In this document: piece after piece, positions 1-64,000 of the stretch
Numbering within the stretch: the first letter of the stretch is position 1
Layout: the number at the start of each line of letters is the position of its first letter
Assembly: GCF_003991135.1 (NCBI RefSeq)
Contig: NZ_CP016379.1
Location: forward strand, 2,418,001 to 2,482,000
Source of the DNA: Anoxybacter fermentans
GTDB taxonomy: Bacteria; Bacillota; Halanaerobiia; DY22613
Length of the DNA: 64,000 bases
Direction: 5' to 3'
Notes under the pieces: generated by a model
What the model saw: the letters and a program-made list of their open reading frames with translations, nothing else
What the model was told of the DNA's origin: nothing
Databases searched by the model: none
Made by a program: the position numbers and the translations under genes

Positions 1-418
1 CATTAGGTGCTTTTAATGCCGTAAGGAGCAAAGTTCCTCCCTGCAAACTTTTTGCATCTCCTATCGAGGAAACAGTAACATCTAACTGATCACCTGCTCT
101 TGCAAAGGGAGGTAGGGTTGCTGTAACCATGACAGCAGCCACATTTTTTGCTCTGGCCTGAGATGGATCAGTAATTATTCCATACTGATTTAATAGGTTT
201 TTCAGCATCTGAAAAGTCGGACTGAATCTGCTGTCACCTGTACCATCAAGCCCGATAACCAATCCTATTCCCATCAGCATATTGTTCCTGACCCCATCAA
301 TTCTGGTCAAATCCCTGATATAGACCATAGGGTCTTCAATACTTGCTGCATTAATCTCTGGAATACAGGTGAAAATCAATCCTACTAATATGAAAATTAT
401 TAAAAGCTTCTTATTCAT
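1..418 (-). CDS. flgI: Flagellar P-ring protein FlgI (N-terminal part, cut by window edge)
   Basis: Periplasmic P-ring subunit, which forms the bushing around the rod at the peptidoglycan layer. About 139 residues are visible. A signal peptide of about 25 residues ends in INAA. Typical FlgI blocks follow: RIDGVRNN, a G-rich [11 protein letters not shown], then [20 protein letters not shown] and [12 protein letters not shown]. The start is the ATG at 418, preceded by GGAG on the minus strand. It is the last visible gene of the flagellar operon, directly after flgH. P rings are known from diderm bacteria, so it signals an outer membrane or at least a Gram-negative type basal body. The C-terminal two thirds lie outside the window. 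Confidence 0.95.
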
Positions 419-441
419 CTCAACCAACTCCATTTATACCT

Positions 442-1014
442 TTAAAAGAGCCAATTAAAGATTTTCTCAAATATACCTGATTTTTGTTTGTCGCCTACTA
501 CTCCTTCTCCTGTATAACGGATCTCTACATCAGACATATATATCGATTCAATGGTATTATCTGCTTTGATATCCCTTTGACGAATAACTCCGGTAATCTC
601 AATTTCTTGACTTTCTCCATTAATATTAATAGTTTTTAAACCTCTAACTACCAGATTTCCATTAGGTTGTTTGTCGATCACCCGAGCAGTAATTTGGGCA
701 TTGAGCAATCCCTGCCGGACAGTTACTCCATCTGCTTCATTTTTATCACTATATTTCAATGAAAAAGTTTTGATAAAATCAAAAATTCCCAGACCAGGTC
801 CCGCTCCCAATGACGAATCTTGAGAAGTTTCTGTACTGGCCTTCTGGGAAGCAGAAGACTTTTCAACGATAATAATGGTCACCAGATCCCCTATCTCAGA
901 TGCTACTTTATCTTTATAAATATCTGCCGCCTTATCATCCCAGAGGCTAGTAGCAGAGACCGATATCGGTAATAATAGACAGAATAACAGAGCATAAATT
1001 ATAACTCTCTTCAT
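442..1014 (-). CDS. flgH: Flagellar L-ring protein FlgH
   Basis: Outer-membrane L-ring subunit of the basal body. The predicted protein has a signal peptide ending near SVSA, then the FlgH core with GDLVTIIIVEKSSASQK near the N-terminus, and NGNLVVRGLKTININGE and ITGVIRQRDI further on. Unlike enterobacterial FlgH it has no lipobox cysteine after the signal peptide (it reads SVSATSLWDD), so it is probably not lipidated. An upstream GTG at 1023 lies inside the ribosome binding site; the ATG at 1014 has GAGGGG at good spacing and is preferred. It lies between flgA and flgI, the usual ring-gene order. Confidence 0.95.
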   Translation of the reverse strand: MKRVIIYALLFCLLLPISVSATSLWDDKAADIYKDKVASEIGDLVTIIIVEKSSASQKASTETSQDSSLGAGPGLGIFDFIKTFSLKYSDKNEADGVTVRQGLLNAQITARVIDKQPNGNLVVRGLKTININGESQEIEITGVIRQRDIKADNTIESIYMSDVEIRYTGEGVVGDKQKSGIFEKIFNWLF

Positions 1015-1026
1015 AATAGACACCCC

Positions 1027-2004
1027 TCATTCTACCTTTACCTGGACCTGTCCAACATCAGTTACCATTGCCAGAATCTTTTTTCCGGAACTTATATTTT
1101 CTACCCAGATCCATTCCCCTTTAGCACCATCTTCTAAAGCTCTACCGATGGTCTGAATATGAATCACCCCATAATTAGCAACAATTAGCACTTGATCATT
1201 ACGATGTATCAATTCAGGTTCTGTTAAATATTCTTTTAAAAGGACCGTACCTTCACTTAAAGAACGCTTTGTCTCTTTCCCTATTAACTCTTCTTCTGAA
1301 AAGACTGGTTCACCAGAAATCCGGGTAATATCCATATATCTTAATTCAATCATGTCAGAAGTAATAATTGTCTTCCTTTCAATAGGTTTTAAAGTAACAA
1401 AAACTGACTCATAAATCTGAACTTCCAGGTTTAAATAAATACGTTTATATACCTTCCCATCTATGAAAATCGTTACAGGTAATGAAATATATCCCCGTAA
1501 TTCACCACCCTGATACGGCCCAACTTTAACCTGATAATCTCCCATAGGAAGCCTGATTTCAGGAAAGCCCCTTACCAGATTAATTCTTATATCATTAAAC
1601 CGGGAAAGTTGACGGTAAATATAATCTTCAACCAACTGCATAACCATCTTTTGATCCAATAATTGAGCAGCCCTTTTAACCACTATTCCTTTATGAGATA
1701 GATTTGTAAAATTGATCATTTCTATATCGATCCCATGTTGCTTAAGAATCGACAGAATAGTATCTGGAGCCAGTGTAAAACGTCCACCAGGTAAAGGAGC
1801 AGGGCCCAGATCAATGTTTTTTAATCTCTCAACTAATTCTCCTTCACCTTCGATTATGGCAATCTCACCTAAATACATTCGCTCTTTTAAAACCTCTACT
1901 TCTGGTTGAAAACTGATTTTCACATTCTCTTCTCCATTAACCATCAATGAAAACAGAAATAGGATAATTAATACAAAAACAGTGTTCCAATTAAGAAGTT
2001 TCAT
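1027..2004 (-). CDS. flgA: Flagellar P-ring assembly chaperone FlgA
   Basis: Periplasmic chaperone needed to polymerise FlgI into the P ring. The protein has 325 residues: an N-terminal hydrophobic export signal (about residues 6-24), a divergent N-terminal half, and a C-terminal SAF-type domain from about residue 200 (KPIERKTIITSDMIELRYMD, LIGKETKRSLSEGTVL). The C-terminus carries the usual FlgA beta strands around NDQVLIVANYGVIHIQTIGR. The stop is 13 bases from the flgH start, so the two are co-transcribed. It is longer than the enterobacterial protein of about 220 residues, the extra length being in the N-terminal half, as in many diderm firmicute and proteobacterial polar-flagellum versions. 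Confidence 0.92.
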   Translation of the reverse strand: MKLLNWNTVFVLIILFLFSLMVNGEENVKISFQPEVEVLKERMYLGEIAIIEGEGELVERLKNIDLGPAPLPGGRFTLAPDTILSILKQHGIDIEMINFTNLSHKGIVVKRAAQLLDQKMVMQLVEDYIYRQLSRFNDIRINLVRGFPEIRLPMGDYQVKVGPYQGGELRGYISLPVTIFIDGKVYKRIYLNLEVQIYESVFVTLKPIERKTIITSDMIELRYMDITRISGEPVFSEEELIGKETKRSLSEGTVLLKEYLTEPELIHRNDQVLIVANYGVIHIQTIGRALEDGAKGEWIWVENISSGKKILAMVTDVGQVQVKVE

Positions 2005-2016
2005 AAACTATCACAC

Positions 2017-2805
2017 CTATCTCTTCAGGTTACTTACTGTTCTCAACATCTCCTCAGAAGCCTGAATGGTCTTGGAATTGATCTCATAAGCACGTTGAGC
2101 AGTAATCATATTAACCATTTCCTCTACCACCTGAACATTAGACATCTCCAGATAACCCTGGGCAATAGTACCAAAACCTTCCATTCCAGGATTGCCAATA
2201 ATTGGAGCCCCTGAAGCTACAGTAGCTTTGAAAAGATTTCGACCAGAACTACTTAAACCGGCCGGATTAGCAAAGCGAGCCAGTTCTAATTGACCAATTT
2301 CCTGAGGCTCCTCTTCACCAGCCAACATTACAGAAACAGTACCATCAGCATTTATGTTAATTCCTACTGCATCTTCAGGTATGTATATTTCCGGAAACAG
2401 GGGATAACCGTCAGAAGTAACGATTCGACCATCTCCATCCTGTTTAAAAGAACCATCTCTGGTATAAGCGGTAGAACCATCAGGTAACTGTATCTGGAAA
2501 AACCCATCACCTTCTATTACTAGATCAAGAGGGTTACCTGTCTGTTGAAAATTTCCCTGAGTGAACAAACGCTGCACAGATGCAGGACGAACACCGTTAC
2601 CTATCTCAATACCATTAGGCGAAATGGATCCCTGAGCATTGGGTGTTCCAGCTTCCTTAATAGTTTCATACATTAAATCCTGAAAATTTACCCGGCTTTT
2701 CTTAAAACCAGCAGTATTTACGTTCGCCAGGTTATTGGCAATATTGTCTATATTCAATTGCTGTGCCTGCATTCCTGAAGCAGCAGTCCATAATGATCTA
2801 ATCAT
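2017..2805 (-). CDS. flgG: Flagellar distal rod protein FlgG
   Basis: Distal rod subunit. At 262 residues it matches the family length. The N-terminal rod signature [20 protein letters not shown] is followed by [16 protein letters not shown]; the middle contains the [16 protein letters not shown] block; the C-terminal helix reads [20 protein letters not shown], the hallmark of the rod/hook family. The ATG at 2805 has a strong AGGAGGGTG site. It follows flgF across an 89-bp gap in which I see no gene or clear signal, and precedes flgA, so rod and ring genes form one tail-end block of the operon. Confidence 0.97.
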
Positions 2806-2894
2806 CTTTTACACCCTCCTTTATTTAATCAGATATCACTTCTATCAATCAGCAATATCTATATTCGTCCTCACAATTATTAAATCCAACCTGA

Positions 2895-3641
2895 TTATCC
2901 ATTAGTACGTCCAACATCATTGACTGCTTTTGACAGAGTCTCATCCTGGGATTGAATCATCTTTTGACTGACTTCATAGAGACGGGTAGCAGTAATTAAT
3001 TGAGTCATTCCCAATATAACATTTACATTGGAACCTTCCAGATATCCCTGACGTACCAATCCTTCTGCTCTCGTTTCCCTTATTCCTCCACCAGCACGAT
3101 AAAGATTTTTACCTACCTTTTCTAACTGCTGTAAATCAGCAAAGTCCACCAACCTTATCCGGTCGCTCTGAACTCCGTCAATCTCTATTATACCATCTTC
3201 TCCGACTGCAATCGGTTTTCCAAAAGTCTCAATTGGTCCATTTTCCCCCAGGACTGGATAACCATCTTCTGTTACCAGTTGACCAAATTGATTTAAAGTA
3301 AAATGTCCGCTCCGGGTATAAGCAATACCCCAGGGAGTCTGAACTACAAAAAAGCCTGGCCCTTCGATAGCTAAATCCAGCGGATTATCTGTTTTTTGCA
3401 AATGGCCCTGCTGAAAGTTAGTAAATGTTTCAACCACTTTACTTCCTGTTCCCTTTGAGCCAATGAAATGCTCTCCTGATTCGTCAAGACGACTCATTAA
3501 TATTTCAGGAAAAGATTGATATACTACCTGTTCACTTTTAAATCCAGTAGTATTAACATTTGCCAGATTATTGGCCAAAACATCATTTTCTCTTTTGAAA
3601 GCAATCATTCCCCGGGCCACCGTATATAATCCATTTAACAT
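2895..3641 (-). CDS. flgF: Flagellar basal-body rod protein FlgF
   Basis: Proximal rod component related to FlgG. The N-terminus has the rod signature around [19 protein letters not shown]; the centre has LDLAIEGPGFFVVQTPWG; the C-terminus ends with VILGMTQLITATRLYEVSQK. About 248 residues from the ATG at 3641. A GTG three codons upstream (3650) falls inside the GAGGGGGTG ribosome binding site, so the ATG is the better start. FlgF rather than a second FlgG is inferred from its divergence from the neighbouring flgG and from gene order. Confidence 0.9.
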   Translation of the reverse strand: MLNGLYTVARGMIAFKRENDVLANNLANVNTTGFKSEQVVYQSFPEILMSRLDESGEHFIGSKGTGSKVVETFTNFQQGHLQKTDNPLDLAIEGPGFFVVQTPWGIAYTRSGHFTLNQFGQLVTEDGYPVLGENGPIETFGKPIAVGEDGIIEIDGVQSDRIRLVDFADLQQLEKVGKNLYRAGGGIRETRAEGLVRQGYLEGSNVNVILGMTQLITATRLYEVSQKMIQSQDETLSKAVNDVGRTNG

Positions 3642-3659
3642 AATTTTCACCCCCTCATA

Positions 3660-4298
3660 CTACAAATGCATCAATTCGGCAATAATCTCATAGATATTTG
3701 CACCTTTTCTAAATTGGTATCTACCTACCCTTAATTTACGGTCCAGATTCAAAAGTTTTACTATTCTTAAAAACTCTTTTTCATCTACAATCTCCTTCTC
3801 TGCCAACCGTCGAGCAATATCTACTGCCAGATCTCCCGGTTTTACCTCAAACTCCACCCATCTAATCGGTTCTAGAACTGGTTCTGTGTGTTCTGGAACA
3901 GGGTTTGCATCTGATACTTGAACAGATTTTGTTACCGGTTCCGGGACGGGTTCTGTATTTGACATTGGATGAGGTTCTAAGTCGGGTTCTTCAACCGATT
4001 CTATATCCGGTTTTATAAATTCTGGATTGAATTCAACTGGTTCTGATTCGGTCTTTATATCTGATATCGGTTCAGGTTCTGGATTAGGTTCTTCTATTGG
4101 TTCTGGATAATTTAAGTCAGGAATATCTAACCTAAAGCGGGATATCTGATAATACACAATCTCTCGCTCAGGTTTTATTACAGTCTTCCCATCACCAGGG
4201 TAAAATTGATCTGAAAAAACCCAGATTAATGCTGCGATAACTAAACCAATTCCAATTCCGGTTATCAGCAAACTCCAATAAAACCCCTTATACACCAA
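3660..4298 (-). CDS. Membrane-anchored protein with Pro/Glu repeats and an MltG-type LysM-like C-terminus
   Basis: The 212-residue protein has one N-terminal transmembrane segment (about residues 8-30), a spacer from about 60 to 150 of repeated Pro-Glu-Pro units (EPNPEPEPIS, EPVPEPVTKS), and a compact C-terminal domain (about 148-212). That domain resembles the LysM-like region in front of the catalytic part of MltG/YceG transglycosylases (FEVKPGDLAVDIARRLAEKE, then LRVGRYQFRKGANIYEIIAEL). No catalytic MltG domain follows. I infer a stiff periplasmic arm that holds a peptidoglycan- or protein-binding module. The start is TTG at 4298 or GTG at 4295 after AAAGGAG; it overlaps the preceding gene by 11 bases. 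Confidence 0.7.
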   Translation of the reverse strand: MVYKGFYWSLLITGIGIGLVIAALIWVFSDQFYPGDGKTVIKPEREIVYYQISRFRLDIPDLNYPEPIEEPNPEPEPISDIKTESEPVEFNPEFIKPDIESVEEPDLEPHPMSNTEPVPEPVTKSVQVSDANPVPEHTEPVLEPIRWVEFEVKPGDLAVDIARRLAEKEIVDEKEFLRIVKLLNLDRKLRVGRYQFRKGANIYEIIAELMHL

Positions 4299-4878
4299 TT
4301 CCGGCTCCTTTCTTTCGCAATTTGACTACCAGTTCTACTTCTCGATACCCCAAATTTAACTTTCTGGCAATCTCTTCGACAGAAAGCCCCTCTTCAGAAA
4401 GTTTTACAATCTGATTGTATCTAGCAAGGGCTTCTTTTTCCAAAAGCCGGGTTTTTGAAGGAATTAAAGGCTCTTCAGACCTGTTTCTTAAATCGAGTTC
4501 CTCTTCTTTTCTTCTGAAACGTTCAGATTCATATAACTGGTCTACCAAACGGTCCGCTTCCTGGTAAGCTATCTTTTTTGCTAGAATCTCCGAAAAGACG
4601 GGATCAGAGAGTTCTAAATTCCACTCTTTTACCTTTTTAATAATTGCCTTTATCTCAGATTCTTTTTCCCGTAACTCTTCAATCAATGTATCCAGTTCTT
4701 TTCCAATATTTCTGATACTTTCTTTTGTCTTGACCAGTTCAATAACCTGTTCAATTGAATTTGCTTTTACTTCACCGACCCTTTCAGAATTTATCTTTCT
4801 ATTTATCCTATATGTGGAAATTAATGAGATTAAAATCAAAAACATTCCGACACCCAATATCAGATATGCAACCAACAA
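4288..4878 (-). CDS. Membrane-anchored coiled-coil protein with C-terminal helix-turn-helix (DUF6115-like)
   Basis: At 196 residues it has a single N-terminal transmembrane helix (LVAYLILGVGMFLILISLIS), a long charged helical and probably coiled-coil middle, and a C-terminal helix-turn-helix-like stretch (YNQIVKLSEEGLSVEEIARK, then LNLGYREVELVVKLRKK). This arrangement matches the DUF6115 family found at the end of firmicute flagellar operons; its function is not known to me. The C-terminal motif looks like a DNA-binding sigma-factor-like HTH, yet the protein is membrane-tethered, so a protein-protein role is equally possible. It overlaps the following MltG-like gene and lies 17 bases after the 106-residue gene. 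Confidence 0.7.
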   Translation of the reverse strand: MLVAYLILGVGMFLILISLISTYRINRKINSERVGEVKANSIEQVIELVKTKESIRNIGKELDTLIEELREKESEIKAIIKKVKEWNLELSDPVFSEILAKKIAYQEADRLVDQLYESERFRRKEEELDLRNRSEEPLIPSKTRLLEKEALARYNQIVKLSEEGLSVEEIARKLNLGYREVELVVKLRKKGAGIGV

Positions 4879-4895
4879 GACACGTACCTCCTTAG

Positions 4896-5216
4896 TTAGA
4901 CTCGAATGTCAATTATATGACCTCGATCATCATCAAATGGATTTTTTTCCTCCATACTATCTTTTTCTTCATTTTTCGTCTTTTTCCTCTCTTTTTTTTC
5001 CCTTTTTTTTCTTCCAGATTTCTCGTCAGAACGGACCCGCTTACCTTCAGATTGGTTACTTTCTGTCACCTGTTTTTGTCGGATCTCATGCTCTTTTTGC
5101 TGCTGGACTGCCAATTCTTGCTGCTGTTGCTGTTCAGCCACAGCCCGTATTTGCTCAATCCTATTAACCTCTAAAGATTTGGACAGCAAATGGCGCCCGT
5201 TAATGGGTTGGGTCAT
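4896..5216 (-). CDS. Small hydrophilic Gln/Lys/Glu-rich protein of unknown function
   Basis: I do not recognise this 106-residue protein. It starts MTQPINGRHLLSKSLEVNRI, has a glutamine-rich helix (EQQQQQELAVQQQK) and a highly charged Lys/Arg/Glu tail, and lacks any signal peptide or membrane segment. It is probably a coiled coil or largely disordered. It lies between fapA (14 bases away) and the DUF6115-like gene in an unbroken operon, so expression with the flagellar genes is likely. The composition makes the longer plus-strand reading frames over the same bases look coding, but those lack the operon spacing and orientation. Confidence 0.65.
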   Translation of the reverse strand: MTQPINGRHLLSKSLEVNRIEQIRAVAEQQQQQELAVQQQKEHEIRQKQVTESNQSEGKRVRSDEKSGRKKREKKERKKTKNEEKDSMEEKNPFDDDRGHIIDIRV

Positions 5217-5230
5217 AACCCTTCACCACC

Positions 5231-7075
5231 TTATAATGGTATTGGCCTTACCTCACCTTCTTCATATACAAAGACTGTCCGTGTTATGGAATCTTTAACC
5301 CGGTATCCTACCTGACCAATGTTTATCACCACTCCAGGATAAACCCGTTCTAAAACTTTTATCCTTCCATTCTTTTGCTCTTTCGATTGGGTTATTAACA
5401 TTTCATGCTGCTGAGTTAATTGTTTCATCCGCCCTTCAAGATGTTCCCTGGTTTCGTTAAATTGTCTTAACATGACAGATTTTTCAGGCGGCAGCTTACT
5501 CAACCGATGATGAACTTTTCTTAAAAGACTAATTTCTCTGGTAACTTTATCTAAATTCTCTTTTACACTTGCAATTTCAGCTTCCACCTCTTCTAACTGC
5601 TGACGTATTCCAGGATCCACACCAACAATTATATGTGTAGGAGTAGCCAGATGAGAACCAATTACCCGGGCAACAATATCATTACCCGCCTGTACTGTTC
5701 CACCAACAATCAACCCCCGCCCTTCTACAATAACATCCTTACTGGCCATAACAGTGCTATGCATTATTGCCCCTTTGACAATTAGACTACCGTGAGTGAT
5801 AACCTGACCATTTTCAATAAATCCAATCTCAACATCTCTTTCAGCCTTAATCAGTCCCTTTTGTTTACCCTTGAATCCTTTGTGGACAATCACTTTACCT
5901 TTGGCTTCAAGATTAGCAGCTTCCACATTACCCATTACTTCAATATCACCACCAGCTTTGATGCTGAAACCTTCTTGAACATTCCCTTTGACAATAACAT
6001 TACCGATAAATTCAATATTTCCCGTTTCTAAATCTACATCACCTTCAACAGTATAAATGGGCAAAACGCTAACCTTATCTCTTTCCAGAACTACCTGCCC
6101 ATCAATACCGGCTAAAAGACTCATTCCATCTTCACTGATCTCAACATTTTTTCCCTTTGGTAGCCTTAAATCTTTCCCAGGTTTAGGTTTTATTTCTTTA
6201 CCAGTAACCGTCCATCCAGATTTACCCTGAGTTGGAGGTATCTTGGTTACCAACAAATCACCCTTTTTAACATTTACAACTAAATCAAGGTTATAAAAAT
6301 CTACACTACCATCTTCCAACTCTTTAACATGTTTTTTCTCTTCAGGTAACCGGAAATGATAACGGAATTTTGCAGGCTTTCCATCTTCAGGTGGTTGTCC
6401 GGTAGCAATTTCCAGTCCCTGTCTAACATTATCTTCTAAAAGCTTTTTCAATTTATCCTTCTTAATTCCAAAGGTAACACCTTTTTTGTTTAAAACTTTA
6501 ACTGCCTCTTCTAAAGTAAGTAATTTACCTCCTAATGGGGGAATATATCTACAAAAAGCACTCATCTCATCAGAGGAAATTTCTACTTCTAAATCAGCAT
6601 CCCGATCCAGTTCAGGCTTTCGTTCTGCAATTTTTACAAACTCTCCTTTAGCATCATGATAAGTTTTTTCAACCAACTCAAAATCTACATCCACCAATTC
6701 CTTTCTCTCAATCATCTGTTTAATAGCATCTAAATTAACCGGTTTTCCATTTCCCTTAGGTGCCACTACTTTAAGAAAAATTCCATCTGATTTAATCTTT
6801 AACTCAAAATATCCATCCAGATTATTTGCTTTATAATTTTGTTCTCTTTCTATAGATCCTTCAATTTCTTTTTCGGCATCGGTCTCTTTTTTAATCAATT
6901 TGAATATATATTCACCTTTTTTACCAAAGCCCAAAAAACCCGACTTCTTTTTAACCTCAACCAACTGAATCTCTTCCACACTAACTTCCCTCTGCAACTG
7001 CCTGGAAAAAGTTTCAATTGCTTTCTTATAAGCGGCCGATTCATTTTTTGCCAAAATCTTAATTTCTTTTTCCAT
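5231..7075 (-). CDS. fapA: FapA family protein (DUF342) with N-terminal Jag-N-like domain
   Basis: The 614-residue protein begins with a Jag-N-type module (residues 1-60: KNESAAYKKAIETFSRQLQ and KKSGFLGFGKKGEYIFK). A mixed region follows, then the FapA/DUF342 right-handed beta-helix (about 250-480) with repeated short strands such as GNVIVKGNVQEGFSIKAGGD. It ends in a coiled coil (about 490-560). FapA-family proteins are polymer-forming cytosolic proteins often encoded beside flagellar or polar genes; their exact role is unsettled. It sits directly downstream of the sigma-28 gene (20-base gap). Identification of the family is firm; function is inferred from context only. Confidence 0.85.
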   Translation of the reverse strand: MEKEIKILAKNESAAYKKAIETFSRQLQREVSVEEIQLVEVKKKSGFLGFGKKGEYIFKLIKKETDAEKEIEGSIEREQNYKANNLDGYFELKIKSDGIFLKVVAPKGNGKPVNLDAIKQMIERKELVDVDFELVEKTYHDAKGEFVKIAERKPELDRDADLEVEISSDEMSAFCRYIPPLGGKLLTLEEAVKVLNKKGVTFGIKKDKLKKLLEDNVRQGLEIATGQPPEDGKPAKFRYHFRLPEEKKHVKELEDGSVDFYNLDLVVNVKKGDLLVTKIPPTQGKSGWTVTGKEIKPKPGKDLRLPKGKNVEISEDGMSLLAGIDGQVVLERDKVSVLPIYTVEGDVDLETGNIEFIGNVIVKGNVQEGFSIKAGGDIEVMGNVEAANLEAKGKVIVHKGFKGKQKGLIKAERDVEIGFIENGQVITHGSLIVKGAIMHSTVMASKDVIVEGRGLIVGGTVQAGNDIVARVIGSHLATPTHIIVGVDPGIRQQLEEVEAEIASVKENLDKVTREISLLRKVHHRLSKLPPEKSVMLRQFNETREHLEGRMKQLTQQHEMLITQSKEQKNGRIKVLERVYPGVVINIGQVGYRVKDSITRTVFVYEEGEVRPIPL

Positions 7076-7095
7076 TCTAAATCCCCCCTCAATTT

Positions 7096-7860
7096 TTAAA
7101 GAAATAATGCCCGTTTCCGACTCAACATCCCTCGCAATCTTAAAACTGCTTTGGCATGAATTTGAGAAACTCTTGCGGGCGATAAATCCAGAACCTGAGC
7201 TATTTCCATCTGAGTCAACTCCTCATAATAGTATAAAGCCAGTACCAACTTTTCCTGTTCCTTTAACCGATCAATAGCCTCAACCAATAAACGTTTGATT
7301 TCTTTATCATAAACAATCTCTTCCGGTCTTTCATTTTCACCAGGAATCTGATCCATCAATTGTAGACCAGAATCTGGATTAATCAGTGATTCCAGGGAAG
7401 TTAATTCAGGAATATTTGCTTCCATTACTAACTTATTATACTCTTTTAAATCCAATCCCAGTTCCCTTGCTACTTCTTCATCCTCAGGTAATCGTCCTAA
7501 AGTCTGTTCCAGTTTTTTATAAGCCTGATGTAATCGTTTGGCTTTTTCACGGCTAGAACGGGAAATCCAATCCTGGGCTCTAAGTTCATCTATAATTGCG
7601 CCGCGTATTCGTACAGCCGCATAGGTACTAAATTTAACCCCTCGTTCAGGGTCAAAACGATCAATCGCCTGAATCAAACCTATAATTCCAAAACTCACTA
7701 GATCGTCAAACTCAATCTGCGGGGGGACAACCAACTTGACCCGACCGGCCACATATTTGACCAGTGGAGTGTATTTTTCAATTAATAAATTTCTGGCTTG
7801 AAGATCTCCTTTCTGGAAAGCCTTCCACAGAGCTTTTTCGTCAGATTTTCTCTTTTCCAA
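7096..7860 (-). CDS. fliA: RNA polymerase sigma factor for flagellar genes (sigma-28, FliA/SigD)
   Basis: Sigma-70 family group 3 factor that directs late flagellar transcription. Region 2 is clear (NLLIEKYTPLVKYVAGRV; FDPERGVKFSTYAAVRIRG; AIIDELRAQDW), and region 4 has LTQMEIAQVLDLSPARVSQI. The open frame extends to an ATG at 7875, but that ATG has no ribosome binding site, whereas GGAGGTG embedded just after it is correctly spaced for TTG at 7860. From that start the protein has 254 residues, the length I recall for SigD. Its likely antagonist FlgM and a matching promoter in front of flagellin occur in this window. Confidence 0.95.
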   Translation of the reverse strand: MEKRKSDEKALWKAFQKGDLQARNLLIEKYTPLVKYVAGRVKLVVPPQIEFDDLVSFGIIGLIQAIDRFDPERGVKFSTYAAVRIRGAIIDELRAQDWISRSSREKAKRLHQAYKKLEQTLGRLPEDEEVARELGLDLKEYNKLVMEANIPELTSLESLINPDSGLQLMDQIPGENERPEEIVYDKEIKRLLVEAIDRLKEQEKLVLALYYYEELTQMEIAQVLDLSPARVSQIHAKAVLRLRGMLSRKRALFL

Positions 7861-7894
7861 ACAATTCACCTCCATTGGTCAATTCAGCTACAAT

Positions 7895-8236
7895 TTAATC
7901 CTCCAGCGAATCTACAACGATTTTTGTCAATTTATCTAAATCCAATGGTTCAAAGTCTCCTTCATCCCTGGTTTTACTATTCCTTGCTTTTTTATAATTT
8001 GCCTTCATTCGAGCTTTTAATTTTTTCTTCTGCTCTTCAATTAATAACCTCTCCTGCTCCTGATCAATTACTATTCCCAAAAGATAACCAATTACTGCAA
8101 AGATTCCCCCTCCAACAAAGATCCGAATAACTAAAACCTCGATAGAAACTTTAACAAACAAACCCATAACCAAAACAAGACCACAGGCCACTATCATAAA
8201 TAGTTTTGCCAACTCCTGCCGAAAGTTACCTTTCAT
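7895..8236 (-). CDS. Small two-helix membrane protein of unknown function
   Basis: About 113 residues with two hydrophobic segments (LFMIVACGLVLVMGLFV and VLVIRIFVGGGIFAVIGYLL), then a basic, helical cytoplasmic tail. The C-terminal tail is acidic (EPLDLDKLTKIVVDSLED). I do not recognise a named family. The ATG at 8236 is preferred to the ATG at 8245, because AAAGGG lies directly on the latter. It sits between the PilZ gene (14 bases) and fliA (about 34 bases), where chemotaxis genes stand in many Bacillus-type operons. Co-expression suggests a flagellar or c-di-GMP related membrane role; this is inference. Confidence 0.6.
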   Translation of the reverse strand: MKGNFRQELAKLFMIVACGLVLVMGLFVKVSIEVLVIRIFVGGGIFAVIGYLLGIVIDQEQERLLIEEQKKKLKARMKANYKKARNSKTRDEGDFEPLDLDKLTKIVVDSLED

Positions 8237-8250
8237 TAAAATCATCCCTT

Positions 8251-8925
8251 TTATGCTAAACCTTTACGAATCAATTCTCGCTGTTTATCAAAAATCCAAC
8301 CAATAATCCGATCCTGAACAGAAGAAGAAATAGATTCAAAAGCAACCCCCACTTCATAACCTCCTTCTTCTTTCTCCTGATTTCGGACTATTTTCCCAAA
8401 AATAACTTCTTCTTCAATTCCCTTTAACCCTAACTTAATTTCCAGGTTAGAATTTACTTCCATAATTTCATCTGAATAAAACCTTACACCGCCACCACTT
8501 ATATCAAGAGTATAAGTCTTGATATATTGTCTGGAACCAGACGAATCAGATTCAAGGGGTATTTTCTCAGATTCATCTATCAGCCGATAATATAAGGGAA
8601 TGTTTATCTCCAATCTTACAAATTCCCGGCGCTGAATCCGTTTAACCTCTGCAGGCAATCGTAAAGCAAATCCAGGTATTGGTTCTTTAAAACGTCTTAA
8701 AATTATAGATTTAAAACTGTATAAGGCACGTTCTCCAACATATGTTACAATTATAGGAGTATTCAATCGAAAAGGTATAAGCTCTCCATTAACAGCAGGG
8801 GCCATAATATGTAACTCCTTGTCATTTATGTCCATTACCCGGCTAAAATATTTTCCTTCAAAATTGGGGTCTTCTACCTCTATCTCTATTTTAGTATTGA
8901 TTGTTAACTCACTTAAAGCAACCAT
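8251..8925 (-). CDS. Flagellar brake protein, YcgR/PilZ family (c-di-GMP receptor)
   Basis: At 224 residues, it has an N-terminal YcgR-like domain (about 1-95) and a C-terminal PilZ domain (about 100-220). Both c-di-GMP signature elements are present: the RxxxR motif in IQRREFVRLEI and the D-x-S-x-x-G motif in TLDISGGGVRFYS. Proteins of this family (YcgR, and YpfA/DgrA in Bacillus) bind c-di-GMP and slow or disengage the motor. Location inside the flagellar operon, 12 bases after flhG, supports that role. With both motifs intact it should bind the ligand. Confidence 0.9.
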   Translation of the reverse strand: MVALSELTINTKIEIEVEDPNFEGKYFSRVMDINDKELHIMAPAVNGELIPFRLNTPIIVTYVGERALYSFKSIILRRFKEPIPGFALRLPAEVKRIQRREFVRLEINIPLYYRLIDESEKIPLESDSSGSRQYIKTYTLDISGGGVRFYSDEIMEVNSNLEIKLGLKGIEEEVIFGKIVRNQEKEEGGYEVGVAFESISSSVQDRIIGWIFDKQRELIRKGLA

Positions 8926-8937
8926 CCTAATCCCCTC

Positions 8938-9819
8938 CTAGCTACTACTGTTAAAGAATTTAATCATCTTTAGTAAAAATTTTTTCATACCACCCCCCGC
9001 TTTTTTGGGAGATTGGTTTAAAAGATTATCTACAATACTGTAAATCCCTTTTGACGCCTTTGTGTTTGGATACTCCAGAATAAAAGGTTTTTGGCGTTTT
9101 ACTGCAGCACTCACCTTCTCATCAAAAGTAATAATCCCTAACAAATCGATTTTTACATTGAGAAATTCATCCACTACTTTAGCCACCCGTCTAAAAATCT
9201 TTCTTCCCTCTTCCTCATTTGAAACCTGATTAATTACCAGACGAATTGTCGAAGTTGACCCTCTCTGGACAAGAACTTTAATCAAGCCATAAGAATCAGT
9301 GATAGATGGAGGTTCAGGTGTTAAAATAACTACAACATCATCTGCAGCCAGTAAAAAATTAATTACATTTGAATGAATCCCAGCACCGGTGTCTACCAGA
9401 ATATAGTCAAATTCTCCTTCAAGATTATTCCACTGTCTGATCAAATTCTGAATCTGTTGATCACTCAAATACACCAACTCTTCTGACCCGGAACTTCCGG
9501 GTAAGATCTTAATTCCTTCTGGCCCATCTAGCATAATCTCTTCTAAAGTTTTCTGTCCCTTAATAACGTGAGTTAAGGTAAAGGATGGCACAACTCCTAA
9601 TACTACGTCTATATTAGCCATACCCAAATCAGCATCAAAAACAATTATCTTTTTCCCCGCCTTTTGTAAAGCCAGGGCCAGATTAACAGTAAAATTGGTT
9701 TTGCCCACTCCACCCTTACCACTGGCCACAGCAATAACACGGGTCTCCGAACGTGATAAATCATCTATATTTTTTTTCGCAAGTTGCCGTAAACGTTCAG
9801 CTTGATCTCTCATCATCAT
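8938..9819 (-). CDS. flhG: Flagellum number/site regulator FlhG (MinD-like ATPase, YlxH)
   Basis: MinD/ParA-type ATPase that works with FlhF to set flagellar number and position. The N-terminal DQAERLRQL helix (residues 5-13) matches the activator motif that stimulates the FlhF GTPase. The deviant Walker A GKGGVGKTN is at about 34-42, followed by FDADLGMANIDVVLG. The C-terminus is amphipathic (FLLKMIKFFNSSS), as expected for a membrane-targeting helix. The start codon overlaps the flhF stop, and three ATGs occur in a row (9819, 9816, 9813), so the exact start is uncertain by two residues. 293 residues is normal. Confidence 0.95.
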   Translation of the reverse strand: MMMRDQAERLRQLAKKNIDDLSRSETRVIAVASGKGGVGKTNFTVNLALALQKAGKKIIVFDADLGMANIDVVLGVVPSFTLTHVIKGQKTLEEIMLDGPEGIKILPGSSGSEELVYLSDQQIQNLIRQWNNLEGEFDYILVDTGAGIHSNVINFLLAADDVVVILTPEPPSITDSYGLIKVLVQRGSTSTIRLVINQVSNEEEGRKIFRRVAKVVDEFLNVKIDLLGIITFDEKVSAAVKRQKPFILEYPNTKASKGIYSIVDNLLNQSPKKAGGGMKKFLLKMIKFFNSSS

Positions 9820-10919
9820 TACCCCTTTAATATCATCTCAGCAATTTTCCGCGGATCGGCTTCTTCAATATCTTCAGGTACATCCTGACCAAATGTAATA
9901 TATGAGATTTTATACGGGGTCTTCTCCAGAACATTCAAAATAACTCCCCTTTTATTTGTCTCATCCTCTTTAGTGAAAATCAAGCTGGAAAGATAAAGTT
10001 GACCAAATTTATCCAATGACTCCATTAAATCATCAAAGCAAGTATTCATGGCCACAACAAGATGAATCTCATCAACCAGTTCTTTGGGAAGAAGTCTTTT
10101 TAACTGCTCCATCTGAGAAACATTCTTCTGACTCCTCCCAGCAGTATCAATTAAAATCAGATCACAAAATCTTAATTCTCGTAATGCCTGTTCCAACTCA
10201 TCTTCATTATAGATAACCTTTAATGGAACATTGATAATATCACTATAGGTTTTGAGCTGTTCAACAGCAGCAATCCGGTAAGTATCTGCGGTAACCAAAC
10301 CAATTTTCTTTTTTCCTTCAAGGGCAACCTTAGCTGCCAGTTTAGCAATAGTAGTTGTTTTACCTACTCCTGTAGGACCTACAAAAGCTATTACCTTTCT
10401 TGACTGATAAGTATCAATAGGTGCAGTTATTCTAATTCTGGACATAATCCCTTTTACCAGAGCCTGATAGACCTCTTCATCTCTGTGAAGTTGATGGACT
10501 TCCAAATGCTCCATAACCTCTTGACAGAGATCATTTATTATTTCTATCATTACACCTTCTTTGACCATTTTCTCTGCATATCTTTGCAATTTACCGGGAA
10601 AGATAAGTTGGGGCATTTGATAAGAAAATCTGGAATTATAATACTCCTTTTTAACTAAATTTAAATTCCTTTCTCGATCCATTTTTTGAATTTTTTCACG
10701 TAGTATATTCAATTCCTGGCGCAATTCTTTTGTTACCTGACTTTCTCTATCATCCTCCACTGTAGCAATTACTTCAAACATTTTTTTACCAAAGAGGCCA
10801 AATATACCTCCCTCTCTGATTTTCCGGGTATGGAGAATAATAGCATCTGAACCCAGATCCGCTTTAACTTTAAAGACCGCATCCTGCATTGTCTCGCCCA
10901 AATATCTTTTTACTTTCAT
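9819..10919 (-). CDS. flhF: Flagellar biosynthesis GTPase FlhF
   Basis: SRP-type GTPase for flagellar placement. The N-terminal B domain starts VKRYLGETMQDAVFKVKADL; a charged linker follows. The NG domain begins around residue 105, with P-loop GPTGVGKTTT at 181-190, ADTYRIAAVEQL, DTAGRS at about 258 and a TKED variant of the usual TKLD guanine motif. 366 residues is within the family range. It overlaps flhA at its start (4 bases) and flhG at its end, implying translational coupling of the FlhA-FlhF-FlhG set. Confidence 0.96.
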   Translation of the reverse strand: MKVKRYLGETMQDAVFKVKADLGSDAIILHTRKIREGGIFGLFGKKMFEVIATVEDDRESQVTKELRQELNILREKIQKMDRERNLNLVKKEYYNSRFSYQMPQLIFPGKLQRYAEKMVKEGVMIEIINDLCQEVMEHLEVHQLHRDEEVYQALVKGIMSRIRITAPIDTYQSRKVIAFVGPTGVGKTTTIAKLAAKVALEGKKKIGLVTADTYRIAAVEQLKTYSDIINVPLKVIYNEDELEQALRELRFCDLILIDTAGRSQKNVSQMEQLKRLLPKELVDEIHLVVAMNTCFDDLMESLDKFGQLYLSSLIFTKEDETNKRGVILNVLEKTPYKISYITFGQDVPEDIEEADPRKIAEMILKG

Positions 10920-12988
10920 TGATACTTCACCACCCCTACAGTCTGGATATTTAGAGTGGGTTCTAATTCATTAAAAGATAAAACAATAAGATCAGGTGCA
11001 ACCCGGGAAGTCAGGTTTTTAAAGTGATATCTGATCATCGGGGCAGTAAGAATGATCGGTTGATAACCTTTCTGCATTACACTCTGAATAACCTCATTTA
11101 AATTCTCAAAAATAATCTGGGCCTGTTTGGGTTCTATAGCCAGGTAAGAACCTTGATCTGTTTGTTGAATAGATTGGCTAATCAGTTCTTCTAACTTAGG
11201 TGAAAGTGTAATCACATGAATTGTATTATTTTCACTAAATTTGGCCGATATTTGTCTCGATAAACTCTGCCGAACATATTCAGTTAAAATCTGTAAATCA
11301 TTGGTATGAGGAGCATAATCAGCCAATGTTTCAAGAATGGTCACCATATCTCGAATCGCAATTCCTTCTCGTAAAAGATTTTGCAATACCTTCTGTACCT
11401 GCCCGATGGTAAGAAGATCTGGAATCAATTCTTCAACTACTGCAGGATATTTTTCCTTAAATCCATCGATCAATTCTTTCACTTCCTGACGTCCCAAAAG
11501 TTCACTGGCATGTTTTTTGATTATTTCAGTCAGATGTGTTGCCATTACAGATGGTGGATCCACCACTGTGTAACCATTCATTTCAGCCTCTTCACGCAAA
11601 GACTCACTAATCCAGAGTGCCGGTAAACCAAAAGCCGGTTCTTTAGTTGGAATGCCATCAATCTCTTTGGTAGCAAGTCCAGCATCCATTGCAAGATAGT
11701 AATTAGGCTTGATCTCATAACGGTCAATCTCTATTCCTCTTAATTTAATTCTGTAGGAATTGGGATCTAACTGTAGATTATCAAGAATTCGAATCGGCGG
11801 AATGACCATGCCCAATTCAAGGGCACACTGACGGCGGATCATAGCTACCCGATCTAAAAAATCTCCTCCCTGCTCAGGTAAGACCAGGGGAATCAGGTTA
11901 TAACCTACCTCTATCTCCATCGGATCTATCTGAAGTAGTTCTGTCATATCTTCAACTTTACTGGGTACAGGAATCTCTTCTATCTGTTCTGCCACTTCAC
12001 CTTCCTGCTCTTTTGCTTCCTTTTGCGACTGCCAGAGAACCCAGGCAAGAAAACCAAATATCAAAGATAGAACCAGGAATGGCACCGTAGGCAACCCACT
12101 GACAAAACTGAAGACCAAAAGAATACCAGCTACTATTGCAAGCGAGCGGGGTTCACTGGATATTTGACCTGTTAATTCCTGACCCAAATTGCTTTCAGAA
12201 GCTGCCCGGGTAACCACCATACCTGTAGCGGTGGAGATTAATAAAGCAGGAATCTGACTGACAAGACCATCTCCCACTGTTAATAAGGAGTAGGTCTGTA
12301 GTGCTTCCTGAAAACTCATTCCCTGCTGGGCAACCCCAATAATCAAACCACCAATAACGTTAATCATGGTAATTATAATACCTGCAATAGCATCACCTTT
12401 GACAAACTTACTGGCACCATCCATAGCTCCATAAAAATCAGCTTCCTGTCGAATTTTTTTACGTTGTAATCTGGCTTCTTCTTCTGTAATTAATCCTGCA
12501 CCAAGATCAGCATCAATACTCATCTGTTTACCAGGCATAGCATCTAAGGTGAATCGAGCAGCAACTTCAGCAACCCTTTCCGCACCTTTAGTAATCACCA
12601 CAAACTGAATAATAACCAGAATTAAGAAGATGATAAAACCTACAACATAGTTACCACCAATAACAAAGTTACCAAAACTCAGGATAATCTCCCCTGCATA
12701 ACCCTGGCCTAAAATCAAACGGGTAGTCGAAACATTTAGGGCCAGTCGAAATAATGTAGCAAAAAGAAGCAGGGAAGGAAATACAGAAAACTGCAATGGC
12801 TCAGTGATATAGATTGAAACTAAAAGAACGGTCAAAGCAAATGAAATATTAATAGTTAACAATAAGTCCAGCAAAAATGTAGGTAATGGAATAATAAACA
12901 TAATTACAACAGTAACAATTGCTATTGCAAAGAGAATATCACTATATTTATTTATAAACCGTGGTGATAAAGCACTGATATTAGCCAT
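10916..12988 (-). CDS. flhA: Flagellar export gate protein FlhA
   Basis: Core subunit of the type III export gate. The N-terminal half holds about eight transmembrane helices (about 18-320); between them is the conserved cytoplasmic loop with AARFTLDAMPGKQMSIDADL and ARLQRKKIRQEADFYGAMDG. The C-terminal cytoplasmic domain (about 350-690) docks export substrates and chaperones; conserved stretches include VVDPPSVMATHLTEI. At 690 residues it has full family length. It follows flhB by 12 bases and overlaps flhF by 4. Confidence 0.98.
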   Translation of the reverse strand: MANISALSPRFINKYSDILFAIAIVTVVIMFIIPLPTFLLDLLLTINISFALTVLLVSIYITEPLQFSVFPSLLLFATLFRLALNVSTTRLILGQGYAGEIILSFGNFVIGGNYVVGFIIFLILVIIQFVVITKGAERVAEVAARFTLDAMPGKQMSIDADLGAGLITEEEARLQRKKIRQEADFYGAMDGASKFVKGDAIAGIIITMINVIGGLIIGVAQQGMSFQEALQTYSLLTVGDGLVSQIPALLISTATGMVVTRAASESNLGQELTGQISSEPRSLAIVAGILLVFSFVSGLPTVPFLVLSLIFGFLAWVLWQSQKEAKEQEGEVAEQIEEIPVPSKVEDMTELLQIDPMEIEVGYNLIPLVLPEQGGDFLDRVAMIRRQCALELGMVIPPIRILDNLQLDPNSYRIKLRGIEIDRYEIKPNYYLAMDAGLATKEIDGIPTKEPAFGLPALWISESLREEAEMNGYTVVDPPSVMATHLTEIIKKHASELLGRQEVKELIDGFKEKYPAVVEELIPDLLTIGQVQKVLQNLLREGIAIRDMVTILETLADYAPHTNDLQILTEYVRQSLSRQISAKFSENNTIHVITLSPKLEELISQSIQQTDQGSYLAIEPKQAQIIFENLNEVIQSVMQKGYQPIILTAPMIRYHFKNLTSRVAPDLIVLSFNELEPTLNIQTVGVVKYQ

Positions 12989-13000
12989 ATCTTACCTCTC

Positions 13001-14056
13001 CTAAATTTTTCTTTTCTGCAAACGATAGACAAAAGCCAATACTTCTGCAACAGCCTGATATAATTCGACAGGAATTGGTTTTCCAACTTCTGCTGTTTCG
13101 TAAAGAGCTCTAGCAAGAGGTTTATTTTCAACAATCTCAACCTTATGTTCTTTAGCAATCTCACGGATTTTTTCGGCTATCTTACCTTCTCCCATCGCTA
13201 AAACTACTGGAGCTTCCATTGTTTCAATATCATATTTGAGAGCAACAGCAATATGGGTTGGGTTAGTAATAACCACATCTGCTTCAGGTACAGCCTGAAT
13301 CATCCGGTTCATCGCCATCTGCCGCATCCGCTCTTTTCGTTTGGATACAATCAAAGGATCTCCTTCCATTTCTTTAAATTCCTGCTTGATTTCCTGCTTG
13401 CTCATCCTAATACTCTTTTCAAACTCATACTTCTGATAGATAAAATCAGCTATTCCCAAAACAATCATCACAATACTGATAGCCAACCCCAATTTAAAAA
13501 TCAAACTCCCAATTATTCTAACTGCCTGTTCTAAATCCATTAAAGAACAATCCCACAAAATTTTCCACTCATTTTTCAGAATCAAATATGCTGTCAAACT
13601 AATGACAAAGATTTTAAATAAAGCTTTTAACAATTCTACCAATGAACGTAAGCTAAATAGATTTTTAAACCCTTTTACTGGATTTATCCTGTTCAACTTA
13701 GGTTTCAATATCTCCACGCTAAAGAAGGGACCTACCTGTAAAAATGTCGCTACTCCCCCAAGAAGAGCTGTACCTACTAGAAAAGGAGCCACCAATTTTA
13801 AATTAAGCACCAGATAGTGGATGAGTAATGTGATAATATTTTCTGTATTTACCAGACTTCTATAATCAAAAGTTAAAGCTCCCCTCATCATAACTTTTAA
13901 GTTTAAAAAGACTATCTCTATCATAAATTGTATCAAAAATATTCCACCAAATAAAGTAATGGCATCGGTCAATTCCTTGCTTTTTGCAACCTGGCCCTCT
14001 TTTCTAGCCTTCTTCCTCCGCCTGGGCGTCGCTTTTTCAGTTTTTTCCTGAGCCAT
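13001..14056 (-). CDS. flhB: Flagellar export switch protein FlhB
   Basis: Export-gate protein that switches substrate class from rod/hook to filament. Residues 1-30 are the basic leader (EKTEKATPRRRKKARKEGQV); four transmembrane segments lie between about 33 and 210; the cytoplasmic domain contains the self-cleavage motif NPTH at about 265-268 (VVITNPTHIAVALKYD). 351 residues is standard. It is encoded between fliR and flhA, the conserved export-gate order. Its partner in switching, the hook-length ruler FliK, is encoded upstream in the same operon. Confidence 0.97.
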   Translation of the reverse strand: MAQEKTEKATPRRRKKARKEGQVAKSKELTDAITLFGGIFLIQFMIEIVFLNLKVMMRGALTFDYRSLVNTENIITLLIHYLVLNLKLVAPFLVGTALLGGVATFLQVGPFFSVEILKPKLNRINPVKGFKNLFSLRSLVELLKALFKIFVISLTAYLILKNEWKILWDCSLMDLEQAVRIIGSLIFKLGLAISIVMIVLGIADFIYQKYEFEKSIRMSKQEIKQEFKEMEGDPLIVSKRKERMRQMAMNRMIQAVPEADVVITNPTHIAVALKYDIETMEAPVVLAMGEGKIAEKIREIAKEHKVEIVENKPLARALYETAEVGKPIPVELYQAVAEVLAFVYRLQKRKI

Positions 14057-14078
14057 GTTTATCTCCCCTTAAAGGAGT

Positions 14079-14855
14079 CTACTTCATTAACTCTAAAATT
14101 TTATAAAGGTGCTGATACATCATCTCAATTATTTCTATCAATAAATTAACAATTAAGGGAATGGACAAAAACAACATCAAAAATCCAACCAAAATCTTAA
14201 TTGGAAAACCAAGCATAAATACATTCATCTGCGGAACTGTTCTGGCAAGGAAACCAAAGAGAATATCAACAACAAACAATGTGGCTATGATTGGCAGGCT
14301 CAAACGAAATGCAATGATAAATATATCTCCACCAACTCTGAAAAGGTATTCCAATAGCTGATGACTTAAAACCGGTTTTGTAATGGGTAAAATCTGAAAA
14401 CTCTTTACCAATGCCCGAATAATCTGATGATGCCCATTAATTAAGAGTAGAATCAATATTGCCAATATATTTTTAAACTGACCAATTAAAGGTGCATTAC
14501 TGCCCGTTAAAGGATCAACTATATTTACCAGTGCAAAACCCATTCGTATATCAAGAAACTGTCCAGCCAGTTGAAAAGCAGTAAAAGTCAAAAGCACAGT
14601 AAAACCTAAAACTAAACCAACCAGCAGTTCATTTCCCACCTGAAAAACCAATTTTAAAAGTGAAGTTGGAAATGGAATCAATTCCTCAGCAAAGATTATA
14701 GGAAAAAGGATCAAACTGCATAATAATGTTAACCCGGCTTTAACCTGAATCGGGATCATTAAACTCGAAAAAAATGGTGTAGTTAAAAATAGGCCACTAA
14801 AGCGAATGGTAATGAGAAAAAATGAATAAACTGTGTTAATTACCGCTTCATCCAT
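14079..14855 (-). CDS. fliR: Flagellar export gate protein FliR
   Basis: Integral membrane component of the FliP-FliQ-FliR export channel. The 258 residues are strongly hydrophobic with about six predicted segments; family stretches include RFSGLFLTTPFFSSLMIPIQ near the N-terminus, LLVGLVLGFTVLLTFTAFQL and QFLDIRMGFALVNIVDPLTG in the middle. It lies between fliQ (19 bases) and flhB (22 bases). The start ATG at 14855 fits the operon spacing. Nothing unusual in length or order. Confidence 0.96.
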   Translation of the reverse strand: MDEAVINTVYSFFLITIRFSGLFLTTPFFSSLMIPIQVKAGLTLLCSLILFPIIFAEELIPFPTSLLKLVFQVGNELLVGLVLGFTVLLTFTAFQLAGQFLDIRMGFALVNIVDPLTGSNAPLIGQFKNILAILILLLINGHHQIIRALVKSFQILPITKPVLSHQLLEYLFRVGGDIFIIAFRLSLPIIATLFVVDILFGFLARTVPQMNVFMLGFPIKILVGFLMLFLSIPLIVNLLIEIIEMMYQHLYKILELMK

Positions 14856-14874
14856 TCATTATATCCCCCATAAT

Positions 14875-15144
14875 TTAGCCAATTAGTGATGGAATACTAT
14901 TAAATAGCCGGGTAACATAATCGACCAATACATTAAGAATCCATGGTCCTAAAATAATCAATGTTGCAAAAACTGCAGCTATCTTTGGTATAAAAACCAA
15001 TGTTTGTTCCTGAATATGCGTGGTCGCCTGAAAAATACTCACCAATAACCCGACCAAAAGACCTACACCTAAAACCGGGCCAGCAATTAAAAGAATGGTA
15101 TACATGGCTTCTTTACCTAAATATATAACCACTTCCTGGGTCAT
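14875..15144 (-). CDS. fliQ: Flagellar export gate protein FliQ
   Basis: Small two-helix export-gate subunit, 89 residues, the normal size. It shows the FliQ pattern: an N-terminal amphipathic start (MTQEVVIYLGKEAMYTILLI), a first membrane helix with GPVLGVGLLVGLLVSIFQAT, the conserved TTHIQEQTLVFIPKIAAVF turn, and a second helix ending LGPWILNVLVDY. It stands between fliP (11 bases) and fliR. Confidence 0.97.
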   Translation of the reverse strand: MTQEVVIYLGKEAMYTILLIAGPVLGVGLLVGLLVSIFQATTHIQEQTLVFIPKIAAVFATLIILGPWILNVLVDYVTRLFNSIPSLIG

Positions 15145-15155
15145 CTTTAAGCCTC

Positions 15156-15905
15156 CTAATTAAAGGTGGTAATTAATGACTTGATTACCAGATACCAACC
15201 ATCAACCAGAATAAAGAGAAGTAATTTAAACGGTAATGAAATCATAACCGGGGGAAGCATCATCATCCCAAGAGACATTAAAGTACTAGCAACAAACATA
15301 TCAATGATTAGAAATGGTATATAAATTATAAATCCGATCTCAAAAGCCGTTTTAATTTCACTAAGTACAAAAGCAGGAATCAGTACCAGAGTCGAAACAT
15401 CATCTTTATTTCTAGGTCTTTCTGAACCGGATAATTCAATAAATAAAGCCAGATCCTTTTCTCTTGTCTGTCTAAACATAAAATTTCTAAGTGGATCTAA
15501 AGCCTTTGTCAAAGCTTCTTCCTGGCCAATTTCGCCGGCCAGATAAGGTTGCAAAGCATTGGCATTAATCTCCTGAAAAATAGGATTCATAATGAAGATT
15601 GTTAGAAATAAAGCAAGTCCTATGAGTACCTGGTTTGGGGGCATTTGTCGAATTGCCAGCGCATTTCGGATCAGAGCCAGAACAATAATGATTCTGGTAA
15701 AGGCTGTCATCATAACCAGGGCCGCAGGTGCTAATGTCAGAACCGTCAATAAAAGAAGGATTTTTAAACTTAAAACCAGATCATCTGATTCATCACTCTC
15801 GCCGATCTCCAAATTAATGGTAGGAATCTGAAAGGATGCAGCATTTGCTGAAACTGTCATTATAATAATTAAGATTAATAACCAGATAAGTGTTGATTTA
15901 TTCAT
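15156..15905 (-). CDS. fliP: Flagellar export gate protein FliP
   Basis: Pore-forming export-gate subunit with a cleavable-type N-terminal signal (LIWLLILIIIMTVSANAAS). Family blocks include APAALVMMTAFTRIIIVLAL, then RNALAIRQMPPNQVLIGLAL, and near the C-terminus FLIIDMFVASTLMSLGMMML. About 249 residues from the ATG at 15905. An upstream ATG at 15914 lies against the AAGAGGG site and is less likely. The start region overlaps the end of the frameshifted fliO, so the two are probably translationally coupled. Confidence 0.96.
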   Translation of the reverse strand: MNKSTLIWLLILIIIMTVSANAASFQIPTINLEIGESDESDDLVLSLKILLLLTVLTLAPAALVMMTAFTRIIIVLALIRNALAIRQMPPNQVLIGLALFLTIFIMNPIFQEINANALQPYLAGEIGQEEALTKALDPLRNFMFRQTREKDLALFIELSGSERPRNKDDVSTLVLIPAFVLSEIKTAFEIGFIIYIPFLIIDMFVASTLMSLGMMMLPPVMISLPFKLLLFILVDGWYLVIKSLITTFN

Positions 15906-16265
15906 CACTGCCATCCCTCTTCTTTAAGGTTTTCTTAAAGATTTCCATAAATATAGAATTAGAGAGATCGGCTACAACCTCTTCTTTACTAACCCTTAAC
16001 TCATCAAAAGTATCGAGTAAAGTAATCTTATCTTCGGTTAAACCCAGAAGATAATATTTATCAGCTACCTTGACAATATACACCTGCGCATGCTGGGACA
16101 AAAACCCCTGTCAATAACTTTAATAACTGAACCCTGTTGTCCAAAATAACGGCGGGAATTACGAAGAAAATAGTTTAAACCATAAATCAGAACTATTATA
16201 GCACTTAGATATAAAAATATTTTCAATATTTCCCATGAGTAGTTTAAACTATTAACCTGATCCAT
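15898..16265 (-). pseudogene. fliO: fliO, split by a single-base frameshift in a homopolymer
   Basis: FliO is the membrane scaffold that helps assemble the FliP ring. The first part (16265 to about 16105) starts MDQVNSLNYSWEILKIFLYL, has one transmembrane helix and runs into the core QQGSVIKVIDRG. It then leaves frame and stops at 16065. The second part, in another frame from about 16101 to 15898, continues the fold perfectly: LSQHAQVYIVKVADKYYLLG then LTEDKITLLDTFDE. On the minus strand the junction is GGGG-TTTTT-G (16108-16099); one more T would restore a FliO of about 122 residues. A sequencing or assembly slip, a real mutation, or slippage-dependent expression are all possible. All neighbours are intact. 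Confidence 0.85.
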
Positions 16266-16289
16266 TTTTTAATACTCCTTCTTTTTTCC

Positions 16290-17504
16290 TTAAACTTGCT
16301 TAATTCGTTCCAATGGGCTAACAATATCTTTGACCCTAAACCCAAAGTTTTCATCAATAACTACAACTTCACCTTTTGCAATCAGTTTTCCATTAACTAA
16401 TAAATCCACAGGTTCACCGGCCAATTTATCCAATTCAATAATAGAACCACTACCCAATTCCAGAATATCTTTAATAGCCATCTGGGTTTTACCTAATTGA
16501 ACAGTTACCTGCAATGGTACGTCTTCGATCAACTTAATATTACCAGGTACTGCATTTGTATCTTCAGTATGACTAAACTCGGGGAATACCACTTTCTCCA
16601 CATTAACAGGCTCCGGGTTTGGTTGCTGAAAAGAAGGTTGTTGTTGATATCCGGGTCCACCTGGGAATTGTTGCTGGCTTTGCTGCTGATTCTGATATTG
16701 GGCACCTATTTGCGGTTGCTGAATAGGTTGTTGTGAATGCATTTGTGGTTGTGGCTGTGGCTTAGGTATCCCTTGAGGTTGTAGAACAGGTTCCTTCATT
16801 TCCTTTTCAGCAGTTGCTGCAGCAGCTTCTTCAGCACCACCACCCATCAAACTGGTTACCAATTCTTTTACAAAGGAGATTGGAGCAAGCTGCATAATAT
16901 AGCTATCTACCAGTTGCTCAATTTTCATCTGAAAAGAAATTTTGACCATTGGCTCATTAGGATCAAAATTACGCTGCTGAATTGCATCAGAATTTAAAGT
17001 TAAAAATTCTGTTATCGGCGGTGAAATATTTACAGGTCGATTGATAATATTAGCAAGAGATGTAGATGCTGAACCCATCATCTGGTTCATAGCTTCTCCC
17101 ACAGCACTTATGTAAAGATCATTTAACTCTTCAGGAGGATTACTACCATCTCCACCCATCATTAAATCAGCAATGATAGCTGCATCTTTCTGTTTAACAA
17201 TCAAAACATTCCGCCCTTCCAATCCTGCAACATATTCAACTTCAACTAATACACATGGACGATCAAATTCTTTAACCAGTTCATTAAAAGTAGTTAAACT
17301 AACTCTGGGTGTCGTAATCTCTACTTTTCTATTTAAAATGGTAGAGAGTGCTGTGGCAGCAGTACCCATAGATATATTACCAATTTCACCTATTACGTCC
17401 TTATCTTCATCAGTTAATTTTAACCCGGAATCATTTTCCTCTTCTTCTGTATATCTTAGCAAAGCATCAACTTCTTCCTGAGATAAAATGTCACGACCAG
17501 TCAT
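16290..17504 (-). CDS. fliY: Flagellar motor switch phosphatase FliY (FliN C-terminal domain)
   Basis: C-ring protein combining a CheC-like phosphatase and a FliN (SpoA) domain. From the preferred start (17504) the N-terminus has ILSQEEVDALLRY, the CheY-binding type motif. Two ExxN catalytic motifs follow: GEIGNISMG (E40, N43) and GEAMNQMMGS (E137, N140). After a Gln/Pro-rich linker (about 245-300), the SpoA domain ends the protein (about 330-404). The open frame extends upstream to 17579 inside fliM, but only the ATG at 17504 has a GGAGG site. It should dephosphorylate CheY-P at the switch. Confidence 0.95.
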   Translation of the reverse strand: MTGRDILSQEEVDALLRYTEEEENDSGLKLTDEDKDVIGEIGNISMGTAATALSTILNRKVEITTPRVSLTTFNELVKEFDRPCVLVEVEYVAGLEGRNVLIVKQKDAAIIADLMMGGDGSNPPEELNDLYISAVGEAMNQMMGSASTSLANIINRPVNISPPITEFLTLNSDAIQQRNFDPNEPMVKISFQMKIEQLVDSYIMQLAPISFVKELVTSLMGGGAEEAAAATAEKEMKEPVLQPQGIPKPQPQPQMHSQQPIQQPQIGAQYQNQQQSQQQFPGGPGYQQQPSFQQPNPEPVNVEKVVFPEFSHTEDTNAVPGNIKLIEDVPLQVTVQLGKTQMAIKDILELGSGSIIELDKLAGEPVDLLVNGKLIAKGEVVVIDENFGFRVKDIVSPLERIKQV

Positions 17505-18492
17505 CACTTTCCTCCTCTCCATTGATGATATCCAGTATTTTAACGGCCATTCTATTATTCCGGGTTCCTGGTTTGGCAATAAACTTAGGTTTATTACCTA
17601 CCCGAACTATTACTGGGTCTTTTGTCTTTTCAACCAGAGGAATCACATCTCCCGGCCGTAAATTAATCAAATCCCGCACCGTAATCTCAGTAGTCCCAAG
17701 AATTGCATAAATCGGTAATCGTGCAGCACCGATCCGGCGCTTTAAAGCATTAATGTTTTGGGCAGTCTGTTCTTTGCGAATACTGGAGAACCAATATTGG
17801 GCATTTAATTTATTAACAATCGGTTCGATAGTTATATAAGGGATACAGATGTTAATTAAACCATCACCCTGTGCTACCCTCGCTTCCAATGTAACCAAAA
17901 TAACTACATCATTATGGGGTATAATCTGAACAAACTGAGGATTGGATTCAATCTCCTTTAACTTTGGAGTTAGCTGAACCACATTCTCCCATGCTTCCGG
18001 GATACAACTTAAAAACCATTTAATCACTTTTTCCAATACAATCTCCTCTATATCGCTAAAGGGACGATTTTCAACACTGGGAATCCCTTTCCCTCCAAAG
18101 AGACGGTCAATAATAGCAAACCCAATGGCCGGAGCGATCTCAATTAGTATCTGGCCTTCCAGTGGAGCCATATCTACAATAGAGAGAATTGTAGGTTCAG
18201 GAAGAGAACGAATAAACTCATCATAAGCCAATTGTTCAATAGATACAACCTGAACATCAACCATACTTCTGATCTGAGCAGAAAGGGTAGTTGTGAGTAA
18301 CCTACAGAAGTTTTCGTGAAGCATCTGTAATGTTCGAAGCTGATCTTTAGAAAGTTTATCTGGTGTTCTAAAGTCATAAACTCTAACTTTTTCCTTTTTT
18401 TCCTCTCCTTTTATCTCTTCCACATCAACACTACCAGAAGACAGAGCAGCTAATAGTGCATCAATTTCACTCTGGGACAAAACTTCGGCCAT
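17491..18492 (-). CDS. fliM: Flagellar motor switch protein FliM
   Basis: C-ring protein that receives CheY-P. The N-terminal CheY-binding peptide is present (VLSQSEIDALLAAL, residues 4-17). The middle domain shows RVYDFRTPDKLSKDQLRTLQ and FSDIEEIVLEKVIKWFL; the SpoA domain lies at the C-terminus (about 250-325; GTTEITVRDLINLRPGDVIP). 333 residues is standard. The stop overlaps the preferred fliY start by 14 bases. Although chemotaxis genes are missing here, this intact motif and FliY imply that a CheY exists elsewhere. Confidence 0.97.
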   Translation of the reverse strand: MAEVLSQSEIDALLAALSSGSVDVEEIKGEEKKEKVRVYDFRTPDKLSKDQLRTLQMLHENFCRLLTTTLSAQIRSMVDVQVVSIEQLAYDEFIRSLPEPTILSIVDMAPLEGQILIEIAPAIGFAIIDRLFGGKGIPSVENRPFSDIEEIVLEKVIKWFLSCIPEAWENVVQLTPKLKEIESNPQFVQIIPHNDVVILVTLEARVAQGDGLINICIPYITIEPIVNKLNAQYWFSSIRKEQTAQNINALKRRIGAARLPIYAILGTTEITVRDLINLRPGDVIPLVEKTKDPVIVRVGNKPKFIAKPGTRNNRMAVKILDIINGEEESDDWS

Positions 18493-18510
18493 TTTTGACC
18501 ACCTCCCTCT

Positions 18511-18984
18511 CTATTGAACTACAAACTCAGTAATAAAAACATTTTTGACTTCCCCTTTAGCTAAAAATTCATTAAGTTTATTAATTATTTGAGTTTTAAG
18601 TTTAATTAATGAAGGATCTTCTATATCTTCAGAAGTCTGACTCCTTAAAATTTCATTAATAGCATCTCTTAATTGTGGATCCCGCTCCTCCAATTCCTTT
18701 ATTACGCTTTCTTTATTTACTTCAACAACCAGGTTCACCTTAAGAAAACGATAACCTCGACTGCCAGATAAATTTACCACAAATTCCCCCAAATTATAGG
18801 ATGGGCCCATTTCTTCAACCTTCTTTTTAGATGCATTTTCATTATTGAGATCGACTTTTGCCTGTGTATTACTAAAGAGATACATCATCAGAAAAGATGT
18901 TCCAGCGGTTATTAGAATGACCAGTATGATAATCCCCAATACAATGGGCCAACTTATTCCTGTAGGTTTGGAATCACTCATCAT
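18511..18984 (-). CDS. fliL: Flagellar basal body-associated protein FliL
   Basis: Single-pass inner-membrane protein that encircles the stator. The 157 residues have one transmembrane helix (WPIVLGIIILVILITAGTSF) followed by a periplasmic domain with YNLGEFVVNLSGSRGYRFLK and the typical LVVEVNKESVIKELEERDPQ. It ends NVFITEFVVQ, matching the conserved FliL C-terminus. Two ATGs (18984, 18981) follow a GGGGAGGG site inside the end of motB, which it overlaps by about 11 bases. Confidence 0.95.
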   Translation of the reverse strand: MMSDSKPTGISWPIVLGIIILVILITAGTSFLMMYLFSNTQAKVDLNNENASKKKVEEMGPSYNLGEFVVNLSGSRGYRFLKVNLVVEVNKESVIKELEERDPQLRDAINEILRSQTSEDIEDPSLIKLKTQIINKLNEFLAKGEVKNVFITEFVVQ

Positions 18985-19732
18985 ATCCCTCCCCTGCTAT
19001 TCTCTTTTCATCCAATCTGGTTCTTAAAACTACAATATCCACTCTTCGGTTCAAAGCTCGATTTTCAGGGGTTGTATTCGGTTTTAACGGTCGATACTCA
19101 CCATAAGCAGCCACAGAGAGTCTTTTCGGATCTATATTTGTTTTCTCCATAAAATAGGCAATAACATTGGTAGCTCGAATTGCTGAGAGAACCCAGTTAT
19201 TTGGAAATTCCTCATTATGGATCGGCCAGTTATCGGTATGTCCCTCAATCATAATCGAATTCGGAATATCTTCTAAAAATTTTGCAATCTGAGCCAGAGT
19301 CTTCATCCCATCCGGCTTTAAATCTGCTTTTCCAAGATCGAAAAGAATTTTACCCGTCAGCCGAATAACAAGGCCCCTTTCTTCTTCAGCCAATCTCACA
19401 TTCGCCTGGAGATTAGCTTCTTTAATATATTCTTCCAATTTAGAGATCAATTCCTTAAATTCTCTATTATCATAGTAACTTGCGCTAATATTATCATTCT
19501 GTAAACCCCGGTCAATTACATAACTGGGATTAAAAGTTCTACCTCCATCCAATACACCCAGTCTTGCCTTTAATGCATTCATTACATCTTTAAAGCGTGC
19601 AACATCAATTGTGGAAAAAGAATAGAGCAAAACGAAGAAACACAAAAGCAGTGTCATCATATCTCCATAAGTAACCATCCAACCTGGAGCACTAATTTCC
19701 ATTTCATCATCTGTTTTAACTTTTTTACGCAT
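18974..19732 (-). CDS. motB: Flagellar stator protein MotB
   Basis: Peptidoglycan-anchored stator subunit. The N-terminal segment PGWMVTYGDMMTLLLCFFVL carries the essential aspartate D24. The plug/linker is followed by an OmpA-like domain (about 120-245) with the peptidoglycan-binding pattern IEGHTDNWP and LSAIRATNVIAYF. 252 residues is normal. It overlaps motA by 8 bases. The buried aspartate without sodium-type signatures leaves H+ versus Na+ coupling open; I cannot decide it from sequence by eye. Confidence 0.96.
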   Translation of the reverse strand: MRKKVKTDDEMEISAPGWMVTYGDMMTLLLCFFVLLYSFSTIDVARFKDVMNALKARLGVLDGGRTFNPSYVIDRGLQNDNISASYYDNREFKELISKLEEYIKEANLQANVRLAEEERGLVIRLTGKILFDLGKADLKPDGMKTLAQIAKFLEDIPNSIMIEGHTDNWPIHNEEFPNNWVLSAIRATNVIAYFMEKTNIDPKRLSVAAYGEYRPLKPNTTPENRALNRRVDIVVLRTRLDEKRIAGEGYDE

Positions 19733-20528
19733 TTTCGCCCACCGCCATTTCTAATTCTTCATCCGGTACTTCTCCCAGCTCCTGTTCTTCTGATATTAAG
19801 AAAGCTTTTAGTTTCTCTTCAACAATCCGCGGGTTTTCTCCTGCCTGAATTGATAAAAGTCCTTCAATCATTAATTCCATTAAAAGTATCTCCTCTTCAC
19901 TTCTAACCTTCAATTTCCCGGCCAGAGGAATAAAAAGATAATTAGCCAAAAATGAACCATATAGGGTTGTAATCAAAGCAGTCGCCATACCACTAGCTAT
20001 GGCATCCGGATTATCCAGAGTTGCTAACATCTGAATCAAACCAATCAAAGTACCAATCATACCAAAAGCTGGTGCCAGTGTAGCCATAGTTTTATACATT
20101 TCCTGATATTTTTTATCAGTCTGTTCCAAAAAGCTTAATCTGGTCTGCAAAATATTTTTTACTAATTCGGGATCGGTACCATCAACAACCAATTGAATCC
20201 CTTTTTTTAAAAACTCATTTTGAAGTTCCTGAGCTTCATCTTCTAATGCTAATAGACCTTCCCGTCTAGCCTTTTCGGCAAATCCAACCATAATTTCTAT
20301 AACTTCTGAAGGGTTATGATCACTATCGGAAAAAACTTTTTTAGTATGCTTAATAAGATTCTTTAACATTCCAAAAGAATAATTGACCAGAGTCCCTGCA
20401 ATGGTTCCACCCAATACAATCATTGCAGAATCAATACTTATAAATATCAACCAATTCCCCTTCATAACTATAGCGCCTAAAATCAGAGTCAAGCCAAGAA
20501 CCAATCCTACTACAGTCGAAAGATCCAA
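19725..20528 (-). CDS. motA: Flagellar stator protein MotA
   Basis: Ion-channel stator subunit, 267 residues with four transmembrane helices: two near the N-terminus (about 4-22, 28-50) and two after the long cytoplasmic loop (about 150-200). Conserved stretches include MATLAPAFGMIGTLIGLIQM, with the proline and glycines of the third helix, and SGMATALITTLYGSFLANYL in the fourth. The cytoplasmic loop carries the charged residues that contact FliG. It is followed directly by motB, and preceded by flbD by 19 bases. Confidence 0.96.
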   Translation of the reverse strand: MDLSTVVGLVLGLTLILGAIVMKGNWLIFISIDSAMIVLGGTIAGTLVNYSFGMLKNLIKHTKKVFSDSDHNPSEVIEIMVGFAEKARREGLLALEDEAQELQNEFLKKGIQLVVDGTDPELVKNILQTRLSFLEQTDKKYQEMYKTMATLAPAFGMIGTLIGLIQMLATLDNPDAIASGMATALITTLYGSFLANYLFIPLAGKLKVRSEEEILLMELMIEGLLSIQAGENPRIVEEKLKAFLISEEQELGEVPDEELEMAVGENA

Positions 20529-20547
20529 TTAATCTCACCTCTTTCAG

Positions 20548-20751
20548 TTACGCTAATTCGCGATTTATATAAGTTAGTTTCCGTTTATAATCTATAATCT
20601 TTTCTACAATCTCTGATTCAGATTCTTTAACTAAAATTTTCTGTCCGGTAGTCAAACTAACCACAGTATCAGGCGTTTCTTCAATTGTTACAATCAATTC
20701 TGCATTGAGGGTGAACTTTGAACCATCCAATTTGGTTAACTTTATCACCAT
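20548..20751 (-). CDS. flbD: FlbD family flagellar protein (SwrD-like)
   Basis: A 67-residue protein with the FlbD/SwrD pattern: MVIKLTKLDGSKFTLNAELI near the start, EETPDTVVSLTTGQKILVKE in the middle, then a C-terminal helix EIVEKIIDYKRKL. In Bacillus subtilis, SwrD raises flagellar motor torque; the position just before motA-motB fits a stator-related job. It has no membrane segment. Between it and flgE lies a 75-bp gap with a strong hairpin. Confidence 0.92.
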   Translation of the reverse strand: MVIKLTKLDGSKFTLNAELIVTIEETPDTVVSLTTGQKILVKESESEIVEKIIDYKRKLTYINRELA

Positions 20752-20782
20752 CCTCGCCTCTCTCTTTAATTTAATAAAGTAT

Positions 20783-20813
20783 CCAGGGAAACGGTATTTT
20801 ACCGCATCCCTGG
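20783..20813 (-). other. Stem-loop between flgE and flbD
   Basis: CCAGGGA at 20783-20789 pairs with TCCCTGG at 20807-20813; inside, ACGGTA pairs with TACCG around a short A/T loop. On the transcribed minus strand no run of Us follows directly, so it is not a classic terminator. It more likely stabilises the 3' end of the very long flgE message, marks an RNA processing site, or attenuates transcription into flbD-motAB. Confidence 0.6.
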
Positions 20814-20826
20814 TAACCAGACAGAA

Positions 20827-22674
20827 TTATCGCTTCAAGTTTACCAAATCCTGTAATATTTGATCGGCAGTTGTAATAATTTTGGAACTGGCTTGAAAAC
20901 CTCTTTGTGTTGTAATCATTTCAGTAAATTCATCCGCTAAATCCACATTGGACATTTCCAGAGTACCGGAACTAACCATACCTTTACCACCAACACCGGA
21001 AAGACCAATATCTGCCATACCGGAGTTTTTGGATTCCATAAATACGGTATCTCCAACCCGCTCTAAACCAGCTGCATTGCTGAAGGTAGCAATGGCTAAT
21101 TTGGCAATAGGTTGATTTAAGCCATTGGAGTAGTAACCGATAATGGTACCGGTAGCATCAATGGAAAAAGATTCCAGACTACCTGCTTCAAATCCATCAA
21201 CATCGGCCACATTAACAGAATCATCAGCAGCAAACTGGGTAACATCTGAAAAATCGAGATTAATAACAACTTTTTCAGCGTCAGCAGGCTGGAAAGTGAT
21301 GGGACCACCAGTTGACTCACCCATTATCTTACCATGAGCATCAAACTGAATGGTACCGGTATTCCCTGACAGACTAAGCGGATTCCCATTTTCATCCACT
21401 GGCCCGGTAGCAAACCAGTCCCAACGATTTTGACCAGTTTTTACAAAACTCAGATTAATTGTATGTTTATTGCCCAAAGAGTCATATACCGTTGTAGAAG
21501 TGGTCTTTACTGGACCATATGTACCATCAATAGTACTGGCAGATACATCAGTTACAGTGTCAGAAACAGCAAAGTAACCTCCATTCTCCTGGCCAACCTG
21601 AGGCGCTTTAATCTCAACATCTCTTGTAGCACCACTAGTATCTCTTAAGGTAAGGTTAAAAGTAGGTGTAGTATTAACTAATACAGCACCGGTCGCGTCA
21701 AGAGCAATTTCTCCAGTTGTAACCTGATCCTGGTGAATGTAATCAACAAGAATAGTATCACCTGAACTAATATTACCTCCAGATAAAATCTCAATGGTTC
21801 CGTTATCATAATCTATTATATAATCAATGCCCTCAGAATAAATTGTTGTACCAGTTGAATCTGTAACAACAACCGTACCACTAACAATATGGTCAAAATC
21901 TGGAGAAGTTGAGGCACTCAGATTGATTGGGGTACCAGTACCTGAAACATTAATTGTTTCATCTTTTACAGAAATATCTGTATAGGCCGTCCATTGCCAT
22001 CTATCATCTCCCCGATCTGCTGTCGTATCACCAGCAATCTTATTTAATTTTATATATAAATTAGCTGTTTTACCAGATAAATCAGTGACGGTAATTTTCT
22101 CTGGCTTATAACTTAAATCAGCAATTTCTTTATCAGAATCTAAATTACCTTTATAGGCAATAAAACTGGTAGCGGTCGGCGCCATATTCAACTCACCTAG
22201 AGAAAGGGTTGTCATATTTGATGGACTGGTGTTTGGCATTTTACCTCTTTCATCTGCCATCCATCCTTGAACTTTGTAACCGGTCGGTGCATGAACCAGG
22301 TTTCCATCCGTATCAAAAGTGAAAGAACCTGCTCTGGTATAATAACTTCGGTTTCCATCACTAACTACAAAAAAACCGTTTCCCTGGATTGCAAGATCGG
22401 TCATTTTCCCCGTTGACTGTAAATTCCCTTGACTTAAATCATTATCTATACTTCCAAGAGATACACCCAAACCTACCTGCATCGGATTCAAGCCACCACG
22501 GCCTGCCGTTGGTTGTGAAGCCCCACGGAGAGTCTGGGTTAACATCTCTTTAAAGGTAACACGACTGCTCTTATAACCGACAGTATTAACATTGGCAATA
22601 TTGTTACCAATAACATCCAGTTTAACCTGGTGTGCACGTAAACCTGCAACACCAGCATACATAGCACGTAACAT
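20827..22674 (-). CDS. flgE: Flagellar hook protein FlgE
   Basis: Hook subunit, 615 residues, longer than the usual 400-450 because of an enlarged central domain (about residues 150-480). The N-terminal rod/hook helix is clear (MLRAMYAGVAGLRAHQVKLD, NNIANVNTVGYKSSRVTF), as is the LAIQGNGFFVVSDGN block. The C-terminus has the expected VDLADEFTEMITTQRGFQAS. The insert contains many Thr/Ser/Asp-rich beta stretches, such as GTVVVTDSTGTTIYSEGIDY and an IEILSGGNISSGDTILVDYI unit, which suggest extra surface domains. It follows the TIGR02530 gene across a structured 113-bp leader. Confidence 0.96.
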   Translation of the reverse strand: MLRAMYAGVAGLRAHQVKLDVIGNNIANVNTVGYKSSRVTFKEMLTQTLRGASQPTAGRGGLNPMQVGLGVSLGSIDNDLSQGNLQSTGKMTDLAIQGNGFFVVSDGNRSYYTRAGSFTFDTDGNLVHAPTGYKVQGWMADERGKMPNTSPSNMTTLSLGELNMAPTATSFIAYKGNLDSDKEIADLSYKPEKITVTDLSGKTANLYIKLNKIAGDTTADRGDDRWQWTAYTDISVKDETINVSGTGTPINLSASTSPDFDHIVSGTVVVTDSTGTTIYSEGIDYIIDYDNGTIEILSGGNISSGDTILVDYIHQDQVTTGEIALDATGAVLVNTTPTFNLTLRDTSGATRDVEIKAPQVGQENGGYFAVSDTVTDVSASTIDGTYGPVKTTSTTVYDSLGNKHTINLSFVKTGQNRWDWFATGPVDENGNPLSLSGNTGTIQFDAHGKIMGESTGGPITFQPADAEKVVINLDFSDVTQFAADDSVNVADVDGFEAGSLESFSIDATGTIIGYYSNGLNQPIAKLAIATFSNAAGLERVGDTVFMESKNSGMADIGLSGVGGKGMVSSGTLEMSNVDLADEFTEMITTQRGFQASSKIITTADQILQDLVNLKR

Positions 22675-22708
22675 TTATAAATCGACCTCCTATCTCTGGA
22701 ATTTAACC

Positions 22709-22788
22709 ACCTTTAAGTCTGTACTGCTTCCATCGATCCACAGTACATGAGCTTCCTTAATAGAAGGTCCAGCTCAAGACTTAAAGGT
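22709..22788 (-). promoter_or_regulatory. Candidate three-way-junction RNA in the flgE leader
   Basis: ACCTTTAAGTCT (22709-22720) is a perfect 12-bp inverted match to AGACTTAAAGGT (22777-22788). Within it, GTACTG (22721-22726) pairs with CAGTAC (22741-22746), and GAGC (22749-22752) with GCTC (22772-22775), with a further CTTC/GAAG pairing inside that arm. The outer stem is closed at the stop codon of the upstream gene and ends about 20 bases before the flgE ribosome binding site. It looks like a structured leader, possibly an attenuator or processing element. I recognise no riboswitch family in it. Confidence 0.5.
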
Positions 22789-23180
22789 TATCCTCTGACA
22801 ATCACAGCACTATCAATATTTGTAAAAACATTATCCCGCATACTTTCGTCATCGACTGCTGTAATCACCGTTCTATTTTTGATACTTACCACATAAGCAA
22901 CATTATCCATCAGAATCAATGACTCTCTGGCTCCTTTTTGAGCCGCTTGATCAACGGCCCTGGTCAGACGTTCAATTCTATTTGCATCCAATCGAATATT
23001 CCGGGATGCCAGTCTCTTTTCTGCATGTTTCGAAAATTGAATTGGAGGAGACTGATTTAGATTGACCTGCTCCTTTAAAATTTCCTGGAATGAAATCACA
23101 GGTTGGTTCAATTTTGACTGTAATGATTTGTTTGTTTTATGTAGTGGTCGAACAGGATTCATATAGATCCGTTGATCCAT
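22788..23180 (-). CDS. Flagellar operon protein of the TIGR02530 type
   Basis: A 130-residue protein common between flgD and flgE in Firmicutes and related bacteria. The conserved part is FSKHAEKRLASRNIRLDANR followed by IERLTRAVDQAAQKGARESL and LILMDNVAYVVSIKNRTVIT. The N-terminal 45 residues are variable and Gln/Asn-rich. Function is unknown to me beyond the association with hook assembly; its position next to the hook cap gene flgD and hook-length gene fliK makes a hook-related role likely. Confidence 0.85.
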   Translation of the reverse strand: MDQRIYMNPVRPLHKTNKSLQSKLNQPVISFQEILKEQVNLNQSPPIQFSKHAEKRLASRNIRLDANRIERLTRAVDQAAQKGARESLILMDNVAYVVSIKNRTVITAVDDESMRDNVFTNIDSAVIVRG

Positions 23181-23197
23181 GGTCTCACCACCTTAAG

Positions 23198-23671
23198 CTA
23201 TTTTTGAGTTTGATCATTTTTAGAATCCTCTCCTGCCTCCTGAGAAGTATATTCTTTCACTGAAAGAATATGTTCAATCGGAACATTTTCACCATTTACT
23301 TTAATATAAGTAGAACCGTCCTCAAACTTAACTTCTGTTACTACACCCGATAAAACCTGGGTTTCTTTATCGGCAGAAGCAGATAAAAGATAGGTGACTT
23401 CTTTTCCAATTAAAGCTGCTGTATTGACTATAGCTTGCATCTGCATAAACTTACTCAAATTTTGATTAATATTCCACATCTGTTCTAAGGCACTGAATTG
23501 AGCAGTCTGGGCGATAAATTCTCTATCTTCCATAGGGTTTAAAGGGTCCTGATATCTAAGCTGAGTTACCAATAGTTTTAAAAACTCATCTTTACCCAAA
23601 ATATTCTCATTTTTAGATCGCCTGATGTTACTTTCTATACCATAAACATTATTTATCTGATTTACCTCCAT
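23198..23671 (-). CDS. flgD: Flagellar hook cap/scaffold protein FlgD
   Basis: Scaffold for hook polymerisation. The N-terminal FlgD signature is complete: LGKDEFLKLLVTQLRYQDPL followed by NPMEDREFIAQTAQFSALEQ. At 157 residues it is a short form: after the conserved first 90 residues there is only one small beta domain (about 95-140, LLSASADKETQVLSGVVTEV) and a charged tail. Short FlgDs of this kind are typical of Firmicutes. It lies between fliK and the TIGR02530 gene. Confidence 0.94.
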   Translation of the reverse strand: MEVNQINNVYGIESNIRRSKNENILGKDEFLKLLVTQLRYQDPLNPMEDREFIAQTAQFSALEQMWNINQNLSKFMQMQAIVNTAALIGKEVTYLLSASADKETQVLSGVVTEVKFEDGSTYIKVNGENVPIEHILSVKEYTSQEAGEDSKNDQTQK

Positions 23672-23682
23672 CTTTTCACCTC

Positions 23683-25002
23683 CTAGGCCAGGTAATCAAC
23701 TAACCGGTTGGAATCTTTAACCACTCTTTCAATATCTTCTGCATCCTCTACTATTGTTTCATCAGCTGTTAAAGTAAAAGAATCTTCTCCCTGTTTTAAT
23801 TGACCACGGTTATGTTCTTTTAAATTCTGCTGATTTTGATATGCGAAGGGGTTTTCACTCAACTCATCCTGACTTACATCAACAGTAATTTTATCCCACT
23901 GGATACCTTCTTTAGCCAGGGTTTCCCTCAATTTAGGAAGATTTTGTTCAATCAGTTCCTTTACCTTCAGGGTCTCAGTTAAAAATCGAGCTGTTACAAC
24001 TCCTTCCTCTACTATCAGCTTAAGCTGCATTCTCCCCAACTCTTCCGGGTGAAGCTTAATCTCCATCTGAGAAACCCCTTGTCTCAACTCCAGCCGGAAC
24101 TTTTCCACCATCTGTCGGAAGATATCTTCAGGTTGAGGTTGATAAAAACGCTGTTCTTTCACTGTAGGATTATGTTCCGTAACTTTAAAGTCACTTCGCT
24201 GCATTCCGTCGTTTAACAGCATCTCAAAAGTAGATTGAGAATTCTGCTCCTTTTTTTCAGTCAAAGACCAGTTAAAGTCTGTTTCTTTGCCCTTCTTCCC
24301 AACACTGGAATTTAAAGTCATCTCCTCTTTAGCTAAATTCAATCGGTAATAGGTGTTCATCATTATTCCTATTTGCTTCCGGTTCAAATACTCTTCTAAC
24401 TTCTCCTTAAAACGGGATATCAAATCTTTAGATCTGGCTGATTCCTCAGATGCTTCTATTTTATTTAGAAATGCAAAAATTCTTTTAGCAAGAGACTCAG
24501 TCTGAACCGGAGCTTTTTTAGAAAATTGAGTCAGTTTTTCATTTTTAACCATCTGACTATTAACCGATTTTCTATCAGTTCCACGCTTAAATCTTGCTTC
24601 AATGGCAGCAATCAGCTTATCTATTTCATCTAAAACCTTATCATCTTTCTTCCAAAGTTGATTCAGTTCTTTAACTGCTACCATTTCTGAGTCTATCGAA
24701 CCGGTCATTTGCAATTTTTTAATAAGCTCTTTTAAATGCTCCGGTAAAATGGCAAGAAACTCTTCATCCTGCCCCACCATCTCAATCAGTTTCTGTAATT
24801 TTAATCTCTGTAAATATTCCAGAGCACTTTGAAGAAATTCTGCTTCTTCATTATCAGAAACGGATTTTTCATCGTTTGTTTCTTCTAAATGTTGTTTAAA
24901 AATCTGATCAAAAGAAGTTTTAACCTCTGCATTGCTAGAAGTCTTTTCACCCGGATTGGGCAAATTGATCATAAACTGAGATAGACCCATCACCCCGTTC
25001 AT
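23683..25002 (-). CDS. fliK: Flagellar hook-length control protein FliK
   Basis: Secreted molecular ruler that ends hook growth and triggers the FlhB switch. The N-terminal three quarters are low-complexity, charged and unconserved, as usual. The C-terminal Flg_hook domain (about 305-395) is clear: ELRQGVSQMEIKLHPEELGR, MQLKLIVEEGVVTARFLTET, and LPKLRETLAKEGIQWDKITV. The reading frame extends to a GTG at 25014 within the AAGGAGGTG site; the ATG at 25002 is the better start, giving 439 residues. It sits between the MotE-like gene and flgD. Confidence 0.93.
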   Translation of the reverse strand: MNGVMGLSQFMINLPNPGEKTSSNAEVKTSFDQIFKQHLEETNDEKSVSDNEEAEFLQSALEYLQRLKLQKLIEMVGQDEEFLAILPEHLKELIKKLQMTGSIDSEMVAVKELNQLWKKDDKVLDEIDKLIAAIEARFKRGTDRKSVNSQMVKNEKLTQFSKKAPVQTESLAKRIFAFLNKIEASEESARSKDLISRFKEKLEEYLNRKQIGIMMNTYYRLNLAKEEMTLNSSVGKKGKETDFNWSLTEKKEQNSQSTFEMLLNDGMQRSDFKVTEHNPTVKEQRFYQPQPEDIFRQMVEKFRLELRQGVSQMEIKLHPEELGRMQLKLIVEEGVVTARFLTETLKVKELIEQNLPKLRETLAKEGIQWDKITVDVSQDELSENPFAYQNQQNLKEHNRGQLKQGEDSFTLTADETIVEDAEDIERVVKDSNRLVDYLA

Positions 25003-25038
25003 GCCATTTTTCACCTCCTTTCATAAAATTCAAATATA

Positions 25039-25584
25039 TTATTTCTTCTCCCAAAGGGTATATTTTTTTGTAATCTCAGCTGCCCTTGATGGTGAGAAAA
25101 AAGAAAAAATCTCAGCTGCATTATCTTTCTTTAATGTCTTTAAAATCTGTACAATCAGCTCATTATCTAATCCCTGTAAAATTTCAGCTGCTTTCTTTGG
25201 TTCCATCTGACCATAAATATCTGACATTTCTTTAATCCTTAAATTATGCTCTGTTAGCTTATTTTCCAGAGAAGTTAGTTGTTCTTTAAACTTTTTAATC
25301 TCTCCATCCTTTTTTTCGATCTCTTTTTCAAGTCTTTTGATCTGATTTAAAAGTTCCTCAATTTTTCGATCCTTATCAGCAATAGTATTATTCAGTTCAT
25401 TGATAGTTGTAGACATCGCCACTACTTCTTCATGAGTTTTTAACCACTCTGCTAATTTCGGATTTTCTTTTGCTTTAGATAAAATATAATCTGTAACCAC
25501 AAAAATCCCTGTAACATGGAGAATAGCAAGAACCATAGAAGTTATAATTATTAAAATTAATACAATAGATATAAAGTTTTTCAT
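25039..25584 (-). CDS. MotE-like protein (membrane anchor, coiled coil, MgtE N-domain fold)
   Basis: At 181 residues it has an N-terminal transmembrane segment (FISIVLILIIITSMVLAILH), a coiled coil from about 55 to 120 (KIEELLNQIKRLEKEIEKKD), and a C-terminal helical domain of the MgtE N-terminal type (YGQMEPKKAAEILQGLDNEL; DNAAEIFSFFSPSRAAEITK). Proteins of this build next to fliJ are called YlxF in Bacillus and MotE in alphaproteobacteria; MotE chaperones a stator-linked protein there. The start overlaps fliJ by 4 bases. The role here is by analogy. Confidence 0.75.
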   Translation of the reverse strand: MKNFISIVLILIIITSMVLAILHVTGIFVVTDYILSKAKENPKLAEWLKTHEEVVAMSTTINELNNTIADKDRKIEELLNQIKRLEKEIEKKDGEIKKFKEQLTSLENKLTEHNLRIKEMSDIYGQMEPKKAAEILQGLDNELIVQILKTLKKDNAAEIFSFFSPSRAAEITKKYTLWEKK

Positions 25585-26051
25585 CTATCCGCCTCCAGAT
25601 CTTTACTTTTCTGATGATTGAAACGACCCTGTGCCAGGTCATCTAATTCATTTTGTATCTTTCTCAACTGTTCAGAGATAAAACTGACTCTATGCTTTTC
25701 TTTAAGCTTCTCTAGCATCTTCCGCTCTCTGGTCTTTTCCACCAATCGGTTATAACCTGCTTCCATCTCCTGTTTTTTGCGCTTTTCCTCTTCTTTAGTT
25801 ACAGCAATCTCTCGCCTAAGGTGAGCCAGATAATCCCTGTAAAGAAGGGCCTTATTAATATCCAGACTTCCTTCACCTTCATTTGAATAAAGTTCAGAAA
25901 GATAATCTTCCTTTATTGAAATTAACTTTTTAAGGTTTTCCTGTACCTCTATGTAGGCTTTTTTTAACAGTGCATATTCTTCCTGTAAACGGTTCTCTTC
26001 CTGTTCTTTAATCTTTAAAATAGATTGAAATTTGAACTGAAAAGCTTTCAA
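25581..26051 (-). CDS. fliJ: Flagellar export chaperone/ATPase stalk protein FliJ
   Basis: The 156-residue protein is almost wholly helical and charged, starting KAFQFKFQSILKIKEQEENR, the typical FliJ N-terminus, and continuing as a long antiparallel coiled coil. FliJ sits in the centre of the FliI hexamer and links it to FlhA. It follows fliI by 14 bases and overlaps the MotE-like gene. The order fliF-fliG-fliH-fliI-fliJ is fully conserved here. Confidence 0.92.
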   Translation of the reverse strand: MKAFQFKFQSILKIKEQEENRLQEEYALLKKAYIEVQENLKKLISIKEDYLSELYSNEGEGSLDINKALLYRDYLAHLRREIAVTKEEEKRKKQEMEAGYNRLVEKTRERKMLEKLKEKHRVSFISEQLRKIQNELDDLAQGRFNHQKSKDLEADR

Positions 26052-26065
26052 ACTCTTTCAGCTCC

Positions 26066-27379
26066 TTAACTGAATACCAGATCCATTAACATAGATTTGG
26101 TCTCCTCAAAACTAGATTGTTCTGTTAATCCTTGTGTCAAAAATTGATTGATCCTATCCAGTTTACGAAGAGCTTCATCAACATCAGGATTACTTCCCTT
26201 CTGATAAGCCCCGATATTGATCAAATCCTCTGCCTCCCTATAAGCAGCCATTAATTTCTTTAACCGGCCTGCAGCAGCCAGATGATCTTTATCGACGATA
26301 TTAGGCATAACCCGGCTAACACTCCCAAGAATATCGATAGCTGGATAATGATGTCGTGCCGCCAGTTCCCTTGATAGAAGGATATGACCATCCAGAATAC
26401 CGCGCACAGTATCAGTTACCGGTTCGTTAAAATCATCTCCTTCCACCAAAACTGTATATAAAGCTGTACAGGTTCCGCGTTCATTATTTCCTGTTCGTTC
26501 AAGAAGTTTGGGTAGAGTAGCAAATACAGAAGGGGTATAACCCCGGGTTGCAGGCGGTTCACCGACTGCAAGACCTACTTCCCTTAAAGCAGTTGCAATC
26601 CGGGTTACTGAATCCATCATCAATAAAACATCCTTACCCTGATCCCGAAAATATTCGGCAATGGCAGTGGTAACAAGGGCTCCTTTCATCCTGATTAAGG
26701 CTGGTTGATCTGAAGTTGCTACAACTACAACTGATCTGGCCAACCCTTGAGGGCCCAAATCCCTCTCTAAAAACTCACGAACCTCACGCCCCCGCTCCCC
26801 AATAAGTCCTATGACATTGACATCAGCATTGGTATTACGGGCAATCATCCCCAAAAGGGTACTTTTCCCCACACCGCTTCCAGCAAAAATACCAATACGC
26901 TGGCCTTTACCACAGGTAAGAAGGCCATCGATGGCCCGAATCCCCAGAGTAATCGGTTCATCAATTCTTCTCCTGGTCAAAGGGTTGGGAGGTGGGCTCT
27001 GAACAGGATATTCCAAATTCAAGTCTAATTTATCTTCCATAATGGGATTTCCCAATCCATCAAGTACCTGTCCTAATAGTTCAGGGCCAACTTTAATTTT
27101 AAGACTTTTCCCAGTCGGAATAACTCGACAGTTGGGATTAATCCCGGTCATCTCACCAAAAGGCATCAAAAGGACACGGTTTTCTTTAAAACCAACAACT
27201 TCAGCCTGGGTGAGTTTACGACCATCTTTGTTCTGAATATAGCAAACTTCCCCAAGACTTACATCAGGCCCCTGTGATTCTATAATCAATCCAATAACCC
27301 GGGTAATCTTACCAAATCGTAATACCGGGTTGGCTCTGGATAATTTTTGCTCTAACCGATCAAAATCAAGCATCTTCAT
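26066..27379 (-). CDS. fliI: Flagellum-specific ATPase FliI
   Basis: F1-beta-like ATPase that feeds substrates to the export gate. Walker A is GIFAGSGVGKSTLLG at about residues 163-177; DVLLMMDSVTRIATALREVG carries the Walker B aspartate; RGYTPSVFATLPKLLERTGN and EGDDFNEPVTDTVRGILDGH are the conserved substrate and arginine-finger region. About 437 residues from the ATG at 27379, which has GGGAG five bases upstream; the open frame starts at a TTG at 27394 within fliH. It overlaps the end of fliH. Confidence 0.97.
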   Translation of the reverse strand: MKMLDFDRLEQKLSRANPVLRFGKITRVIGLIIESQGPDVSLGEVCYIQNKDGRKLTQAEVVGFKENRVLLMPFGEMTGINPNCRVIPTGKSLKIKVGPELLGQVLDGLGNPIMEDKLDLNLEYPVQSPPPNPLTRRRIDEPITLGIRAIDGLLTCGKGQRIGIFAGSGVGKSTLLGMIARNTNADVNVIGLIGERGREVREFLERDLGPQGLARSVVVVATSDQPALIRMKGALVTTAIAEYFRDQGKDVLLMMDSVTRIATALREVGLAVGEPPATRGYTPSVFATLPKLLERTGNNERGTCTALYTVLVEGDDFNEPVTDTVRGILDGHILLSRELAARHHYPAIDILGSVSRVMPNIVDKDHLAAAGRLKKLMAAYREAEDLINIGAYQKGSNPDVDEALRKLDRINQFLTQGLTEQSSFEETKSMLMDLVFS

Positions 27380-28103
27380 CCCCGCTCCCTTCAAGGAGCA
27401 AAGACGTAATCATCTCCAATTGAGTCTCAATTGAAGCGTCTACTCCACCTGAATCGGTTTCAATTATACAGTCTCCCGGTTTTAGAGAATGGTCGATTAC
27501 AAATTCAATCTCATCAATTCCATGAGTCAAAGCTAAAAACCTATCTTGAGCACCCTTAACAATCTCAAACTGTGAAGGATTAACACGAATGACCAGACTC
27601 TTAACCCTCATCATATCTTTTAAAATACTTTCTACCTGTTCAATAATAATTTCAGGATTTAATTCAACCTGACGCCGGATAATTCGCTCAGCAATCTGGA
27701 TACTAAGTCTGATTAAACGGGAACTTAAACCCTGAACTTTACTTTCCATAATCATTTGCGTACGTTCTATTTCTTTTTGCAAATTCTGAATTAATTTACC
27801 CATTTCATTAAGAATCTGCTCCATCCCAGCCCGATAGCCCTCTTCAACACCCTGTTTATAACCTTCATTATAACCTGTTTCCATCATTTCCTGTATCTCG
27901 GCTTCACTCTGGGAAAGGAGCTTTTCTGCTTCCTTTCTGGCCTGTTCAATAATTAAAGCGGCTTCTTTTTCAGCCTCTTCTTTCAATTTAAGAATTTCCG
28001 GTTCTTTAGAGTCTATATCCTCTTTTTTTTCAGTTTTTTCAACAAAGAGCTGGCGCAATTTATCTTCTTGACGAATCCACTCAGCTTTAATAATCTTAGA
28101 CAA
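27366..28103 (-). CDS. fliH: Flagellar assembly protein FliH (negative regulator of FliI)
   Basis: Stator-like stalk protein of the export ATPase. The N-terminal part is charged and helical (LSKIIKAEWIRQEDKLRQLF) with a central coiled coil containing the GxxxG-like stretch ETGYNEGYKQGVEEGYRAGM. The C-terminal domain (about 125-235) has RLIRLSIQIAERIIRRQVEL and GDCIIETDSGGVDASIETQL. The frame is open to a GTG at 28121 with no ribosome binding site. GGAGAAGG lies upstream of two consecutive TTG codons (28106, 28103), so the start is probably one of these; 28103 gives LSKII, the usual beginning. Confidence 0.92.
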   Translation of the reverse strand: MSKIIKAEWIRQEDKLRQLFVEKTEKKEDIDSKEPEILKLKEEAEKEAALIIEQARKEAEKLLSQSEAEIQEMMETGYNEGYKQGVEEGYRAGMEQILNEMGKLIQNLQKEIERTQMIMESKVQGLSSRLIRLSIQIAERIIRRQVELNPEIIIEQVESILKDMMRVKSLVIRVNPSQFEIVKGAQDRFLALTHGIDEIEFVIDHSLKPGDCIIETDSGGVDASIETQLEMITSLLLEGSGDEDA

Positions 28104-29106
28104 CAATATCACCTTCTCCACCGCGTGCGATTACAATTTCACCCGCCTCTTCTAAACGCCTGATTTCATTAACAATTCTCTGTTGGGCTTCTTCTACTTC
28201 ACGCAAACGAACTGGTCCCATAAATTCGATATCCTCTTTTAACATCTGAGCAGCACGCTTAGAAAGGTTGCTGAAAATAACATTTTTCACTTCTTCACTG
28301 GCAGTCTTTAAAGCTAAAGCTACATCTTTCATATCAACAATACGGAGTACATGCTGAATTGCTCTGGAATCCAGAAGCACAATATCTTCAAATACAAACA
28401 TCCGTTTTCTAATCTCTTCTGCCAATTCAGGATCAGTTTCATCCAATTCATCCATAATCGTCTTTTCAGTTCCGCGATCAACCAAATTCAAGATATTAAC
28501 AATCGATTCAATTCCTCCAGCAGAAGCATATTCATTAACCACCAATGTGGACATTTTCTTTTCCAGAATACGCTCTACTTCTTTGATAACCTCTGGTGAG
28601 GTTCTGTCCATTGTCGCCACCCTTTTGGCCACATCAGCCTGTAATTCGGGTTTTAAACCGGATAAAACAGCTGCAGCCTGATTGGGCTTTAAATATGCGA
28701 TAATCAAAGCAATAGTTTGAGGATGTTCACCTTGAATAAAGTTTAGAAGCTGAGAAGGATCTGCTTTGCGTATGGCATCAAAAGGCCTCACTTGTAATGA
28801 AGCAGTTAAACGATTAATTATAGCTACTGCCTTTTGTGGACCCAACGCCTTTTCTAAAAGTTCCCGGGCATATACTATTCCACCGCGACTAATATAATTC
28901 TGGGCCAAAGCCATTTGATGAAACTCATTCAGTACTTCATCTTTTATTTCAGGAGAAACCTTATTCAAATTAGCAATTTCAAGGGTCAATTGTTCTATAT
29001 CTTCATCAGAAAGATGTTTAAAAATTTGGCCCGCAAGCTCCGGACCCAAAGACATAATAAGTATTGCGGCTTTTTTTCTTCCTGACAGTTTTTCCCGATT
29101 ATGCAT
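28096..29106 (-). CDS. fliG: Flagellar motor switch protein FliG
   Basis: Rotor protein that contacts MotA. It starts with LSGRKKAAILIMSLGPELAG and has the middle-domain EHPQTIALIIAYLKPNQAAA block (the EHPQ motif that binds FliM). The C-terminal torque domain contains DIVLLDSRAIQHVLRIVDMK and the charged KNVIFSNLSKRAAQMLKEDI ridge. About 336 residues from the ATG at 29106; the longer GTG start at 29115 would lie within the ribosome binding site. It sits between fliF and fliH. Confidence 0.97.
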   Translation of the reverse strand: MHNREKLSGRKKAAILIMSLGPELAGQIFKHLSDEDIEQLTLEIANLNKVSPEIKDEVLNEFHQMALAQNYISRGGIVYARELLEKALGPQKAVAIINRLTASLQVRPFDAIRKADPSQLLNFIQGEHPQTIALIIAYLKPNQAAAVLSGLKPELQADVAKRVATMDRTSPEVIKEVERILEKKMSTLVVNEYASAGGIESIVNILNLVDRGTEKTIMDELDETDPELAEEIRKRMFVFEDIVLLDSRAIQHVLRIVDMKDVALALKTASEEVKNVIFSNLSKRAAQMLKEDIEFMGPVRLREVEEAQQRIVNEIRRLEEAGEIVIARGGEGDIVV

Positions 29107-29124
29107 ACACTTCACCTACCTCTA

Positions 29125-30678
29125 CTAATCCTCCATCAACCAGGTCTTTAAAAGTTGTGCTACATCTTCGGGTCGTTTGGAGATTAAATCAGCTATTTCT
29201 TTACGAATCTCCTGTCTGGCTTTTTCTTCAGGAGTTAATTCATGCGTCAGGGTAGCCGCCATTTCCTTCTCTGCTTCATCTCCAATTAACACATTAACCC
29301 TTCCACTCTGTTGAGCAGCATTCTTCCTAGTGCGACGAATAATTATCCATAAAACGATAAATCCAATCAGTCCAGCCACTCCATAAATAACCATTTGACG
29401 GGTTTCGGATGCCTGGCGGAGTTTTACCGCTTCCATAAGTTCCTTTTCCAGGCTATTATCAAAAGGCATCCCAAGTACCGTCAGTTTGTCACCACGGGTC
29501 TCATCATAACCAATTGCTGCTCCAACAAGATTCTGAATTCTTTCCTCTTCGGTTTGATCTATTTCTCTATTTATCACAACAGAAACACTAAGTTTCTTTA
29601 TAACATTGTTTGCAACAAGTTGCTGCACCCGACGCTCATTCAATTCATAATTAATAGTAGACTCTTCTTTACTATAATTCGAATTATTGGTTGCATCAGT
29701 TCCCTGATATTGCGGAATATTAGACTCACTACCAGGTACTCCTACCGGATAAGTACCGTTTCCTTGATACTCTTCCTCATAAGTTTGACTACTTCGTACA
29801 ATTCCTTCATCACCAACTACAGGTGAATAGATAATATCATAAATCTCTTTTTTATCGAAGTTAATCTCTGCTGTTACTGCCACAGCTATATTATTTGGGC
29901 CATAGAGTTTCCCTAATAAATATTCCAGATTTCGTCTAATCTTTTCTTCAATATTTTTCTGGATCTGAAGTTGATTTGATGTAATTTGATCAAATTCATC
30001 CTCTGATTGAAAAGTCTGGGTATAAATATTGCCCAGAGTATCAACTACAGTAACATTATCAGGAGTAAGTCCTTCTACGCCCCCCGCCAAAAGATGGGTA
30101 ATTGCAATAATATTTTTCTGAGAAAGTCTAACACCAGGAGAAATCTTTAATATTACAGAAGCTGTAGCAGGCTTCTCTTCTTCGACAAATAGACTTGGTT
30201 CTGGAAGGGAAATTTTTACTTTTGCATATTCTACCCCATCTATAAGTTCTATCGAACGTTCCATCTCACCGGCGATTGCTCTAATATATTGAATTCTCCG
30301 TTCTTTATCCGTCATACCAAATCTGGGTTGATCAAAAATCTCAAAACCAACAGACCCACCCCGGGGAGATAAACCTTCCCCGGCCAGTTCAAGCCGGATA
30401 TCATATTTTTTATCCCGGGGGACAAGAATCCTGGAACCCCCAGCTTCCAGTTTATACAAAATCCCCTTTTCTTTCAACCAGTTTGTAATACTACTTGCTT
30501 CTTTTTCGTTTAAATTACTATATAATACATCATATTGGGGTTTCCCGGCCCAATTGACCAAAAAAATAAGACCAAGAATAACGGCAAAGATTACAGTCCC
30601 AAGTAAAAGTCGTTTCTGTATATCAAGTTTTTTCCACAAATTCAGGAACTGATCTATAAGTTGTTTTAACCATTCCAT
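29125..30678 (-). CDS. fliF: Flagellar MS-ring protein FliF
   Basis: Builds the MS ring in the inner membrane, the base for FliG and the export gate. Two transmembrane helices flank the periplasmic ring domains: one at about 23-45 (LLLGTVIFAVILGLIFLVNW) and one at about 425-445 (YGVAGLIGFIVLWIIIRRTR). Conserved ring-building motifs include VRLSQKNIIAITHLLAGGVE and GLTPDNVTVVDTLGN. The C-terminal tail that binds FliG is present (RPEDVAQLLKTWLMED). 517 residues is standard. It follows fliE by 25 bases. Confidence 0.97.
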   Translation of the reverse strand: MEWLKQLIDQFLNLWKKLDIQKRLLLGTVIFAVILGLIFLVNWAGKPQYDVLYSNLNEKEASSITNWLKEKGILYKLEAGGSRILVPRDKKYDIRLELAGEGLSPRGGSVGFEIFDQPRFGMTDKERRIQYIRAIAGEMERSIELIDGVEYAKVKISLPEPSLFVEEEKPATASVILKISPGVRLSQKNIIAITHLLAGGVEGLTPDNVTVVDTLGNIYTQTFQSEDEFDQITSNQLQIQKNIEEKIRRNLEYLLGKLYGPNNIAVAVTAEINFDKKEIYDIIYSPVVGDEGIVRSSQTYEEEYQGNGTYPVGVPGSESNIPQYQGTDATNNSNYSKEESTINYELNERRVQQLVANNVIKKLSVSVVINREIDQTEEERIQNLVGAAIGYDETRGDKLTVLGMPFDNSLEKELMEAVKLRQASETRQMVIYGVAGLIGFIVLWIIIRRTRKNAAQQSGRVNVLIGDEAEKEMAATLTHELTPEEKARQEIRKEIADLISKRPEDVAQLLKTWLMED

Positions 30679-30703
30679 ATAAACTCCAACCTTCCCTTAA
30701 CCT

Positions 30704-30991
30704 TTAAAACTGCATTCTCATAATTTCCTTATACGCTTCAACAACTTTATTCCTAACGGCCAGAGTTAACTCTAAAGCTAGTTTAGCCTGTTCAGAAGCA
30801 ATCGTAACATTATGTATGTTATCAATCTCCCCAACAGCAAACTTCTCAGCCATCAAATCAGCTCTTTTTTGTAACTGATTTACCTCATTAATCGCTTTTT
30901 TAAGTAAATCTGCAAATCCCGTTTCTCCACTCTTTATAGTTTTTTCTACATTCCTTTCAAAAGAAGGGGATTGTAAATTTTCAATTTTCAT
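30704..30991 (-). CDS. fliE: Flagellar hook-basal body complex protein FliE
   Basis: Links the MS ring to the rod. The 95 residues match family size, with the conserved FADLLKKAINEVNQLQKRAD and the C-terminal SEQAKLALELTLAVRNKVVE followed by AYKEIMRMQF. No signal peptide, as it is exported by the flagellar apparatus itself. It lies between flgC (21 bases) and fliF, the normal start of the early operon. Confidence 0.95.
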   Translation of the reverse strand: MKIENLQSPSFERNVEKTIKSGETGFADLLKKAINEVNQLQKRADLMAEKFAVGEIDNIHNVTIASEQAKLALELTLAVRNKVVEAYKEIMRMQF

Positions 30992-31012
30992 TACTTAAAC
31001 CTCCTTCAATTA

Positions 31013-31453
31013 TTAACCACGGCCAATCTCTAATGCTTTCATAGCCATATTCTTTGTAGAATTTAAAGCAGTTACATTAGCCTCATAAGCCCGGGTCGCT
31101 TCAATCATATCCACCATCTCTGAAACCAGATCTATATTGGGCATAGCTACATAACCATCTTCATTGGCATCTGGATGTTCCGGATTATAAACTAATTTCG
31201 GAGGAGAGGTGTCCTTTTTAATTCCCACAACCTTAACTCCTTGACCAATCCTGCTTCGAATATCATCAGAAGCTTTTGGAAGAACAAACTTTGGCTTACG
31301 CTCAGCAAATACAGGCATCTGTCTTTTATAAGGACCGCCTTCAGGAGTACGGGTAGTATTCACATTTGCAATATTATTAGAAATAATATCCATCCTCAAT
31401 CTTTGAGCAGTTAACCCTGATGCACTGATGTTAAAGGAATCAAATAAAGACAT
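31013..31453 (-). CDS. flgC: Flagellar basal-body rod protein FlgC
   Basis: Proximal rod subunit, 146 residues. The N-terminal rod signature is LFDSFNISASGLTAQRLRMD followed by IISNNIANVNTTRTPEGGPY; the C-terminus has MPNIDLVSEMVDMIEATRAY and ANVTALNSTKNMAMKALEIG. It is fused in a TAATG overlap to flgB, so both rod proteins are translated together. First genes of the early flagellar operon. Confidence 0.96.
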   Translation of the reverse strand: MSLFDSFNISASGLTAQRLRMDIISNNIANVNTTRTPEGGPYKRQMPVFAERKPKFVLPKASDDIRSRIGQGVKVVGIKKDTSPPKLVYNPEHPDANEDGYVAMPNIDLVSEMVDMIEATRAYEANVTALNSTKNMAMKALEIGRG

Positions 31454-31875
31454 TAACGTTCACCTCCCTTGGTGATGACACGCTCTAAAAGCTTATACTT
31501 TCTGGCTACTAAAGATGCCAGAGTCGAATAATAGATATTATTTTCTGCAATTTTTGCCATCTCAACATCTATATTCACATTATTTCCATCTTCTCGAACC
31601 CGACCTGTTGTTTGAATAACCTTAAATCCACCTTTTGCATTAGATCCTGGGCGTCCCTCTAAATGCTTTATATTTGTCCTCGCCAGAGGTAAAAAACCTC
31701 CAGGACTACTTTCTTTCATCATTGCTTTTAATTGTGCGTAAAAATTTATATCCTGTCTTTTAAAATTGGGAGTATCTACATTGGCAACATTATTTGCTAA
31801 TATCTTTTGTCGCAGTGCAGCTCCATCCATTCCCTTTGCCAGGATCTGAAGGGTTTTGTCCAGTTTATGCCACAC
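31453..31875 (-). CDS. flgB: Flagellar basal-body rod protein FlgB
   Basis: Proximal rod subunit, 140 residues, first gene of the early operon. Signature parts are DGAALRQKILANNVANVDTP and NFKRQDINFYAQL; the C-terminal helix includes NNVNIDVEMAKIAENNIYYS and TLASLVARKYKLLERVI. The start is GTG at 31875, with a strong GGGGGGAG site upstream. A candidate sigma-A promoter lies about 160-190 bases upstream. Confidence 0.95.
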   Translation of the reverse strand: MWHKLDKTLQILAKGMDGAALRQKILANNVANVDTPNFKRQDINFYAQLKAMMKESSPGGFLPLARTNIKHLEGRPGSNAKGGFKVIQTTGRVREDGNNVNIDVEMAKIAENNIYYSTLASLVARKYKLLERVITKGGER

Positions 31876-32002
31876 AGCTCTCCCCCCTTTTATTCCATAA
31901 GGAAATAGGTCTCAAAATCTACATAAATCGACATTTTTAACCTAATGTTCAGCAATAATATTTATGTAAATTGTATATTCTACATGATAAACTGATTTCC
32001 TT

Positions 32003-32026
32003 CATTTTAACTGGCATTTTAACTGG
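32003..32026. repeat. Perfect tandem repeat of 12 bp in the flgB leader
   Basis: CATTTTAACTGG occurs twice head to tail at 32003-32014 and 32015-32026 (CCAGTTAAAATG twice on the transcribed strand). It lies just downstream of the predicted start of transcription. A two-turn spaced pair of identical 12-mers in a promoter region is typical of a binding site for a regulator; which one is unknown. Confidence 0.75.
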
Positions 32027-32036
32027 GTTGAACTTC

Positions 32037-32064
32037 TTAATAATTCTTAAGACCTATTTGTCAA
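32037..32064 (-). promoter_or_regulatory. Candidate sigma-A promoter for the flgB operon
   Basis: On the minus strand a perfect -35 hexamer TTGACA (32064-32059) is followed after 16 bases by TATTAA (32042-32037), matching the -10 consensus at four of six positions. Transcription would start near 32030 and leave a leader of about 155 bases before the flgB GTG. Confidence 0.5.
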
Positions 32065-32259
32065 ATTACAACAAAAACTAAACATTAGCACTATCTTCTC
32101 TTTCTACATCTTCACATATTATTCGTACAAAATACAGATGAAATAGAATTGAGTATAATACCTATCTATCTTTTAATAATTCAATCTTTCCAGCTGAATT
32201 CCTGCTAAATCTTCCAGAATCATAGTTTTAATCTTTAGTAATAATTCCTAGATAAATAA

Positions 32260-33348
32260 TTATTCCCCAAATTCATCAGCAGCTGCAATTTCTTCATCTA
32301 AAAAATAGTTCCAATATTCTTCATTTGCCTTTTGATAATCTGCAGGTTGTCCAATATCCAGCCAAAACTCCCGGATTGGAAAACATCCAACTTTTCCGTT
32401 TTGGTTTAAAATCTTCTTAATTAAATCGGTCATATCAAAAAAAGTATTATAAGGAATTTGTCTAATTACCTGTGGACTTAAAACATATAAGCCAGCATTA
32501 ATAAAAAATGACTGGCGAGGTTTTTCAACAATATCTTCAACTATCTGACCATTAACATTTAATACACCATAGGGAACTGTAAATTCATACTCAGTGGAAC
32601 CAATTGTCACCAGATAATTACCTTCAATATGATAGTCAATCATTTTTTTAAAATTTAATTTTGTAAGTAAATCACCATTCATCACTATCAATGGTTTACT
32701 AAATTTTTTATCAATCAAACTTAAAGCGCCAGCAGTTCCAAGTCTTTTCGTTTCTCTAACATATTCAATATTCACATCAAATTTTTTACCATCACCAAAG
32801 TAATTTATGATCTGATCAGCTTTATAATTTACACATAAAATAAATTTATAAAAACCATACGAACGAAATTGTCTTATAATTGTCTCTAATATTGGTCTGC
32901 CACCAACTTTGAGTAAAGGTTTGGGTATATCCCGGGTTAGTGGATATAATCTAGTTCCTAAACCACCAACCATAAGCACAATATAGTTTTCTAACTTTTT
33001 CTTTTTGATAAAATCATTTAAAGTTACCAGATCATGTACCACTCCATCCTCATCTACGAGTGGAATTTGGTTGATTTCGGAAAGTTTTAGAAATATTTCA
33101 ATTTCTCTTCTATCGGTATCTATTGGTAAACTTTTAAAATTATTATTCATAGCCTCTTTAACTGGACTATCAAGATCAATTCCTCTCAGAATAGCTCTTC
33201 TAATATCACCGTCAGTAACAGTTCCCAATAAACGACAATTTGAATCAACAACTAACGCAATCTGCCTTACACCTTTATCAATAACTGCCATTGTCTCTTT
33301 AATGGTAGTGTCTGGAGAAACTAATATATCTTTAAGGCTTTTTTTCAA
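32260..33348 (-). CDS. ptmE: CBS-domain sugar-1-phosphate guanylyltransferase, PtmE-like (GDP-GlcNAc for legionaminic acid)
   Basis: Two-part protein. Two CBS domains (about residues 5-115: LVSPDTTIKETMAVIDKG, LGTVTDGDIRRAILRG) are fused to a nucleotidyltransferase (about 120-350). Its motif is VLMVGGLGTRLYPLTRDIPK, the G-x-G-T-R-x-x-P-x-T-x-x-x-P-K signature, and later VMNGDLLTKLN. This is the layout of PtmE, which makes GDP-GlcNAc to begin legionaminic acid synthesis in Campylobacter. It ends a seven-gene cluster for that sugar. The start is TTG at 33348, fixed by AGGTGG; a GTG at 33363 has no proper site. Confidence 0.85.
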   Translation of the reverse strand: MKKSLKDILVSPDTTIKETMAVIDKGVRQIALVVDSNCRLLGTVTDGDIRRAILRGIDLDSPVKEAMNNNFKSLPIDTDRREIEIFLKLSEINQIPLVDEDGVVHDLVTLNDFIKKKKLENYIVLMVGGLGTRLYPLTRDIPKPLLKVGGRPILETIIRQFRSYGFYKFILCVNYKADQIINYFGDGKKFDVNIEYVRETKRLGTAGALSLIDKKFSKPLIVMNGDLLTKLNFKKMIDYHIEGNYLVTIGSTEYEFTVPYGVLNVNGQIVEDIVEKPRQSFFINAGLYVLSPQVIRQIPYNTFFDMTDLIKKILNQNGKVGCFPIREFWLDIGQPADYQKANEEYWNYFLDEEIAAADEFGE

Positions 33349-33376
33349 CTTTAGCCACCTCACATACTATTTTCTA

Positions 33377-34030
33377 TCAATCTTTTAACTTAAGTAACTT
33401 TGCAGGAACACCGACAACCACACTGTTATCAGCTACATCTTTTAAAACAACTGCTCCTGCCCCAACAATAGAATTTGTACCAATTTTAACTCCCTGTATA
33501 ACAGTTGCACCAATTCCAATATGACTTAAATCTCCAACCTCAACACCACCACCAAGAGTTACACCAGGTGCAATATGTGTATGGTTACCAATTCGAACAT
33601 CGTGTTCAATAATGGCCCCTGTATTAATTATATTGTTATCACCAATAGATACATTACTATTAATAATACTTCCGGCCATAAAAAGGTTTCCAACCCCAAC
33701 CTTTAAATCCTGGCTTACAATAGAATTCGGATGATATATATTAATAAAATCAAACCCAATCTTTTTTGCTTTTTCGAACAAAATAGCCCGTAATTTATTA
33801 TCTCCTGTACCCCCGACAGTAACAAAAGCATACTTAACCTTTTTCTCTTTATAAAGGCTTTCTAATAATTCATCTGATCCAAGAATTGGTATATTAAAAA
33901 TTTGATCTACTTTACTATTAGGGTCAGTGATACCATATATATTAAAATTTTTATTAAATCGAAAAAATGACAGTATGTTTTTGCAATGATCTCCAGCTCC
34001 AATAAAAATTACTTTTTCCAACCCTATCAC
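33377..34030 (-). CDS. legH: NeuD/PglD-like sugar N-acyltransferase, probable LegH
   Basis: At 217 residues it has an N-terminal Rossmann-like PglD_N domain (VIFIGAGDHCKNILSFF) and a C-terminal left-handed beta-helix of hexapeptide repeats (from about 95: IVSQDLKVGVGNLFMAGSII, THIAPGVTLGGGVEVGDLSH). This family acetylates 4-amino sugars (PglD) or sialic acids (NeuD). In the present cluster the missing step is N-acetylation of the 4-amino group made by LegC, so LegH is the best assignment; O-acetylation of the final sugar is the alternative. Start GTG 34030 or TTG 34021. Confidence 0.8.
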   Translation of the reverse strand: MIGLEKVIFIGAGDHCKNILSFFRFNKNFNIYGITDPNSKVDQIFNIPILGSDELLESLYKEKKVKYAFVTVGGTGDNKLRAILFEKAKKIGFDFINIYHPNSIVSQDLKVGVGNLFMAGSIINSNVSIGDNNIINTGAIIEHDVRIGNHTHIAPGVTLGGGVEVGDLSHIGIGATVIQGVKIGTNSIVGAGAVVLKDVADNSVVVGVPAKLLKLKD

Positions 34031-34048
34031 CGCCCTAAAAAAATACTT

Positions 34049-35230
34049 TTATATTTTAAATTTTAAATCGAAAAAATGTTTTTTTATTAAATTTTGGTTT
34101 AAGTCAATTTTTTTAAGCGTTTCTTTTATTCTATAAGATATATTACCTGCACCCTCTATATCATACGGATTTTTACAATTGCTAATTTTATCCTTGAATT
34201 CTCGCGATAACCCTTTCATAATTCCTCTCATAATCTCATCATGACTACATCCAACATCTATTACATTTTCAGCTCTGATTCTTCCCTTCTGTCGATCACC
34301 AATATTTACAACTGGAATTTTAAAACTCGGACCTTCTATGATTCCACTTGACGAATTGCCTATCATGATGTCAGCATATTTCAATACAGATAAGTATCTC
34401 AACTGTCCTAAGTTACTAACAAATATAGCCCGATTACTATTTTTATCTACAAATTGCTCAATTTTTTCGTTAATTATCCGCCCATAAGTATCGGAATTAG
34501 CTTTAGTAAAAATAATTTTAAAATCAAATTTTTCAAGAACATCTAAAATGGTTTGAATCTGTTCTTCTGTTGTATTAGGCTCCAAAGTAACAGGATTATA
34601 AGTAAAAATAGCCGTAGTATCTTCGAATTTAAAATTTAAAGTTTCTTCCAATTGCTCCTTTGATAGTAATTTGAGTCTATAAATATTATCTAATCCTGGT
34701 GCACCATGATTAAAAACTGTTTCCGGTCTTTCCCCCATTTGAATAACCCGTCTAGCATACTCTTCGGTAACCGGAAAATGAATTGAAGCTAATTTTGTAA
34801 TCGCGTGGCGAATCTGATTATCTATAACTCCTTCGGTCAATTCTCCACCATGAATATGGGCTATGGGAATTTGAGCAACCATGGCTGCTATTGAAGCAGC
34901 CAGAATTTCATACCGGTCTCCCAAAACAACAATAATATCTGGCTTTATATCTTTAAATGCTTCAGAAAAACTAATACACCCTAATCCAATAGATTTAGAA
35001 ATACCAACTTCAGTATCTGAAGACATTAACATTTCCACTTTTTTTGTTATTTTAAAACCATCTTTCTCAATCTGCCTATAAGTAAGACCAAATTCGGGAG
35101 ATAAATGCATTCCGGTAACAAGAATTTGAAGTTCTAAATTATGATCATTTTGAATTTCTTTCATTAGCCAGTATAGATGACCATAATCCGCCCTTGTTCC
35201 CGTAACCACACAAATTTTTCTTTTACTCAC
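34049..35230 (-). CDS. legG: Hydrolysing NDP-sugar 2-epimerase, LegG/NeuC type
   Basis: A 393-residue GT-B-fold epimerase of the NeuC family. The N-terminus is KICVVTGTRADYGHLYWLMK (the family TGTRADYG signature); PDIIVVLGDRYEILAASIAA and AHIHGGELTEGVIDNQIRHA follow; the C-terminal half has IGNSSSGIIEGPSFKIPVVN. It releases the nucleotide and inverts C2 to give the free 6-deoxy-mannosamine derivative that NeuB/LegI condenses with pyruvate phosphate. It overlaps legI by 8 bases, consistent with consecutive steps. Confidence 0.9.
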   Translation of the reverse strand: MSKRKICVVTGTRADYGHLYWLMKEIQNDHNLELQILVTGMHLSPEFGLTYRQIEKDGFKITKKVEMLMSSDTEVGISKSIGLGCISFSEAFKDIKPDIIVVLGDRYEILAASIAAMVAQIPIAHIHGGELTEGVIDNQIRHAITKLASIHFPVTEEYARRVIQMGERPETVFNHGAPGLDNIYRLKLLSKEQLEETLNFKFEDTTAIFTYNPVTLEPNTTEEQIQTILDVLEKFDFKIIFTKANSDTYGRIINEKIEQFVDKNSNRAIFVSNLGQLRYLSVLKYADIMIGNSSSGIIEGPSFKIPVVNIGDRQKGRIRAENVIDVGCSHDEIMRGIMKGLSREFKDKISNCKNPYDIEGAGNISYRIKETLKKIDLNQNLIKKHFFDLKFKI

Positions 35231-36263
35231 TTTTTAAATCCTCCCATTTCAATACTTCGTCACGTCTTATATACCGGTTAACTTTAAAACCTAAAATTTT
35301 GTCTATAAATTTTGGTTCAATACCATCTCCCGGTCTTTTAATCTCTAACAAGTCTCTACTTAATACCTGTCCTTTTTTAATATCCCTGGCAGCAACAATA
35401 CTTTTTCTCGCAACGGGAAGATTTTTTATTTCAGATTTAGCAGGTCTTTTGATACCATCCCCTAATGCTTTTTCTACATTTCTAATACTTTGAACTAATA
35501 ATTTTAATTCATCAGGTTCTAAAGAAGCCTTATGATCAGGGCCCTCCATAGATTTATCTAAAGTAAAATGTTTTTCAATAACCTTTGCACCCAAAGCTAC
35601 TGCTGCTATTGGTATTTCTAAACCTAAAGTATGATCTGAATATCCAACGGGAACTTTAAAGGCATCCCTTATAGTTAACATAGCACTTAAATTCACTTCT
35701 TCAATTGGAGCTGGATACTCAGTTACACAATGAAGCACCACTACATCTCTATTCCCCGTAGAATAAATTGTTTCTAAAGCCTCATATATTTCAGCTATAT
35801 TTGCCATCCCCGTAGATAATATTATAGGTTTTTGCTTTTCAGCAATATATTTTAAAAAAGGCAGATTGGTTATCTCTCCTGAAGGAACTTTAAAAAATGG
35901 TATATCTAATTCATCTAATAAATCACAGCTTTCAAAATCAAAAGGGCTGGACAAAAACATAATTTTTTTTTCTTTACAATAATTCATCAATTCTACATGA
36001 GATGTTTTATCCAATTCCAATTTCTTAATCATTTGATATTGACTCTCTGATTTTTTAGTAGTTTTCAGTTGATAATCCGCCTTCGGTGCACCTTGAGAGA
36101 CAAGTTTTTCAGTTTTGAAAGTCTGAAATTTAATTGCATCTACACCCGCTTCAGCAGCAACATCAATTAATTTCTTAGCAATATTAATATCACCATTATG
36201 GTTAACTCCCGCTTCAGCTATAATAAAAACGGAAGAGAGATCAGTAAAATAATTTTTTACCAT
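35223..36263 (-). CDS. legI: Nonulosonic acid synthase, LegI/NeuB type
   Basis: PEP-dependent C9 acid synthase, 346 residues. The TIM-barrel domain begins FIIAEAGVNHNGDINIAKKL and has AGVDAIKFQTFKTEKLVS and ILSTGMANIAEIYEALETIY; HTLGLEIPIAAVALGAKVIE and KHFTLDKSMEGPDHKASLEP are classic. A C-terminal antifreeze-like SAF domain follows (about 282-346, AARDIKKGQVLSRDLLEIKR). The family fits sialic, legionaminic or pseudaminic acids; the neighbours LegB/LegC/PtmE favour legionaminic acid. One base separates it from legF. Confidence 0.92.
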   Translation of the reverse strand: MVKNYFTDLSSVFIIAEAGVNHNGDINIAKKLIDVAAEAGVDAIKFQTFKTEKLVSQGAPKADYQLKTTKKSESQYQMIKKLELDKTSHVELMNYCKEKKIMFLSSPFDFESCDLLDELDIPFFKVPSGEITNLPFLKYIAEKQKPIILSTGMANIAEIYEALETIYSTGNRDVVVLHCVTEYPAPIEEVNLSAMLTIRDAFKVPVGYSDHTLGLEIPIAAVALGAKVIEKHFTLDKSMEGPDHKASLEPDELKLLVQSIRNVEKALGDGIKRPAKSEIKNLPVARKSIVAARDIKKGQVLSRDLLEIKRPGDGIEPKFIDKILGFKVNRYIRRDEVLKWEDLKSE

Positions 36264-36959
36264 CTAGTCCCTCTCCTTCATTAAAATTTCTGCAAGATGC
36301 CAATCTATGATGTTATCAATATCAACAGACCTCTCTTTTGGCATAATATAAGGAATTGTCCTACCTACATAAAAAGAACGTTCCTTTACCAGTAGGATAC
36401 TTTCTGCTATAAAAATTGCTCCATTTAAGCTGTAAACTTTAGGTAAGTCCTGGCGACGTGTAATATGCTGTCCCTCCTCTGTATAAGGAACTACCCGGTT
36501 ATCTATAATCTTCTTTAACCAAAATGGATGCTTATCTACTTCGCATAAACTTACTAAAGATTCGGCATTATGCTCTAATAGTTTCTCTATTGCTCCATCG
36601 ATATCTTTAACAGTTCTTAAAGGTGAAGTTGGTTGTAATAAGACAGTGAATTTAGGCCAATAATCCTCATTCATCTTAAGCCAATTTAAAGCATGAATAA
36701 TAGCATCAATACTGGAAGCTTCATCAGTTGCCAGCTCTTTAGGTCTCATAAAAGGAACTTCAGCACCATATCTTTTTCCAACCTCAGCAATCTCCTCACT
36801 TTCTGTTGATAAAACAACCCGATCTATAAATTTGGATTTTTTAGCCTCTTCGATGGTGTATGCCAGTAATGGCTTACCATTTAGTATTTTTATATTTTTC
36901 TTAGGAATTCCTTTAGATCCTCCGCGTGCTAAAATAAGGGCCAGAAAATTTGCTGACAT
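36264..36959 (-). CDS. legF: CMP-nonulosonate cytidylyltransferase, LegF/NeuA type
   Basis: Activates the nine-carbon acid to its CMP derivative, the donor for Maf enzymes. The N-terminal CTP-binding motif is FLALILARGGSKGIPKKNIK; LAYTIEEAKKSKFIDRVVLS and LLQPTSPLRTVKDIDGAIEK follow; DIDNIIDWHLAEILM is near the C-terminus. About 231 residues from the ATG at 36959 (AGGGAGG upstream). The open frame extends to 36983 inside legC but that start lacks a site. It abuts legI. Confidence 0.92.
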   Translation of the reverse strand: MSANFLALILARGGSKGIPKKNIKILNGKPLLAYTIEEAKKSKFIDRVVLSTESEEIAEVGKRYGAEVPFMRPKELATDEASSIDAIIHALNWLKMNEDYWPKFTVLLQPTSPLRTVKDIDGAIEKLLEHNAESLVSLCEVDKHPFWLKKIIDNRVVPYTEEGQHITRRQDLPKVYSLNGAIFIAESILLVKERSFYVGRTIPYIMPKERSVDIDNIIDWHLAEILMKERD

Positions 36960-36960
36960 A

Positions 36961-38085
36961 TCATTTTTCCTCCCTAATTTCACAAATAGTATCTACAACC
37001 TGTTGTATCTCTTCTAACGTAATTCCAACAGAACACGGAAGATTCAGACCTCGTTCCCAAAGCCAATCTGCCACATGAATATCTGCATCATATTTTCTAA
37101 ACATTGGCATGTGATGGAGTGGCTTAAAAAAGGGTCTGGCCATAACCCCTCTTAAATTAAGTTTTTCTAACAAAGTTTTAGAATTGATTCCAAATTCTTT
37201 TTCATCAATTAAAATCGAATATAACCAAAAACAGTTATATGCCCATTCCATCTCTGGATTGACTGTAATCCCCGGAATCTTGCTTAATAATTTATTATAA
37301 GTCATAGCAGTAGTTCTTTTGCTTTCGATAAATTCTTCTATATTCTCAAATTGAGCTACACCCAGAGCAGCCTGTATATTAGTTAATCTATAATTATATC
37401 CAATATTGTTATGAATAAAGTTTTCCGGATCATCTTTCGCCTGTTGTATCAAATAGCGCGCATGATCAGCCCACTTCTTATTGTTGGTAACTAGCATTCC
37501 ACCTCCACCGGTGGTAATTAATTTGTTACCATTGAAAGAAAAACAGGCAATATCACCTAATGAGCCTACCATTCTACCTTTATATTTAGATCCTAAAGCT
37601 TCAGTGGCATCTTCTATCAATTTTATGTCATACTTTTTACAAACTTCAGCTATTGGATCAATATCGGCGGGATGACCATACAAATGAACCACAATTACTG
37701 CTTTCGGTTTATTACCTTTCTTAACCATCTGCTCGATTTTATCTATTGTTTTTTCAGGATCTATATTGAAAGTATTAACTTCAGAATCAATAAATACAGG
37801 TTCTGCACCACAATAACAAATAGGATTCACAGATGCAATAAAAGTTAAGGAAGGTACCAAAACTTTATCACCTGGCCCTACCCCTAATACCATTAAAGCT
37901 GTATGTATGGCCGCTGTTCCATTTACCGTTGCCACACCATAATTTACACCAATATAATCACTTACTAATTCTTCAAACTTATTTACATACGTACCTACCG
38001 AAGAAACCCAGTTGGTATCAAGACAATCCTTAATATATTTCCACTCATTACCTTTTATATATGGTTCACAGAGAGGTATCCGCAT
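36961..38085 (-). CDS. legC: PLP-dependent sugar aminotransferase, LegC type (DegT/DnrJ/EryC1 family)
   Basis: At 374 residues it belongs to the sugar aminotransferase family. The PLP lysine lies in ACFSFNGNKLITTGGGGMLV; PVFIDSEVNTFNIDPEKTID and VVHLYGHPADIDPIAEVCKK match the cofactor-binding half; YNYRLTNIQAALGVAQFENI is typical of the C-terminal region. It would convert the 4-keto product of LegB to the 4-amino sugar. LegC-like family members are usually labelled as acting in nonulosonate synthesis. It follows legB by 16 bases. Confidence 0.9.
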   Translation of the reverse strand: MRIPLCEPYIKGNEWKYIKDCLDTNWVSSVGTYVNKFEELVSDYIGVNYGVATVNGTAAIHTALMVLGVGPGDKVLVPSLTFIASVNPICYCGAEPVFIDSEVNTFNIDPEKTIDKIEQMVKKGNKPKAVIVVHLYGHPADIDPIAEVCKKYDIKLIEDATEALGSKYKGRMVGSLGDIACFSFNGNKLITTGGGGMLVTNNKKWADHARYLIQQAKDDPENFIHNNIGYNYRLTNIQAALGVAQFENIEEFIESKRTTAMTYNKLLSKIPGITVNPEMEWAYNCFWLYSILIDEKEFGINSKTLLEKLNLRGVMARPFFKPLHHMPMFRKYDADIHVADWLWERGLNLPCSVGITLEEIQQVVDTICEIREEK

Positions 38086-38101
38086 AATTTTATACCTACC
38101 T

Positions 38102-39088
38102 TTAAATATTATAGATTTCGGGTTTGTAAAATTTTAGATTATCTTTAAACCAATTAATAGTTTCGAGTAATCCTTCGCGAATATTATATCTGGGTCTCCA
38201 ATCTGTTAATTTCAAAATTTTTGTATTATCACACCATAGCCGTTCTACTTCACTCTTTTCAGGTCTAATTCGTTGTTTATCCGAAATAATTTCAACTTCT
38301 TCTCCAATCAATTCAATAATTAAATCGACTGTTTTTTGCATACTGATTTCATAATTTGAGCCAATGTTAATCACTTCACCTAAAGTATTATCACTTTCAG
38401 CAATCTTAATAAATCCCTCAACTGTATCTTTTACATAATTAAAATCTCTTGTGGGATACAGATTTCCCAACTTAATCTTCTTTTGACCTGCCAGAATTTG
38501 TGTTATAACCGTTGGAATAATTGCCCTTGCAGATTGCCTTGGACCATACGTATTAAATGGCCTGGCTATAGTAACTGGAAGACTAAAGCTGCGAAAATAA
38601 CTGATAGCCAGTTGGTCTGCTGCAATTTTGCTTGCTGAATATGGAGATTGGCCAACTAATGGATGTTTCTCATCAATGGGAACATATTGGGCAGTACCAT
38701 AGGTTTCACTTGTAGATGTAATGACTACTTTCTCAATATTAAGCTGTCTTGCAGCCTGGAGTACATTATATGTACCTTCAACATTTGTTTTAATATATGC
38801 CAGAGGTGATACATATGAGTAGGGTATTCCAATTAAAGCTGCTAAATGAAATACCACATCTACATCCAGCATTGCATTATATACTGCATCAAAGTCTCTA
38901 ACATCACCTTGATAGACCTCTATTTGATCTTTAACTGGCGATGTTTCTAACCAACCCCAATTATTCTTAGAGTTGTATCTAACAAACGCTTTAACCCTGC
39001 TTCCTAACTCAACTAATCTTTCAGTCAAATGTGATCCAATAAAACCGGCTGCGCCGGTAACGAGAACTTTTTTGTTTTTTAGTAGCAT
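38102..39088 (-). CDS. legB: NAD-dependent sugar 4,6-dehydratase, LegB type
   Basis: A 328-residue extended short-chain dehydrogenase, first step after nucleotide activation. The cofactor motif is VLVTGAAGFIGSHLTERLVE (GxxGxxG); the catalytic triad pattern appears as TSTSETYGTAQ and YSASKIAADQLAI (YxxxK); ARPFNTYGPRQSARAIIP follows. It would form the 4-keto-6-deoxy sugar from GDP- or UDP-GlcNAc. Start ATG 39088. It follows the FliT-like gene by 37 bases, so the glycan cluster is embedded in the flagellar operon. Confidence 0.9.
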   Translation of the reverse strand: MLLKNKKVLVTGAAGFIGSHLTERLVELGSRVKAFVRYNSKNNWGWLETSPVKDQIEVYQGDVRDFDAVYNAMLDVDVVFHLAALIGIPYSYVSPLAYIKTNVEGTYNVLQAARQLNIEKVVITSTSETYGTAQYVPIDEKHPLVGQSPYSASKIAADQLAISYFRSFSLPVTIARPFNTYGPRQSARAIIPTVITQILAGQKKIKLGNLYPTRDFNYVKDTVEGFIKIAESDNTLGEVINIGSNYEISMQKTVDLIIELIGEEVEIISDKQRIRPEKSEVERLWCDNTKILKLTDWRPRYNIREGLLETINWFKDNLKFYKPEIYNI

Positions 39089-39125
39089 TTAACTTTACCC
39101 CCAATTTTACTGTCTGAATTTCTTC

Positions 39126-39542
39126 TTACCTCTGTCTATTTAAAAAGAAACCTTGCCTACCTTCATTACCGTCATAAGCAGATTGGATTTTTCGTGCCTT
39201 TTTAACTAGACTATATTCTTTAGATAGATATTCTTTTAAAGAAGAAATTTTATCTTTTATCTTTTCATCTATTTCTTGAATTGTGGTAAAAATCTCCCGG
39301 AGTCGGATGATATCATCTCCATGCTCAGTAGACATAGCCTTAGTCAGATCACATTTAGACAAATAGATCGAATCAAGATAATTAATTTCTGCAATCAATT
39401 TTGTACGAAATCCCATTTTTTCTTCTAAATCCCTTAAATCATCACTGTCCAACATATTGTAAATATCATCAGTAATCTTTAAAAGCTTTTCACAAAGAGC
39501 CAGTTTTTGTTCTAAATAAGATTTACACAGAGATAAATTCAT
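39126..39542 (-). CDS. FliT-like flagellar export chaperone candidate
   Basis: A small (138 residues), all-helical, charged protein downstream of fliS, the usual place for fliT. The N-terminal part (MNLSLCKSYLEQKLALCEKL) and the central helices (DLRDLEEKMGFRTKLIAEIN) resemble the FliT/FlgN class of export chaperones, but similarity by eye is low. FliT would guard the cap protein FliD. Confidence rests mostly on position, size and helical make-up. Confidence 0.55.
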   Translation of the reverse strand: MNLSLCKSYLEQKLALCEKLLKITDDIYNMLDSDDLRDLEEKMGFRTKLIAEINYLDSIYLSKCDLTKAMSTEHGDDIIRLREIFTTIQEIDEKIKDKISSLKEYLSKEYSLVKKARKIQSAYDGNEGRQGFFLNRQR

Positions 39543-39565
39543 TTTTTATCCCTCTCTAGAAAATA

Positions 39566-39961
39566 TTAATCAGTCCTATAATTTTCTTTTCTAGCCAGTT
39601 TAATTACTTCTTCCCAGGTCTGACGAAAATCAACTAACATATTTAAAACTTCATTGATCATCTCACTGCTTTTCTTTATATTCGCAGTAATTAATCTACG
39701 AAACATATAATCATAAAGAAGGTATAAATTCTGAGCAATTTCTCCTCCTGATTCCCGGTCTAAAGTAATCATCAGTTCATTAATTATTGCCTGGGCTTTG
39801 GTAATATTAGTATTAACCTTTTCATAATCTTTTTCCTCTAAACCCTGTAAGGCAGTCTTGCAAAATTTAATAGCTCCATCAAATAACATAAGAATTAATT
39901 TACCCTGACTTGCAGTCTCTATCTGGGTCTTTTGATATGCTTGATAAGGATTATTCAACAT
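39566..39961 (-). CDS. fliS: Flagellin export chaperone FliS
   Basis: Chaperone for newly made flagellin. The 131 residues show the FliS signature: NPYQAYQKTQIETASQGKLI, then LMLFDGAIKFCKTALQGLEE and NLYLLYDYMFRRLITANIKK. It lies 16 bases after the second Maf gene and 23 bases before the FliT-like gene. Here it is separated from fliD by the two Maf genes and an unknown gene, an unusual insertion between fliD and fliS. Confidence 0.95.
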   Translation of the reverse strand: MLNNPYQAYQKTQIETASQGKLILMLFDGAIKFCKTALQGLEEKDYEKVNTNITKAQAIINELMITLDRESGGEIAQNLYLLYDYMFRRLITANIKKSSEMINEVLNMLVDFRQTWEEVIKLARKENYRTD

Positions 39962-39977
39962 TTCATCTTTTCCCTCC

Positions 39978-41846
39978 TTAAGAAACCTGGCTTATCTTCT
40001 CAGAAAAAGTTTTTTCTGTTTTTTCAACCATTTCTAGTACAATTTTTGAAATTTCATTTAAAGCATCATAAAGTTTTCGATTAGAACGTATAATCCGGGT
40101 ATTTACCTCTTCTTGAGTCTCCCCCGGTTTGCCTTTAAATTCTGGCCCATTTAAAATGGGTAAAACCAATGGTTGAAAAATAATTTGCAAAAATACTTTT
40201 CCATTCTCAAATTTAACAATATCTTTATCTATCTCATCTAACCGACAGAGAATCTGTTGAATTCTTTTTTGATTTGTTTCTGGACATCTGAATAATTCCT
40301 GTAACTTGTCAACAAATTTCAAACCTTTTTTTGCCTTCTGGTTAAACTGCAATAATTCTTCTTTGAGATTTTTTAAAGCCCTTAGAGCTTTATTTACCAT
40401 CTCCTCTTCACACGGTTTTTGAGTTTCTAAAAACTCCTGAATTGTTTCGGTAATTGGATATTCCTTCTGACAGTATTTTTCTATAACTTCAGCAAGGGGC
40501 ATAATTTGTGTACCGCGAATTTTTGCTCCTCCCTCAGTAGCATCTATTATCAATCGATCTTTCGTTTTAGCAATCTGATTTTCAAACCAGCGTAGAAAAA
40601 CTAAAAAACTTCTACTGCTTAAAACTTGTCTACCATAAATATCCTCTACATAGACTTCGCTAATATCTCCTTTAGCTTCAATACGTCTTTTTTCATATAT
40701 AGTTCCCTGTGCATGACTACGACCATCTGTATAGGCTAAATCCTGACCAACAAAGATAATTGGATTTCCACCAAGTTTACGTGCAATATCAAAAGTTACA
40801 TTAGCAATAGAAGCTCCAACCAAAATATTTCCTATAGATATATCCATCTGTTTTTCAAACCAGCTTAAAAACATATTACTAACATTTGCAGTAATAAGAG
40901 GGCCTTTATAATCTTTTAGTATATCAGGATAAATAACAGGATCAAAAATAAGTGGTATATCCTGAACATCTAAGCCCCTAAATATTTCATAATTCATTGC
41001 CGATCCATCGAAAGAAGTAATTGCATCAGGCTTAATTCCATGTCGTTTCAACGCTTTATATGCTGTTCCTACACATAATAATACAGCCTTCCCTTTTAAC
41101 TCCTTTAGCAGATGAATATTTTTATTCAAAGATGGACCTGCTGATATAATAATTATTGGTACATCTTTAAATCTATCAAATAACCCTTTAATACCTGGAT
41201 TGGTTATTGCAAAATATAAGTTTTTAAAAAAATTATCGGTCCATTGTTTACCAAATATAGTATATGTATTGACTCTAAGAATATAAAATCCAATAAGTTC
41301 ATTAAGAATTTTCTCGAGATCAGCACATTCTTTTGCAAAATTTGTACTATAAATGTTAAAAGAAACAAAAGTAAAGTTATCATAATAATTTTGGATGATG
41401 ATAGTAATTTGAGTTTCAATTACTTTTTTCTCTTCAGCAATTGATAACATAAAAATTGGATTAGTAAATAACCATTCCAAATCTCGATTCTTAAGAGCTA
41501 AACAGAAAATTTCTTTATTAGGTTCAATAACAAGAATGCGTTGAACATCTTTCTTTTTACTCAACTCAAATAAATGATAACCTAATGCAAAACCAAAGAC
41601 AATATAAGATTTCTGTTCTTCAACTTTTTCTGCCCATCTTTTACCTTCCTGGGTAGGATTATATGCACTGGTCAAAAATTTTATTTTATCTCCATCCATA
41701 AATTGCAAAGTCGGTTCACCATTACGACTTTTGACCACAGAAAATTTACTTCCTATATCTTCTTTAGATAGCCATTCACAAACCCGTTCATATAATCTTT
41801 TATCAAAGTCCTTTAAAAGATTCAAATTTTTTTCCAAAAAATTCAT
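39978..41846 (-). CDS. Motility accessory factor (Maf-2), DUF115 nonulosonate glycosyltransferase
   Basis: The 622-residue protein has the MAF/DUF115 domain (about 200-420) with PIIIISAGPSLNKNIHLLKE, GKAVLLCVGTAYKALKRHGI, then GGNPIIFVGQDLAYTDGRSH. Family members transfer pseudaminic or legionaminic acid to Ser/Thr of flagellin. The N-terminal 200 residues have a MAF_N-like layout, and a C-terminal helical tail (about 430-622) is longer than in Maf-1. It follows Maf-1 with a one-base gap and precedes fliS. Acceptor and sugar are inferred from context. Confidence 0.88.
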   Translation of the reverse strand: MNFLEKNLNLLKDFDKRLYERVCEWLSKEDIGSKFSVVKSRNGEPTLQFMDGDKIKFLTSAYNPTQEGKRWAEKVEEQKSYIVFGFALGYHLFELSKKKDVQRILVIEPNKEIFCLALKNRDLEWLFTNPIFMLSIAEEKKVIETQITIIIQNYYDNFTFVSFNIYSTNFAKECADLEKILNELIGFYILRVNTYTIFGKQWTDNFFKNLYFAITNPGIKGLFDRFKDVPIIIISAGPSLNKNIHLLKELKGKAVLLCVGTAYKALKRHGIKPDAITSFDGSAMNYEIFRGLDVQDIPLIFDPVIYPDILKDYKGPLITANVSNMFLSWFEKQMDISIGNILVGASIANVTFDIARKLGGNPIIFVGQDLAYTDGRSHAQGTIYEKRRIEAKGDISEVYVEDIYGRQVLSSRSFLVFLRWFENQIAKTKDRLIIDATEGGAKIRGTQIMPLAEVIEKYCQKEYPITETIQEFLETQKPCEEEMVNKALRALKNLKEELLQFNQKAKKGLKFVDKLQELFRCPETNQKRIQQILCRLDEIDKDIVKFENGKVFLQIIFQPLVLPILNGPEFKGKPGETQEEVNTRIIRSNRKLYDALNEISKIVLEMVEKTEKTFSEKISQVS

Positions 41847-41847
41847 T

Positions 41848-43176
41848 TTAAGCCCCCATTTCCTTTTTCAATGCTTCTTGTAATAGGGAATCTATTTGAA
41901 TATGTGTATCTAATTCATTTTTTACCTGCTCTAAAGACAGAATCTGTGTTCCCTCAATATAAGCTCCACCTTCAGTTGCATCAATAAATTGTATATGTGG
42001 ATTTTGAAAAATCTTATTTTCTATCCATTTTAAGTATATTGACAAATTCTTGCCAGTTGATATCAACTCTCCATTTATACCTTTCACCCAACGACTATTC
42101 AACCTGGGTTTGAATTGGTAGGAAGTACTACCCTCAACATGAGATTTTCCTTCGGTGTAAGCTAAATCCTGGCCTACAAAAATAATTGGATTCCCTCCAA
42201 AATAAATAGCCAACTCCAAAGCAGTGGTCGCTACCGATCCACCTGTCTCTATCAATGTAAAAGAACATTTACGGGCCAGATTTTCACTTTTTTCAAATCC
42301 CTTTTGAAATAAAACAACTTTAGGCCCCTTGTAATTTTGGACAATCTGAGGTTGAATAGTCGGAAAGAAAAAAAGCGGAATTTCAAGATCAAGATTTTCT
42401 ATTTGCCTACATACACTTAGATGGGGATCAGTAATAACCATACAATCAGGTATAAGCCCCATCTTTACAAGAAGTTTAACTACACTTCCTACAGCAAAAA
42501 TTAAAGCTTTACCTTTCAATTCTAGTAAGTGATGTTTGTTGTATTTTAAAGATGGACCTGCAGATACGATCACAATTGGTATATCTTTAAATTTATTTTT
42601 AAAGGGTTCAATAAAATAATAATCTTTGATTCTTAAGATATTCTCCTCAAAATTCTTTTCCATGACCTCACTATAGCGATCAAAAGTTTCCCTTTTGATT
42701 TCCCAATCTTCTAATAAATGCCTGATAGGTAAACAATTTTCAGGAATTATTTTTAAAGAAGGTTGATGAATTAACAAAAGAAATTCATCTTTATTATATT
42801 CAGTTATAAGATTTGAGATAAAAGATTTAACCTTATTTAAGTTATCGGAAACCAAAAAAATAAAACCTCTTTTTTTGTATTCAGAGATTGAAAATACTTG
42901 TTTAGTATATTTCAAAATTTTAGGATTCATCTCCAGAACATATACTTTTTTATTTGGAGTTAAATATTTTTCTAATTCTTTTAAGTGATAACCCATTCCC
43001 AGACCATATACCAATATTGCTTTGGCTTTATCGATCTCCTTTTTACGCGAATGAATAAATTTAGCTGCTTCACGTAACGGTGCATAAATACTATGAAGAC
43101 GAATCTCCCGCTCATTTTCTCTATAACCAAGTGAAGGAGTTCCCTCTCGAGTTTCAATTAAAAAAAACTCTCCCAT
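41848..43176 (-). CDS. Motility accessory factor (Maf-1), DUF115 nonulosonate glycosyltransferase
   Basis: About 442 residues from the ATG at 43176, which has AGGAG ten bases upstream and avoids overlap with the preceding gene; the open frame begins at 43230. The DUF115 core has IPIVIVSAGPSLKYNKHHLL, GKALIFAVGSVVKLLVKMGL and GGNPIIFVGQDLAYTEGKSH, matching Maf-2 closely in motifs but shorter at the C-terminus. Two different Mafs suggest two acceptor sites or two acceptor proteins. It should act on unfolded or FliS-bound flagellin in the cytoplasm before export, as reported for Maf proteins. Confidence 0.88.
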   Translation of the reverse strand: MGEFFLIETREGTPSLGYRENEREIRLHSIYAPLREAAKFIHSRKKEIDKAKAILVYGLGMGYHLKELEKYLTPNKKVYVLEMNPKILKYTKQVFSISEYKKRGFIFLVSDNLNKVKSFISNLITEYNKDEFLLLIHQPSLKIIPENCLPIRHLLEDWEIKRETFDRYSEVMEKNFEENILRIKDYYFIEPFKNKFKDIPIVIVSAGPSLKYNKHHLLELKGKALIFAVGSVVKLLVKMGLIPDCMVITDPHLSVCRQIENLDLEIPLFFFPTIQPQIVQNYKGPKVVLFQKGFEKSENLARKCSFTLIETGGSVATTALELAIYFGGNPIIFVGQDLAYTEGKSHVEGSTSYQFKPRLNSRWVKGINGELISTGKNLSIYLKWIENKIFQNPHIQFIDATEGGAYIEGTQILSLEQVKNELDTHIQIDSLLQEALKKEMGA

Positions 43177-43181
43177 TACTA

Positions 43182-43778
43182 TTACACTCCTGCTAATTGG
43201 TCTAAAATTTGCATAAAATGTTGATTCCATTTCTCTAAGTTTGGAATCAATTCATATTCAATTAGGTCACTAATTAAAACATAATCTTCATTCTCCCATG
43301 CGGTCATTAATTCTTTAATGATTTGCTCAAATCCTGCCTTATCCTCATGGTAATTCCCACTATTCTTTTGAAATTGATCCATTGATAAAATATATACATC
43401 CAATCCTACCAGGATGTGATTAACCCAATTTAGTCCATCAATACTCTGTTCAAATAGTTTAATCCCTTTATTCTGCTTTCCTTCACGAAAAGAAAGGGAA
43501 GATTCATTTAAGCCTTCTAACAACCTGGGAAGATAATTTATACCCTCAATCAAACCTTCAATTACCAATTCTACAGGAGACCTGATCTCAATTTCTATTA
43601 AATCAATATCTTCTTCTGTTTGACCAGGTAAAATTTCATTTACATACTTACCGTCTATCTTCAACTGTAATATTTTATTTTCTTTTTTACATTCAATACG
43701 CAAGTCTTCTAAAACTTCATGCAACATCTCAATTGATCGAATTGCTTTATATAATTCGCCATTTACAAATACTTTCAT
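43182..43778 (-). CDS. Unrecognised 198-residue protein between fliD and the Maf genes
   Basis: I do not recognise a family. The N-terminal 70 residues look alpha/beta (MKVFVNGELYKAIRSIEMLH; KILQLKIDGKYVNEILPGQT), the rest is all-helical (about 75-198) with GLIEGINYLPRLLEGLNESS and KLFEQSIDGLNWVNHILVGL. No signal peptide or membrane span. It has a proper ribosome binding site (GGAGG) and sits directly after the fliD terminator and five bases before Maf-1. A partner or chaperone for the Mafs or for flagellin is a fair guess; nothing in the sequence proves it. Confidence 0.65.
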   Translation of the reverse strand: MKVFVNGELYKAIRSIEMLHEVLEDLRIECKKENKILQLKIDGKYVNEILPGQTEEDIDLIEIEIRSPVELVIEGLIEGINYLPRLLEGLNESSLSFREGKQNKGIKLFEQSIDGLNWVNHILVGLDVYILSMDQFQKNSGNYHEDKAGFEQIIKELMTAWENEDYVLISDLIEYELIPNLEKWNQHFMQILDQLAGV

Positions 43779-43815
43779 TTTTCCGCCTCCAGTAATTTTT
43801 TAATAATATTTAAGG

Positions 43816-43850
43816 AAAAAAATGGATGATTTTAAAAATCATCCATTTTT
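43816..43850 (-). terminator. Intrinsic terminator overlapping the fliD stop codon
   Basis: A near-perfect hairpin of AAATGGATGATTTT against AAAATCATCCATTT (43820-43848) is followed on the transcribed strand by a run of Us (As at 43816-43822 on the plus strand). The fliD stop (43839-43841) lies inside the hairpin, so ribosomes finishing fliD would affect its folding. It would separate fliD from the glycosylation genes. Confidence 0.8.
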
Positions 43851-45683
43851 ATAAGATGGTAATGTGCTTAATTGACTACTTAACCAATTTCCCTGGTTAT
43901 AAAGTTGAGACAAAGCTTGCTCCAAAGCGGTAAATTGCCGCCAATAACGTGCTTCTACTAGTTCTAACCTCTCTTCAAAAGTTTCAATTTGATCATCATA
44001 CCTATCAATTTCTTGAGCCAGAGAATCTATTCGCATAGGTATGATTCCCACTTTATAAGAACGTCCATTATAAGTAGTAGTCGAAGTACTGATATACTGT
44101 TGAATCTCATTATATAACTTGGCTGCTACACCTGTTTCACCATTATCAACTGTTTCATCACCATCTTTATCTTCAAAAAATAACTTCTGAACAGCATCAG
44201 GATTTTTTTCTAATGCATCACGTAATTTAGTTTCATCAATCTCCAATAGACCTGATTTACCAAAATCATCACTCGTAGTAGTAATTCCAATATCCATAAG
44301 AGAATCATATGTATTGGTAAGGCCACTTACATTCTCTGTAACTATCTGTCTTAATGCACTTCGTAAACCTATAAGTGTAGAATCTCCACGGAGTAATCCT
44401 TTACTTAATCCAGTATCTGTAGTAGCATCTTCAACCTTTTCTTCAGAGAGACGTGTATTTAAAAGTTCAATAGTAGAATTATATTGGTCAACAAATTCCT
44501 TAATAGAATTATAGATGGCATCTATATCTTTTTCAACAACCACTGTCGCACTACCAGTACCCTGTAATTTAAAGGTAACTCCATTAATCTCAAATTCATT
44601 GGAATCCCTGGTCATTGACGCACCATTTAAAGTAAAGGAAGCCTCTTGACCTAAAATTTGATTATTTTGTGCAAAATTAGGATCATTTGGATCATGCACA
44701 CCAATTGCTTGAAGAAAATTTCCCTGTACATCTTCAAACTGAATATAATTATTGCCCGTTTCCACATTAGAAATGATAATCTTATCTGTTACTGGATCGT
44801 AGATCATATTAACTCCCGCATCAGAATTATTTACAGTATTTATTATATCATTTAAACTATGCGTGTTTTCATCAAAGTTGAAAGCATAACCATTAATTTT
44901 AAAGTAAAAAACTCCTCCTTGAGAGGTAAGACCGTCGATTTGGGAATTAATAAGTTTTGCATCAGGATCAGCTGTTCCACTCCCTTTATAAGTTGTCTCC
45001 GTAATATAAAATGCTTCAAAAAAGTTCTTACCATTATCTGAAATGGTAATTTGAGCATCAGAGCCAACATCCTTAGATTGAATAGTAAACTTATCAGTAG
45101 TACTATCATAACTAATTGTTACCCCTGCATCACTTCCGTTTACTTCACTCATGAATTGATCAACAGTTGTAGTACTCGGGTCAATTGAAAAGCTAATACC
45201 ATTAATTGTAACAGTAATCTGCGTATTATCTATAGAAGTTTTAAAACCTGCATTTAAAAAACTTTTTGTAGTGTCAATGGAACCTGAACTACTCACTGTT
45301 TGTGAACTTGTAACTGAAGCTGCCGTATCCGCAGCTGAATTCAAAACATTTATACTGGTAATAGACGTAGCAGTAGCAAGCTTGGTTACATTTAACTCAT
45401 ATGTTCCCACAATTGCATTCTCATCGGTTGTAATAGTAACTACATTCTCATTATTTGAAGAAGCTTTAACAGGGTTAAAAGTTAAATTTTTAAGCAGGTT
45501 TTTAACTTTGCTCTGTAATGTTGACAAACTAGAGTTAATTTCAGAAAACAAATCCTTTTTCAACTCCAATAAATGTTGCTTGTTTTGAAGTTGTACTAAA
45601 GGCCTGCGCTCAATTTGCATCAGTTGCTCAATCAGACCCGAAGTATCAAGGCCAGAAGACAAACCACCTATTCGAAAAGTCAT
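43839..45683 (-). CDS. fliD: Flagellar filament cap protein FliD
   Basis: Filament cap, 614 residues. The N-terminal conserved domain reads FRIGGLSSGLDTSGLIEQLM and QLQNKQHLLELKKDLFSEIN. The middle is variable and rich in beta strands with three similar modules (for example DKFTIQSKDVGSDAQITISD and DKIIISNVETGNNYIQFEDV), which form the outward-facing cap domains. The C-terminal part has YDSLMDIGITTTSDDFGKSG and the helical FEERLELVEARYWRQFTALE. It lies 26 bases after flaG. Exported with FliT-type help. Confidence 0.95.
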   Translation of the reverse strand: MTFRIGGLSSGLDTSGLIEQLMQIERRPLVQLQNKQHLLELKKDLFSEINSSLSTLQSKVKNLLKNLTFNPVKASSNNENVVTITTDENAIVGTYELNVTKLATATSITSINVLNSAADTAASVTSSQTVSSSGSIDTTKSFLNAGFKTSIDNTQITVTINGISFSIDPSTTTVDQFMSEVNGSDAGVTISYDSTTDKFTIQSKDVGSDAQITISDNGKNFFEAFYITETTYKGSGTADPDAKLINSQIDGLTSQGGVFYFKINGYAFNFDENTHSLNDIINTVNNSDAGVNMIYDPVTDKIIISNVETGNNYIQFEDVQGNFLQAIGVHDPNDPNFAQNNQILGQEASFTLNGASMTRDSNEFEINGVTFKLQGTGSATVVVEKDIDAIYNSIKEFVDQYNSTIELLNTRLSEEKVEDATTDTGLSKGLLRGDSTLIGLRSALRQIVTENVSGLTNTYDSLMDIGITTTSDDFGKSGLLEIDETKLRDALEKNPDAVQKLFFEDKDGDETVDNGETGVAAKLYNEIQQYISTSTTTYNGRSYKVGIIPMRIDSLAQEIDRYDDQIETFEERLELVEARYWRQFTALEQALSQLYNQGNWLSSQLSTLPSYKNG

Positions 45684-45709
45684 GGGCTTTCCCCCTTTTC
45701 AGAACACAA

Positions 45710-46090
45710 TTAAACCCTAACATCGATAAAAATACTAAAAGTTTCCCTCATCCTTGCCACCAGATCTAAAAGTTCTTCAGGTGGTATTTCCCTAATTACT
45801 TTATCTGTTTCTGTATCGATCACCTTGACCAACAAACGTTTGGTATCCTCGTGAATGACAAAATCAAGTTTTCTATTGAAGATTTTTACCATTTCGTTCA
45901 AACCTTTTGTTATCTCATTAAGAGATTGCTTTAAACTATCCTTATCCTTTTCTTTAAATAAAGTAAAGTTTAACTGTTTTTGATTATCATTTGTAATCAT
46001 TATTTCCTGATTATCTTTTTTTACTTCCGCAGTTTTTAAATTTGTAAAGGAAGAACTGTTTTGAATACTTTTAACATTCATACTTCTCAC
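45710..46090 (-). CDS. flaG: FlaG family protein
   Basis: At 126 residues it shows the FlaG core in the C-terminal 65 residues: IFNRKLDFVIHEDTKRLLVK, VIDTETDKVIREIPPEELLD, ending METFSIFIDV-like. The N-terminal half is variable and charged. FlaG affects filament length in several bacteria; its mechanism is not settled. It is directly followed by fliD, the common gene order, and stands after flagellin across a 118-bp gap with two inverted repeats. Confidence 0.9.
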   Translation of the reverse strand: MRSMNVKSIQNSSSFTNLKTAEVKKDNQEIMITNDNQKQLNFTLFKEKDKDSLKQSLNEITKGLNEMVKIFNRKLDFVIHEDTKRLLVKVIDTETDKVIREIPPEELLDLVARMRETFSIFIDVRV

Positions 46091-46098
46091 CTCTTAAC

Positions 46099-46155
46099 CC
46101 TATTCAGACTCGGATGAAGAAAAAATAAATTTTTCTCCATTCAAATCTGAATAGG
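46099..46155 (-). repeat. Nested inverted repeat in the flaG leader
   Basis: CCTATTCAGA (46099-46108) is perfectly repeated in inverse as TCTGAATAGG (46146-46155). Between them GGATGAAGAAAAAAT and ATTTTTCTCCATTC can form an imperfect inner stem. The structure lies between the flagellin 3' hairpin and the flaG start, and ends about eight bases before the flaG stop/start side; it may protect or attenuate the flaG-fliD message. Confidence 0.6.
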
Positions 46156-46165
46156 TGAAATTCGA

Positions 46166-46185
46166 CCGACTGGAAATCCAGTCGG
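46166..46185 (-). terminator. Stem-loop downstream of flagellin
   Basis: CCGACTGG (46166-46173) pairs perfectly with CCAGTCGG (46178-46185) around a four-base loop, 23 bases after the flagellin stop. No strong U-tract follows on the transcribed strand, so it may be a weak terminator or a 3' stabiliser of the very abundant flagellin message rather than a full stop. Confidence 0.6.
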
Positions 46186-46208
46186 CCGAGATAAGTAGAA
46201 TTTTAATC

Positions 46209-47045
46209 TTAACCCAGGAGTTGTAATACTGATTGTGGTTTCATATTAGCCTGAGCAAGCATTGCAGTACCAGCTTGCATGAGAATTTGCTGTTTTGTAA
46301 AGTTCATCATCTCAGCAGCCATATCAACATCTCTAATCCGGGATTCGGCTGCTGTCAGGTTCTCAGCAGCAGTTTCCAGGTTAGCAATGGTATGCTCCAG
46401 ACGGTTCTGATAAGCACCAAGTTTAGCACGCTCAGTAGATACACTGGAAATAGCTGAGTCTAACTTACCTATAAGCGCATTTGCGTTAGATACCTGTTGA
46501 GTAGCACTTATACCACTTGAAATGTTAATTGCGCCATTAGTTATGCCCAATGCTGTAGCACCCATAGTAGCAATAGATATACTTATATATTGACCAGTGT
46601 TTGCACCAACTTGAAGTCTACCATTAAATGTACCATCAAGTAGCTTCTTAGTGTTAAACTCAGTAGTACTTGCAATTCTACTCAACTCACTTTGCAAAGC
46701 CTTTAATTCTTCTTGAATCTTTGCACGGTCAGAAGTAATAAGAGTATCATTAGCAGCCTGTACAGCCAATTCTCTCATCCGCTGAAGGATAGAATGGGTT
46801 TCATTTAAAGCACCTTCTGCAGTCTGGATTAAAGAAATACCATCCTGCGCGTTCCGAATTGCTTGATTCAAACCGTTGATCTGACTACGCATTTTTTCAG
46901 AGATTGCCAGACCTGCAGCATCATCAGCAGCACGGTTAATCCTAAGACCGGAAGACAATTTTTCTAAAGACTTACCCATTGCAACATCAGTGTTTCTCAA
47001 AGTCTTCCACGCATTCAATGCAGAAATGTTGTGATTAATTCTCAT
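46209..47045 (-). CDS. fliC: Flagellin
   Basis: Filament subunit, 278 residues. The D0/D1 N-terminus is canonical ([40 protein letters not shown]), and so is the C-terminus ([49 protein letters not shown]). The central region (about 140-190) is very short, with no D2/D3 outer domains, so glycans are probably the main surface feature. It contains several Ser/Thr ([28 protein letters not shown]) that could take sugars from the Maf enzymes. It is preceded by a sigma-28 promoter and a structured leader. Confidence 0.97.
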
Positions 47046-47051
47046 TAAAAA

Positions 47052-47060
47052 CCCCTCCTT
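47052..47060 (-). promoter_or_regulatory. Flagellin ribosome binding site, probable second CsrA site
   Basis: AAGGAGGGG on the minus strand (47060-47052), six bases before the ATG at 47045. It contains a GGA that matches the CsrA core. In Bacillus subtilis CsrA binds the hag leader at the Shine-Dalgarno and an upstream hairpin; here the upstream hairpin is present at 47075-47090. Confidence 0.75.
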
Positions 47061-47074
47061 AGAATTTTTTTAAT

Positions 47075-47090
47075 TTGGCATCCTTGCCAA
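47075..47090 (-). promoter_or_regulatory. CsrA-binding hairpin in the flagellin leader
   Basis: On the transcribed strand TTGGCA-AGGA-TGCCAA forms a six-bp stem with an AGGA loop. This is the ideal CsrA target (GGA exposed in a short hairpin loop). It lies 15 bases upstream of the Shine-Dalgarno, and csrA and fliW are encoded just upstream, matching the FliW-CsrA-flagellin feedback known in Bacillus. Confidence 0.8.
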
Positions 47091-47099
47091 AAAGTCTTT

Positions 47100-47133
47100 C
47101 TTACTAAGTGGCCGGCCGGCTCCACTAAGTAAG
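47100..47133 (-). repeat. Hairpin with GC-rich loop in the flagellin leader
   Basis: CTTACTAAGTGG (47100-47111) pairs with CCACTAAGTAAG (47122-47133) with one A-A mismatch, enclosing the palindromic CCGGCCGG. It is the second of three stem-loops in the flagellin 5' region. Role unknown; message stability is the simplest guess. Confidence 0.65.
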
Positions 47134-47136
47134 ATA

Positions 47137-47190
47137 GTTTAACACCCATTACTGAATTTAAAAACTTAAATTCAGTAATCGATGTTAAAC
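47137..47190 (-). repeat. Long hairpin near the 5' end of the flagellin transcript
   Basis: GTTTAACA (47137-47144) and ATTACTGAATTT (47148-47159) pair with AAATTCAGTAAT (47168-47179) and TGTTAAAC (47183-47190), giving 20 base pairs interrupted by one 3x3 internal loop. It begins about 20 bases after the predicted transcription start and probably shields the 5' end of the message from decay. Confidence 0.75.
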
Positions 47191-47215
47191 ACTTATCTAA
47201 GTAATTTCATTTTAA

Positions 47216-47242
47216 TTATCGACGTTATAGTATAATCTTTTA
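47216..47242 (-). promoter_or_regulatory. Sigma-28 (SigD/FliA) promoter of flagellin
   Basis: On the minus strand TAAA (47242-47239), a spacer of exactly 15 bases, and GTCGATAA (47223-47216) match the sigma-28 consensus TAAA-N15-GCCGATAA with one deviation. Transcription should start near 47209, giving a leader of about 165 bases. The cognate sigma factor (7096-7860) and anti-sigma factor FlgM (51432-51719) are in the window. Confidence 0.88.
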
Positions 47243-47310
47243 ACAAGAGAATCCGACCATTAAAGTCAATTAAACTTATTTTACACCTTTTTTCTCTAAA
47301 TTACTTGATT

Positions 47311-47562
47311 TTATACCTCATTTTCATTATTATATGTCCTGGTAAACATTTTTGAAATCTCACCTAGTGTATCCATATCAATCTGAACTGCCTTTTGATT
47401 CTCCTTTTCAACTTCTTTAATTAATTCTTCGCGTAAAATTATCAAATCCTTCGGCGCTTCAATACCAAGTTTTACTTGATTTTTTTGAAAATCTACAACA
47501 GTAATTTTTATATCATCACCAATCAAAATACTTTCATCTTTTTTTCTCGTCAAAATCAACAA
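47311..47562 (-). CDS. csrA: Carbon storage regulator CsrA (translational repressor of flagellin)
   Basis: RNA-binding dimer. MLILTRKKDESILIGDDIKI is the family start, and the key RNA-contacting residues L4 and R44 (LIILREELI) are present. 83 residues includes a C-terminal extension (about 60-83) beyond the E. coli protein, as in Bacillus-type CsrA that is bound by FliW. It follows fliW by 20 bases and precedes the flagellin leader, which has an ideal binding hairpin. Confidence 0.96.
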   Translation of the reverse strand: MLILTRKKDESILIGDDIKITVVDFQKNQVKLGIEAPKDLIILREELIKEVEKENQKAVQIDMDTLGEISKMFTRTYNNENEV

Positions 47563-47582
47563 TGGAATGCACCCCTTTGCCG

Positions 47583-48008
47583 CTATCCAGTCAATATCGG
47601 GTGACGGATACTGTATTTATCATCTGGTAAAATAATTTGTTCACCTAACCTGTTTTCTACATTTATTATAAGTGGTGCTCTCAAATTTATGGTTATTTTT
47701 CGGGGATTATCGGATACTACTGTAATCCCTAAAGTCATCACCTGTTCTTTTCTCGTAATCTTAAGTCTTTTTTTCACTTCTTCAGTTAACTCAAACTGAT
47801 AGTCTGGCAATACAATCCAGGGATCTAAAACAACAAAAGCTAAATCCGGTGTTTTTAAAGATTGAAGCCACATAAATGGAGCCTCAATTACTTTACTTAA
47901 AAGTATAAATTGATGCTCACTGGAAAATCCAATTATTCCTTTTGAAAAAGTTAATACATCCTTTTCTTTATATTCCAATTCACCAAAACGTACTGTCTTA
48001 ACTTTCAT
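47583..48008 (-). CDS. fliW: Flagellar assembly factor FliW (CsrA antagonist)
   Basis: At 141 residues it is standard FliW: VRFGELEYKEKDVLTFSKGI, then IGFSSEHQFILLSKVIEAPF, with FMWLQSLKTPDLAFVVLDPW and ITINLRAPLIINVENRLGEQ. FliW binds either flagellin or CsrA; when flagellin is exported, FliW is free to sequester CsrA and so relieve repression of flagellin translation. The gene order fliW-csrA-flagellin is the Bacillus arrangement. Confidence 0.95.
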   Translation of the reverse strand: MKVKTVRFGELEYKEKDVLTFSKGIIGFSSEHQFILLSKVIEAPFMWLQSLKTPDLAFVVLDPWIVLPDYQFELTEEVKKRLKITRKEQVMTLGITVVSDNPRKITINLRAPLIINVENRLGEQIILPDDKYSIRHPILTG

Positions 48009-48028
48009 AATCTACCTCCACTTTTACT

Positions 48029-48586
48029 TTACCTGACAAAATCCAACACATTACCAGTCCATTTAACATCAATATAATTCTTTTGTCTTAAATACATATT
48101 AACTTTACCCCAATCCAGGTTTACATTAACTTGATAAAAAGAAACATCATATTTATCAGGTTTAATTTCTGGTTCAAAAGCTAAAGAACCGTCTCTGTAA
48201 GTAATTTCTGGCCCTGGTTTAAAACCTACTTCAATCTGGCCTGGCTTTATCCAGGCTTTTTCGGCAGTTATTTTAGCCACAATTCCTCTATTTTCATGAA
48301 CATCAGCCATTTGAAAGCCCTCCTGTACCCGGCGCTGAATCCCTTCTAAAGCAGTTTTATACCCTTCTCTAACTATCTTTTTCATAAATAGGTCATAATC
48401 ATAAAATCCAATTTTCTCCCTACACCGGGTACCATCTACCTGCACCTGGCCATATTCTTGTTTAATATCCAGTTTAACCTTACCACTCTGGCGATGAATT
48501 TCAGATGGTATTTGTTTAATTTTTATTGCAGGCTGTTTGATATCCAAGCCAATTAGAGCAGGTTGTTGATATATTTTAATATCCAT
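48029..48586 (-). CDS. DUF6470 family protein (YviE-like)
   Basis: About 185 residues from the ATG at 48586; a GTG at 48595 lies in the AAGGTGAGG site and is less likely. It is conserved in position between flgL and fliW in Firmicutes, where Bacillus has YviE. Visible features: IYQQPALIGLDIKQPAIKIK at the start and YDLFMKKIVREGYKTALEGI in the middle, with alternating hydrophobic beta strands at both ends. No signal or membrane segment. Function unknown. Confidence 0.8.
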   Translation of the reverse strand: MDIKIYQQPALIGLDIKQPAIKIKQIPSEIHRQSGKVKLDIKQEYGQVQVDGTRCREKIGFYDYDLFMKKIVREGYKTALEGIQRRVQEGFQMADVHENRGIVAKITAEKAWIKPGQIEVGFKPGPEITYRDGSLAFEPEIKPDKYDVSFYQVNVNLDWGKVNMYLRQKNYIDVKWTGNVLDFVR

Positions 48587-48596
48587 AATCCTCACC

Positions 48597-49469
48597 TTAT
48601 TTAATAAAATCTACCAATGAGGGCTGAATTATTCTTGCACCAGCGGCAAGAGAAGCACGATAGACATTCTCCTGCATTCTAAGATTCATAATGGTTTCAG
48701 CTATATCCACATCCTCAATCTCTGATAAAAGCTGTGTATGTTTAATATTTACATCTTCAAAACGATGTCTGGCCAGTTCTAAACGCTTCAATTTGGAACC
48801 CAAATTGGCACGAAAAGAAAGACAGTTATTTATCGCATCATCCAATTTTTGTAATGTTACAGAAGAAAGGTTATTAGTATTACCTGTCGATAAATCATTG
48901 ATCATGTCTCTTAAAGCTTCAAAGGCTTTATCAAAAATTACATTCCCCGGCACACTATATTCAATTTCAATGTTTTTACTGATCTCAACAGATAAATACT
49001 CACTATCACCTTGATAAGGTGTAGTATAGTCAGTATATGGTTTGGTTGTAGTTTTATGGCCAGAAAAAATAAATCGACCACCAATGGATGTATTGGCTAT
49101 CTGAACCAGATGTTCTGCCAACTGAATTATTTCTTCACGAATAGCATCACGCTGAGATTGATCTAAAGTTTCGTTAGCACCATATATAGCTAACTCACGA
49201 GCCCTTTGAAGAACAGAATTCATTTCATTTAAAGCCATTTCGGAAGTATCGATCCAATCCATCGCCTGATCAATATTTTCTATATACTGTTCATTCTGTT
49301 TTAAAATAGTCTGATACTGCATACTACGCAATGCACTTATCGGGTCATCTGAAGGAGTGTTAATTTTTTTCCCCGTTGCCAGTTGATAGTTTAAGCGGTC
49401 CAGTTTTTTAAGATTATTGTTCAAATCTTTCATCAGATTATTAACTATCAATGAATTTGTCAAGCGCAT
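48597..49469 (-). CDS. flgL: Hook-filament junction protein FlgL (HAP3)
   Basis: Flagellin-like junction protein, 290 residues. The N-terminus is RLTNSLIVNNLMKDLNNNLK followed by LATGKKINTPSDDPISALRS; the C-terminus has LSEIEDVDIAETIMNLRMQE and NVYRASLAAGARIIQPSLVD. It joins FlgK to the filament and lies 12 bases after flgK. It is exported late and probably chaperoned by FlgN encoded just upstream. Confidence 0.96.
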   Translation of the reverse strand: MRLTNSLIVNNLMKDLNNNLKKLDRLNYQLATGKKINTPSDDPISALRSMQYQTILKQNEQYIENIDQAMDWIDTSEMALNEMNSVLQRARELAIYGANETLDQSQRDAIREEIIQLAEHLVQIANTSIGGRFIFSGHKTTTKPYTDYTTPYQGDSEYLSVEISKNIEIEYSVPGNVIFDKAFEALRDMINDLSTGNTNNLSSVTLQKLDDAINNCLSFRANLGSKLKRLELARHRFEDVNIKHTQLLSEIEDVDIAETIMNLRMQENVYRASLAAGARIIQPSLVDFIK

Positions 49470-49481
49470 TTATTCCACCCC

Positions 49482-50888
49482 CTATCTCAAAATCCCATTG
49501 ACCAATGTATCCAACATTTCAGACTGGGTCTGAATCAGTTTTGCTGCGGCATTATAGGCATGTTGATACCTGATCAGATTGGCCATCTCTTCATCCAAAG
49601 AGACACCTGAGATGGACTGTCTTTGTTGATCCAACTGCTCAGTCAAAGCCTTTTGATTTTCCACCATATGCAATGCGCGCTGAGAATCAACACCAAGTCT
49701 GGTGATAATTCCACCCCAGTAATCAGCCATTGTTGTTTTTTCACCATTTAAAAGTCCTGTTTGCATAACTTCACTTAATTTGAGGGCATTACTGCCATCA
49801 CCTGGACTATCCATTGACAAAGCAGCAGCAATTCGATTCAAACCATTTATTTCATCCATAATATCATCACTTACACGAATATTGGAAGCATCTGTTCCCT
49901 CAAAAAACTTTATTCCGGTACTATTATCCAGACCATAACCATTTTGATGAACCTCGTTAAACTCAACAATAAAAGTGCTTGCCATAGTATCCAGCTCAGA
50001 TATAAAATCTGCAACGATCTCATCTCTGGCCTCCAAAATCCCTTTAAGTTCACCACTTTTAAGTAATAAACTACTACCAGTACTCTTCCACTTTACATCT
50101 ACCATACCATTTTTTGAATGATTTTCAATATAAGTAAGTTCCAAATTCTGATTTCCAGCTACCAGACTAAAACCACCAATAGTAATATTAACTTTACCTG
50201 TAGAATCGTAGTTTAGCTCAATATCGACAAGAGAAGCAAGTTTATCAATTAATAAATCCCGCTCGTCCATTAAATCATTGGGATTATCACCTTTACCCAC
50301 AACTAGAGAAATTTGTTTATTCAGGTCAGCAATCCGTCGCGCATAGGAATTTATTTCTTCCACTTTATTTTTAACATAACCATCCAGTGCCCACTGAAAG
50401 TCCTGTAACTGACCGCGTAATGCTGTAAATACATCAGCCAGGGCTGCAGCACTCTGGCGTACAGCAGCTCTTACCGCCCCACTTTCAGGATTGTTATGTA
50501 ATTCCTGGAGAGAACTCCAGAAATTATCTAGTGCGCTTCTAAGACCCAGATCAGAAGGTTCACCAAAGATTAATTCAATCTCATGCAATGCATCAGAAAG
50601 CTGTTCCCACTTACCAAGATTGGAAGTTTCCTCACGAAAACGTCCATCTATAAACAAGTTACGCAACCTTATAATCTGTTTTACCTTTACTCCTGTCCCT
50701 ACCTGACCTGCTTGAACACGGTCATGAAGGGAAGGAATTGCATAGGGAGTAGTTGCTGTTAACTCTGCACGCTGACGCGAATACCCTTCGGTATTGGCAT
50801 TTGCTATATTATGCCCCGTCACATTTAAAGCCCTTTGCTGGGCCTTTAGAGCTCTTACCCCTATATTCAGTCCCATCATACCGCTCAT
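49482..50888 (-). CDS. flgK: Hook-filament junction protein FlgK (HAP1)
   Basis: About 468 residues from the ATG at 50888, which has AAGGGGG upstream; the frame opens at 50924 inside flgN. N-terminal MSGMMGLNIGVRALKAQQRA and NVTGHNIANANTEGYSRQRA are diagnostic; the C-terminus is ISGVSLDEEMANLIRYQHAY followed by NAAAKLIQTQSEMLDTLVNG. The middle is the usual variable beta region. Encoded between flgN and flgL. Confidence 0.96.
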   Translation of the reverse strand: MSGMMGLNIGVRALKAQQRALNVTGHNIANANTEGYSRQRAELTATTPYAIPSLHDRVQAGQVGTGVKVKQIIRLRNLFIDGRFREETSNLGKWEQLSDALHEIELIFGEPSDLGLRSALDNFWSSLQELHNNPESGAVRAAVRQSAAALADVFTALRGQLQDFQWALDGYVKNKVEEINSYARRIADLNKQISLVVGKGDNPNDLMDERDLLIDKLASLVDIELNYDSTGKVNITIGGFSLVAGNQNLELTYIENHSKNGMVDVKWKSTGSSLLLKSGELKGILEARDEIVADFISELDTMASTFIVEFNEVHQNGYGLDNSTGIKFFEGTDASNIRVSDDIMDEINGLNRIAAALSMDSPGDGSNALKLSEVMQTGLLNGEKTTMADYWGGIITRLGVDSQRALHMVENQKALTEQLDQQRQSISGVSLDEEMANLIRYQHAYNAAAKLIQTQSEMLDTLVNGILR

Positions 50889-50907
50889 ATTTCCATGCCC
50901 CCTTATA

Positions 50908-51402
50908 CTACACACGCTTATCAATTAAATGTTGAGATTTATTTTCTTCGACCCCGGCCCGTGTGTAAGTAGAAGATGAAGGTGATACCGCCTGAGTCAA
51001 AATACGAATTGTAAAATCATTAATTTTTAATGCTTCTTCAATTAATACCCGATTGGTCTCATTAGTTTGGTGCAATTCTTCAAGAATTTTTAATAAGCTG
51101 GTTCTAAGCTGATCCAGTTTAATTCTGGAACCCTCATCTAAAAAATCTCTCAATTTACTAAAGGAAAGCTCCTTATCGGGAATATCTAATTCAGAACAGA
51201 GACCAATAACTACCTGACGCCTTTTTTTCTCTATACCTTCAATTTTATCAATCAAATCCTGTTCCTCTCTAAGATAATCAGCCAATTTTTCAACATCATT
51301 AGCAATGATGACCTGTTGTTTATCATGCGCCAGATCAGTAAGTTTAGTATATAATTTTTTTTCCTCATTTAAAACACGTATTAATTCATTTAAATAATCC
51401 AT
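50908..51402 (-). CDS. flgN: Export chaperone FlgN (YvyG)
   Basis: Chaperone of FlgK and FlgL, 164 residues, all helical: YLNELIRVLNEEKKLYTKLT, then IEGIEKKRRQVVIGLCSELD and SRIKLDQLRTSLLKILEELH with the ETNRVLIEEALKINDFTIRI helix. The tail (AVSPSSSTYTRAGVEENKSQ) is the usual post-chaperone peptide in Firmicutes. It lies between flgM and flgK. Confidence 0.9.
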   Translation of the reverse strand: MDYLNELIRVLNEEKKLYTKLTDLAHDKQQVIIANDVEKLADYLREEQDLIDKIEGIEKKRRQVVIGLCSELDIPDKELSFSKLRDFLDEGSRIKLDQLRTSLLKILEELHQTNETNRVLIEEALKINDFTIRILTQAVSPSSSTYTRAGVEENKSQHLIDKRV

Positions 51403-51431
51403 TCAATTGCTCATCCTCCTGAAAAATAGAT

Positions 51432-51719
51432 CTATTTAACAATCTTATCAATAAAATATCCTTCTATCATTTTTTCTGCTATCATTTCACCCTTAATCTC
51501 ATAAGTCCCTTGTTGAATAACCCGTTTAAGCTGATTTACCTTTTCAGTACGAATATCAGGTGTCTTAGCCAAAACCTCATAAATTCGCTTAAGTTCTTTG
51601 GCTTCACGGGATAAGTTCACCTTATCCTCTCTAACAGAATTAGACCCACCAAGTTTTTGAAAACTATTCTTTTGATACATTTTACCAATCTGTTGTAATC
51701 TGCTACCTGATATTTTCAT
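51432..51719 (-). CDS. flgM: Anti-sigma-28 factor FlgM
   Basis: At 95 residues it matches FlgM: an N-terminal disordered part beginning MKISGSRLQQIGKMYQKNSF, then the sigma-binding helices DKVNLSREAKELKRIYEVLA-like and DIRTEKVNQLKRVIQQGTYE with EIKGEMIAEKMIEGYF. It holds SigD inactive until exported through the finished hook. First gene of the late operon flgM-flgN-flgK-flgL-DUF6470-fliW-csrA. Confidence 0.93.
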   Translation of the reverse strand: MKISGSRLQQIGKMYQKNSFQKLGGSNSVREDKVNLSREAKELKRIYEVLAKTPDIRTEKVNQLKRVIQQGTYEIKGEMIAEKMIEGYFIDKIVK

Positions 51720-51759
51720 AGCTTATCACCACCATTAAATTAAAATCAATTCTATTTTT

Positions 51760-51787
51760 ATCTTCGGTAAAAGATCTGTAATTATTA
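51760..51787 (-). promoter_or_regulatory. Weak sigma-28-like promoter for flgM
   Basis: On the minus strand CCGAAGAT (51767-51760) with TAAT 16 bases upstream (51787-51784) resembles the sigma-28 pattern. It deviates in the -10 part, so this is only a candidate. Some promoter is needed here because an intrinsic terminator closes the preceding yvyF gene. Confidence 0.3.
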
Positions 51788-51795
51788 ATGGCAAT

Positions 51796-51826
51796 AAAAA
51801 AACCTGACTGTAAATTAAGTCAGGTT
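51796..51826 (-). terminator. Intrinsic terminator after yvyF
   Basis: AACCTGACT (51801-51809) pairs perfectly with AGTCAGGTT (51818-51826); a run of Us follows on the transcribed strand (As at 51796-51802). It separates yvyF from the flgM operon. Confidence 0.88.
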
Positions 51827-51871
51827 AGCTAACTATACCTACAATATTCTAATGTTTATACCTCAGTTGAT

Positions 51872-52282
51872 TTATTCTTTTCTCAACCACTCGGCAGTAT
51901 ACATTTTAGCACTTTTTCTAGTATCAGATTTTTCAACTTTTTTCTCTTCCAGTCCCTCGGTTAATCCTTTAAACAAACGTTCACTACATTTTTTACAATA
52001 ACGCCCTTCTTTTATAGGTTCACCACAACTTTCACAGGTTAAAACATTTTCAAAATTTAATTCTCCTGCTGTAATACGTCCCGATTTAATAAATTTGATA
52101 ATCCGTTTCTTAGAAACTCCCGTCATTTTATGAATTTCATCTATACTGGCGCTAGCTTTATCCCAAAGGTATTCTTTGACTTTTTCAAAGTCCTTTTCTT
52201 CTTCTTCATAGCACTCACTACAAATATTCATAGTTGGATGAACAAAAACTTTTCCACACTCTATACAATTTTTTAATTGCAC
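51872..52282 (-). CDS. yvyF: YvyF-like flagellar region protein (TIGR03826)
   Basis: About 136 residues with two zinc-ribbon-like CxxC pairs (CIECGKVF, ICSEC; then TCESCGEPI, YCKKCSERL) flanking a helix-turn-helix-like centre (DKASASIDEIHKMTGVSKKR; IIKFIKSGRI). This matches the YvyF family next to flgM in Firmicutes; a regulatory role is suspected. The start is GTG at 52282 after AAGGGG; the open frame begins at GTG 52291, which is too close to that site. Confidence 0.85.
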   Translation of the reverse strand: MQLKNCIECGKVFVHPTMNICSECYEEEEKDFEKVKEYLWDKASASIDEIHKMTGVSKKRIIKFIKSGRITAGELNFENVLTCESCGEPIKEGRYCKKCSERLFKGLTEGLEEKKVEKSDTRKSAKMYTAEWLRKE

Positions 52283-52382
52283 TATAATCACCCCTTATAT
52301 CTTCTTTTGCGGGATATTTTATATATTCGCCAACTAAATTTCATATTCCTGCCTGATTAACGAGAATAGGGTTTTATTTATT

Positions 52383-52409
52383 AAAAAAAATTCCGGTCAG
52401 CATTGACCG
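52383..52409 (-). terminator. Intrinsic terminator after udk
   Basis: CGGTCA (52394-52399 as CGGTCA on the minus strand partner TGACCG at 52404-52409) forms a six-bp stem with a four-base loop. On the transcribed strand it is followed by eight Us (As 52383-52390). It isolates udk from the flagellar region. Confidence 0.85.
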
Positions 52410-52416
52410 AAACTTT

Positions 52417-53055
52417 TCAACCATCAACCTTTTCTAACTCCATCAAATAACTCTTAATCCGTGCCACTAGTATATCAATAGCTACCTGATTAAACCCACC
52501 TTTAGGTACGATAATATCAGCATATTTCTTTGTCGGATGAATATACTTCTCATACATGGGTCTTACTGTCTTAAGATACTGCTCAGCAATAGAATCCAAA
52601 GTCCGCCCCCTTTCTCGTGTATCTCTTAGAACACGCCTAAGTAACCTAATATCTGAATCAGCATCCACAAACACCTTGATATCCATAAGGTCCCTGAGCT
52701 CGGCATCATGTAAAACTAAAATCCCCTCCAGCAAAATAATTCGCTTTGGTTCTACCCGTATCCGCTCAGGCTTACGGTTATGGACTGTAAAATCATATTG
52801 AGGTTGGTCAATAGCCTTTCCCGCTACTAATTGTTTAATATGTTCAATCAATAATTCAGTATCAAAGGCATCGGGACAATCATAGTTGAGTTTGGCCCGT
52901 TCTTCAAGAGGGAGATGACTGTTATCTTTATAATAATAATCCTGTTTAATTAAAAGAATATGTTCATCTCCAATCTGCTTTACCAGATTTTCTGCAACCG
53001 TTGTTTTCCCTGATCCAGAACCTCCTGAAATACCTATTACAACACTATTTTTCAT
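52417..53055 (-). CDS. udk: Uridine kinase
   Basis: Salvage kinase phosphorylating uridine and cytidine, 212 residues. P-loop GISGGSGSGKTTVAENL at residues 8-24; LIKQDYYYKDNSHLPLEERA and NYDCPDAFDTELLIEHIKQL are the substrate region; RVEPKRIILLEGILVLHDAE and RDTRERGRTLDSIAEQYLKT complete the family. Single gene with its own promoter (53101-53129) and terminator. It is a housekeeping gene at the edge of the flagellar locus. Confidence 0.95.
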   Translation of the reverse strand: MKNSVVIGISGGSGSGKTTVAENLVKQIGDEHILLIKQDYYYKDNSHLPLEERAKLNYDCPDAFDTELLIEHIKQLVAGKAIDQPQYDFTVHNRKPERIRVEPKRIILLEGILVLHDAELRDLMDIKVFVDADSDIRLLRRVLRDTRERGRTLDSIAEQYLKTVRPMYEKYIHPTKKYADIIVPKGGFNQVAIDILVARIKSYLMELEKVDG

Positions 53056-53100
53056 AGCTACAAAAATCCTCCCCAGTTACTGTAGTCAAATTTCTAATTT

Positions 53101-53129
53101 ATTTTAACATCTCCTATTCCTTTTTGCAA
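53101..53129 (-). promoter_or_regulatory. Sigma-A promoter of udk
   Basis: On the minus strand TTGCAA (53129-53124), 17-base spacer, TAAAAT (53106-53101; five of six -10 matches). Transcription would start near 53094, about 40 bases before the udk ATG. Confidence 0.65.
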
Positions 53130-53143
53130 TTTTTTCGTACGGA

Positions 53144-54535
53144 TTATTTTGATTTAAAAATTGATTTGACCATAGTTCCAGTACTGGCCAGGGCCATCCC
53201 CAATAAGCTTCCTTTCCGGCTAAAAATATCCTCCAACCCATTCAACACCCGATCCATCTCTTCATAAGAGACCACCAATGGCGGTTCCAATCTAATCACA
53301 TTGGGATTATTTAAAGTATAGGCTGTAATGATATTATGGCGATTTAAAAGTTCACCTGCCACCATTGCGCCCAGATATTCCTTAGAAATCTGATTTACTT
53401 TCCCACCTGTCAAGGTATTTAATACTCCTTTCGCTTCGGCAAACTCAATACCAATCATCAACCCTTCTCCCCTGACTTCTTTAATCAAAGAATATTTCTC
53501 CTGTAATGTTTTTAACCCTTTTAATAGATAAGCTCCTTTTTTATGTGCAAGAGCAGCCAGATCATTCTCTACTAACTCTTTTATTGCACCAATAACAGCA
53601 GCCATAGCCAATGTATTACCGGAAAATGTAGAGGTATGAAGGGTACATTTTTCCACTCCCCCATAGGCCTTATCCCATACTTCAGCTGATGTATGGAAGG
53701 CTCCTACAGGCATTACACCACCACCGATGGATTTGGCAAAACACATAATGTCGGGGACTACTTCATCTTTCTCAACAGCAAAGTTAAACCCTGTCCGACC
53801 AAAACCGGTCTGAACTTCATCAACAATTAAAAGTACTTCATATTGATCACAAATCTCACGCACCTTACGCAAATATCCCGGAGGTGGTAAAATAATTCCT
53901 CCTTCTCCCTGGATGGGCTCAACAATAAAAGCAGCTACATCTCCTTTCTTAAGCTCTATTTCTAATGCATCGGTATCACCAAAAGGTATCTGAACAAACT
54001 CTGGAATGAGGGGCTTAAAAGGAGCACGATATTTTTCCCTTCCTGTAGCTGTCAAAGCACCGAGAGTTTTACCATGGAATGACCCTTCACAGGAAATAAT
54101 TTTAGTTTTAGCTGTCGCTGCTCTGGCAAGTTTTATAGCTCCCTCCACAGCCTCAGCACCACTATTGCAAAAAAACGTTCTCTTTAAATTGCCTGGAGTA
54201 ATCTGTGCCAGATTATGAGCTGCAATACACTCAAGAGGATTGACAGAAGCCTGTAACAAATTGGGCCGACCCATAACTTCTTTAACCATCTCCAATATCC
54301 GGGGAGGATTATGCCCAAAGTTTAAAGCACCATAAGCGCCAAGAAAATCCAAATACTCTTCTCCATTGTCATCCCAGACCTTTACACCTTCTGCTCTAAC
54401 AAAATTTCTGTCAAACCCCAACAACCCTTTTAAAAAACCTAACCCGGGATTCAGATATTCTTTGTAAAGTTTTCGTACCTCTTTTTTCTTAATTTTCTGA
54501 ATCCCATCTGTGAAATCAATAAGTTCTGGCTTCAT
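53144..54535 (-). CDS. Class III PLP-dependent aminotransferase (ornithine/putrescine type)
   Basis: At 463 residues it is a fold-type I aminotransferase of class III. The PLP lysine is K268 (CFAKSIGGGVMPVGA), D239 is in LLIVDEVQTGFGRTGF, and TFFCNSGAEAVEGAIKLARA binds the phosphate. Compared with acetylornithine transaminases it has an N-terminal extension (about 1-45) and a short C-terminal tail (SLLGMALASTGTMVKSIF), as in putrescine-type YgjG relatives. Substrate cannot be fixed by eye. The promoter probably lies at the edge of a repeat copy just upstream. Confidence 0.85.
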   Translation of the reverse strand: MKPELIDFTDGIQKIKKKEVRKLYKEYLNPGLGFLKGLLGFDRNFVRAEGVKVWDDNGEEYLDFLGAYGALNFGHNPPRILEMVKEVMGRPNLLQASVNPLECIAAHNLAQITPGNLKRTFFCNSGAEAVEGAIKLARAATAKTKIISCEGSFHGKTLGALTATGREKYRAPFKPLIPEFVQIPFGDTDALEIELKKGDVAAFIVEPIQGEGGIILPPPGYLRKVREICDQYEVLLIVDEVQTGFGRTGFNFAVEKDEVVPDIMCFAKSIGGGVMPVGAFHTSAEVWDKAYGGVEKCTLHTSTFSGNTLAMAAVIGAIKELVENDLAALAHKKGAYLLKGLKTLQEKYSLIKEVRGEGLMIGIEFAEAKGVLNTLTGGKVNQISKEYLGAMVAGELLNRHNIITAYTLNNPNVIRLEPPLVVSYEEMDRVLNGLEDIFSRKGSLLGMALASTGTMVKSIFKSK

Positions 54536-54566
54536 TATTTTACCCCCATTTCTTTATTCATTTAAG

Positions 54567-54596
54567 ATTATACTGCAAAAAGCTAATTTTGAGCAA
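54567..54596 (-). promoter_or_regulatory. Candidate promoter at the edge of repeat copy A
   Basis: On the minus strand TTGCTC (54596-54591) lies 18 bases upstream of a perfect TATAAT (54572-54567). The -35 and spacer are inside the repeat; five of the six -10 bases come from the flanking sequence. It points at the aminotransferase, whose ATG is 32 bases away. Confidence 0.45.
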
Positions 54597-54780
54597 CATA
54601 GAAATTTTTCGCTAAACTATCTTAGCGAGATTTCCGACGAAATAAAACCTCATCACAGGAGGTGATGAGCTAATCAAGGGCCAGAAGGGCCCTTTGATTA
54701 GGAAGTCTTATTTCGACGGAAATCGAGCTTTAGATGGTTCAAAAAATTTCTCAAGAAGCGAAAAATTAGCTTTTTGCAGT
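54572..54780. repeat. 209-bp palindromic interspersed repeat, copy A
   Basis: Begins ACTGCAAAAAGCTAATTTT and ends with its inverse complement AAAATTAGCTTTTTGCAGT. The arms pair along most of their length. The centre forms two hairpins: CTCATCAC/GTGATGAG and CTAATCAA..TTTGATTAG. No coding potential. Copies B and C have the same length. It looks like a MITE-like or REP-like non-autonomous element. Confidence 0.92.
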
Positions 54781-54884
54781 TTAATTATATTTATTATATC
54801 AAAATCTATAGAAGCATGGAAGGAAAATAAAGAAAAACTGCCGAATTTAATTATACGGACTATTGAAAGGGGGCCTTATAAGGT

Positions 54885-55661
54885 ATGAAATCTCATGTTC
54901 CGATATTTCTGCTAATCATCTTTTTATTTACCAGTGTAGTCCATGGAGAGATAGGCCATCCTGAAGCAAACTTAAAAGAAGGGTATCTTATCGTTGAAGG
55001 TACAGGAGTAATACCCACAAATGTTTCTGATTATGCCCAGGCTATAGCTTTAGCACGACTTGCTGCCAAAGTAGATGCTCAAAGAAATCTATTAGAGATT
55101 ATCTCCGGTCTTAAACTGAATAGTGAAACTTCTGTGGTTAATCTAATAGCCCATGATATAGTTCGTACCAAAGTAGAAGGAATGTTACAGGGAGCACAAT
55201 TTATCCCCGAAAACGAATATATTCAAAATGGAATTTACCATCTGAGACTAAAAATTAATGTCAAAGATATTAATTCCAGCATCTCTCCAACTCCGCAAAC
55301 AGAACTCTCCATTATTCCTAAAGAAGAATATACCGGTCTAATTATTGATGCCAGAGGGTTTAACATTACTTCTCCCAACTTATTGAAGATTCGAGACCTT
55401 AAGGGAAATTTAATCTATTCAGCCGATCGTGCCCTTTATCAACCTACTGACTCCATCTTTAAAAAGAGTAAAAATGACGCTTTATCCGATCCACGGATTG
55501 GTGATAACCCTCTTATTATCAGTGCCATTAAGATTGATTCTTATGATGACTCAACCCTTTTCGTCTCTGAAGGGGACGGACGTCTGATTTTAACTTCTCT
55601 CGAAAATACCGATGTATTTTTATTATCAAAAATAGTAGTAATTACCGGGGGGGCTGAATAA
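54885..55661 (+). CDS. Secreted LPP20/FlgP-like protein
   Basis: The 258-residue protein has a signal peptide (FLLIIFLFTSVVHGE) without a lipobox cysteine. After it, GYLIVEGTGVIPTNVSDYAQ then AIALARLAAKVDAQRNLLEI and GLKLNSETSVVNLIAHDIVR form the LPP20-like domain, the family of the Vibrio outer-membrane flagellar protein FlgP. The C-terminal half (about 145-258) has GLIIDARGFNITSPNLLKIR, ISAIKIDSYDDSTLFVSEGD and no recognised fold. Its stop overlaps the next start (TAATG). It is transcribed away from the flagellar locus. Possible role in the outer-envelope part of the flagellum. Confidence 0.7.
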   Translation: MKSHVPIFLLIIFLFTSVVHGEIGHPEANLKEGYLIVEGTGVIPTNVSDYAQAIALARLAAKVDAQRNLLEIISGLKLNSETSVVNLIAHDIVRTKVEGMLQGAQFIPENEYIQNGIYHLRLKINVKDINSSISPTPQTELSIIPKEEYTGLIIDARGFNITSPNLLKIRDLKGNLIYSADRALYQPTDSIFKKSKNDALSDPRIGDNPLIISAIKIDSYDDSTLFVSEGDGRLILTSLENTDVFLLSKIVVITGGAE

Positions 55662-57064
55662 TGATTAAAAAATGTAAAATAAGTTTACTCATCACATTAG
55701 TTTTAGTCTTTATTTTTACTATCTTCACTTTTATAGTTTTTTCTGCTGAAAAAGTAAAAACGATTCGAGTAGAAGCTACAGGTCAGGCTCCCCTCCAATC
55801 AGATCGGGGATTAACAAAGGAAATGGCTCTTAAAGATGCCTTCAGAAATGCTTTAGAACAGGCATTAGGGATCCGGATTACAGCAGCTACTGTTATGGAA
55901 AATCTAACCATTACCTCAGATCTGGTAATTAGCCAGACCTTTGGGCATTTGCTTTCATATGAAATTATTAATGAATGGGAATCTGAAGATAAATTTTTTA
56001 TCACCATTTCTGCTGAAGTCAGTTCCGATGCCAGTTGGTGGGCTGAGTTTGAAGGAACTATGGATGTTATTCGTCTTCATTTAAAGGACCCTCTTTTGCA
56101 AGAAAGTTATACCATTCCAGACCAAATTCAACTGGGTGCTCTCTACTCTGATCCGCTAATTGTAATTCCTGTCAAAGGTAAAGATTATTACATATTGGCT
56201 ATTCATGCAGAGAGTAATCAGATTGTGTGGAAAAAGAAACTTCCTGATAAATTAACTACTCCACTAGTCACCGATGGAAAATGGCTTATTGCTATTACAA
56301 CAAACCAGGTAATTTGTATCAATCTTCAATACGGCTGGATTAAATGGAGACATTCTTTAAAAGAACCTGTTTATCAAACTCCAGCTATTTCAAATGAAAC
56401 CATCTATATTACTACTCAAAAAGGAAGCCTTTTGGCACTGGATTTAAAAAAAGGAAAGCTTCTCTGGCAAAATCGGACTCTGAGTAGTTTCCTTACTGCA
56501 CCAAAGGTTGCTGGAGATTATCTTTATTTTGCAGATGGTGATGGTTATATTCATGCTTTCGATTTAAGTATTCAGAGCCGGCTTTTTAAAAAATTGATCA
56601 GTCCAAAATTAAAAGTAGCTCCCACGCCCACTCGGATTTTGACCTATCTTAGTTGGAGTGATCAATATGACAGAATAGCAGCCATAAACTCTGTTGATGG
56701 AACCATAATCTGGGACTTTAAAGGCCAGCCTTCTTCTACCAATACTTTAGTTCTTTCTCCTTATTTGGCTCAAGATAAAATTCTCTCTGTTTTTATAAAT
56801 TCAAAAGAAAGTATAATTTATCTTCTTGATGCCAAAACCGGATATCAATACTGGAAACAAAAACTTTCTGTACCTGTAACCGAAATTGCAGGTGTAGGAA
56901 ATGGACTAATTATCCTCAATACCTGGCGTGGAATCCGAATTCTGGATCTAGAACATGGCAGCCTTCTCTGGAGCAGTAAAGGATCCGGTCTTAAAACCCA
57001 ACTTTTAGCCAGTGAAGACCGACTCTATTATCTTCATGGGCAAACACTGGATATTTATCACTAA
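55661..57064 (+). CDS. FlgT-N-like domain fused to a PQQ-type beta-propeller, secreted
   Basis: At 467 residues it has an N-terminal signal/anchor (ISLLITLVLVFIFTIFTFIV). Next, a domain at about 32-125 resembles the N-terminal part of the H-ring protein FlgT: TIRVEATGQAPLQSDRGLTK, EMALKDAFRNALEQALGIRI, IISAEVSSDASWW-like end. The rest (about 145-467) is a PQQ/BamB-type propeller with repeats such as VICINLQYGWIKWRHSLKEP, LLALDLKKGKLLWQNRTLSS and LDAKTGYQYWKQKL. Translationally coupled to the preceding gene and followed by a strong terminator. The fusion is unusual. Confidence 0.7.
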   Translation: MIKKCKISLLITLVLVFIFTIFTFIVFSAEKVKTIRVEATGQAPLQSDRGLTKEMALKDAFRNALEQALGIRITAATVMENLTITSDLVISQTFGHLLSYEIINEWESEDKFFITISAEVSSDASWWAEFEGTMDVIRLHLKDPLLQESYTIPDQIQLGALYSDPLIVIPVKGKDYYILAIHAESNQIVWKKKLPDKLTTPLVTDGKWLIAITTNQVICINLQYGWIKWRHSLKEPVYQTPAISNETIYITTQKGSLLALDLKKGKLLWQNRTLSSFLTAPKVAGDYLYFADGDGYIHAFDLSIQSRLFKKLISPKLKVAPTPTRILTYLSWSDQYDRIAAINSVDGTIIWDFKGQPSSTNTLVLSPYLAQDKILSVFINSKESIIYLLDAKTGYQYWKQKLSVPVTEIAGVGNGLIILNTWRGIRILDLEHGSLLWSSKGSGLKTQLLASEDRLYYLHGQTLDIYH

Positions 57065-57104
57065 AATTTTGTCATAACCTTGATAAATCAGGACATAAAA
57101 CAAG

Positions 57105-57138
57105 CCGTGCCTTTTATTTGAATTGGGCACGGTTTTTT
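57105..57138 (+). terminator. Intrinsic terminator after the FlgT-like gene
   Basis: CCGTGCC (57105-57111) pairs perfectly with GGCACGG (57126-57132), followed by TTTTTT (57133-57138) on the coding strand. Confidence 0.92.
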
Positions 57139-57161
57139 ATTATAACAGATCTTAAGATTAA

Positions 57162-57370
57162 ACTGCAAAAAGCTAATTTTGAGCGACATAGAAATTTTTC
57201 GCCAAATCATCTTAGCGAGATTTCTGACGAAATAAGGCCTCATCACAGAAGGTGATGAGCTAATCAAGGGCCAGGAGGGCCCTTTGATTAGGAAGCCTTA
57301 TTTCGGCAGAAATCGAGCTTTAGATGATTCGAAAAATTTCTCAAGAAGCGAAAAATTAGCTTTTTGCAGT
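57162..57370. repeat. 209-bp palindromic interspersed repeat, copy B
   Basis: Same orientation as copy A and about 93% identical by eye; nearly all differences are transitions. The flanks extend the terminal inverted repeat to TTAAACTGC on both sides. One difference keeps pairing: A-T in copy A becomes G-C in copy B in the AAATAAGGC/GCCTTATTT stem. It lies between two convergent genes. Confidence 0.92.
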
Positions 57371-57463
57371 TTAACCATAATATAGATTAATACAAAATGT
57401 TATCTACAACCTGCAAAAAGTATAATTCCCTGAACATTAAAAAAGCTGTCATACTGGACATCA

Positions 57464-59335
57464 TTAAGAACCAATATTAATTGCAATGGCTTTAAAATCC
57501 CCTTCAATGAATTCTAAAATGACTTCTACGTCTGAAACTACTCCCATTTTTTCGGTTATCTCTAATTCTTCTGACTGGCCTAAATAATCTCCCGCATCAA
57601 TTTTTAAATTTTGATTTACGTCAATCCAGCCAATAACCCGGCCCTTCCCGGGTCTGACTTTTGCTAACTCAAAACTACCATTTACTTCAACCTGAACTAC
57701 CGGACTTTTCAATTGAGCCCATCCACCTTCAATAGAGCCAAAAAAGACATATGTGTGTTGAAAACGATTCAAAGCAGCAAAGGCATCTACCAGACCATAC
57801 CCTGTCTCTTCATCATAACCCGGTGGGCCCAGGTCTCTAGCAGTTTCACGTAAAATCAAACGAATATAATCCGGGTCTTTTATTCCATGGGCAATGAGAA
57901 GAGCCGCGACTCCACTCACATGGGGGGCAGCCATAGATGTACCCTCCATATAATCATAAGAATCTCCCACCAGACTATCCCAAATAGTACTCAACACCTG
58001 GGCTTTTCTTCCAAGCCTACTATTCCCACCTGGAGCCATCAATTCCAATCCTTTTCCATATGATGAATAATAAGTACGTTCTCCATCTGGCCCTACTGAA
58101 CCCACTGCAATCACTTCTGGATAAGCTGCTGGATAAAGCAAATAATCACTTCCAGTATTTCCCGCTGCTGCAACCAATAAAATCCCCGCTTGAGCGGCTT
58201 TTTTAATTGCATAATGAAGATCAGGAAAATCATAAGATGGATTATATCGATCATATGTTCCAAAACTCATGTTAATCACCTGAGCACCATTTTCAATGGC
58301 AGCATCAATACCTTTCAAGATATGATAAATGGTCGCACCAGTTTCAGTAAAAACCCGAATTGGTAAAATAGATACATCAGGGGCAACACCTACTACACCA
58401 TATTGATTTGAAACAGCCCCAATAATCCCCGCCACATGCAGTCCATGTGCATTTAAAGCCGGATTCTCCTCATTATTACCAGTTACATCGATTGCCGGTA
58501 ATAAATTTGGCAAAAGATCAGGATGGGCGCTGGTATAAAGGGTATCTAATAAAGCTACCACAACCCCAGAACCGGTAGAATACTTCCAGGCAGAACTGAC
58601 ATTGAGCATTTGCATATTCCAGAGCTCAGGCCAATATTCATCTTCTGGCTCTATCCCTAAAGATTGAATCATCCGATTTGGGGTAATAAATTCCACATCT
58701 TCAGAAATTTCTGCCATAAATTTTTCACTATTTACCCCGGGCTTGAGTCGGATGGTATAAAATTCACCACCCGACTCATAGACTATCTCTCCCTTTCCTT
58801 TTAATTTTTGTACCAACCACTCTTTACCCCTATGGGTTACCAGATTAAATTCACCTTCGACGATTCTGGATTCAAATTCCAAAGGCTTAACTTCAGAAAG
58901 GCCTGTTTTATTATTCACGGTATTAATTTCCGGCAGACTAAATTCCCGATAAATCCTGCCGGTAATCTTTTCACTAGCAGGCGCCAGATATAATGGTGGA
59001 AGATGCACCGTTTGAGAGTAACGCCCATCAATGGCATGTTCTAAAGTATAGGTCTCGTAATCTGAATGCTTAAATACCAGTCTTACTATACCCTTAGTGG
59101 GAGAAACTTGTACCGAAAATCGCCCATCTGCACCTGTTCTCCCAACTAACTCTCCAGTTTTTGTGTAGATTTCTACACCTTTGATAGGCTGTTGAAGAAC
59201 CGAACTTTCCCGGACCTCTCCCATGAATCGGACAGTATAGAGGTGGATCCCTGAAGAAGTGCAACCGCTTAAGAAAATACAGATAATAATAAGCAAAGTA
59301 AAGATTCTTTTAAAATGGCCAGCCACTTTTGCCAC
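57464..59335 (-). CDS. Subtilisin-like serine protease (S8), lipoprotein
   Basis: The 623-residue protein has a lipobox LSGC with C25 as lipidation site. An N-terminal carboxypeptidase-regulatory/SdrD-like beta domain (about 35-115: QPIKGVEIYTKTGELVGRTG) is followed by a propeptide-like part (about 155-225) and the S8 domain (about 240-530). The triad is D264 (VALLDTLYTSAHPDL), H297 (NAHGLHVAGIIGA) and S467 (MEGTSMAAPHVSG), with oxyanion N393 (AAAGNTGSD). DTL and HGLH differ from the usual DTG and HGTH but keep the catalytic residues. It follows a possible outer-membrane protein gene by three bases. Confidence 0.9.
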   Translation of the reverse strand: MAKVAGHFKRIFTLLIIICIFLSGCTSSGIHLYTVRFMGEVRESSVLQQPIKGVEIYTKTGELVGRTGADGRFSVQVSPTKGIVRLVFKHSDYETYTLEHAIDGRYSQTVHLPPLYLAPASEKITGRIYREFSLPEINTVNNKTGLSEVKPLEFESRIVEGEFNLVTHRGKEWLVQKLKGKGEIVYESGGEFYTIRLKPGVNSEKFMAEISEDVEFITPNRMIQSLGIEPEDEYWPELWNMQMLNVSSAWKYSTGSGVVVALLDTLYTSAHPDLLPNLLPAIDVTGNNEENPALNAHGLHVAGIIGAVSNQYGVVGVAPDVSILPIRVFTETGATIYHILKGIDAAIENGAQVINMSFGTYDRYNPSYDFPDLHYAIKKAAQAGILLVAAAGNTGSDYLLYPAAYPEVIAVGSVGPDGERTYYSSYGKGLELMAPGGNSRLGRKAQVLSTIWDSLVGDSYDYMEGTSMAAPHVSGVAALLIAHGIKDPDYIRLILRETARDLGPPGYDEETGYGLVDAFAALNRFQHTYVFFGSIEGGWAQLKSPVVQVEVNGSFELAKVRPGKGRVIGWIDVNQNLKIDAGDYLGQSEELEITEKMGVVSDVEVILEFIEGDFKAIAINIGS

Positions 59336-59338
59336 CTC

Positions 59339-59860
59339 CTATAGCTCAAATCCGATCCAGAGAGCCATTCCATCTTTATTTCCCAAAAGGTTACCTATTC
59401 CCACTTTACCCCTGATCCATTTCTTTAAAAAACTAACCTCCAGTTGATATCTTAAAAAACTTCCAACAAGATCATCTATCATCACATCTGCACCGAGAAT
59501 TATTTTACCAAAAGAAACCGGAATTTGAGCTCTTAGACCATTTCTAAAAAAAGAATTATTTGTCTTTAGAAGTCGATATTCTTCCAAACCTACAAGACTC
59601 CAGATTTCCCCGTAGGAATGACCTGAAAGACGAAAATCAAAACCCACTCCCACCTGTTGATAATAATCACTAATCTTAAAAATCTCCAGATAAAAACCCT
59701 GTGTATCAACAGGGAGAATTTCAATTCTCCATAAATAACCATTCTCGTTTTTTAGAAAAATCTTATTTCCATTTAAAATAATAGAACTTGCTTCTCCTAC
59801 ACTGGAAAGTAAAACAATACAAATAATCACCAGACAGAGAACTAATTTATATTTATCCAT
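59339..59860 (-). CDS. Secreted beta-rich protein, possible small outer-membrane barrel
   Basis: I do not recognise the family. The 173-residue protein has a signal peptide (LVLCLVIICIVLLSSVGEAS) and alternating hydrophobic strands: WRIEILPVDTQGFYLEIFKI, GVGFDFRLSGHSYGEIWSLV, KIILGADVMIDDLVGSFLRY, and it ends with GMALWIGFEL, an aromatic-rich last strand as in outer-membrane barrels. With the FlgH/FlgI evidence for an outer membrane, a small barrel is plausible. It lies three bases upstream of the lipoprotein protease, and 26 bases after phosphoglucomutase. Confidence 0.6.
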   Translation of the reverse strand: MDKYKLVLCLVIICIVLLSSVGEASSIILNGNKIFLKNENGYLWRIEILPVDTQGFYLEIFKISDYYQQVGVGFDFRLSGHSYGEIWSLVGLEEYRLLKTNNSFFRNGLRAQIPVSFGKIILGADVMIDDLVGSFLRYQLEVSFLKKWIRGKVGIGNLLGNKDGMALWIGFEL

Positions 59861-59886
59861 TTATTTCTCACCTTTTTTAAGTCAAA

Positions 59887-61617
59887 TTAAACCCCAATGT
59901 ACTCTAAAACTTCCTCTTTTAATTCTTTCAGAAGTTCTTTTGCATGGGACATACTCTTTCCAATAATGGAAAAATATATTTTAATCTTAGGTTCAGTTCC
60001 GGATGGTCGAATAGTAAAACTGCTTTTATCTTCAAATTTGAATTTTAAGACATTTGATTTGGGTAAATCAAGAGCTGTTCTTTTTCCAGTGGGTATGTCA
60101 TATTTCTCCTGATTTAAATAATCTTCCAGCCAGATAACTTTTCTACTTCCTACTTCTTTTGGAGTTGTTTTTCTCAATTTTTCCATGATTTTTTGAATCT
60201 TCTCCTGACCTTCAACACCCTCAAGTTTAATGGAAACCAGATCTTCCATATAGTAACCGTATTCTTCCATCAACTTCATTAACTGCTCATAAAGGGTAAT
60301 CCCCTGAGCCTTATAATATGCAGCCATTTCACAGATCATAGCAGCAGCTACCACTCCGTCTTTATCACGGGCATGAGTTCCTACCAGATATCCATAACTT
60401 TCTTCAAAACCAAAAAGAAATTCATGCTCTCCTGTCTCTTCAAACTCCTTAATTTTCTCACCGATAAATTTAAAACCTGTCAGGGTGTCAATAACACCTA
60501 CCCCGTATTTTTCTGCAATCTCCTTAACCATATCAGTAGTGACTATTGTTTTAATAATAACGCCATTCGACGGAAGTTTACCTTTCTTTGAACGCTGAGA
60601 TAAAATGTATTCAGTCAACAATACTCCAACCTGGTTTCCCGTAAGTACAACATAATCTCCATCTTCAGTCTGTTCTACAACTCCAATCCGGTCACAATCA
60701 GGATCAGTTCCAATGATAAGATCAGCCTCTTCTTTTTTAGCCATTTCAATGGCCAGATTAAAGGCTTCTTTCTCCTCAGGGTTAGGATATTCTACAGTTG
60801 AAAAATCCGGGTCCGGCAATTCCTGTTCAGGCACTACTTTTACATTATTAAATCCCTTTTCAGCTAAAACCCGTCGAACCGGGATATTACCTGTACCATG
60901 CAATGGTGTATAAATAATCTTTAAGTTGGCTACATAATCCTGAAAACCCGGATCAATAAAGGAAAGACTTTTTATTTTGTCAATAAATTTGTCTTCAACA
61001 CTTTTATCAATTATATTAAAGAGCCCCATTTGTTCTGCTTTCTCTCTGGACATAGTCTTAACCTGACTAAAATCAGTTACCTTCTTTATTTCCTCGATAA
61101 TTAAAGAAGCAAGATCAGGTACTATCTGACCGCCATCTTCCCAATAAACCTTATAGCCATTATATTCAGGCGGATTATGTGAAGCCGTAATAACTACACC
61201 GGCAATAGTATTCAATTCTCTTACCGCAAAAGAAAGCATTGGGGTTGGGGTTAATTTGTCAAATATGTATGTTTTGATACCATTGGCATTCAATACCGAA
61301 GCCGTTTCTAAAGCAAATTCACTAGAGTAATGTCTGGAATCATAGGCAATTGCAACTCCCCGATTAAGAGCTTCATCACCTAATTTCTTAATATAATTTG
61401 CAAGACCCTGAGTAGCTTTACGTACAGTGTATTTATTCATGCGGTTTGTTCCAGGTCCAATTATTCCTCTAAGCCCTCCTGTCCCGAACTCAAGATCACA
61501 GTAAAACCTTTCTTTTATTTCGGCCTCATTATCTTTTATTTTTAAAAGCTCCTCTTTTGTCTTTTCATCAATATAGCTACTGTTTAACCACTCATTGTAT
61601 TTCTTTATATAATCCAA
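59887..61617 (-). CDS. pgcA: Phosphoglucomutase/phosphomannomutase (alpha-phosphohexomutase)
   Basis: At 576 residues it is the long Bacillus PgcA-type. It interconverts hexose 1- and 6-phosphates. The active serine is S146 in VVITASHNPPEYNGYKVYW; the metal loop is IIGTDPDCDRIGVVEQ; FGFEESYGYLVGTHARDKDG binds the sugar and TIRPSGTEPKIKIYFSI the phosphate. It may supply glucose-1-phosphate or related phosphates for glycan synthesis. It is separated from manA by repeat copy C. Confidence 0.95.
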   Translation of the reverse strand: MDYIKKYNEWLNSSYIDEKTKEELLKIKDNEAEIKERFYCDLEFGTGGLRGIIGPGTNRMNKYTVRKATQGLANYIKKLGDEALNRGVAIAYDSRHYSSEFALETASVLNANGIKTYIFDKLTPTPMLSFAVRELNTIAGVVITASHNPPEYNGYKVYWEDGGQIVPDLASLIIEEIKKVTDFSQVKTMSREKAEQMGLFNIIDKSVEDKFIDKIKSLSFIDPGFQDYVANLKIIYTPLHGTGNIPVRRVLAEKGFNNVKVVPEQELPDPDFSTVEYPNPEEKEAFNLAIEMAKKEEADLIIGTDPDCDRIGVVEQTEDGDYVVLTGNQVGVLLTEYILSQRSKKGKLPSNGVIIKTIVTTDMVKEIAEKYGVGVIDTLTGFKFIGEKIKEFEETGEHEFLFGFEESYGYLVGTHARDKDGVVAAAMICEMAAYYKAQGITLYEQLMKLMEEYGYYMEDLVSIKLEGVEGQEKIQKIMEKLRKTTPKEVGSRKVIWLEDYLNQEKYDIPTGKRTALDLPKSNVLKFKFEDKSSFTIRPSGTEPKIKIYFSIIGKSMSHAKELLKELKEEVLEYIGV

Positions 61618-61881
61618 ACCAGCTCATCCCCTTTCTCTAATTTTCAGACTTTGATACTCATTGTTAATTTTTACAAATTGACCAGAAATAATACCATGAT
61701 TTTACTGCAAAAAGCTAATTTTTCACTTCAAAAAAAATTTTTCGAACCATCTAAAGTTCGATTTCAATCAAAATAAGGCGCACTAATCAATGGGCCCTTC
61801 AGGCCCTTGATTAGCTCATCATATCCTCATATGAGGCCTTATTTCGACTGAAATCTCACTAAGATAAGTTGACGAAAAATT
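61618..61881. other. Gap between pgcA and manA, largely repeat copy C
   Basis: The first 86 bp (61618-61703) contain the AT-rich leader of pgcA with a purine-rich ribosome binding site; the remainder is the palindromic repeat that runs into the manA coding end. No gene is seen. Confidence 0.65.
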
Positions 61882-61912
61882 TCAATAGCGCTCAAAATTA
61901 GCTTTTTGCAGT
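61704..61912. repeat. 209-bp palindromic interspersed repeat, copy C (inverted)
   Basis: Opposite orientation to copies A and B and more diverged, but again 209 bp with ACTGCAAAAAGCTAATTTT ends. The AAATAAGGC/GCCTTATTT stem and the CTAATCAA..TTGATTAG hairpin are kept, so pairing is conserved. Its right end encodes the last codons of manA, and its left end lies 86 bp upstream of pgcA. Confidence 0.92.
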
Positions 61913-62976
61913 TTAATCATATCATTTAATCCACCTACTTTACCCAAATCAGCTTTACTATAACCCTTAGCTAACAAAGGTGTAATAATCTCATGCTCAA
62001 GATCTGGTATATAGCTTTTTAAGATTTTTACCTGACCTGTAAGCTCAAAATTTCCCAAAGTAGCAGGGATTACCCATGTCTCTCCTTTAGCCAGCCGATA
62101 ATTATCGGTTTTTATCTTTAATTCACCACTTCCCTCTAAAACCATCCAGATCTCGAAACGTTCCGGACTAATCTGGCCTTTCATCCTTTCAACTTTTAAT
62201 TCTTCCACTGCAAAATAAGGGCAAGCGGTAAGCAGACGGCTCTGCCATCCATCTTTTTTTAGTATAATTCCGGGATGAGGATTGATACCAGTCCGGTTGA
62301 AGTCAATTACTTCTAATGCTTCTTTAATATGTAGTTTACGGGGTTTTCCATCCAACCCTACCCGATTCCAATCATAGACACGATAAGTAGTATCAGAGTT
62401 CTGCTGGATCTCAGCAATTCTAACTCCTTCAAGAATAGCATGAATGGTTCCTGCGGGAATATAAAAAGCATCTCCCGGTTTGACAGGTACTTCATTCAAA
62501 CATTCATGAAGAGTCCCTTTTTCAATACTTTTAGCAAACTCAGACCGGGTTACTCCAGGCTTTACGCCCATAATTAATTTTGCACCGGGTTCTGCATCCA
62601 ATACATACCACATCTCAGTTTTACCCAATTCTCCAGGCTTAACCTGCCTGGCATATTCATCATCAGGGTGAACCTGAACCGAAAGGCGATCACTGGCATC
62701 CAGAAATTTGATCAACAAAGGAAAAGGGTCAAACCCTTCCCTGGTTATCCGTTTACCTAAAATTTCTTCAGGATACTTTTGAATGACCTCTTTAAAGGTT
62801 TGCCCTGCGAAATCTCCATCCTCCACTATACTCATTTCATCAGGACGACAGGTTAGCTCCCAACTCTCGCCAATAAGCTTTTCTCCGGGCAAATCGCGAC
62901 CAAAAGCCTCTTCTAACCAACGTCCGCCCCAGATTTTTTCTTTATAGATTGGTTTACATCTAAATGGATAGACCAC
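61882..62976 (-). CDS. manA: Mannose-6-phosphate isomerase, class I
   Basis: Cupin-fold zinc isomerase interconverting fructose-6-P and mannose-6-P. Typical parts: FRCKPIYKEKIWGGRWLEEA, SWELTCRPDEMSIVEDGDF, the zinc site LSVQVHPDDEYARQ, and YIPAGTIHAILEGVRIAEIQ. About 364 residues from the GTG at 62976, which has GGGAG eight bases upstream; an upstream GTG at 62985 touches that site. The family C-terminus is reached around SKADLGKVGGL; the final nine residues (LQKANFERY) and the stop codon come from repeat copy C. Confidence 0.93.
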   Translation of the reverse strand: MVYPFRCKPIYKEKIWGGRWLEEAFGRDLPGEKLIGESWELTCRPDEMSIVEDGDFAGQTFKEVIQKYPEEILGKRITREGFDPFPLLIKFLDASDRLSVQVHPDDEYARQVKPGELGKTEMWYVLDAEPGAKLIMGVKPGVTRSEFAKSIEKGTLHECLNEVPVKPGDAFYIPAGTIHAILEGVRIAEIQQNSDTTYRVYDWNRVGLDGKPRKLHIKEALEVIDFNRTGINPHPGIILKKDGWQSRLLTACPYFAVEELKVERMKGQISPERFEIWMVLEGSGELKIKTDNYRLAKGETWVIPATLGNFELTGQVKILKSYIPDLEHEIITPLLAKGYSKADLGKVGGLNDMIKLQKANFERY

Positions 62977-63002
62977 TACTATCACTCCCTGAAATGAATT
63001 TA

Positions 63003-63680
63003 TTATCCTTGAGACAATTCCACCAATTTTTGCGCAAGAATAGCAGTGGGATTAATCAAAACTGGCTCAAGACTTTGATCTTTAGCAATCAATGGTAGTT
63101 CAGTACATCCTAAAATGACACCATCTAACTTTTTACGCTGATTCATCTTTGTAATTATATGATTTAACCGTTCCTGAGGTACTATTTCCCCTCTTTTTAC
63201 ACTATAAATCATTTCCATCAATAATTCCATCTCTTCAGAAGTAGGAAGTACTACTTCTACATCGGTAAGATATTTTTCATAAATTCCGGTCTTAAGAGTT
63301 CCCGTTGTTCCTAAAAGTCCGACAGTCTGAAATTTCCTTTGTCTAACTTCTGCTGCTGTTTCTGCTAGCATATCTACAATCTCAACCTCAAAACCTTCTC
63401 TAATCTCATCAATAAAATAGTGAACAGTATTACAGGGCATTCCTATAATCTCTGCTCCTGCCTCAACCAGGCCCTTAAGCATAGAACGTAAAACAGGGAC
63501 AGGATTTTCACCGCCATAAAGTATTGCCTCTGTTCGGTCCGGGATAGCCGGATTATTATCTACCAGAACCCGTGGGTAATCTGCTTCCCGTTCCACTTTG
63601 CTTAATTTGATAATCCACTGCATAAGATCTACTGTCGCCTGCGGCCCCATTCCACCCAGAATACCAATTATACGTCCCAT
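63003..63680 (-). CDS. Aspartate/glutamate racemase family protein
   Basis: At 225 residues it has the two catalytic cysteine motifs GMPCNTVHYF (about residue 80) and LGCTELPLI (about 190), and starts RIIGILGGMGPQATVDLMQW. This matches the YgeA/RacD type of amino-acid racemase. Possible product is D-aspartate or D-glutamate for peptidoglycan; the exact substrate is not decided. The ATG at 63680 has GGAG upstream. It is followed by manA after 26 bases, so the two may be co-transcribed. Confidence 0.9.
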   Translation of the reverse strand: MGRIIGILGGMGPQATVDLMQWIIKLSKVEREADYPRVLVDNNPAIPDRTEAILYGGENPVPVLRSMLKGLVEAGAEIIGMPCNTVHYFIDEIREGFEVEIVDMLAETAAEVRQRKFQTVGLLGTTGTLKTGIYEKYLTDVEVVLPTSEEMELLMEMIYSVKRGEIVPQERLNHIITKMNQRKKLDGVILGCTELPLIAKDQSLEPVLINPTAILAQKLVELSQG

Positions 63681-63730
63681 TTGCTAACTCCTCCATTTCT
63701 GGTTAAGTAGAGATCCACTCATAGTCTCAG

Positions 63731-63960
63731 GCTGTTGAAAAAGGGGAGGTGCACATAACTTACTCCCACAGAGGAACAAAAAAAACTAAATATAATTTCT
63801 TCCGCTACCGGACGCTCCGCCATCCTGGCTGCGCGTCCTTAAAAGTCAAGGCTTCCGCCCTCCTGGCTTTAAGCCTTGACTTATACGCTTCAGAAATTAT
63901 ATTTAGTTTTTCTGGCAGTGCACGGACAAGTCTCTAAAAAAGAAAGGTTTGTCAACAAGC
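63731..63960. repeat. 230-bp palindromic element of a second family
   Basis: The ends GCTGTTGAAAAAGG and (inverse) GCTTGTTGACAAACC are imperfect inverted repeats. Inside, AAAAACTAAATATAATTTCT (63781-63800) has a perfect 20-bp inverted match at 63892-63911, and AAGTCAAGGCTT (63843-63854) a perfect match at 63871-63882. The centre is GC-rich. It has no believable gene (a 62-codon plus-strand frame is only the stem read through). It lies about 50 bp upstream of the racemase gene. Confidence 0.85.
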
Positions 63961-64000
63961 TCTAAAGACCCATTCAGGATCTCTTAAAAGTTTCCTGTTG

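Follow-up and report, generated by a model that had tools for sequence, protein, structure and literature searches.

The window analysed here, a 64,000-nucleotide stretch of the Anoxybacter fermentans genome, carries three long palindromic repeats, which raises the question of what kind of element they are. A sequence-only reading had suggested selection on structure and named a MITE family, a REP-like element or a transcribed structured RNA as options. We find that the repeats very probably belong to a MITE family, in which a non-coding palindrome of about 221 bp would owe its movement to a DDE transposase of an IS1182-like group acting in trans.

The three palindromes were found where that reading had placed them, each 209 bp long between its 19-mer ends (A, 54572-54780; B, 57162-57370; C, 61704-61912), and the inverted ends ACTGCAAAAAGCTAATTTT are indeed common to all of them. 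Copies A and B are 93.3% identical, and all 14 differences over the 209 positions are transitions, with no transversion. Copy C lies in the reverse orientation, and its reverse complement is 83.7% identical to copy A (18 transitions, 16 transversions). The 19-mer occurs six times in the window, against 0.06 occurrences expected from shuffles. The described fold, one long stem with two small hairpins on top, was recovered for copy A in both RNA and DNA folding; the RNA fold reached -99.8 kcal/mol (z -13.6, none of 200 shuffles equally low) and the DNA fold -64.6 kcal/mol, far lower than shuffles. The compensatory exchange of an A-T for a G-C pair in the AAATAAGGC stem is real, though copy A has a mismatch, A-C, at the adjacent pair. 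Two points of the initial description had to be corrected, since the element is longer by 6 bp at each end, which gives about 221 bp, and the genome holds about 580 copies and not three (Table 1).

Table 1. Coordinates in the window of the three candidate MITE copies and their parts.
Feature	Position	Strand	Remark
Copy A, full element with six outer bases per end	54566..54786	+	221 bp; no exact flanking duplication
Copy B, full element	57156..57376	+	221 bp; no exact flanking duplication
Copy C, full element, reversed	61698..61918	-	221 bp
Left terminal inverted repeat, copy A	54566..54590	+	GATTATACTGCAAAAAGCTAATTTT; outer 16 bp identical to one end of a decayed IS of the same genome
Right terminal inverted repeat, copy A	54762..54786	-	
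First small apical hairpin, copy A main stem	54649..54669	+	RNA and DNA folds
Second small apical hairpin, copy A main stem	54670..54701	+	RNA and DNA folds
Two apical hairpins, copy B	57239..57291	+	alignment to copy A, equal length
Two apical hairpins, copy C	61783..61835	-	read from sequence; alignment

The search of the whole genome, a single contig of 3.56 Mb, with the 19-mer at up to three mismatches gave 577 forward and 583 reverse matches, and therefore about 580 copies; the reversed 19-mer, used as a control in the same genome, gave 0 and 1. For closer inspection 54 stretches were picked by coordinate, the window being one of them (1.097 Mb, 31% of the genome), and these contained 153 two-ended copies, which corresponds to one per 7.2 kb and to 2.7% of the sequence, after end pairs with more than four mismatches, pairs outside 50-350 bp and single ends had been dropped. 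An earlier count had yielded 48 pairs of ends alongside 21 single ones, some of them due to chance. Measured between the 19-mers with the ends included, 90 of the 153 copies are 199-215 bp long, 18 are 170-185 bp, 22 are 111-131 bp and 23 have other sizes. Among the copies inspected, those of the 174-bp class are mostly without one hairpin or a part of the upper stem, and both hairpins are missing from the 123-bp class. With the outer bases the elements range from about 85 to 239 bp, which leaves no room for a transposase gene.

The true ends became apparent from an alignment of the flanks, in which conservation continues for six bases beyond each 19-mer (left, GRTTAW; right, WTAAYC), so that the full end reads GRTTAW-ACTGCAAAAAGC and the inverted ends of the aligned copies are 25 bp long. 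This alignment, as well as the 111-copy boundary test, the size-class copies, the covariation set and the G-U and A-C counts of 32:30 and 143:65 given below, relied in part on loci selected for perfect ends or for being the closest matches of copy A. Directly outside the GRTTAW boundary, 61 of the 153 copies are bordered by an exact direct repeat of 5 bp or more, against 3.7 copies on average, and 12 at most, in 1000 shuffles of the flanks; the repeats measured 6 bp in 37 copies, 7 bp in 21, 5 bp in two and 8 bp in one. In an earlier, overlapping set such duplications were present in 50 of 111 copies versus 2.8 after shuffling, and they dropped to 0 or 1 of 111 when the boundary was placed 0, 2, 4, 5 or 8 bp outside the 19-mer. 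Duplications of at least 6 bp are richer in A+T than the flanks (93% vs 71%) and have A as the penultimate and T as the last base in 55 of 59 cases each, which therefore suggests a target of about ATnnAT to ATnnnAT. An exact duplication of at least 5 bp was absent from 92 of the 153 copies and from all three copies of the window; the flanks of copy C, ATACCAT and ATATCAT, match at six of seven positions without forming an exact repeat.

The 25-base end (up to three mismatches) was matched in five of 59 genomes of the class Halanaerobiia, with 496 forward and 523 reverse matches in the genome of the window, 3 and 2 in genome G038, and single matches in three others; there was no match in G001, the sole other member of the same family among the 59 class genomes. 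These counts imply that the burst is lineage-specific among these genomes. A 28-mer from the element had no match in a broader genome-contig collection, and the degenerate ends led there to six stretches, five from one Halanaerobiaceae MAG and one, chance-like, in Lentilactobacillus. Collections of phage, plasmid and viral sequences contained no match to the element.

Related ends could be followed further with the end motif GRTTNNNCTGCAAAAAG, which was searched in the 58 other genomes of the class. An exact match occurred in 21 of the 58, many of them single and chance-like. The 30 of 51 listed places that were inspected include, in several genomes, short elements (about 108-220 bp) bounded by paired ends. 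Eight elements of this kind with the shared end motif, taken from seven other genomes, were looked at in detail, and seven are flanked by 6-7 bp duplications. In genome G015 one end pair encloses a decayed transposase with weak matches to NF033551 (IS1182) and NF033593 (ISNCY). Full IS elements were reached by a search of the class genomes with the NF033593 profile. Genome G025 contains two intact IS copies that encode a 533-aa transposase between ends GATTGCACTGCGAAAAG and are flanked by duplications of 8 and 6 bp (ATTTTAAT and ATAGAT); the copies in G031 and G045 are interrupted by stops or a frame break and have 6-bp duplications. The G025 transposase matches DDE_Tnp_1_6 (72 bits) and DUF772 (33 bits), both above their cut-offs. 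It aligns over residues 42-514 with the IS1182 profile NF033551 at 172 bits, which is under the curated cut-off of 270, and only weakly with the ISNCY profile NF033593 (64 bits, far under the cut-off of 325); its identity to the IS1182 elements in the genome of the window is 19-21%, and these have other ends. Judged from these profile matches, the partner IS appears close to IS1182, yet below the curated line. The ISDol1 group of the ISNCY family likewise has duplications of 6-7 bp.

Full IS elements with matching ends are present in G025, G031 and G045, and the genome of the window contains decayed copies only. A search with the G025 transposase detected there one decayed copy in three pieces (1188852-1190174, 40-47% identity, internal stops) and two further small fragments. 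The decayed IS lies between GATTATACTGCAAAAA and GATTAAACTGCAAAAA, is 1650 bp long in total, and its ends agree with the MITE over the 16 outermost bases; these include TAWAC, which is absent from the copies in G025, G031 and G045. There is a second relic, a deletion derivative of 779 bp, and flanking duplications are absent from both. MITE and IS have only the outer 16-17 bp in common, their interiors being unrelated by eye. Since the protein search found no intact transposase of the partner group in the genome of the window, mobilization in trans is what we infer from the matching ends, with the IS group that carries them as the presumed mover; and as every transposase copy found is broken, the family has probably ceased to move.

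It appears unlikely that another resident transposase, such as that of the intact 521-aa IS1182 or of an IS240-like element, has moved the family. The former is a separate IS1182 element found at L166 and about 20 places in the genome of the window, mostly with an open frame; because of these open frames and the 98-99% identity of the compared copies it is probably active, which speaks for this alternative. Its ends GGGGCTGTCCCAAAAGT and the ends TGTTCCGTCAAATTTTC of the IS240-like element, however, do not match the MITE end GATTAWACTGCAAAAAG, whereas the decayed IS matches it over the outer 16 bases. The 521-aa element was accordingly rejected as a partner by its different ends GGGGCTGTCCC, and so was the IS240-like IS (PF13610). 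The latter is located at L089:1092-2600 with relatives at L090-L092 and L094, in several mostly decayed copies, and at L089 and L091 a MITE sits at the IS240-like junction CTCATCAGAT; in two IS240-like copies the base at which they end in a MITE is identical. Loci L159, L171, L173 and L174, in other class genomes, carry a related IS group whose ends are GGTTTGGTCCCAAAAAGCC or GGTTTGCCCCCAAAAAGAC and whose full-length transposase frames measure about 564 aa.

The placement of the copies was assessed with gene calls obtained by a simple longest-ORF method (at least 80 aa). None of the 153 copies lies inside a real called gene, though 82% of the sample sequence is in called ORFs; the three copies called intragenic fall into ORFs of about 83-97 codons that are largely made of the element itself. 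The gene contexts of the copies (111 tandem, 20 divergent, 15 convergent, four at edges) are near the make-up of all gaps (493 tandem, 69 divergent, 73 convergent), and orientation is random with respect to tandem genes (58/111) and to replication (76/153). Intergenic placement and random orientation fit insertion followed by purging from genes, and do not fit a terminator or UTR device of fixed direction. The genome of the window has a very strong GC skew of about 0.2, which switches near 1.1 and 3.0 Mb, and at MITE sites the genes of 107 out of 111 contexts follow the leading strand.

This background has to be considered for the idea that the repeats are transcribed as a structured RNA (UTR element, riboregulator or mRNA stabilizer) whose fold is kept by selection, which we regard as improbable. 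The very stable RNA fold of copy A would agree with it, as would an alignment of 68 copies in which 95.4% of cells are paired and double changes occur in 17 of 87 pairs versus 9.4 in shuffles. Of the 69 double-change cells, however, 55 fall into four pairs that mark subfamilies (24, 12, 14 and 5), and the remaining 14 are no more than in slid controls (10-23). If the RNA matters, the decay of G-C pairs is expected to produce more G·U than A·C, and on the strand in the sense of the tandem genes G-U was indeed found in 143 cells and A-C in 65. This ratio looked convincing, and RNA selection as the main explanation was dropped when unpaired positions turned out to be equally biased; without orienting the copies the rare G-U and A-C types are balanced (32:30). 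In the corresponding test on 89 of the 153 copies (200-215 bp), the leading strand at a 6% cut-off gave 124:50 for paired and 24:10 for unpaired positions (p=1.0), at a 3% cut-off 39:19 and 11:4, and the gene-sense strand at 6% gave 84:32 and 17:8 (p=0.63). A weak hint in favor of RNA selection came from the gene-sense strand at the loosest cut-off, at which inherited variants dominate (paired 179:69, unpaired 36:29, p=0.011). Transversions are also rarer at inner paired (0.0068 per site) than at inner unpaired sites (0.0147 per site), a deficit that may be due to misalignment of the loops. Because unpaired positions show the same bias, which arises in a genome with a GC skew near 0.2, the excess of G·U is most likely due to strand-biased mutation, and together with shared ancestry this appears to account for most of the structure signal that the sequence-only reading had pointed out. 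The random orientation relative to tandem genes and the lack of any match to Rfam covariance models likewise speak against an RNA function. A caution follows for strongly skewed genomes in general, where strand-biased mutation can mimic RNA selection unless unpaired positions serve as a control.

The family is palindromic, intergenic and present in many copies, as might be expected of a REP/BIME-like repeat that depends on a RAYT (Y1, HUH) transposase. REPs, however, are 20-40 bp long and cause no target duplication, and the present element differs in its length of about 221 bp, in its 25-bp inverted ends, in its target duplications and in ends that are common to a DDE-type IS. The REP-like option is therefore very unlikely.

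The MITE option, by contrast, agrees with the copy number of about 580, the target duplications and the matching IS ends. Short non-coding length, terminal inverted repeats, target duplication, high dispersed copy number and IS-shared ends are all present, so that by every defining feature tested here at the sequence level the family appears to be a MITE. It thus belongs to an already known kind of element, and what is notable is its copy number, its full-length palindrome and the traced partner group. Correia/NEMIS elements and other bacterial MITEs are likewise short non-coding sequences with long stem-loops, terminal inverted repeats and target duplication, and they also form size variants that differ in internal segments (sizes of about 107 and 155 bp, here about 123, 174 and 209 bp), but their ends and target are different (TA in the case of Correia), and the present family is longer, with ends related to an IS1182-like IS (PMC2229807). 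MITECca01 of Cardinium cOegib is IS-related and mostly intergenic as well, with 169 copies that make up 3.5% of the chromosome; its partner is an IS982-family IS with intact copies, in contrast to the about 580 copies and the broken partner group found here (PMC9769881). Our literature search yielded no paper combining the MITE phrase with Halanaerobi, and no description of the palindrome family among the matches listed for ISDol1 or for MITE together with IS1182; the available text of a paper on 5S rRNA insertions that names Anoxybacter is silent on the palindrome repeat.

The MITE would accordingly represent a DNA transposon of about 221 bp, palindromic over its whole length and accompanied by shorter derivatives, the ends of which would be recognized in trans by a DDE transposase of the IS1182-like group. 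Insertion would take place at AT-rich intergenic targets (about ATnnAT to ATnnnAT) with duplication of 6-7 bp, and the palindromic form may persist through copying from one arm to the other or through needs of transposition. As a more far-reaching and tentative possibility, separate MITE families across Halanaerobiia might all have been seeded by a so far undescribed IS group that stands between IS1182 and ISNCY, with ends GRTTNNNCTGCRAAAAG and a target of about ATnnnAT. One of these families would have become a full-length palindrome here, stayed self-complementary at the DNA level, e.g., through correction of imperfect palindromes from arm to arm, and reached about 580 copies before the transposase died. 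Since long palindromes are usually unstable, about 580 of them, or one per 6-7 kb, represent a heavy load for a bacterial chromosome. The family, which offers related hairpins by the hundred at sites of known gene context, together with a transposase group that could be traced, can be used as a test of how palindromic MITEs spread and keep their symmetry.

Some copies have further repeats as neighbors. A small palindrome, AAATGCCCTTCGGGCATTT, adjoins some MITE copies (L108:9991, L240:6895, L244:3401) on the side away from the second repeat described next, and all three occurrences found sit no more than 5 bp from a MITE. Beside copy B, a piece of a second repeat, ATGTTATCTACAACCTGCAAAAAGTATAATTCCC, occupies positions 57390-57445 of the window; some of its other copies contain TTATCCACA, which we take to resemble a DnaA box. 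All five near copies of this second repeat in the 1.097 Mb have a MITE at a distance of 21 bp or less, so that the repeat may belong to a longer composite element.

Follow-up and report, generated by a model that had tools for sequence, protein, structure and literature searches.

The window that we analyzed is a 64-kb stretch of the 3.56-Mb, single-contig genome of Anoxybacter fermentans. It contains two adjacent forward-strand genes, here termed P1 and P2, and a large set of flagellar genes on the opposite strand. The relevant features, in window positions, are as follows.

54885-55661, forward strand: P1, a secreted protein of 258 aa with a FlgP/LPP20-type SHS2 domain followed by a Tp0624-D2-type domain; signal peptide, no lipobox
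54960-55262, forward strand: FlgP-type SHS2 domain of P1 (residues 26-126), including the segment aligned with the ring hairpin of Campylobacter FlgP
55323-55646, forward strand: Tp0624-D2-type domain of P1 (residues ~147-254; aligned by profile with residues 137-262 of 5jir_B, E=4.1e-11)
55659-55663, forward strand: TAATG, in which the P1 stop overlaps the P2 start, one base being common to both ORFs
55661-57064, forward strand: P2, a secreted or membrane-anchored protein of 467 aa in which an SHS2 domain of the FlgT_N/FlgP type is joined to a BamB/PQQ-type β-propeller
55769-56023, forward strand: FlgT_N domain of P2 (residues 37-121; Pfam PF16548, a marginal 29.0 bits against a cutoff of 28.8)
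56141-57058, forward strand: BamB/PQQ-type β-propeller of P2 (residues ~161-466; Pfam PQQ_2, 100.7 bits)
51872-52291, reverse strand: zinc-ribbon gene, the member of the flagellar cluster nearest to the pair (zinc-ribbon matches all under curated cutoffs)
442-1023, reverse strand: flgH, for the L ring (Pfam FlgH)

The TAATG overlap suggests that P1 and P2 are translationally coupled. In G001, the sole other genome of the family that we compared, the overlap is 4 nt, and the proteins are 44% (P1) and about 54% (P2) identical to those of the window. The gene order is also retained there, with a yvyF-like gene, udk, P1, and P2 followed by a convergent subtilase gene and one for a small barrel-like protein. 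The subtilase of the window (57464-59860, reverse strand), which likewise adjoins a small barrel-like protein, carries a signal resembling that of lipoproteins and, by a weak Pfam match, a carboxypeptidase-regulatory-like N-terminal part; a subtilase lipoprotein is also found near the FlgT_N genes of another genome (G049, L067). The pair is flanked by two direct copies, 93% identical, of a palindromic MITE-like repeat of ~220 nt (54562-54789 and 57152-57379); a third copy (61704-61918) is inverted (84%), a partial copy lies near a pgsA-like gene (L004), and an Rfam search with the first two copies returned no match. We discarded the notion of P1-P2 as a mobile cassette bounded by two 228-nt repeats, because there are further copies elsewhere, none was detected at the G001 locus, and the genes there are in the same order.

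The initial annotation had placed the pair next to a locus for the L and P rings. This is correct in that the zinc-ribbon gene, which we take to be yvyF-like, is the last member of a continuous flagellar super-cluster and lies 2.6 kb from P1-P2, a position kept in both genomes of the family. However, flgH and flgI themselves, although part of the same super-cluster, are ~54 kb away, and flgI (Pfam FlgI), directly after flgH, is just beyond the window edge. That Halanaerobiales possess flgH, flgI, and flgA has been published previously (PMC5007114). By eye, no σ28-like site was seen upstream of the pair, whereas the flagellin gene has one; a search with the pattern TAAA-N13-17-CCGATA overlooked even the flagellin promoter and thus says little. 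Within the flagellar cluster, a reverse-strand block (32260-43230) with sugar-nucleotide and NeuB/NeuC-like genes and two motility-accessory-factor-like proteins suggests, on reading alone, flagellin glycosylation.

As a single sequence, P1 matched no Pfam family. Nonetheless, the assignment of P1 as FlgP/LPP20-like in the initial annotation was borne out by a phmmer match of residues 26-126 to residues 61-160 of PDB 9hmf_C (1.8e-9) and by a profile of 13 P1 family sequences, which recovered Campylobacter FlgP (9hmf) with E=1e-23 and Vibrio FlgP with 1.6e-6. In the flagellar motor of Campylobacter jejuni, whose periplasmic scaffold is the subject of the 9HMF entry, FlgP, the protein of the basal disc, bears a ring-forming β-hairpin insert between the helix and the second strand (PMC12222027); chain C, labeled "Lipoprotein, putative," is presumably FlgP, judging from that work and its similarity to the other FlgP chains. 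By sequence, P1 shares with this protein an SHS2 domain with a long stretch between the helix and the second strand, and the profile alignment is gap free where FlgP has the hairpin; the AF2 model is partly below pLDDT 50 there, with no hairpin visible. Unlike C. jejuni FlgP, P1 is not a single small domain, since it has the added Tp0624-D2-type domain. In a Foldseek search with the P1 model, the best match was 5jir (Tp0624, both domains, 2.3e-8), followed by 9hmf FlgP (9hmf_A, 1.7e-4, with a low-confidence model) and then Helicobacter pylori Lpp20 (5ok8). As the AF2 models of P1 and P2 were built on only 4 or 5 sequences each and have a mean pLDDT of 66 to 68 (66 for P1), we treat these fold matches as supporting evidence only. 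Tp0624 of Treponema pallidum is a protein carrying an OmpA-like domain (PMC5104382); P1 resembles its D1-D2 tandem, D2 also by profile, but lacks the OmpA-like third domain. Outside the window, the same genome encodes a second protein with a Tp0624-D2-type domain at G000:C1:1090317-1090721 (L004), downstream of the pgsA-like gene. No lipobox was found in P1, P2, or the 12 homologs from the class that were checked, and P1 has no cysteine in its first 45 residues, in contrast to the FlgP proteins of Vibrio and Campylobacter, which have a lipobox (PMC7990780).

P2 does begin with the FlgT-N-like domain ascribed to it, albeit barely over the Pfam cutoff. A profile built from 12 sequences of the P2 N-terminal domain family reached FlgP (9hmf) with 2.6e-11 but FlgT (3w1e) only with 0.029, and one of full-length propeller-less FlgT_N relatives also reached FlgP and not FlgT. 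Because the profile favors FlgP, "FlgT-like" is best regarded as a Pfam label for a domain whose sequence is no farther from FlgP than from FlgT. The remainder of P2 agrees with the initial reading: FlgT_M and FlgT_C are absent, and their place is occupied by the propeller, whose AF2 model most resembles structures of BamB (TM of about 0.7 at most); the fold search with this model returned propellers alone and so speaks only to that part of P2. The FlgT_N-propeller fusion was observed solely in the two genomes of the window's family, and no propeller occurs in the other FlgT_N proteins of the neighborhoods examined. The relatives of P2 are mostly 370 to 410 aa in length and combine FlgT_N with a different C-terminal part, in one case with an LpoB match.

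FlgO, FlgP, and FlgT are flagellar outer-ring proteins best known from Proteobacteria and Campylobacterota. We found that relatives of P1 and P2 are adjacent in six families (f5, f11, f18, f31, f40, and f12) and that a trio of CsgG/FlgO-like, FlgT_N-like, and FlgP-like proteins recurs in several families of diderm Bacillota, with CsgG/LpoB or FlgO partners over Pfam cutoffs in genomes of f5, f11, f31, f40, and f12. At the Halanaerobium loci, an additional gene gave CsgG, LpoB, and FlgO matches over the cutoffs; FlgT_N, LPP20-like, and FlgO proteins are encoded together in these relatives, as in the Vibrio H ring. P2 differs from that system in its propeller and its lack of FlgT_M/FlgT_C, and no CsgG or FlgO partner was seen among the immediate neighbors of the pair in the window. 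The description of such a module as new to diderm firmicutes is not quite accurate, as Chaban et al. had in 2018 already searched with a FlgP sequence of the diderm firmicute Acetonema longum (PMC5758724).

In a sample of 59 Halanaerobiia genomes, including Halanaerobium, Orenia, Halanaerobacter, and Halonatronum, flgH is present in 47 and flagellin in 43. Two-domain P1-type proteins, with a FlgT_N-type gene close by, are found in both genomes of the window's family (f1), 3 of 12 of Halanaerobium (f5, g12), and all 8 of f11, whose named members are Orenia, Halanaerobacter, and Halonatronum. The expected co-occurrence with flgH was recovered in one direction: within the class, each of the 13 genomes that carry the pair also has flgH (p=0.035 by Fisher's test, ignoring kinship and with only three families), but the pair is missing from 34 of the 47 flgH genomes. 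Flagellar neighbors were noted solely for the window's family and Halanaerobium. In Halanaerobium saccharolyticum (G023, L065), a FlgT_N-FlgP-FlgO trio is followed, after 264 bp, by a flagellin gene of the same orientation, and in G021 the distance to the flagellins is about 20 kb. The f11 loci have CsgG-like and TPR-CsgG proteins, a DUF5723 protein, and carboxypeptidase-regulatory-domain lipoproteins as neighbors, with no flagellar genes in the stretches read.

Across the phylum, FlgT_N was detected in 16 of 399 sampled genomes. A set of 16 genomes, namely, the 13 FlgT_N genomes outside the class plus G036, G049, and G000, was tested for Omp85 and flgH: Omp85 is present in all 16 (counted in FlgT_N genomes only) and flgH in 12. 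While G036 is only 76% complete, three genomes that are 99 to 100% complete (G200, G277, and G300) have neither flgH nor flagellin and yet encode FlgT_N-type and full-length two-domain P1-type proteins. Further carriers of P1-type proteins belong to f31 (g50 and g232), f12, and f59. In G300, a complete genome, a protein with CsgG/LpoB/FlgT_C matches, a FlgT_N-like protein, and a FlgP-like protein are encoded consecutively on one strand in an apparent operon (L145), the latter two being recovered with our profiles at 1.6e-23 and 1.5e-51 while falling under the Pfam cutoffs. Hence, the pair types are not limited to flagellated genomes, although neither do they occur mainly in genomes without flagella. 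In a tree of P1 proteins, those of f1 group with f5 (support 80/70), which fits a flagellar sub-branch, and those of f40 group together (99/97). The f11 proteins fall in two parts, with G054 and G055 beside f31; long branches make the placements unsure. This split indicates that exchange or paralogy has occurred.

Because relatives with the same trio occur in flagellum-free bacteria, we favor, at somewhat better than even chances, the proposal that P1-P2 is a lineage-specific, propeller-bearing variant of an outer-membrane-linked ring or scaffold module of diderm Bacillota for which a flagellum is not required. P1-P2 would thus be the local form of the CsgG/FlgO-like, FlgT_N-like, and FlgP-like envelope module. 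Both proteins are predicted from their signal sequences to be exported to the periplasm, and a location at the outer membrane appears probable. Their SHS2 domains, which appear to keep the inter-subunit β-hairpin stretch, may by homology with FlgP assemble into a ring or disc beneath the outer membrane. In the window's family, the propeller that replaces the C-terminal part of the FlgT_N-like relatives could offer a surface to which another envelope protein docks. Since some genomes keep the module without a flagellum, it probably serves in the first place as a scaffold for the outer membrane or peptidoglycan or to support a trans-envelope structure, and flagellar use here would be a special case. 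This proposal draws on the homology of the SHS2 domains to ring-forming FlgP, the trio partners, the ubiquity of Omp85 in the genomes tested, the non-flagellated carriers, the envelope-type neighbors in f11, and the Tp0624-type domain. Counted against it are the flagellar neighbors in the window's family and H. saccharolyticum, the f1-f5 grouping, flgH in every pair genome of the class, the lack of an adjoining CsgG/FlgO gene in the window, and the reliance on homology for ring assembly. Across the phylum, the module is independent of the flagellum; in the window's lineage, the flagellum may or may not use it.

The initial annotation had proposed an outer-ring module bracing the flagellum. Of this proposal, the kinship of the proteins with FlgP and FlgT_N, the exchange of the other FlgT domains for a propeller, and the diderm Bacillota connection are supported; the flagellar role itself is hypothetical. 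If P1-P2 were dedicated to the flagellum, it would form a collar around the L and P rings like the H ring or basal disc, with the propeller as its outer or inner face. Such a collar, which we regard as a serious possibility with less than an even chance, would readily explain the hairpin stretch, the conserved position beside the super-cluster, the H. saccharolyticum trio close to flagellin, the flgH co-occurrence in the class, and the grouping of f1 with f5. It is harder to reconcile with the persistence of the trio in one flagellum-free genome and of both protein types in two others, the many flgH genomes of the class that lack the pair, the f11 loci, the location of the pair on the strand opposite to the flagellar genes, the absence of a lipobox, and the lack of a visible σ28-like site. 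A role of P2 in outer-membrane protein assembly as a BamB-like accessory, partnered by P1 and with SHS2 as a mere tether, is very improbable: Pfam PQQ_2 spans many unrelated propellers, and although the propeller is closest to BamB by sequence and fold and a P2 query finds no other match in its genome, P2 is fused to an SHS2 domain, scores far under the cutoff of the NCBIfam BamB equivalog model TIGR03300 (92.4 against 285.2 bits), and has no lipobox, and relatives of the module lack the propeller altogether.

Returning to the envelope module, we tentatively raise the further possibility, itself on the less probable side, that diderm Bacillota possess a flagellum-independent periplasmic ring module of CsgG/FlgO-like, FlgT_N-like, and FlgP-like proteins, the last with a Tp0624-type domain; that the H-ring and basal-disc proteins of flagella originated from it or alongside it; and that the window's family rearmed it with a β-propeller. 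No other FlgT_N protein examined shows the domain swap of the FlgT_N-propeller fusion. More generally, the FlgO/FlgP/FlgT-like trio of diderm Bacillota, present even in one flagellum-free genome, suggests an envelope module that is untied to flagella, and its carriers in this group are organisms in which the flagellar and envelope readings can be told apart.
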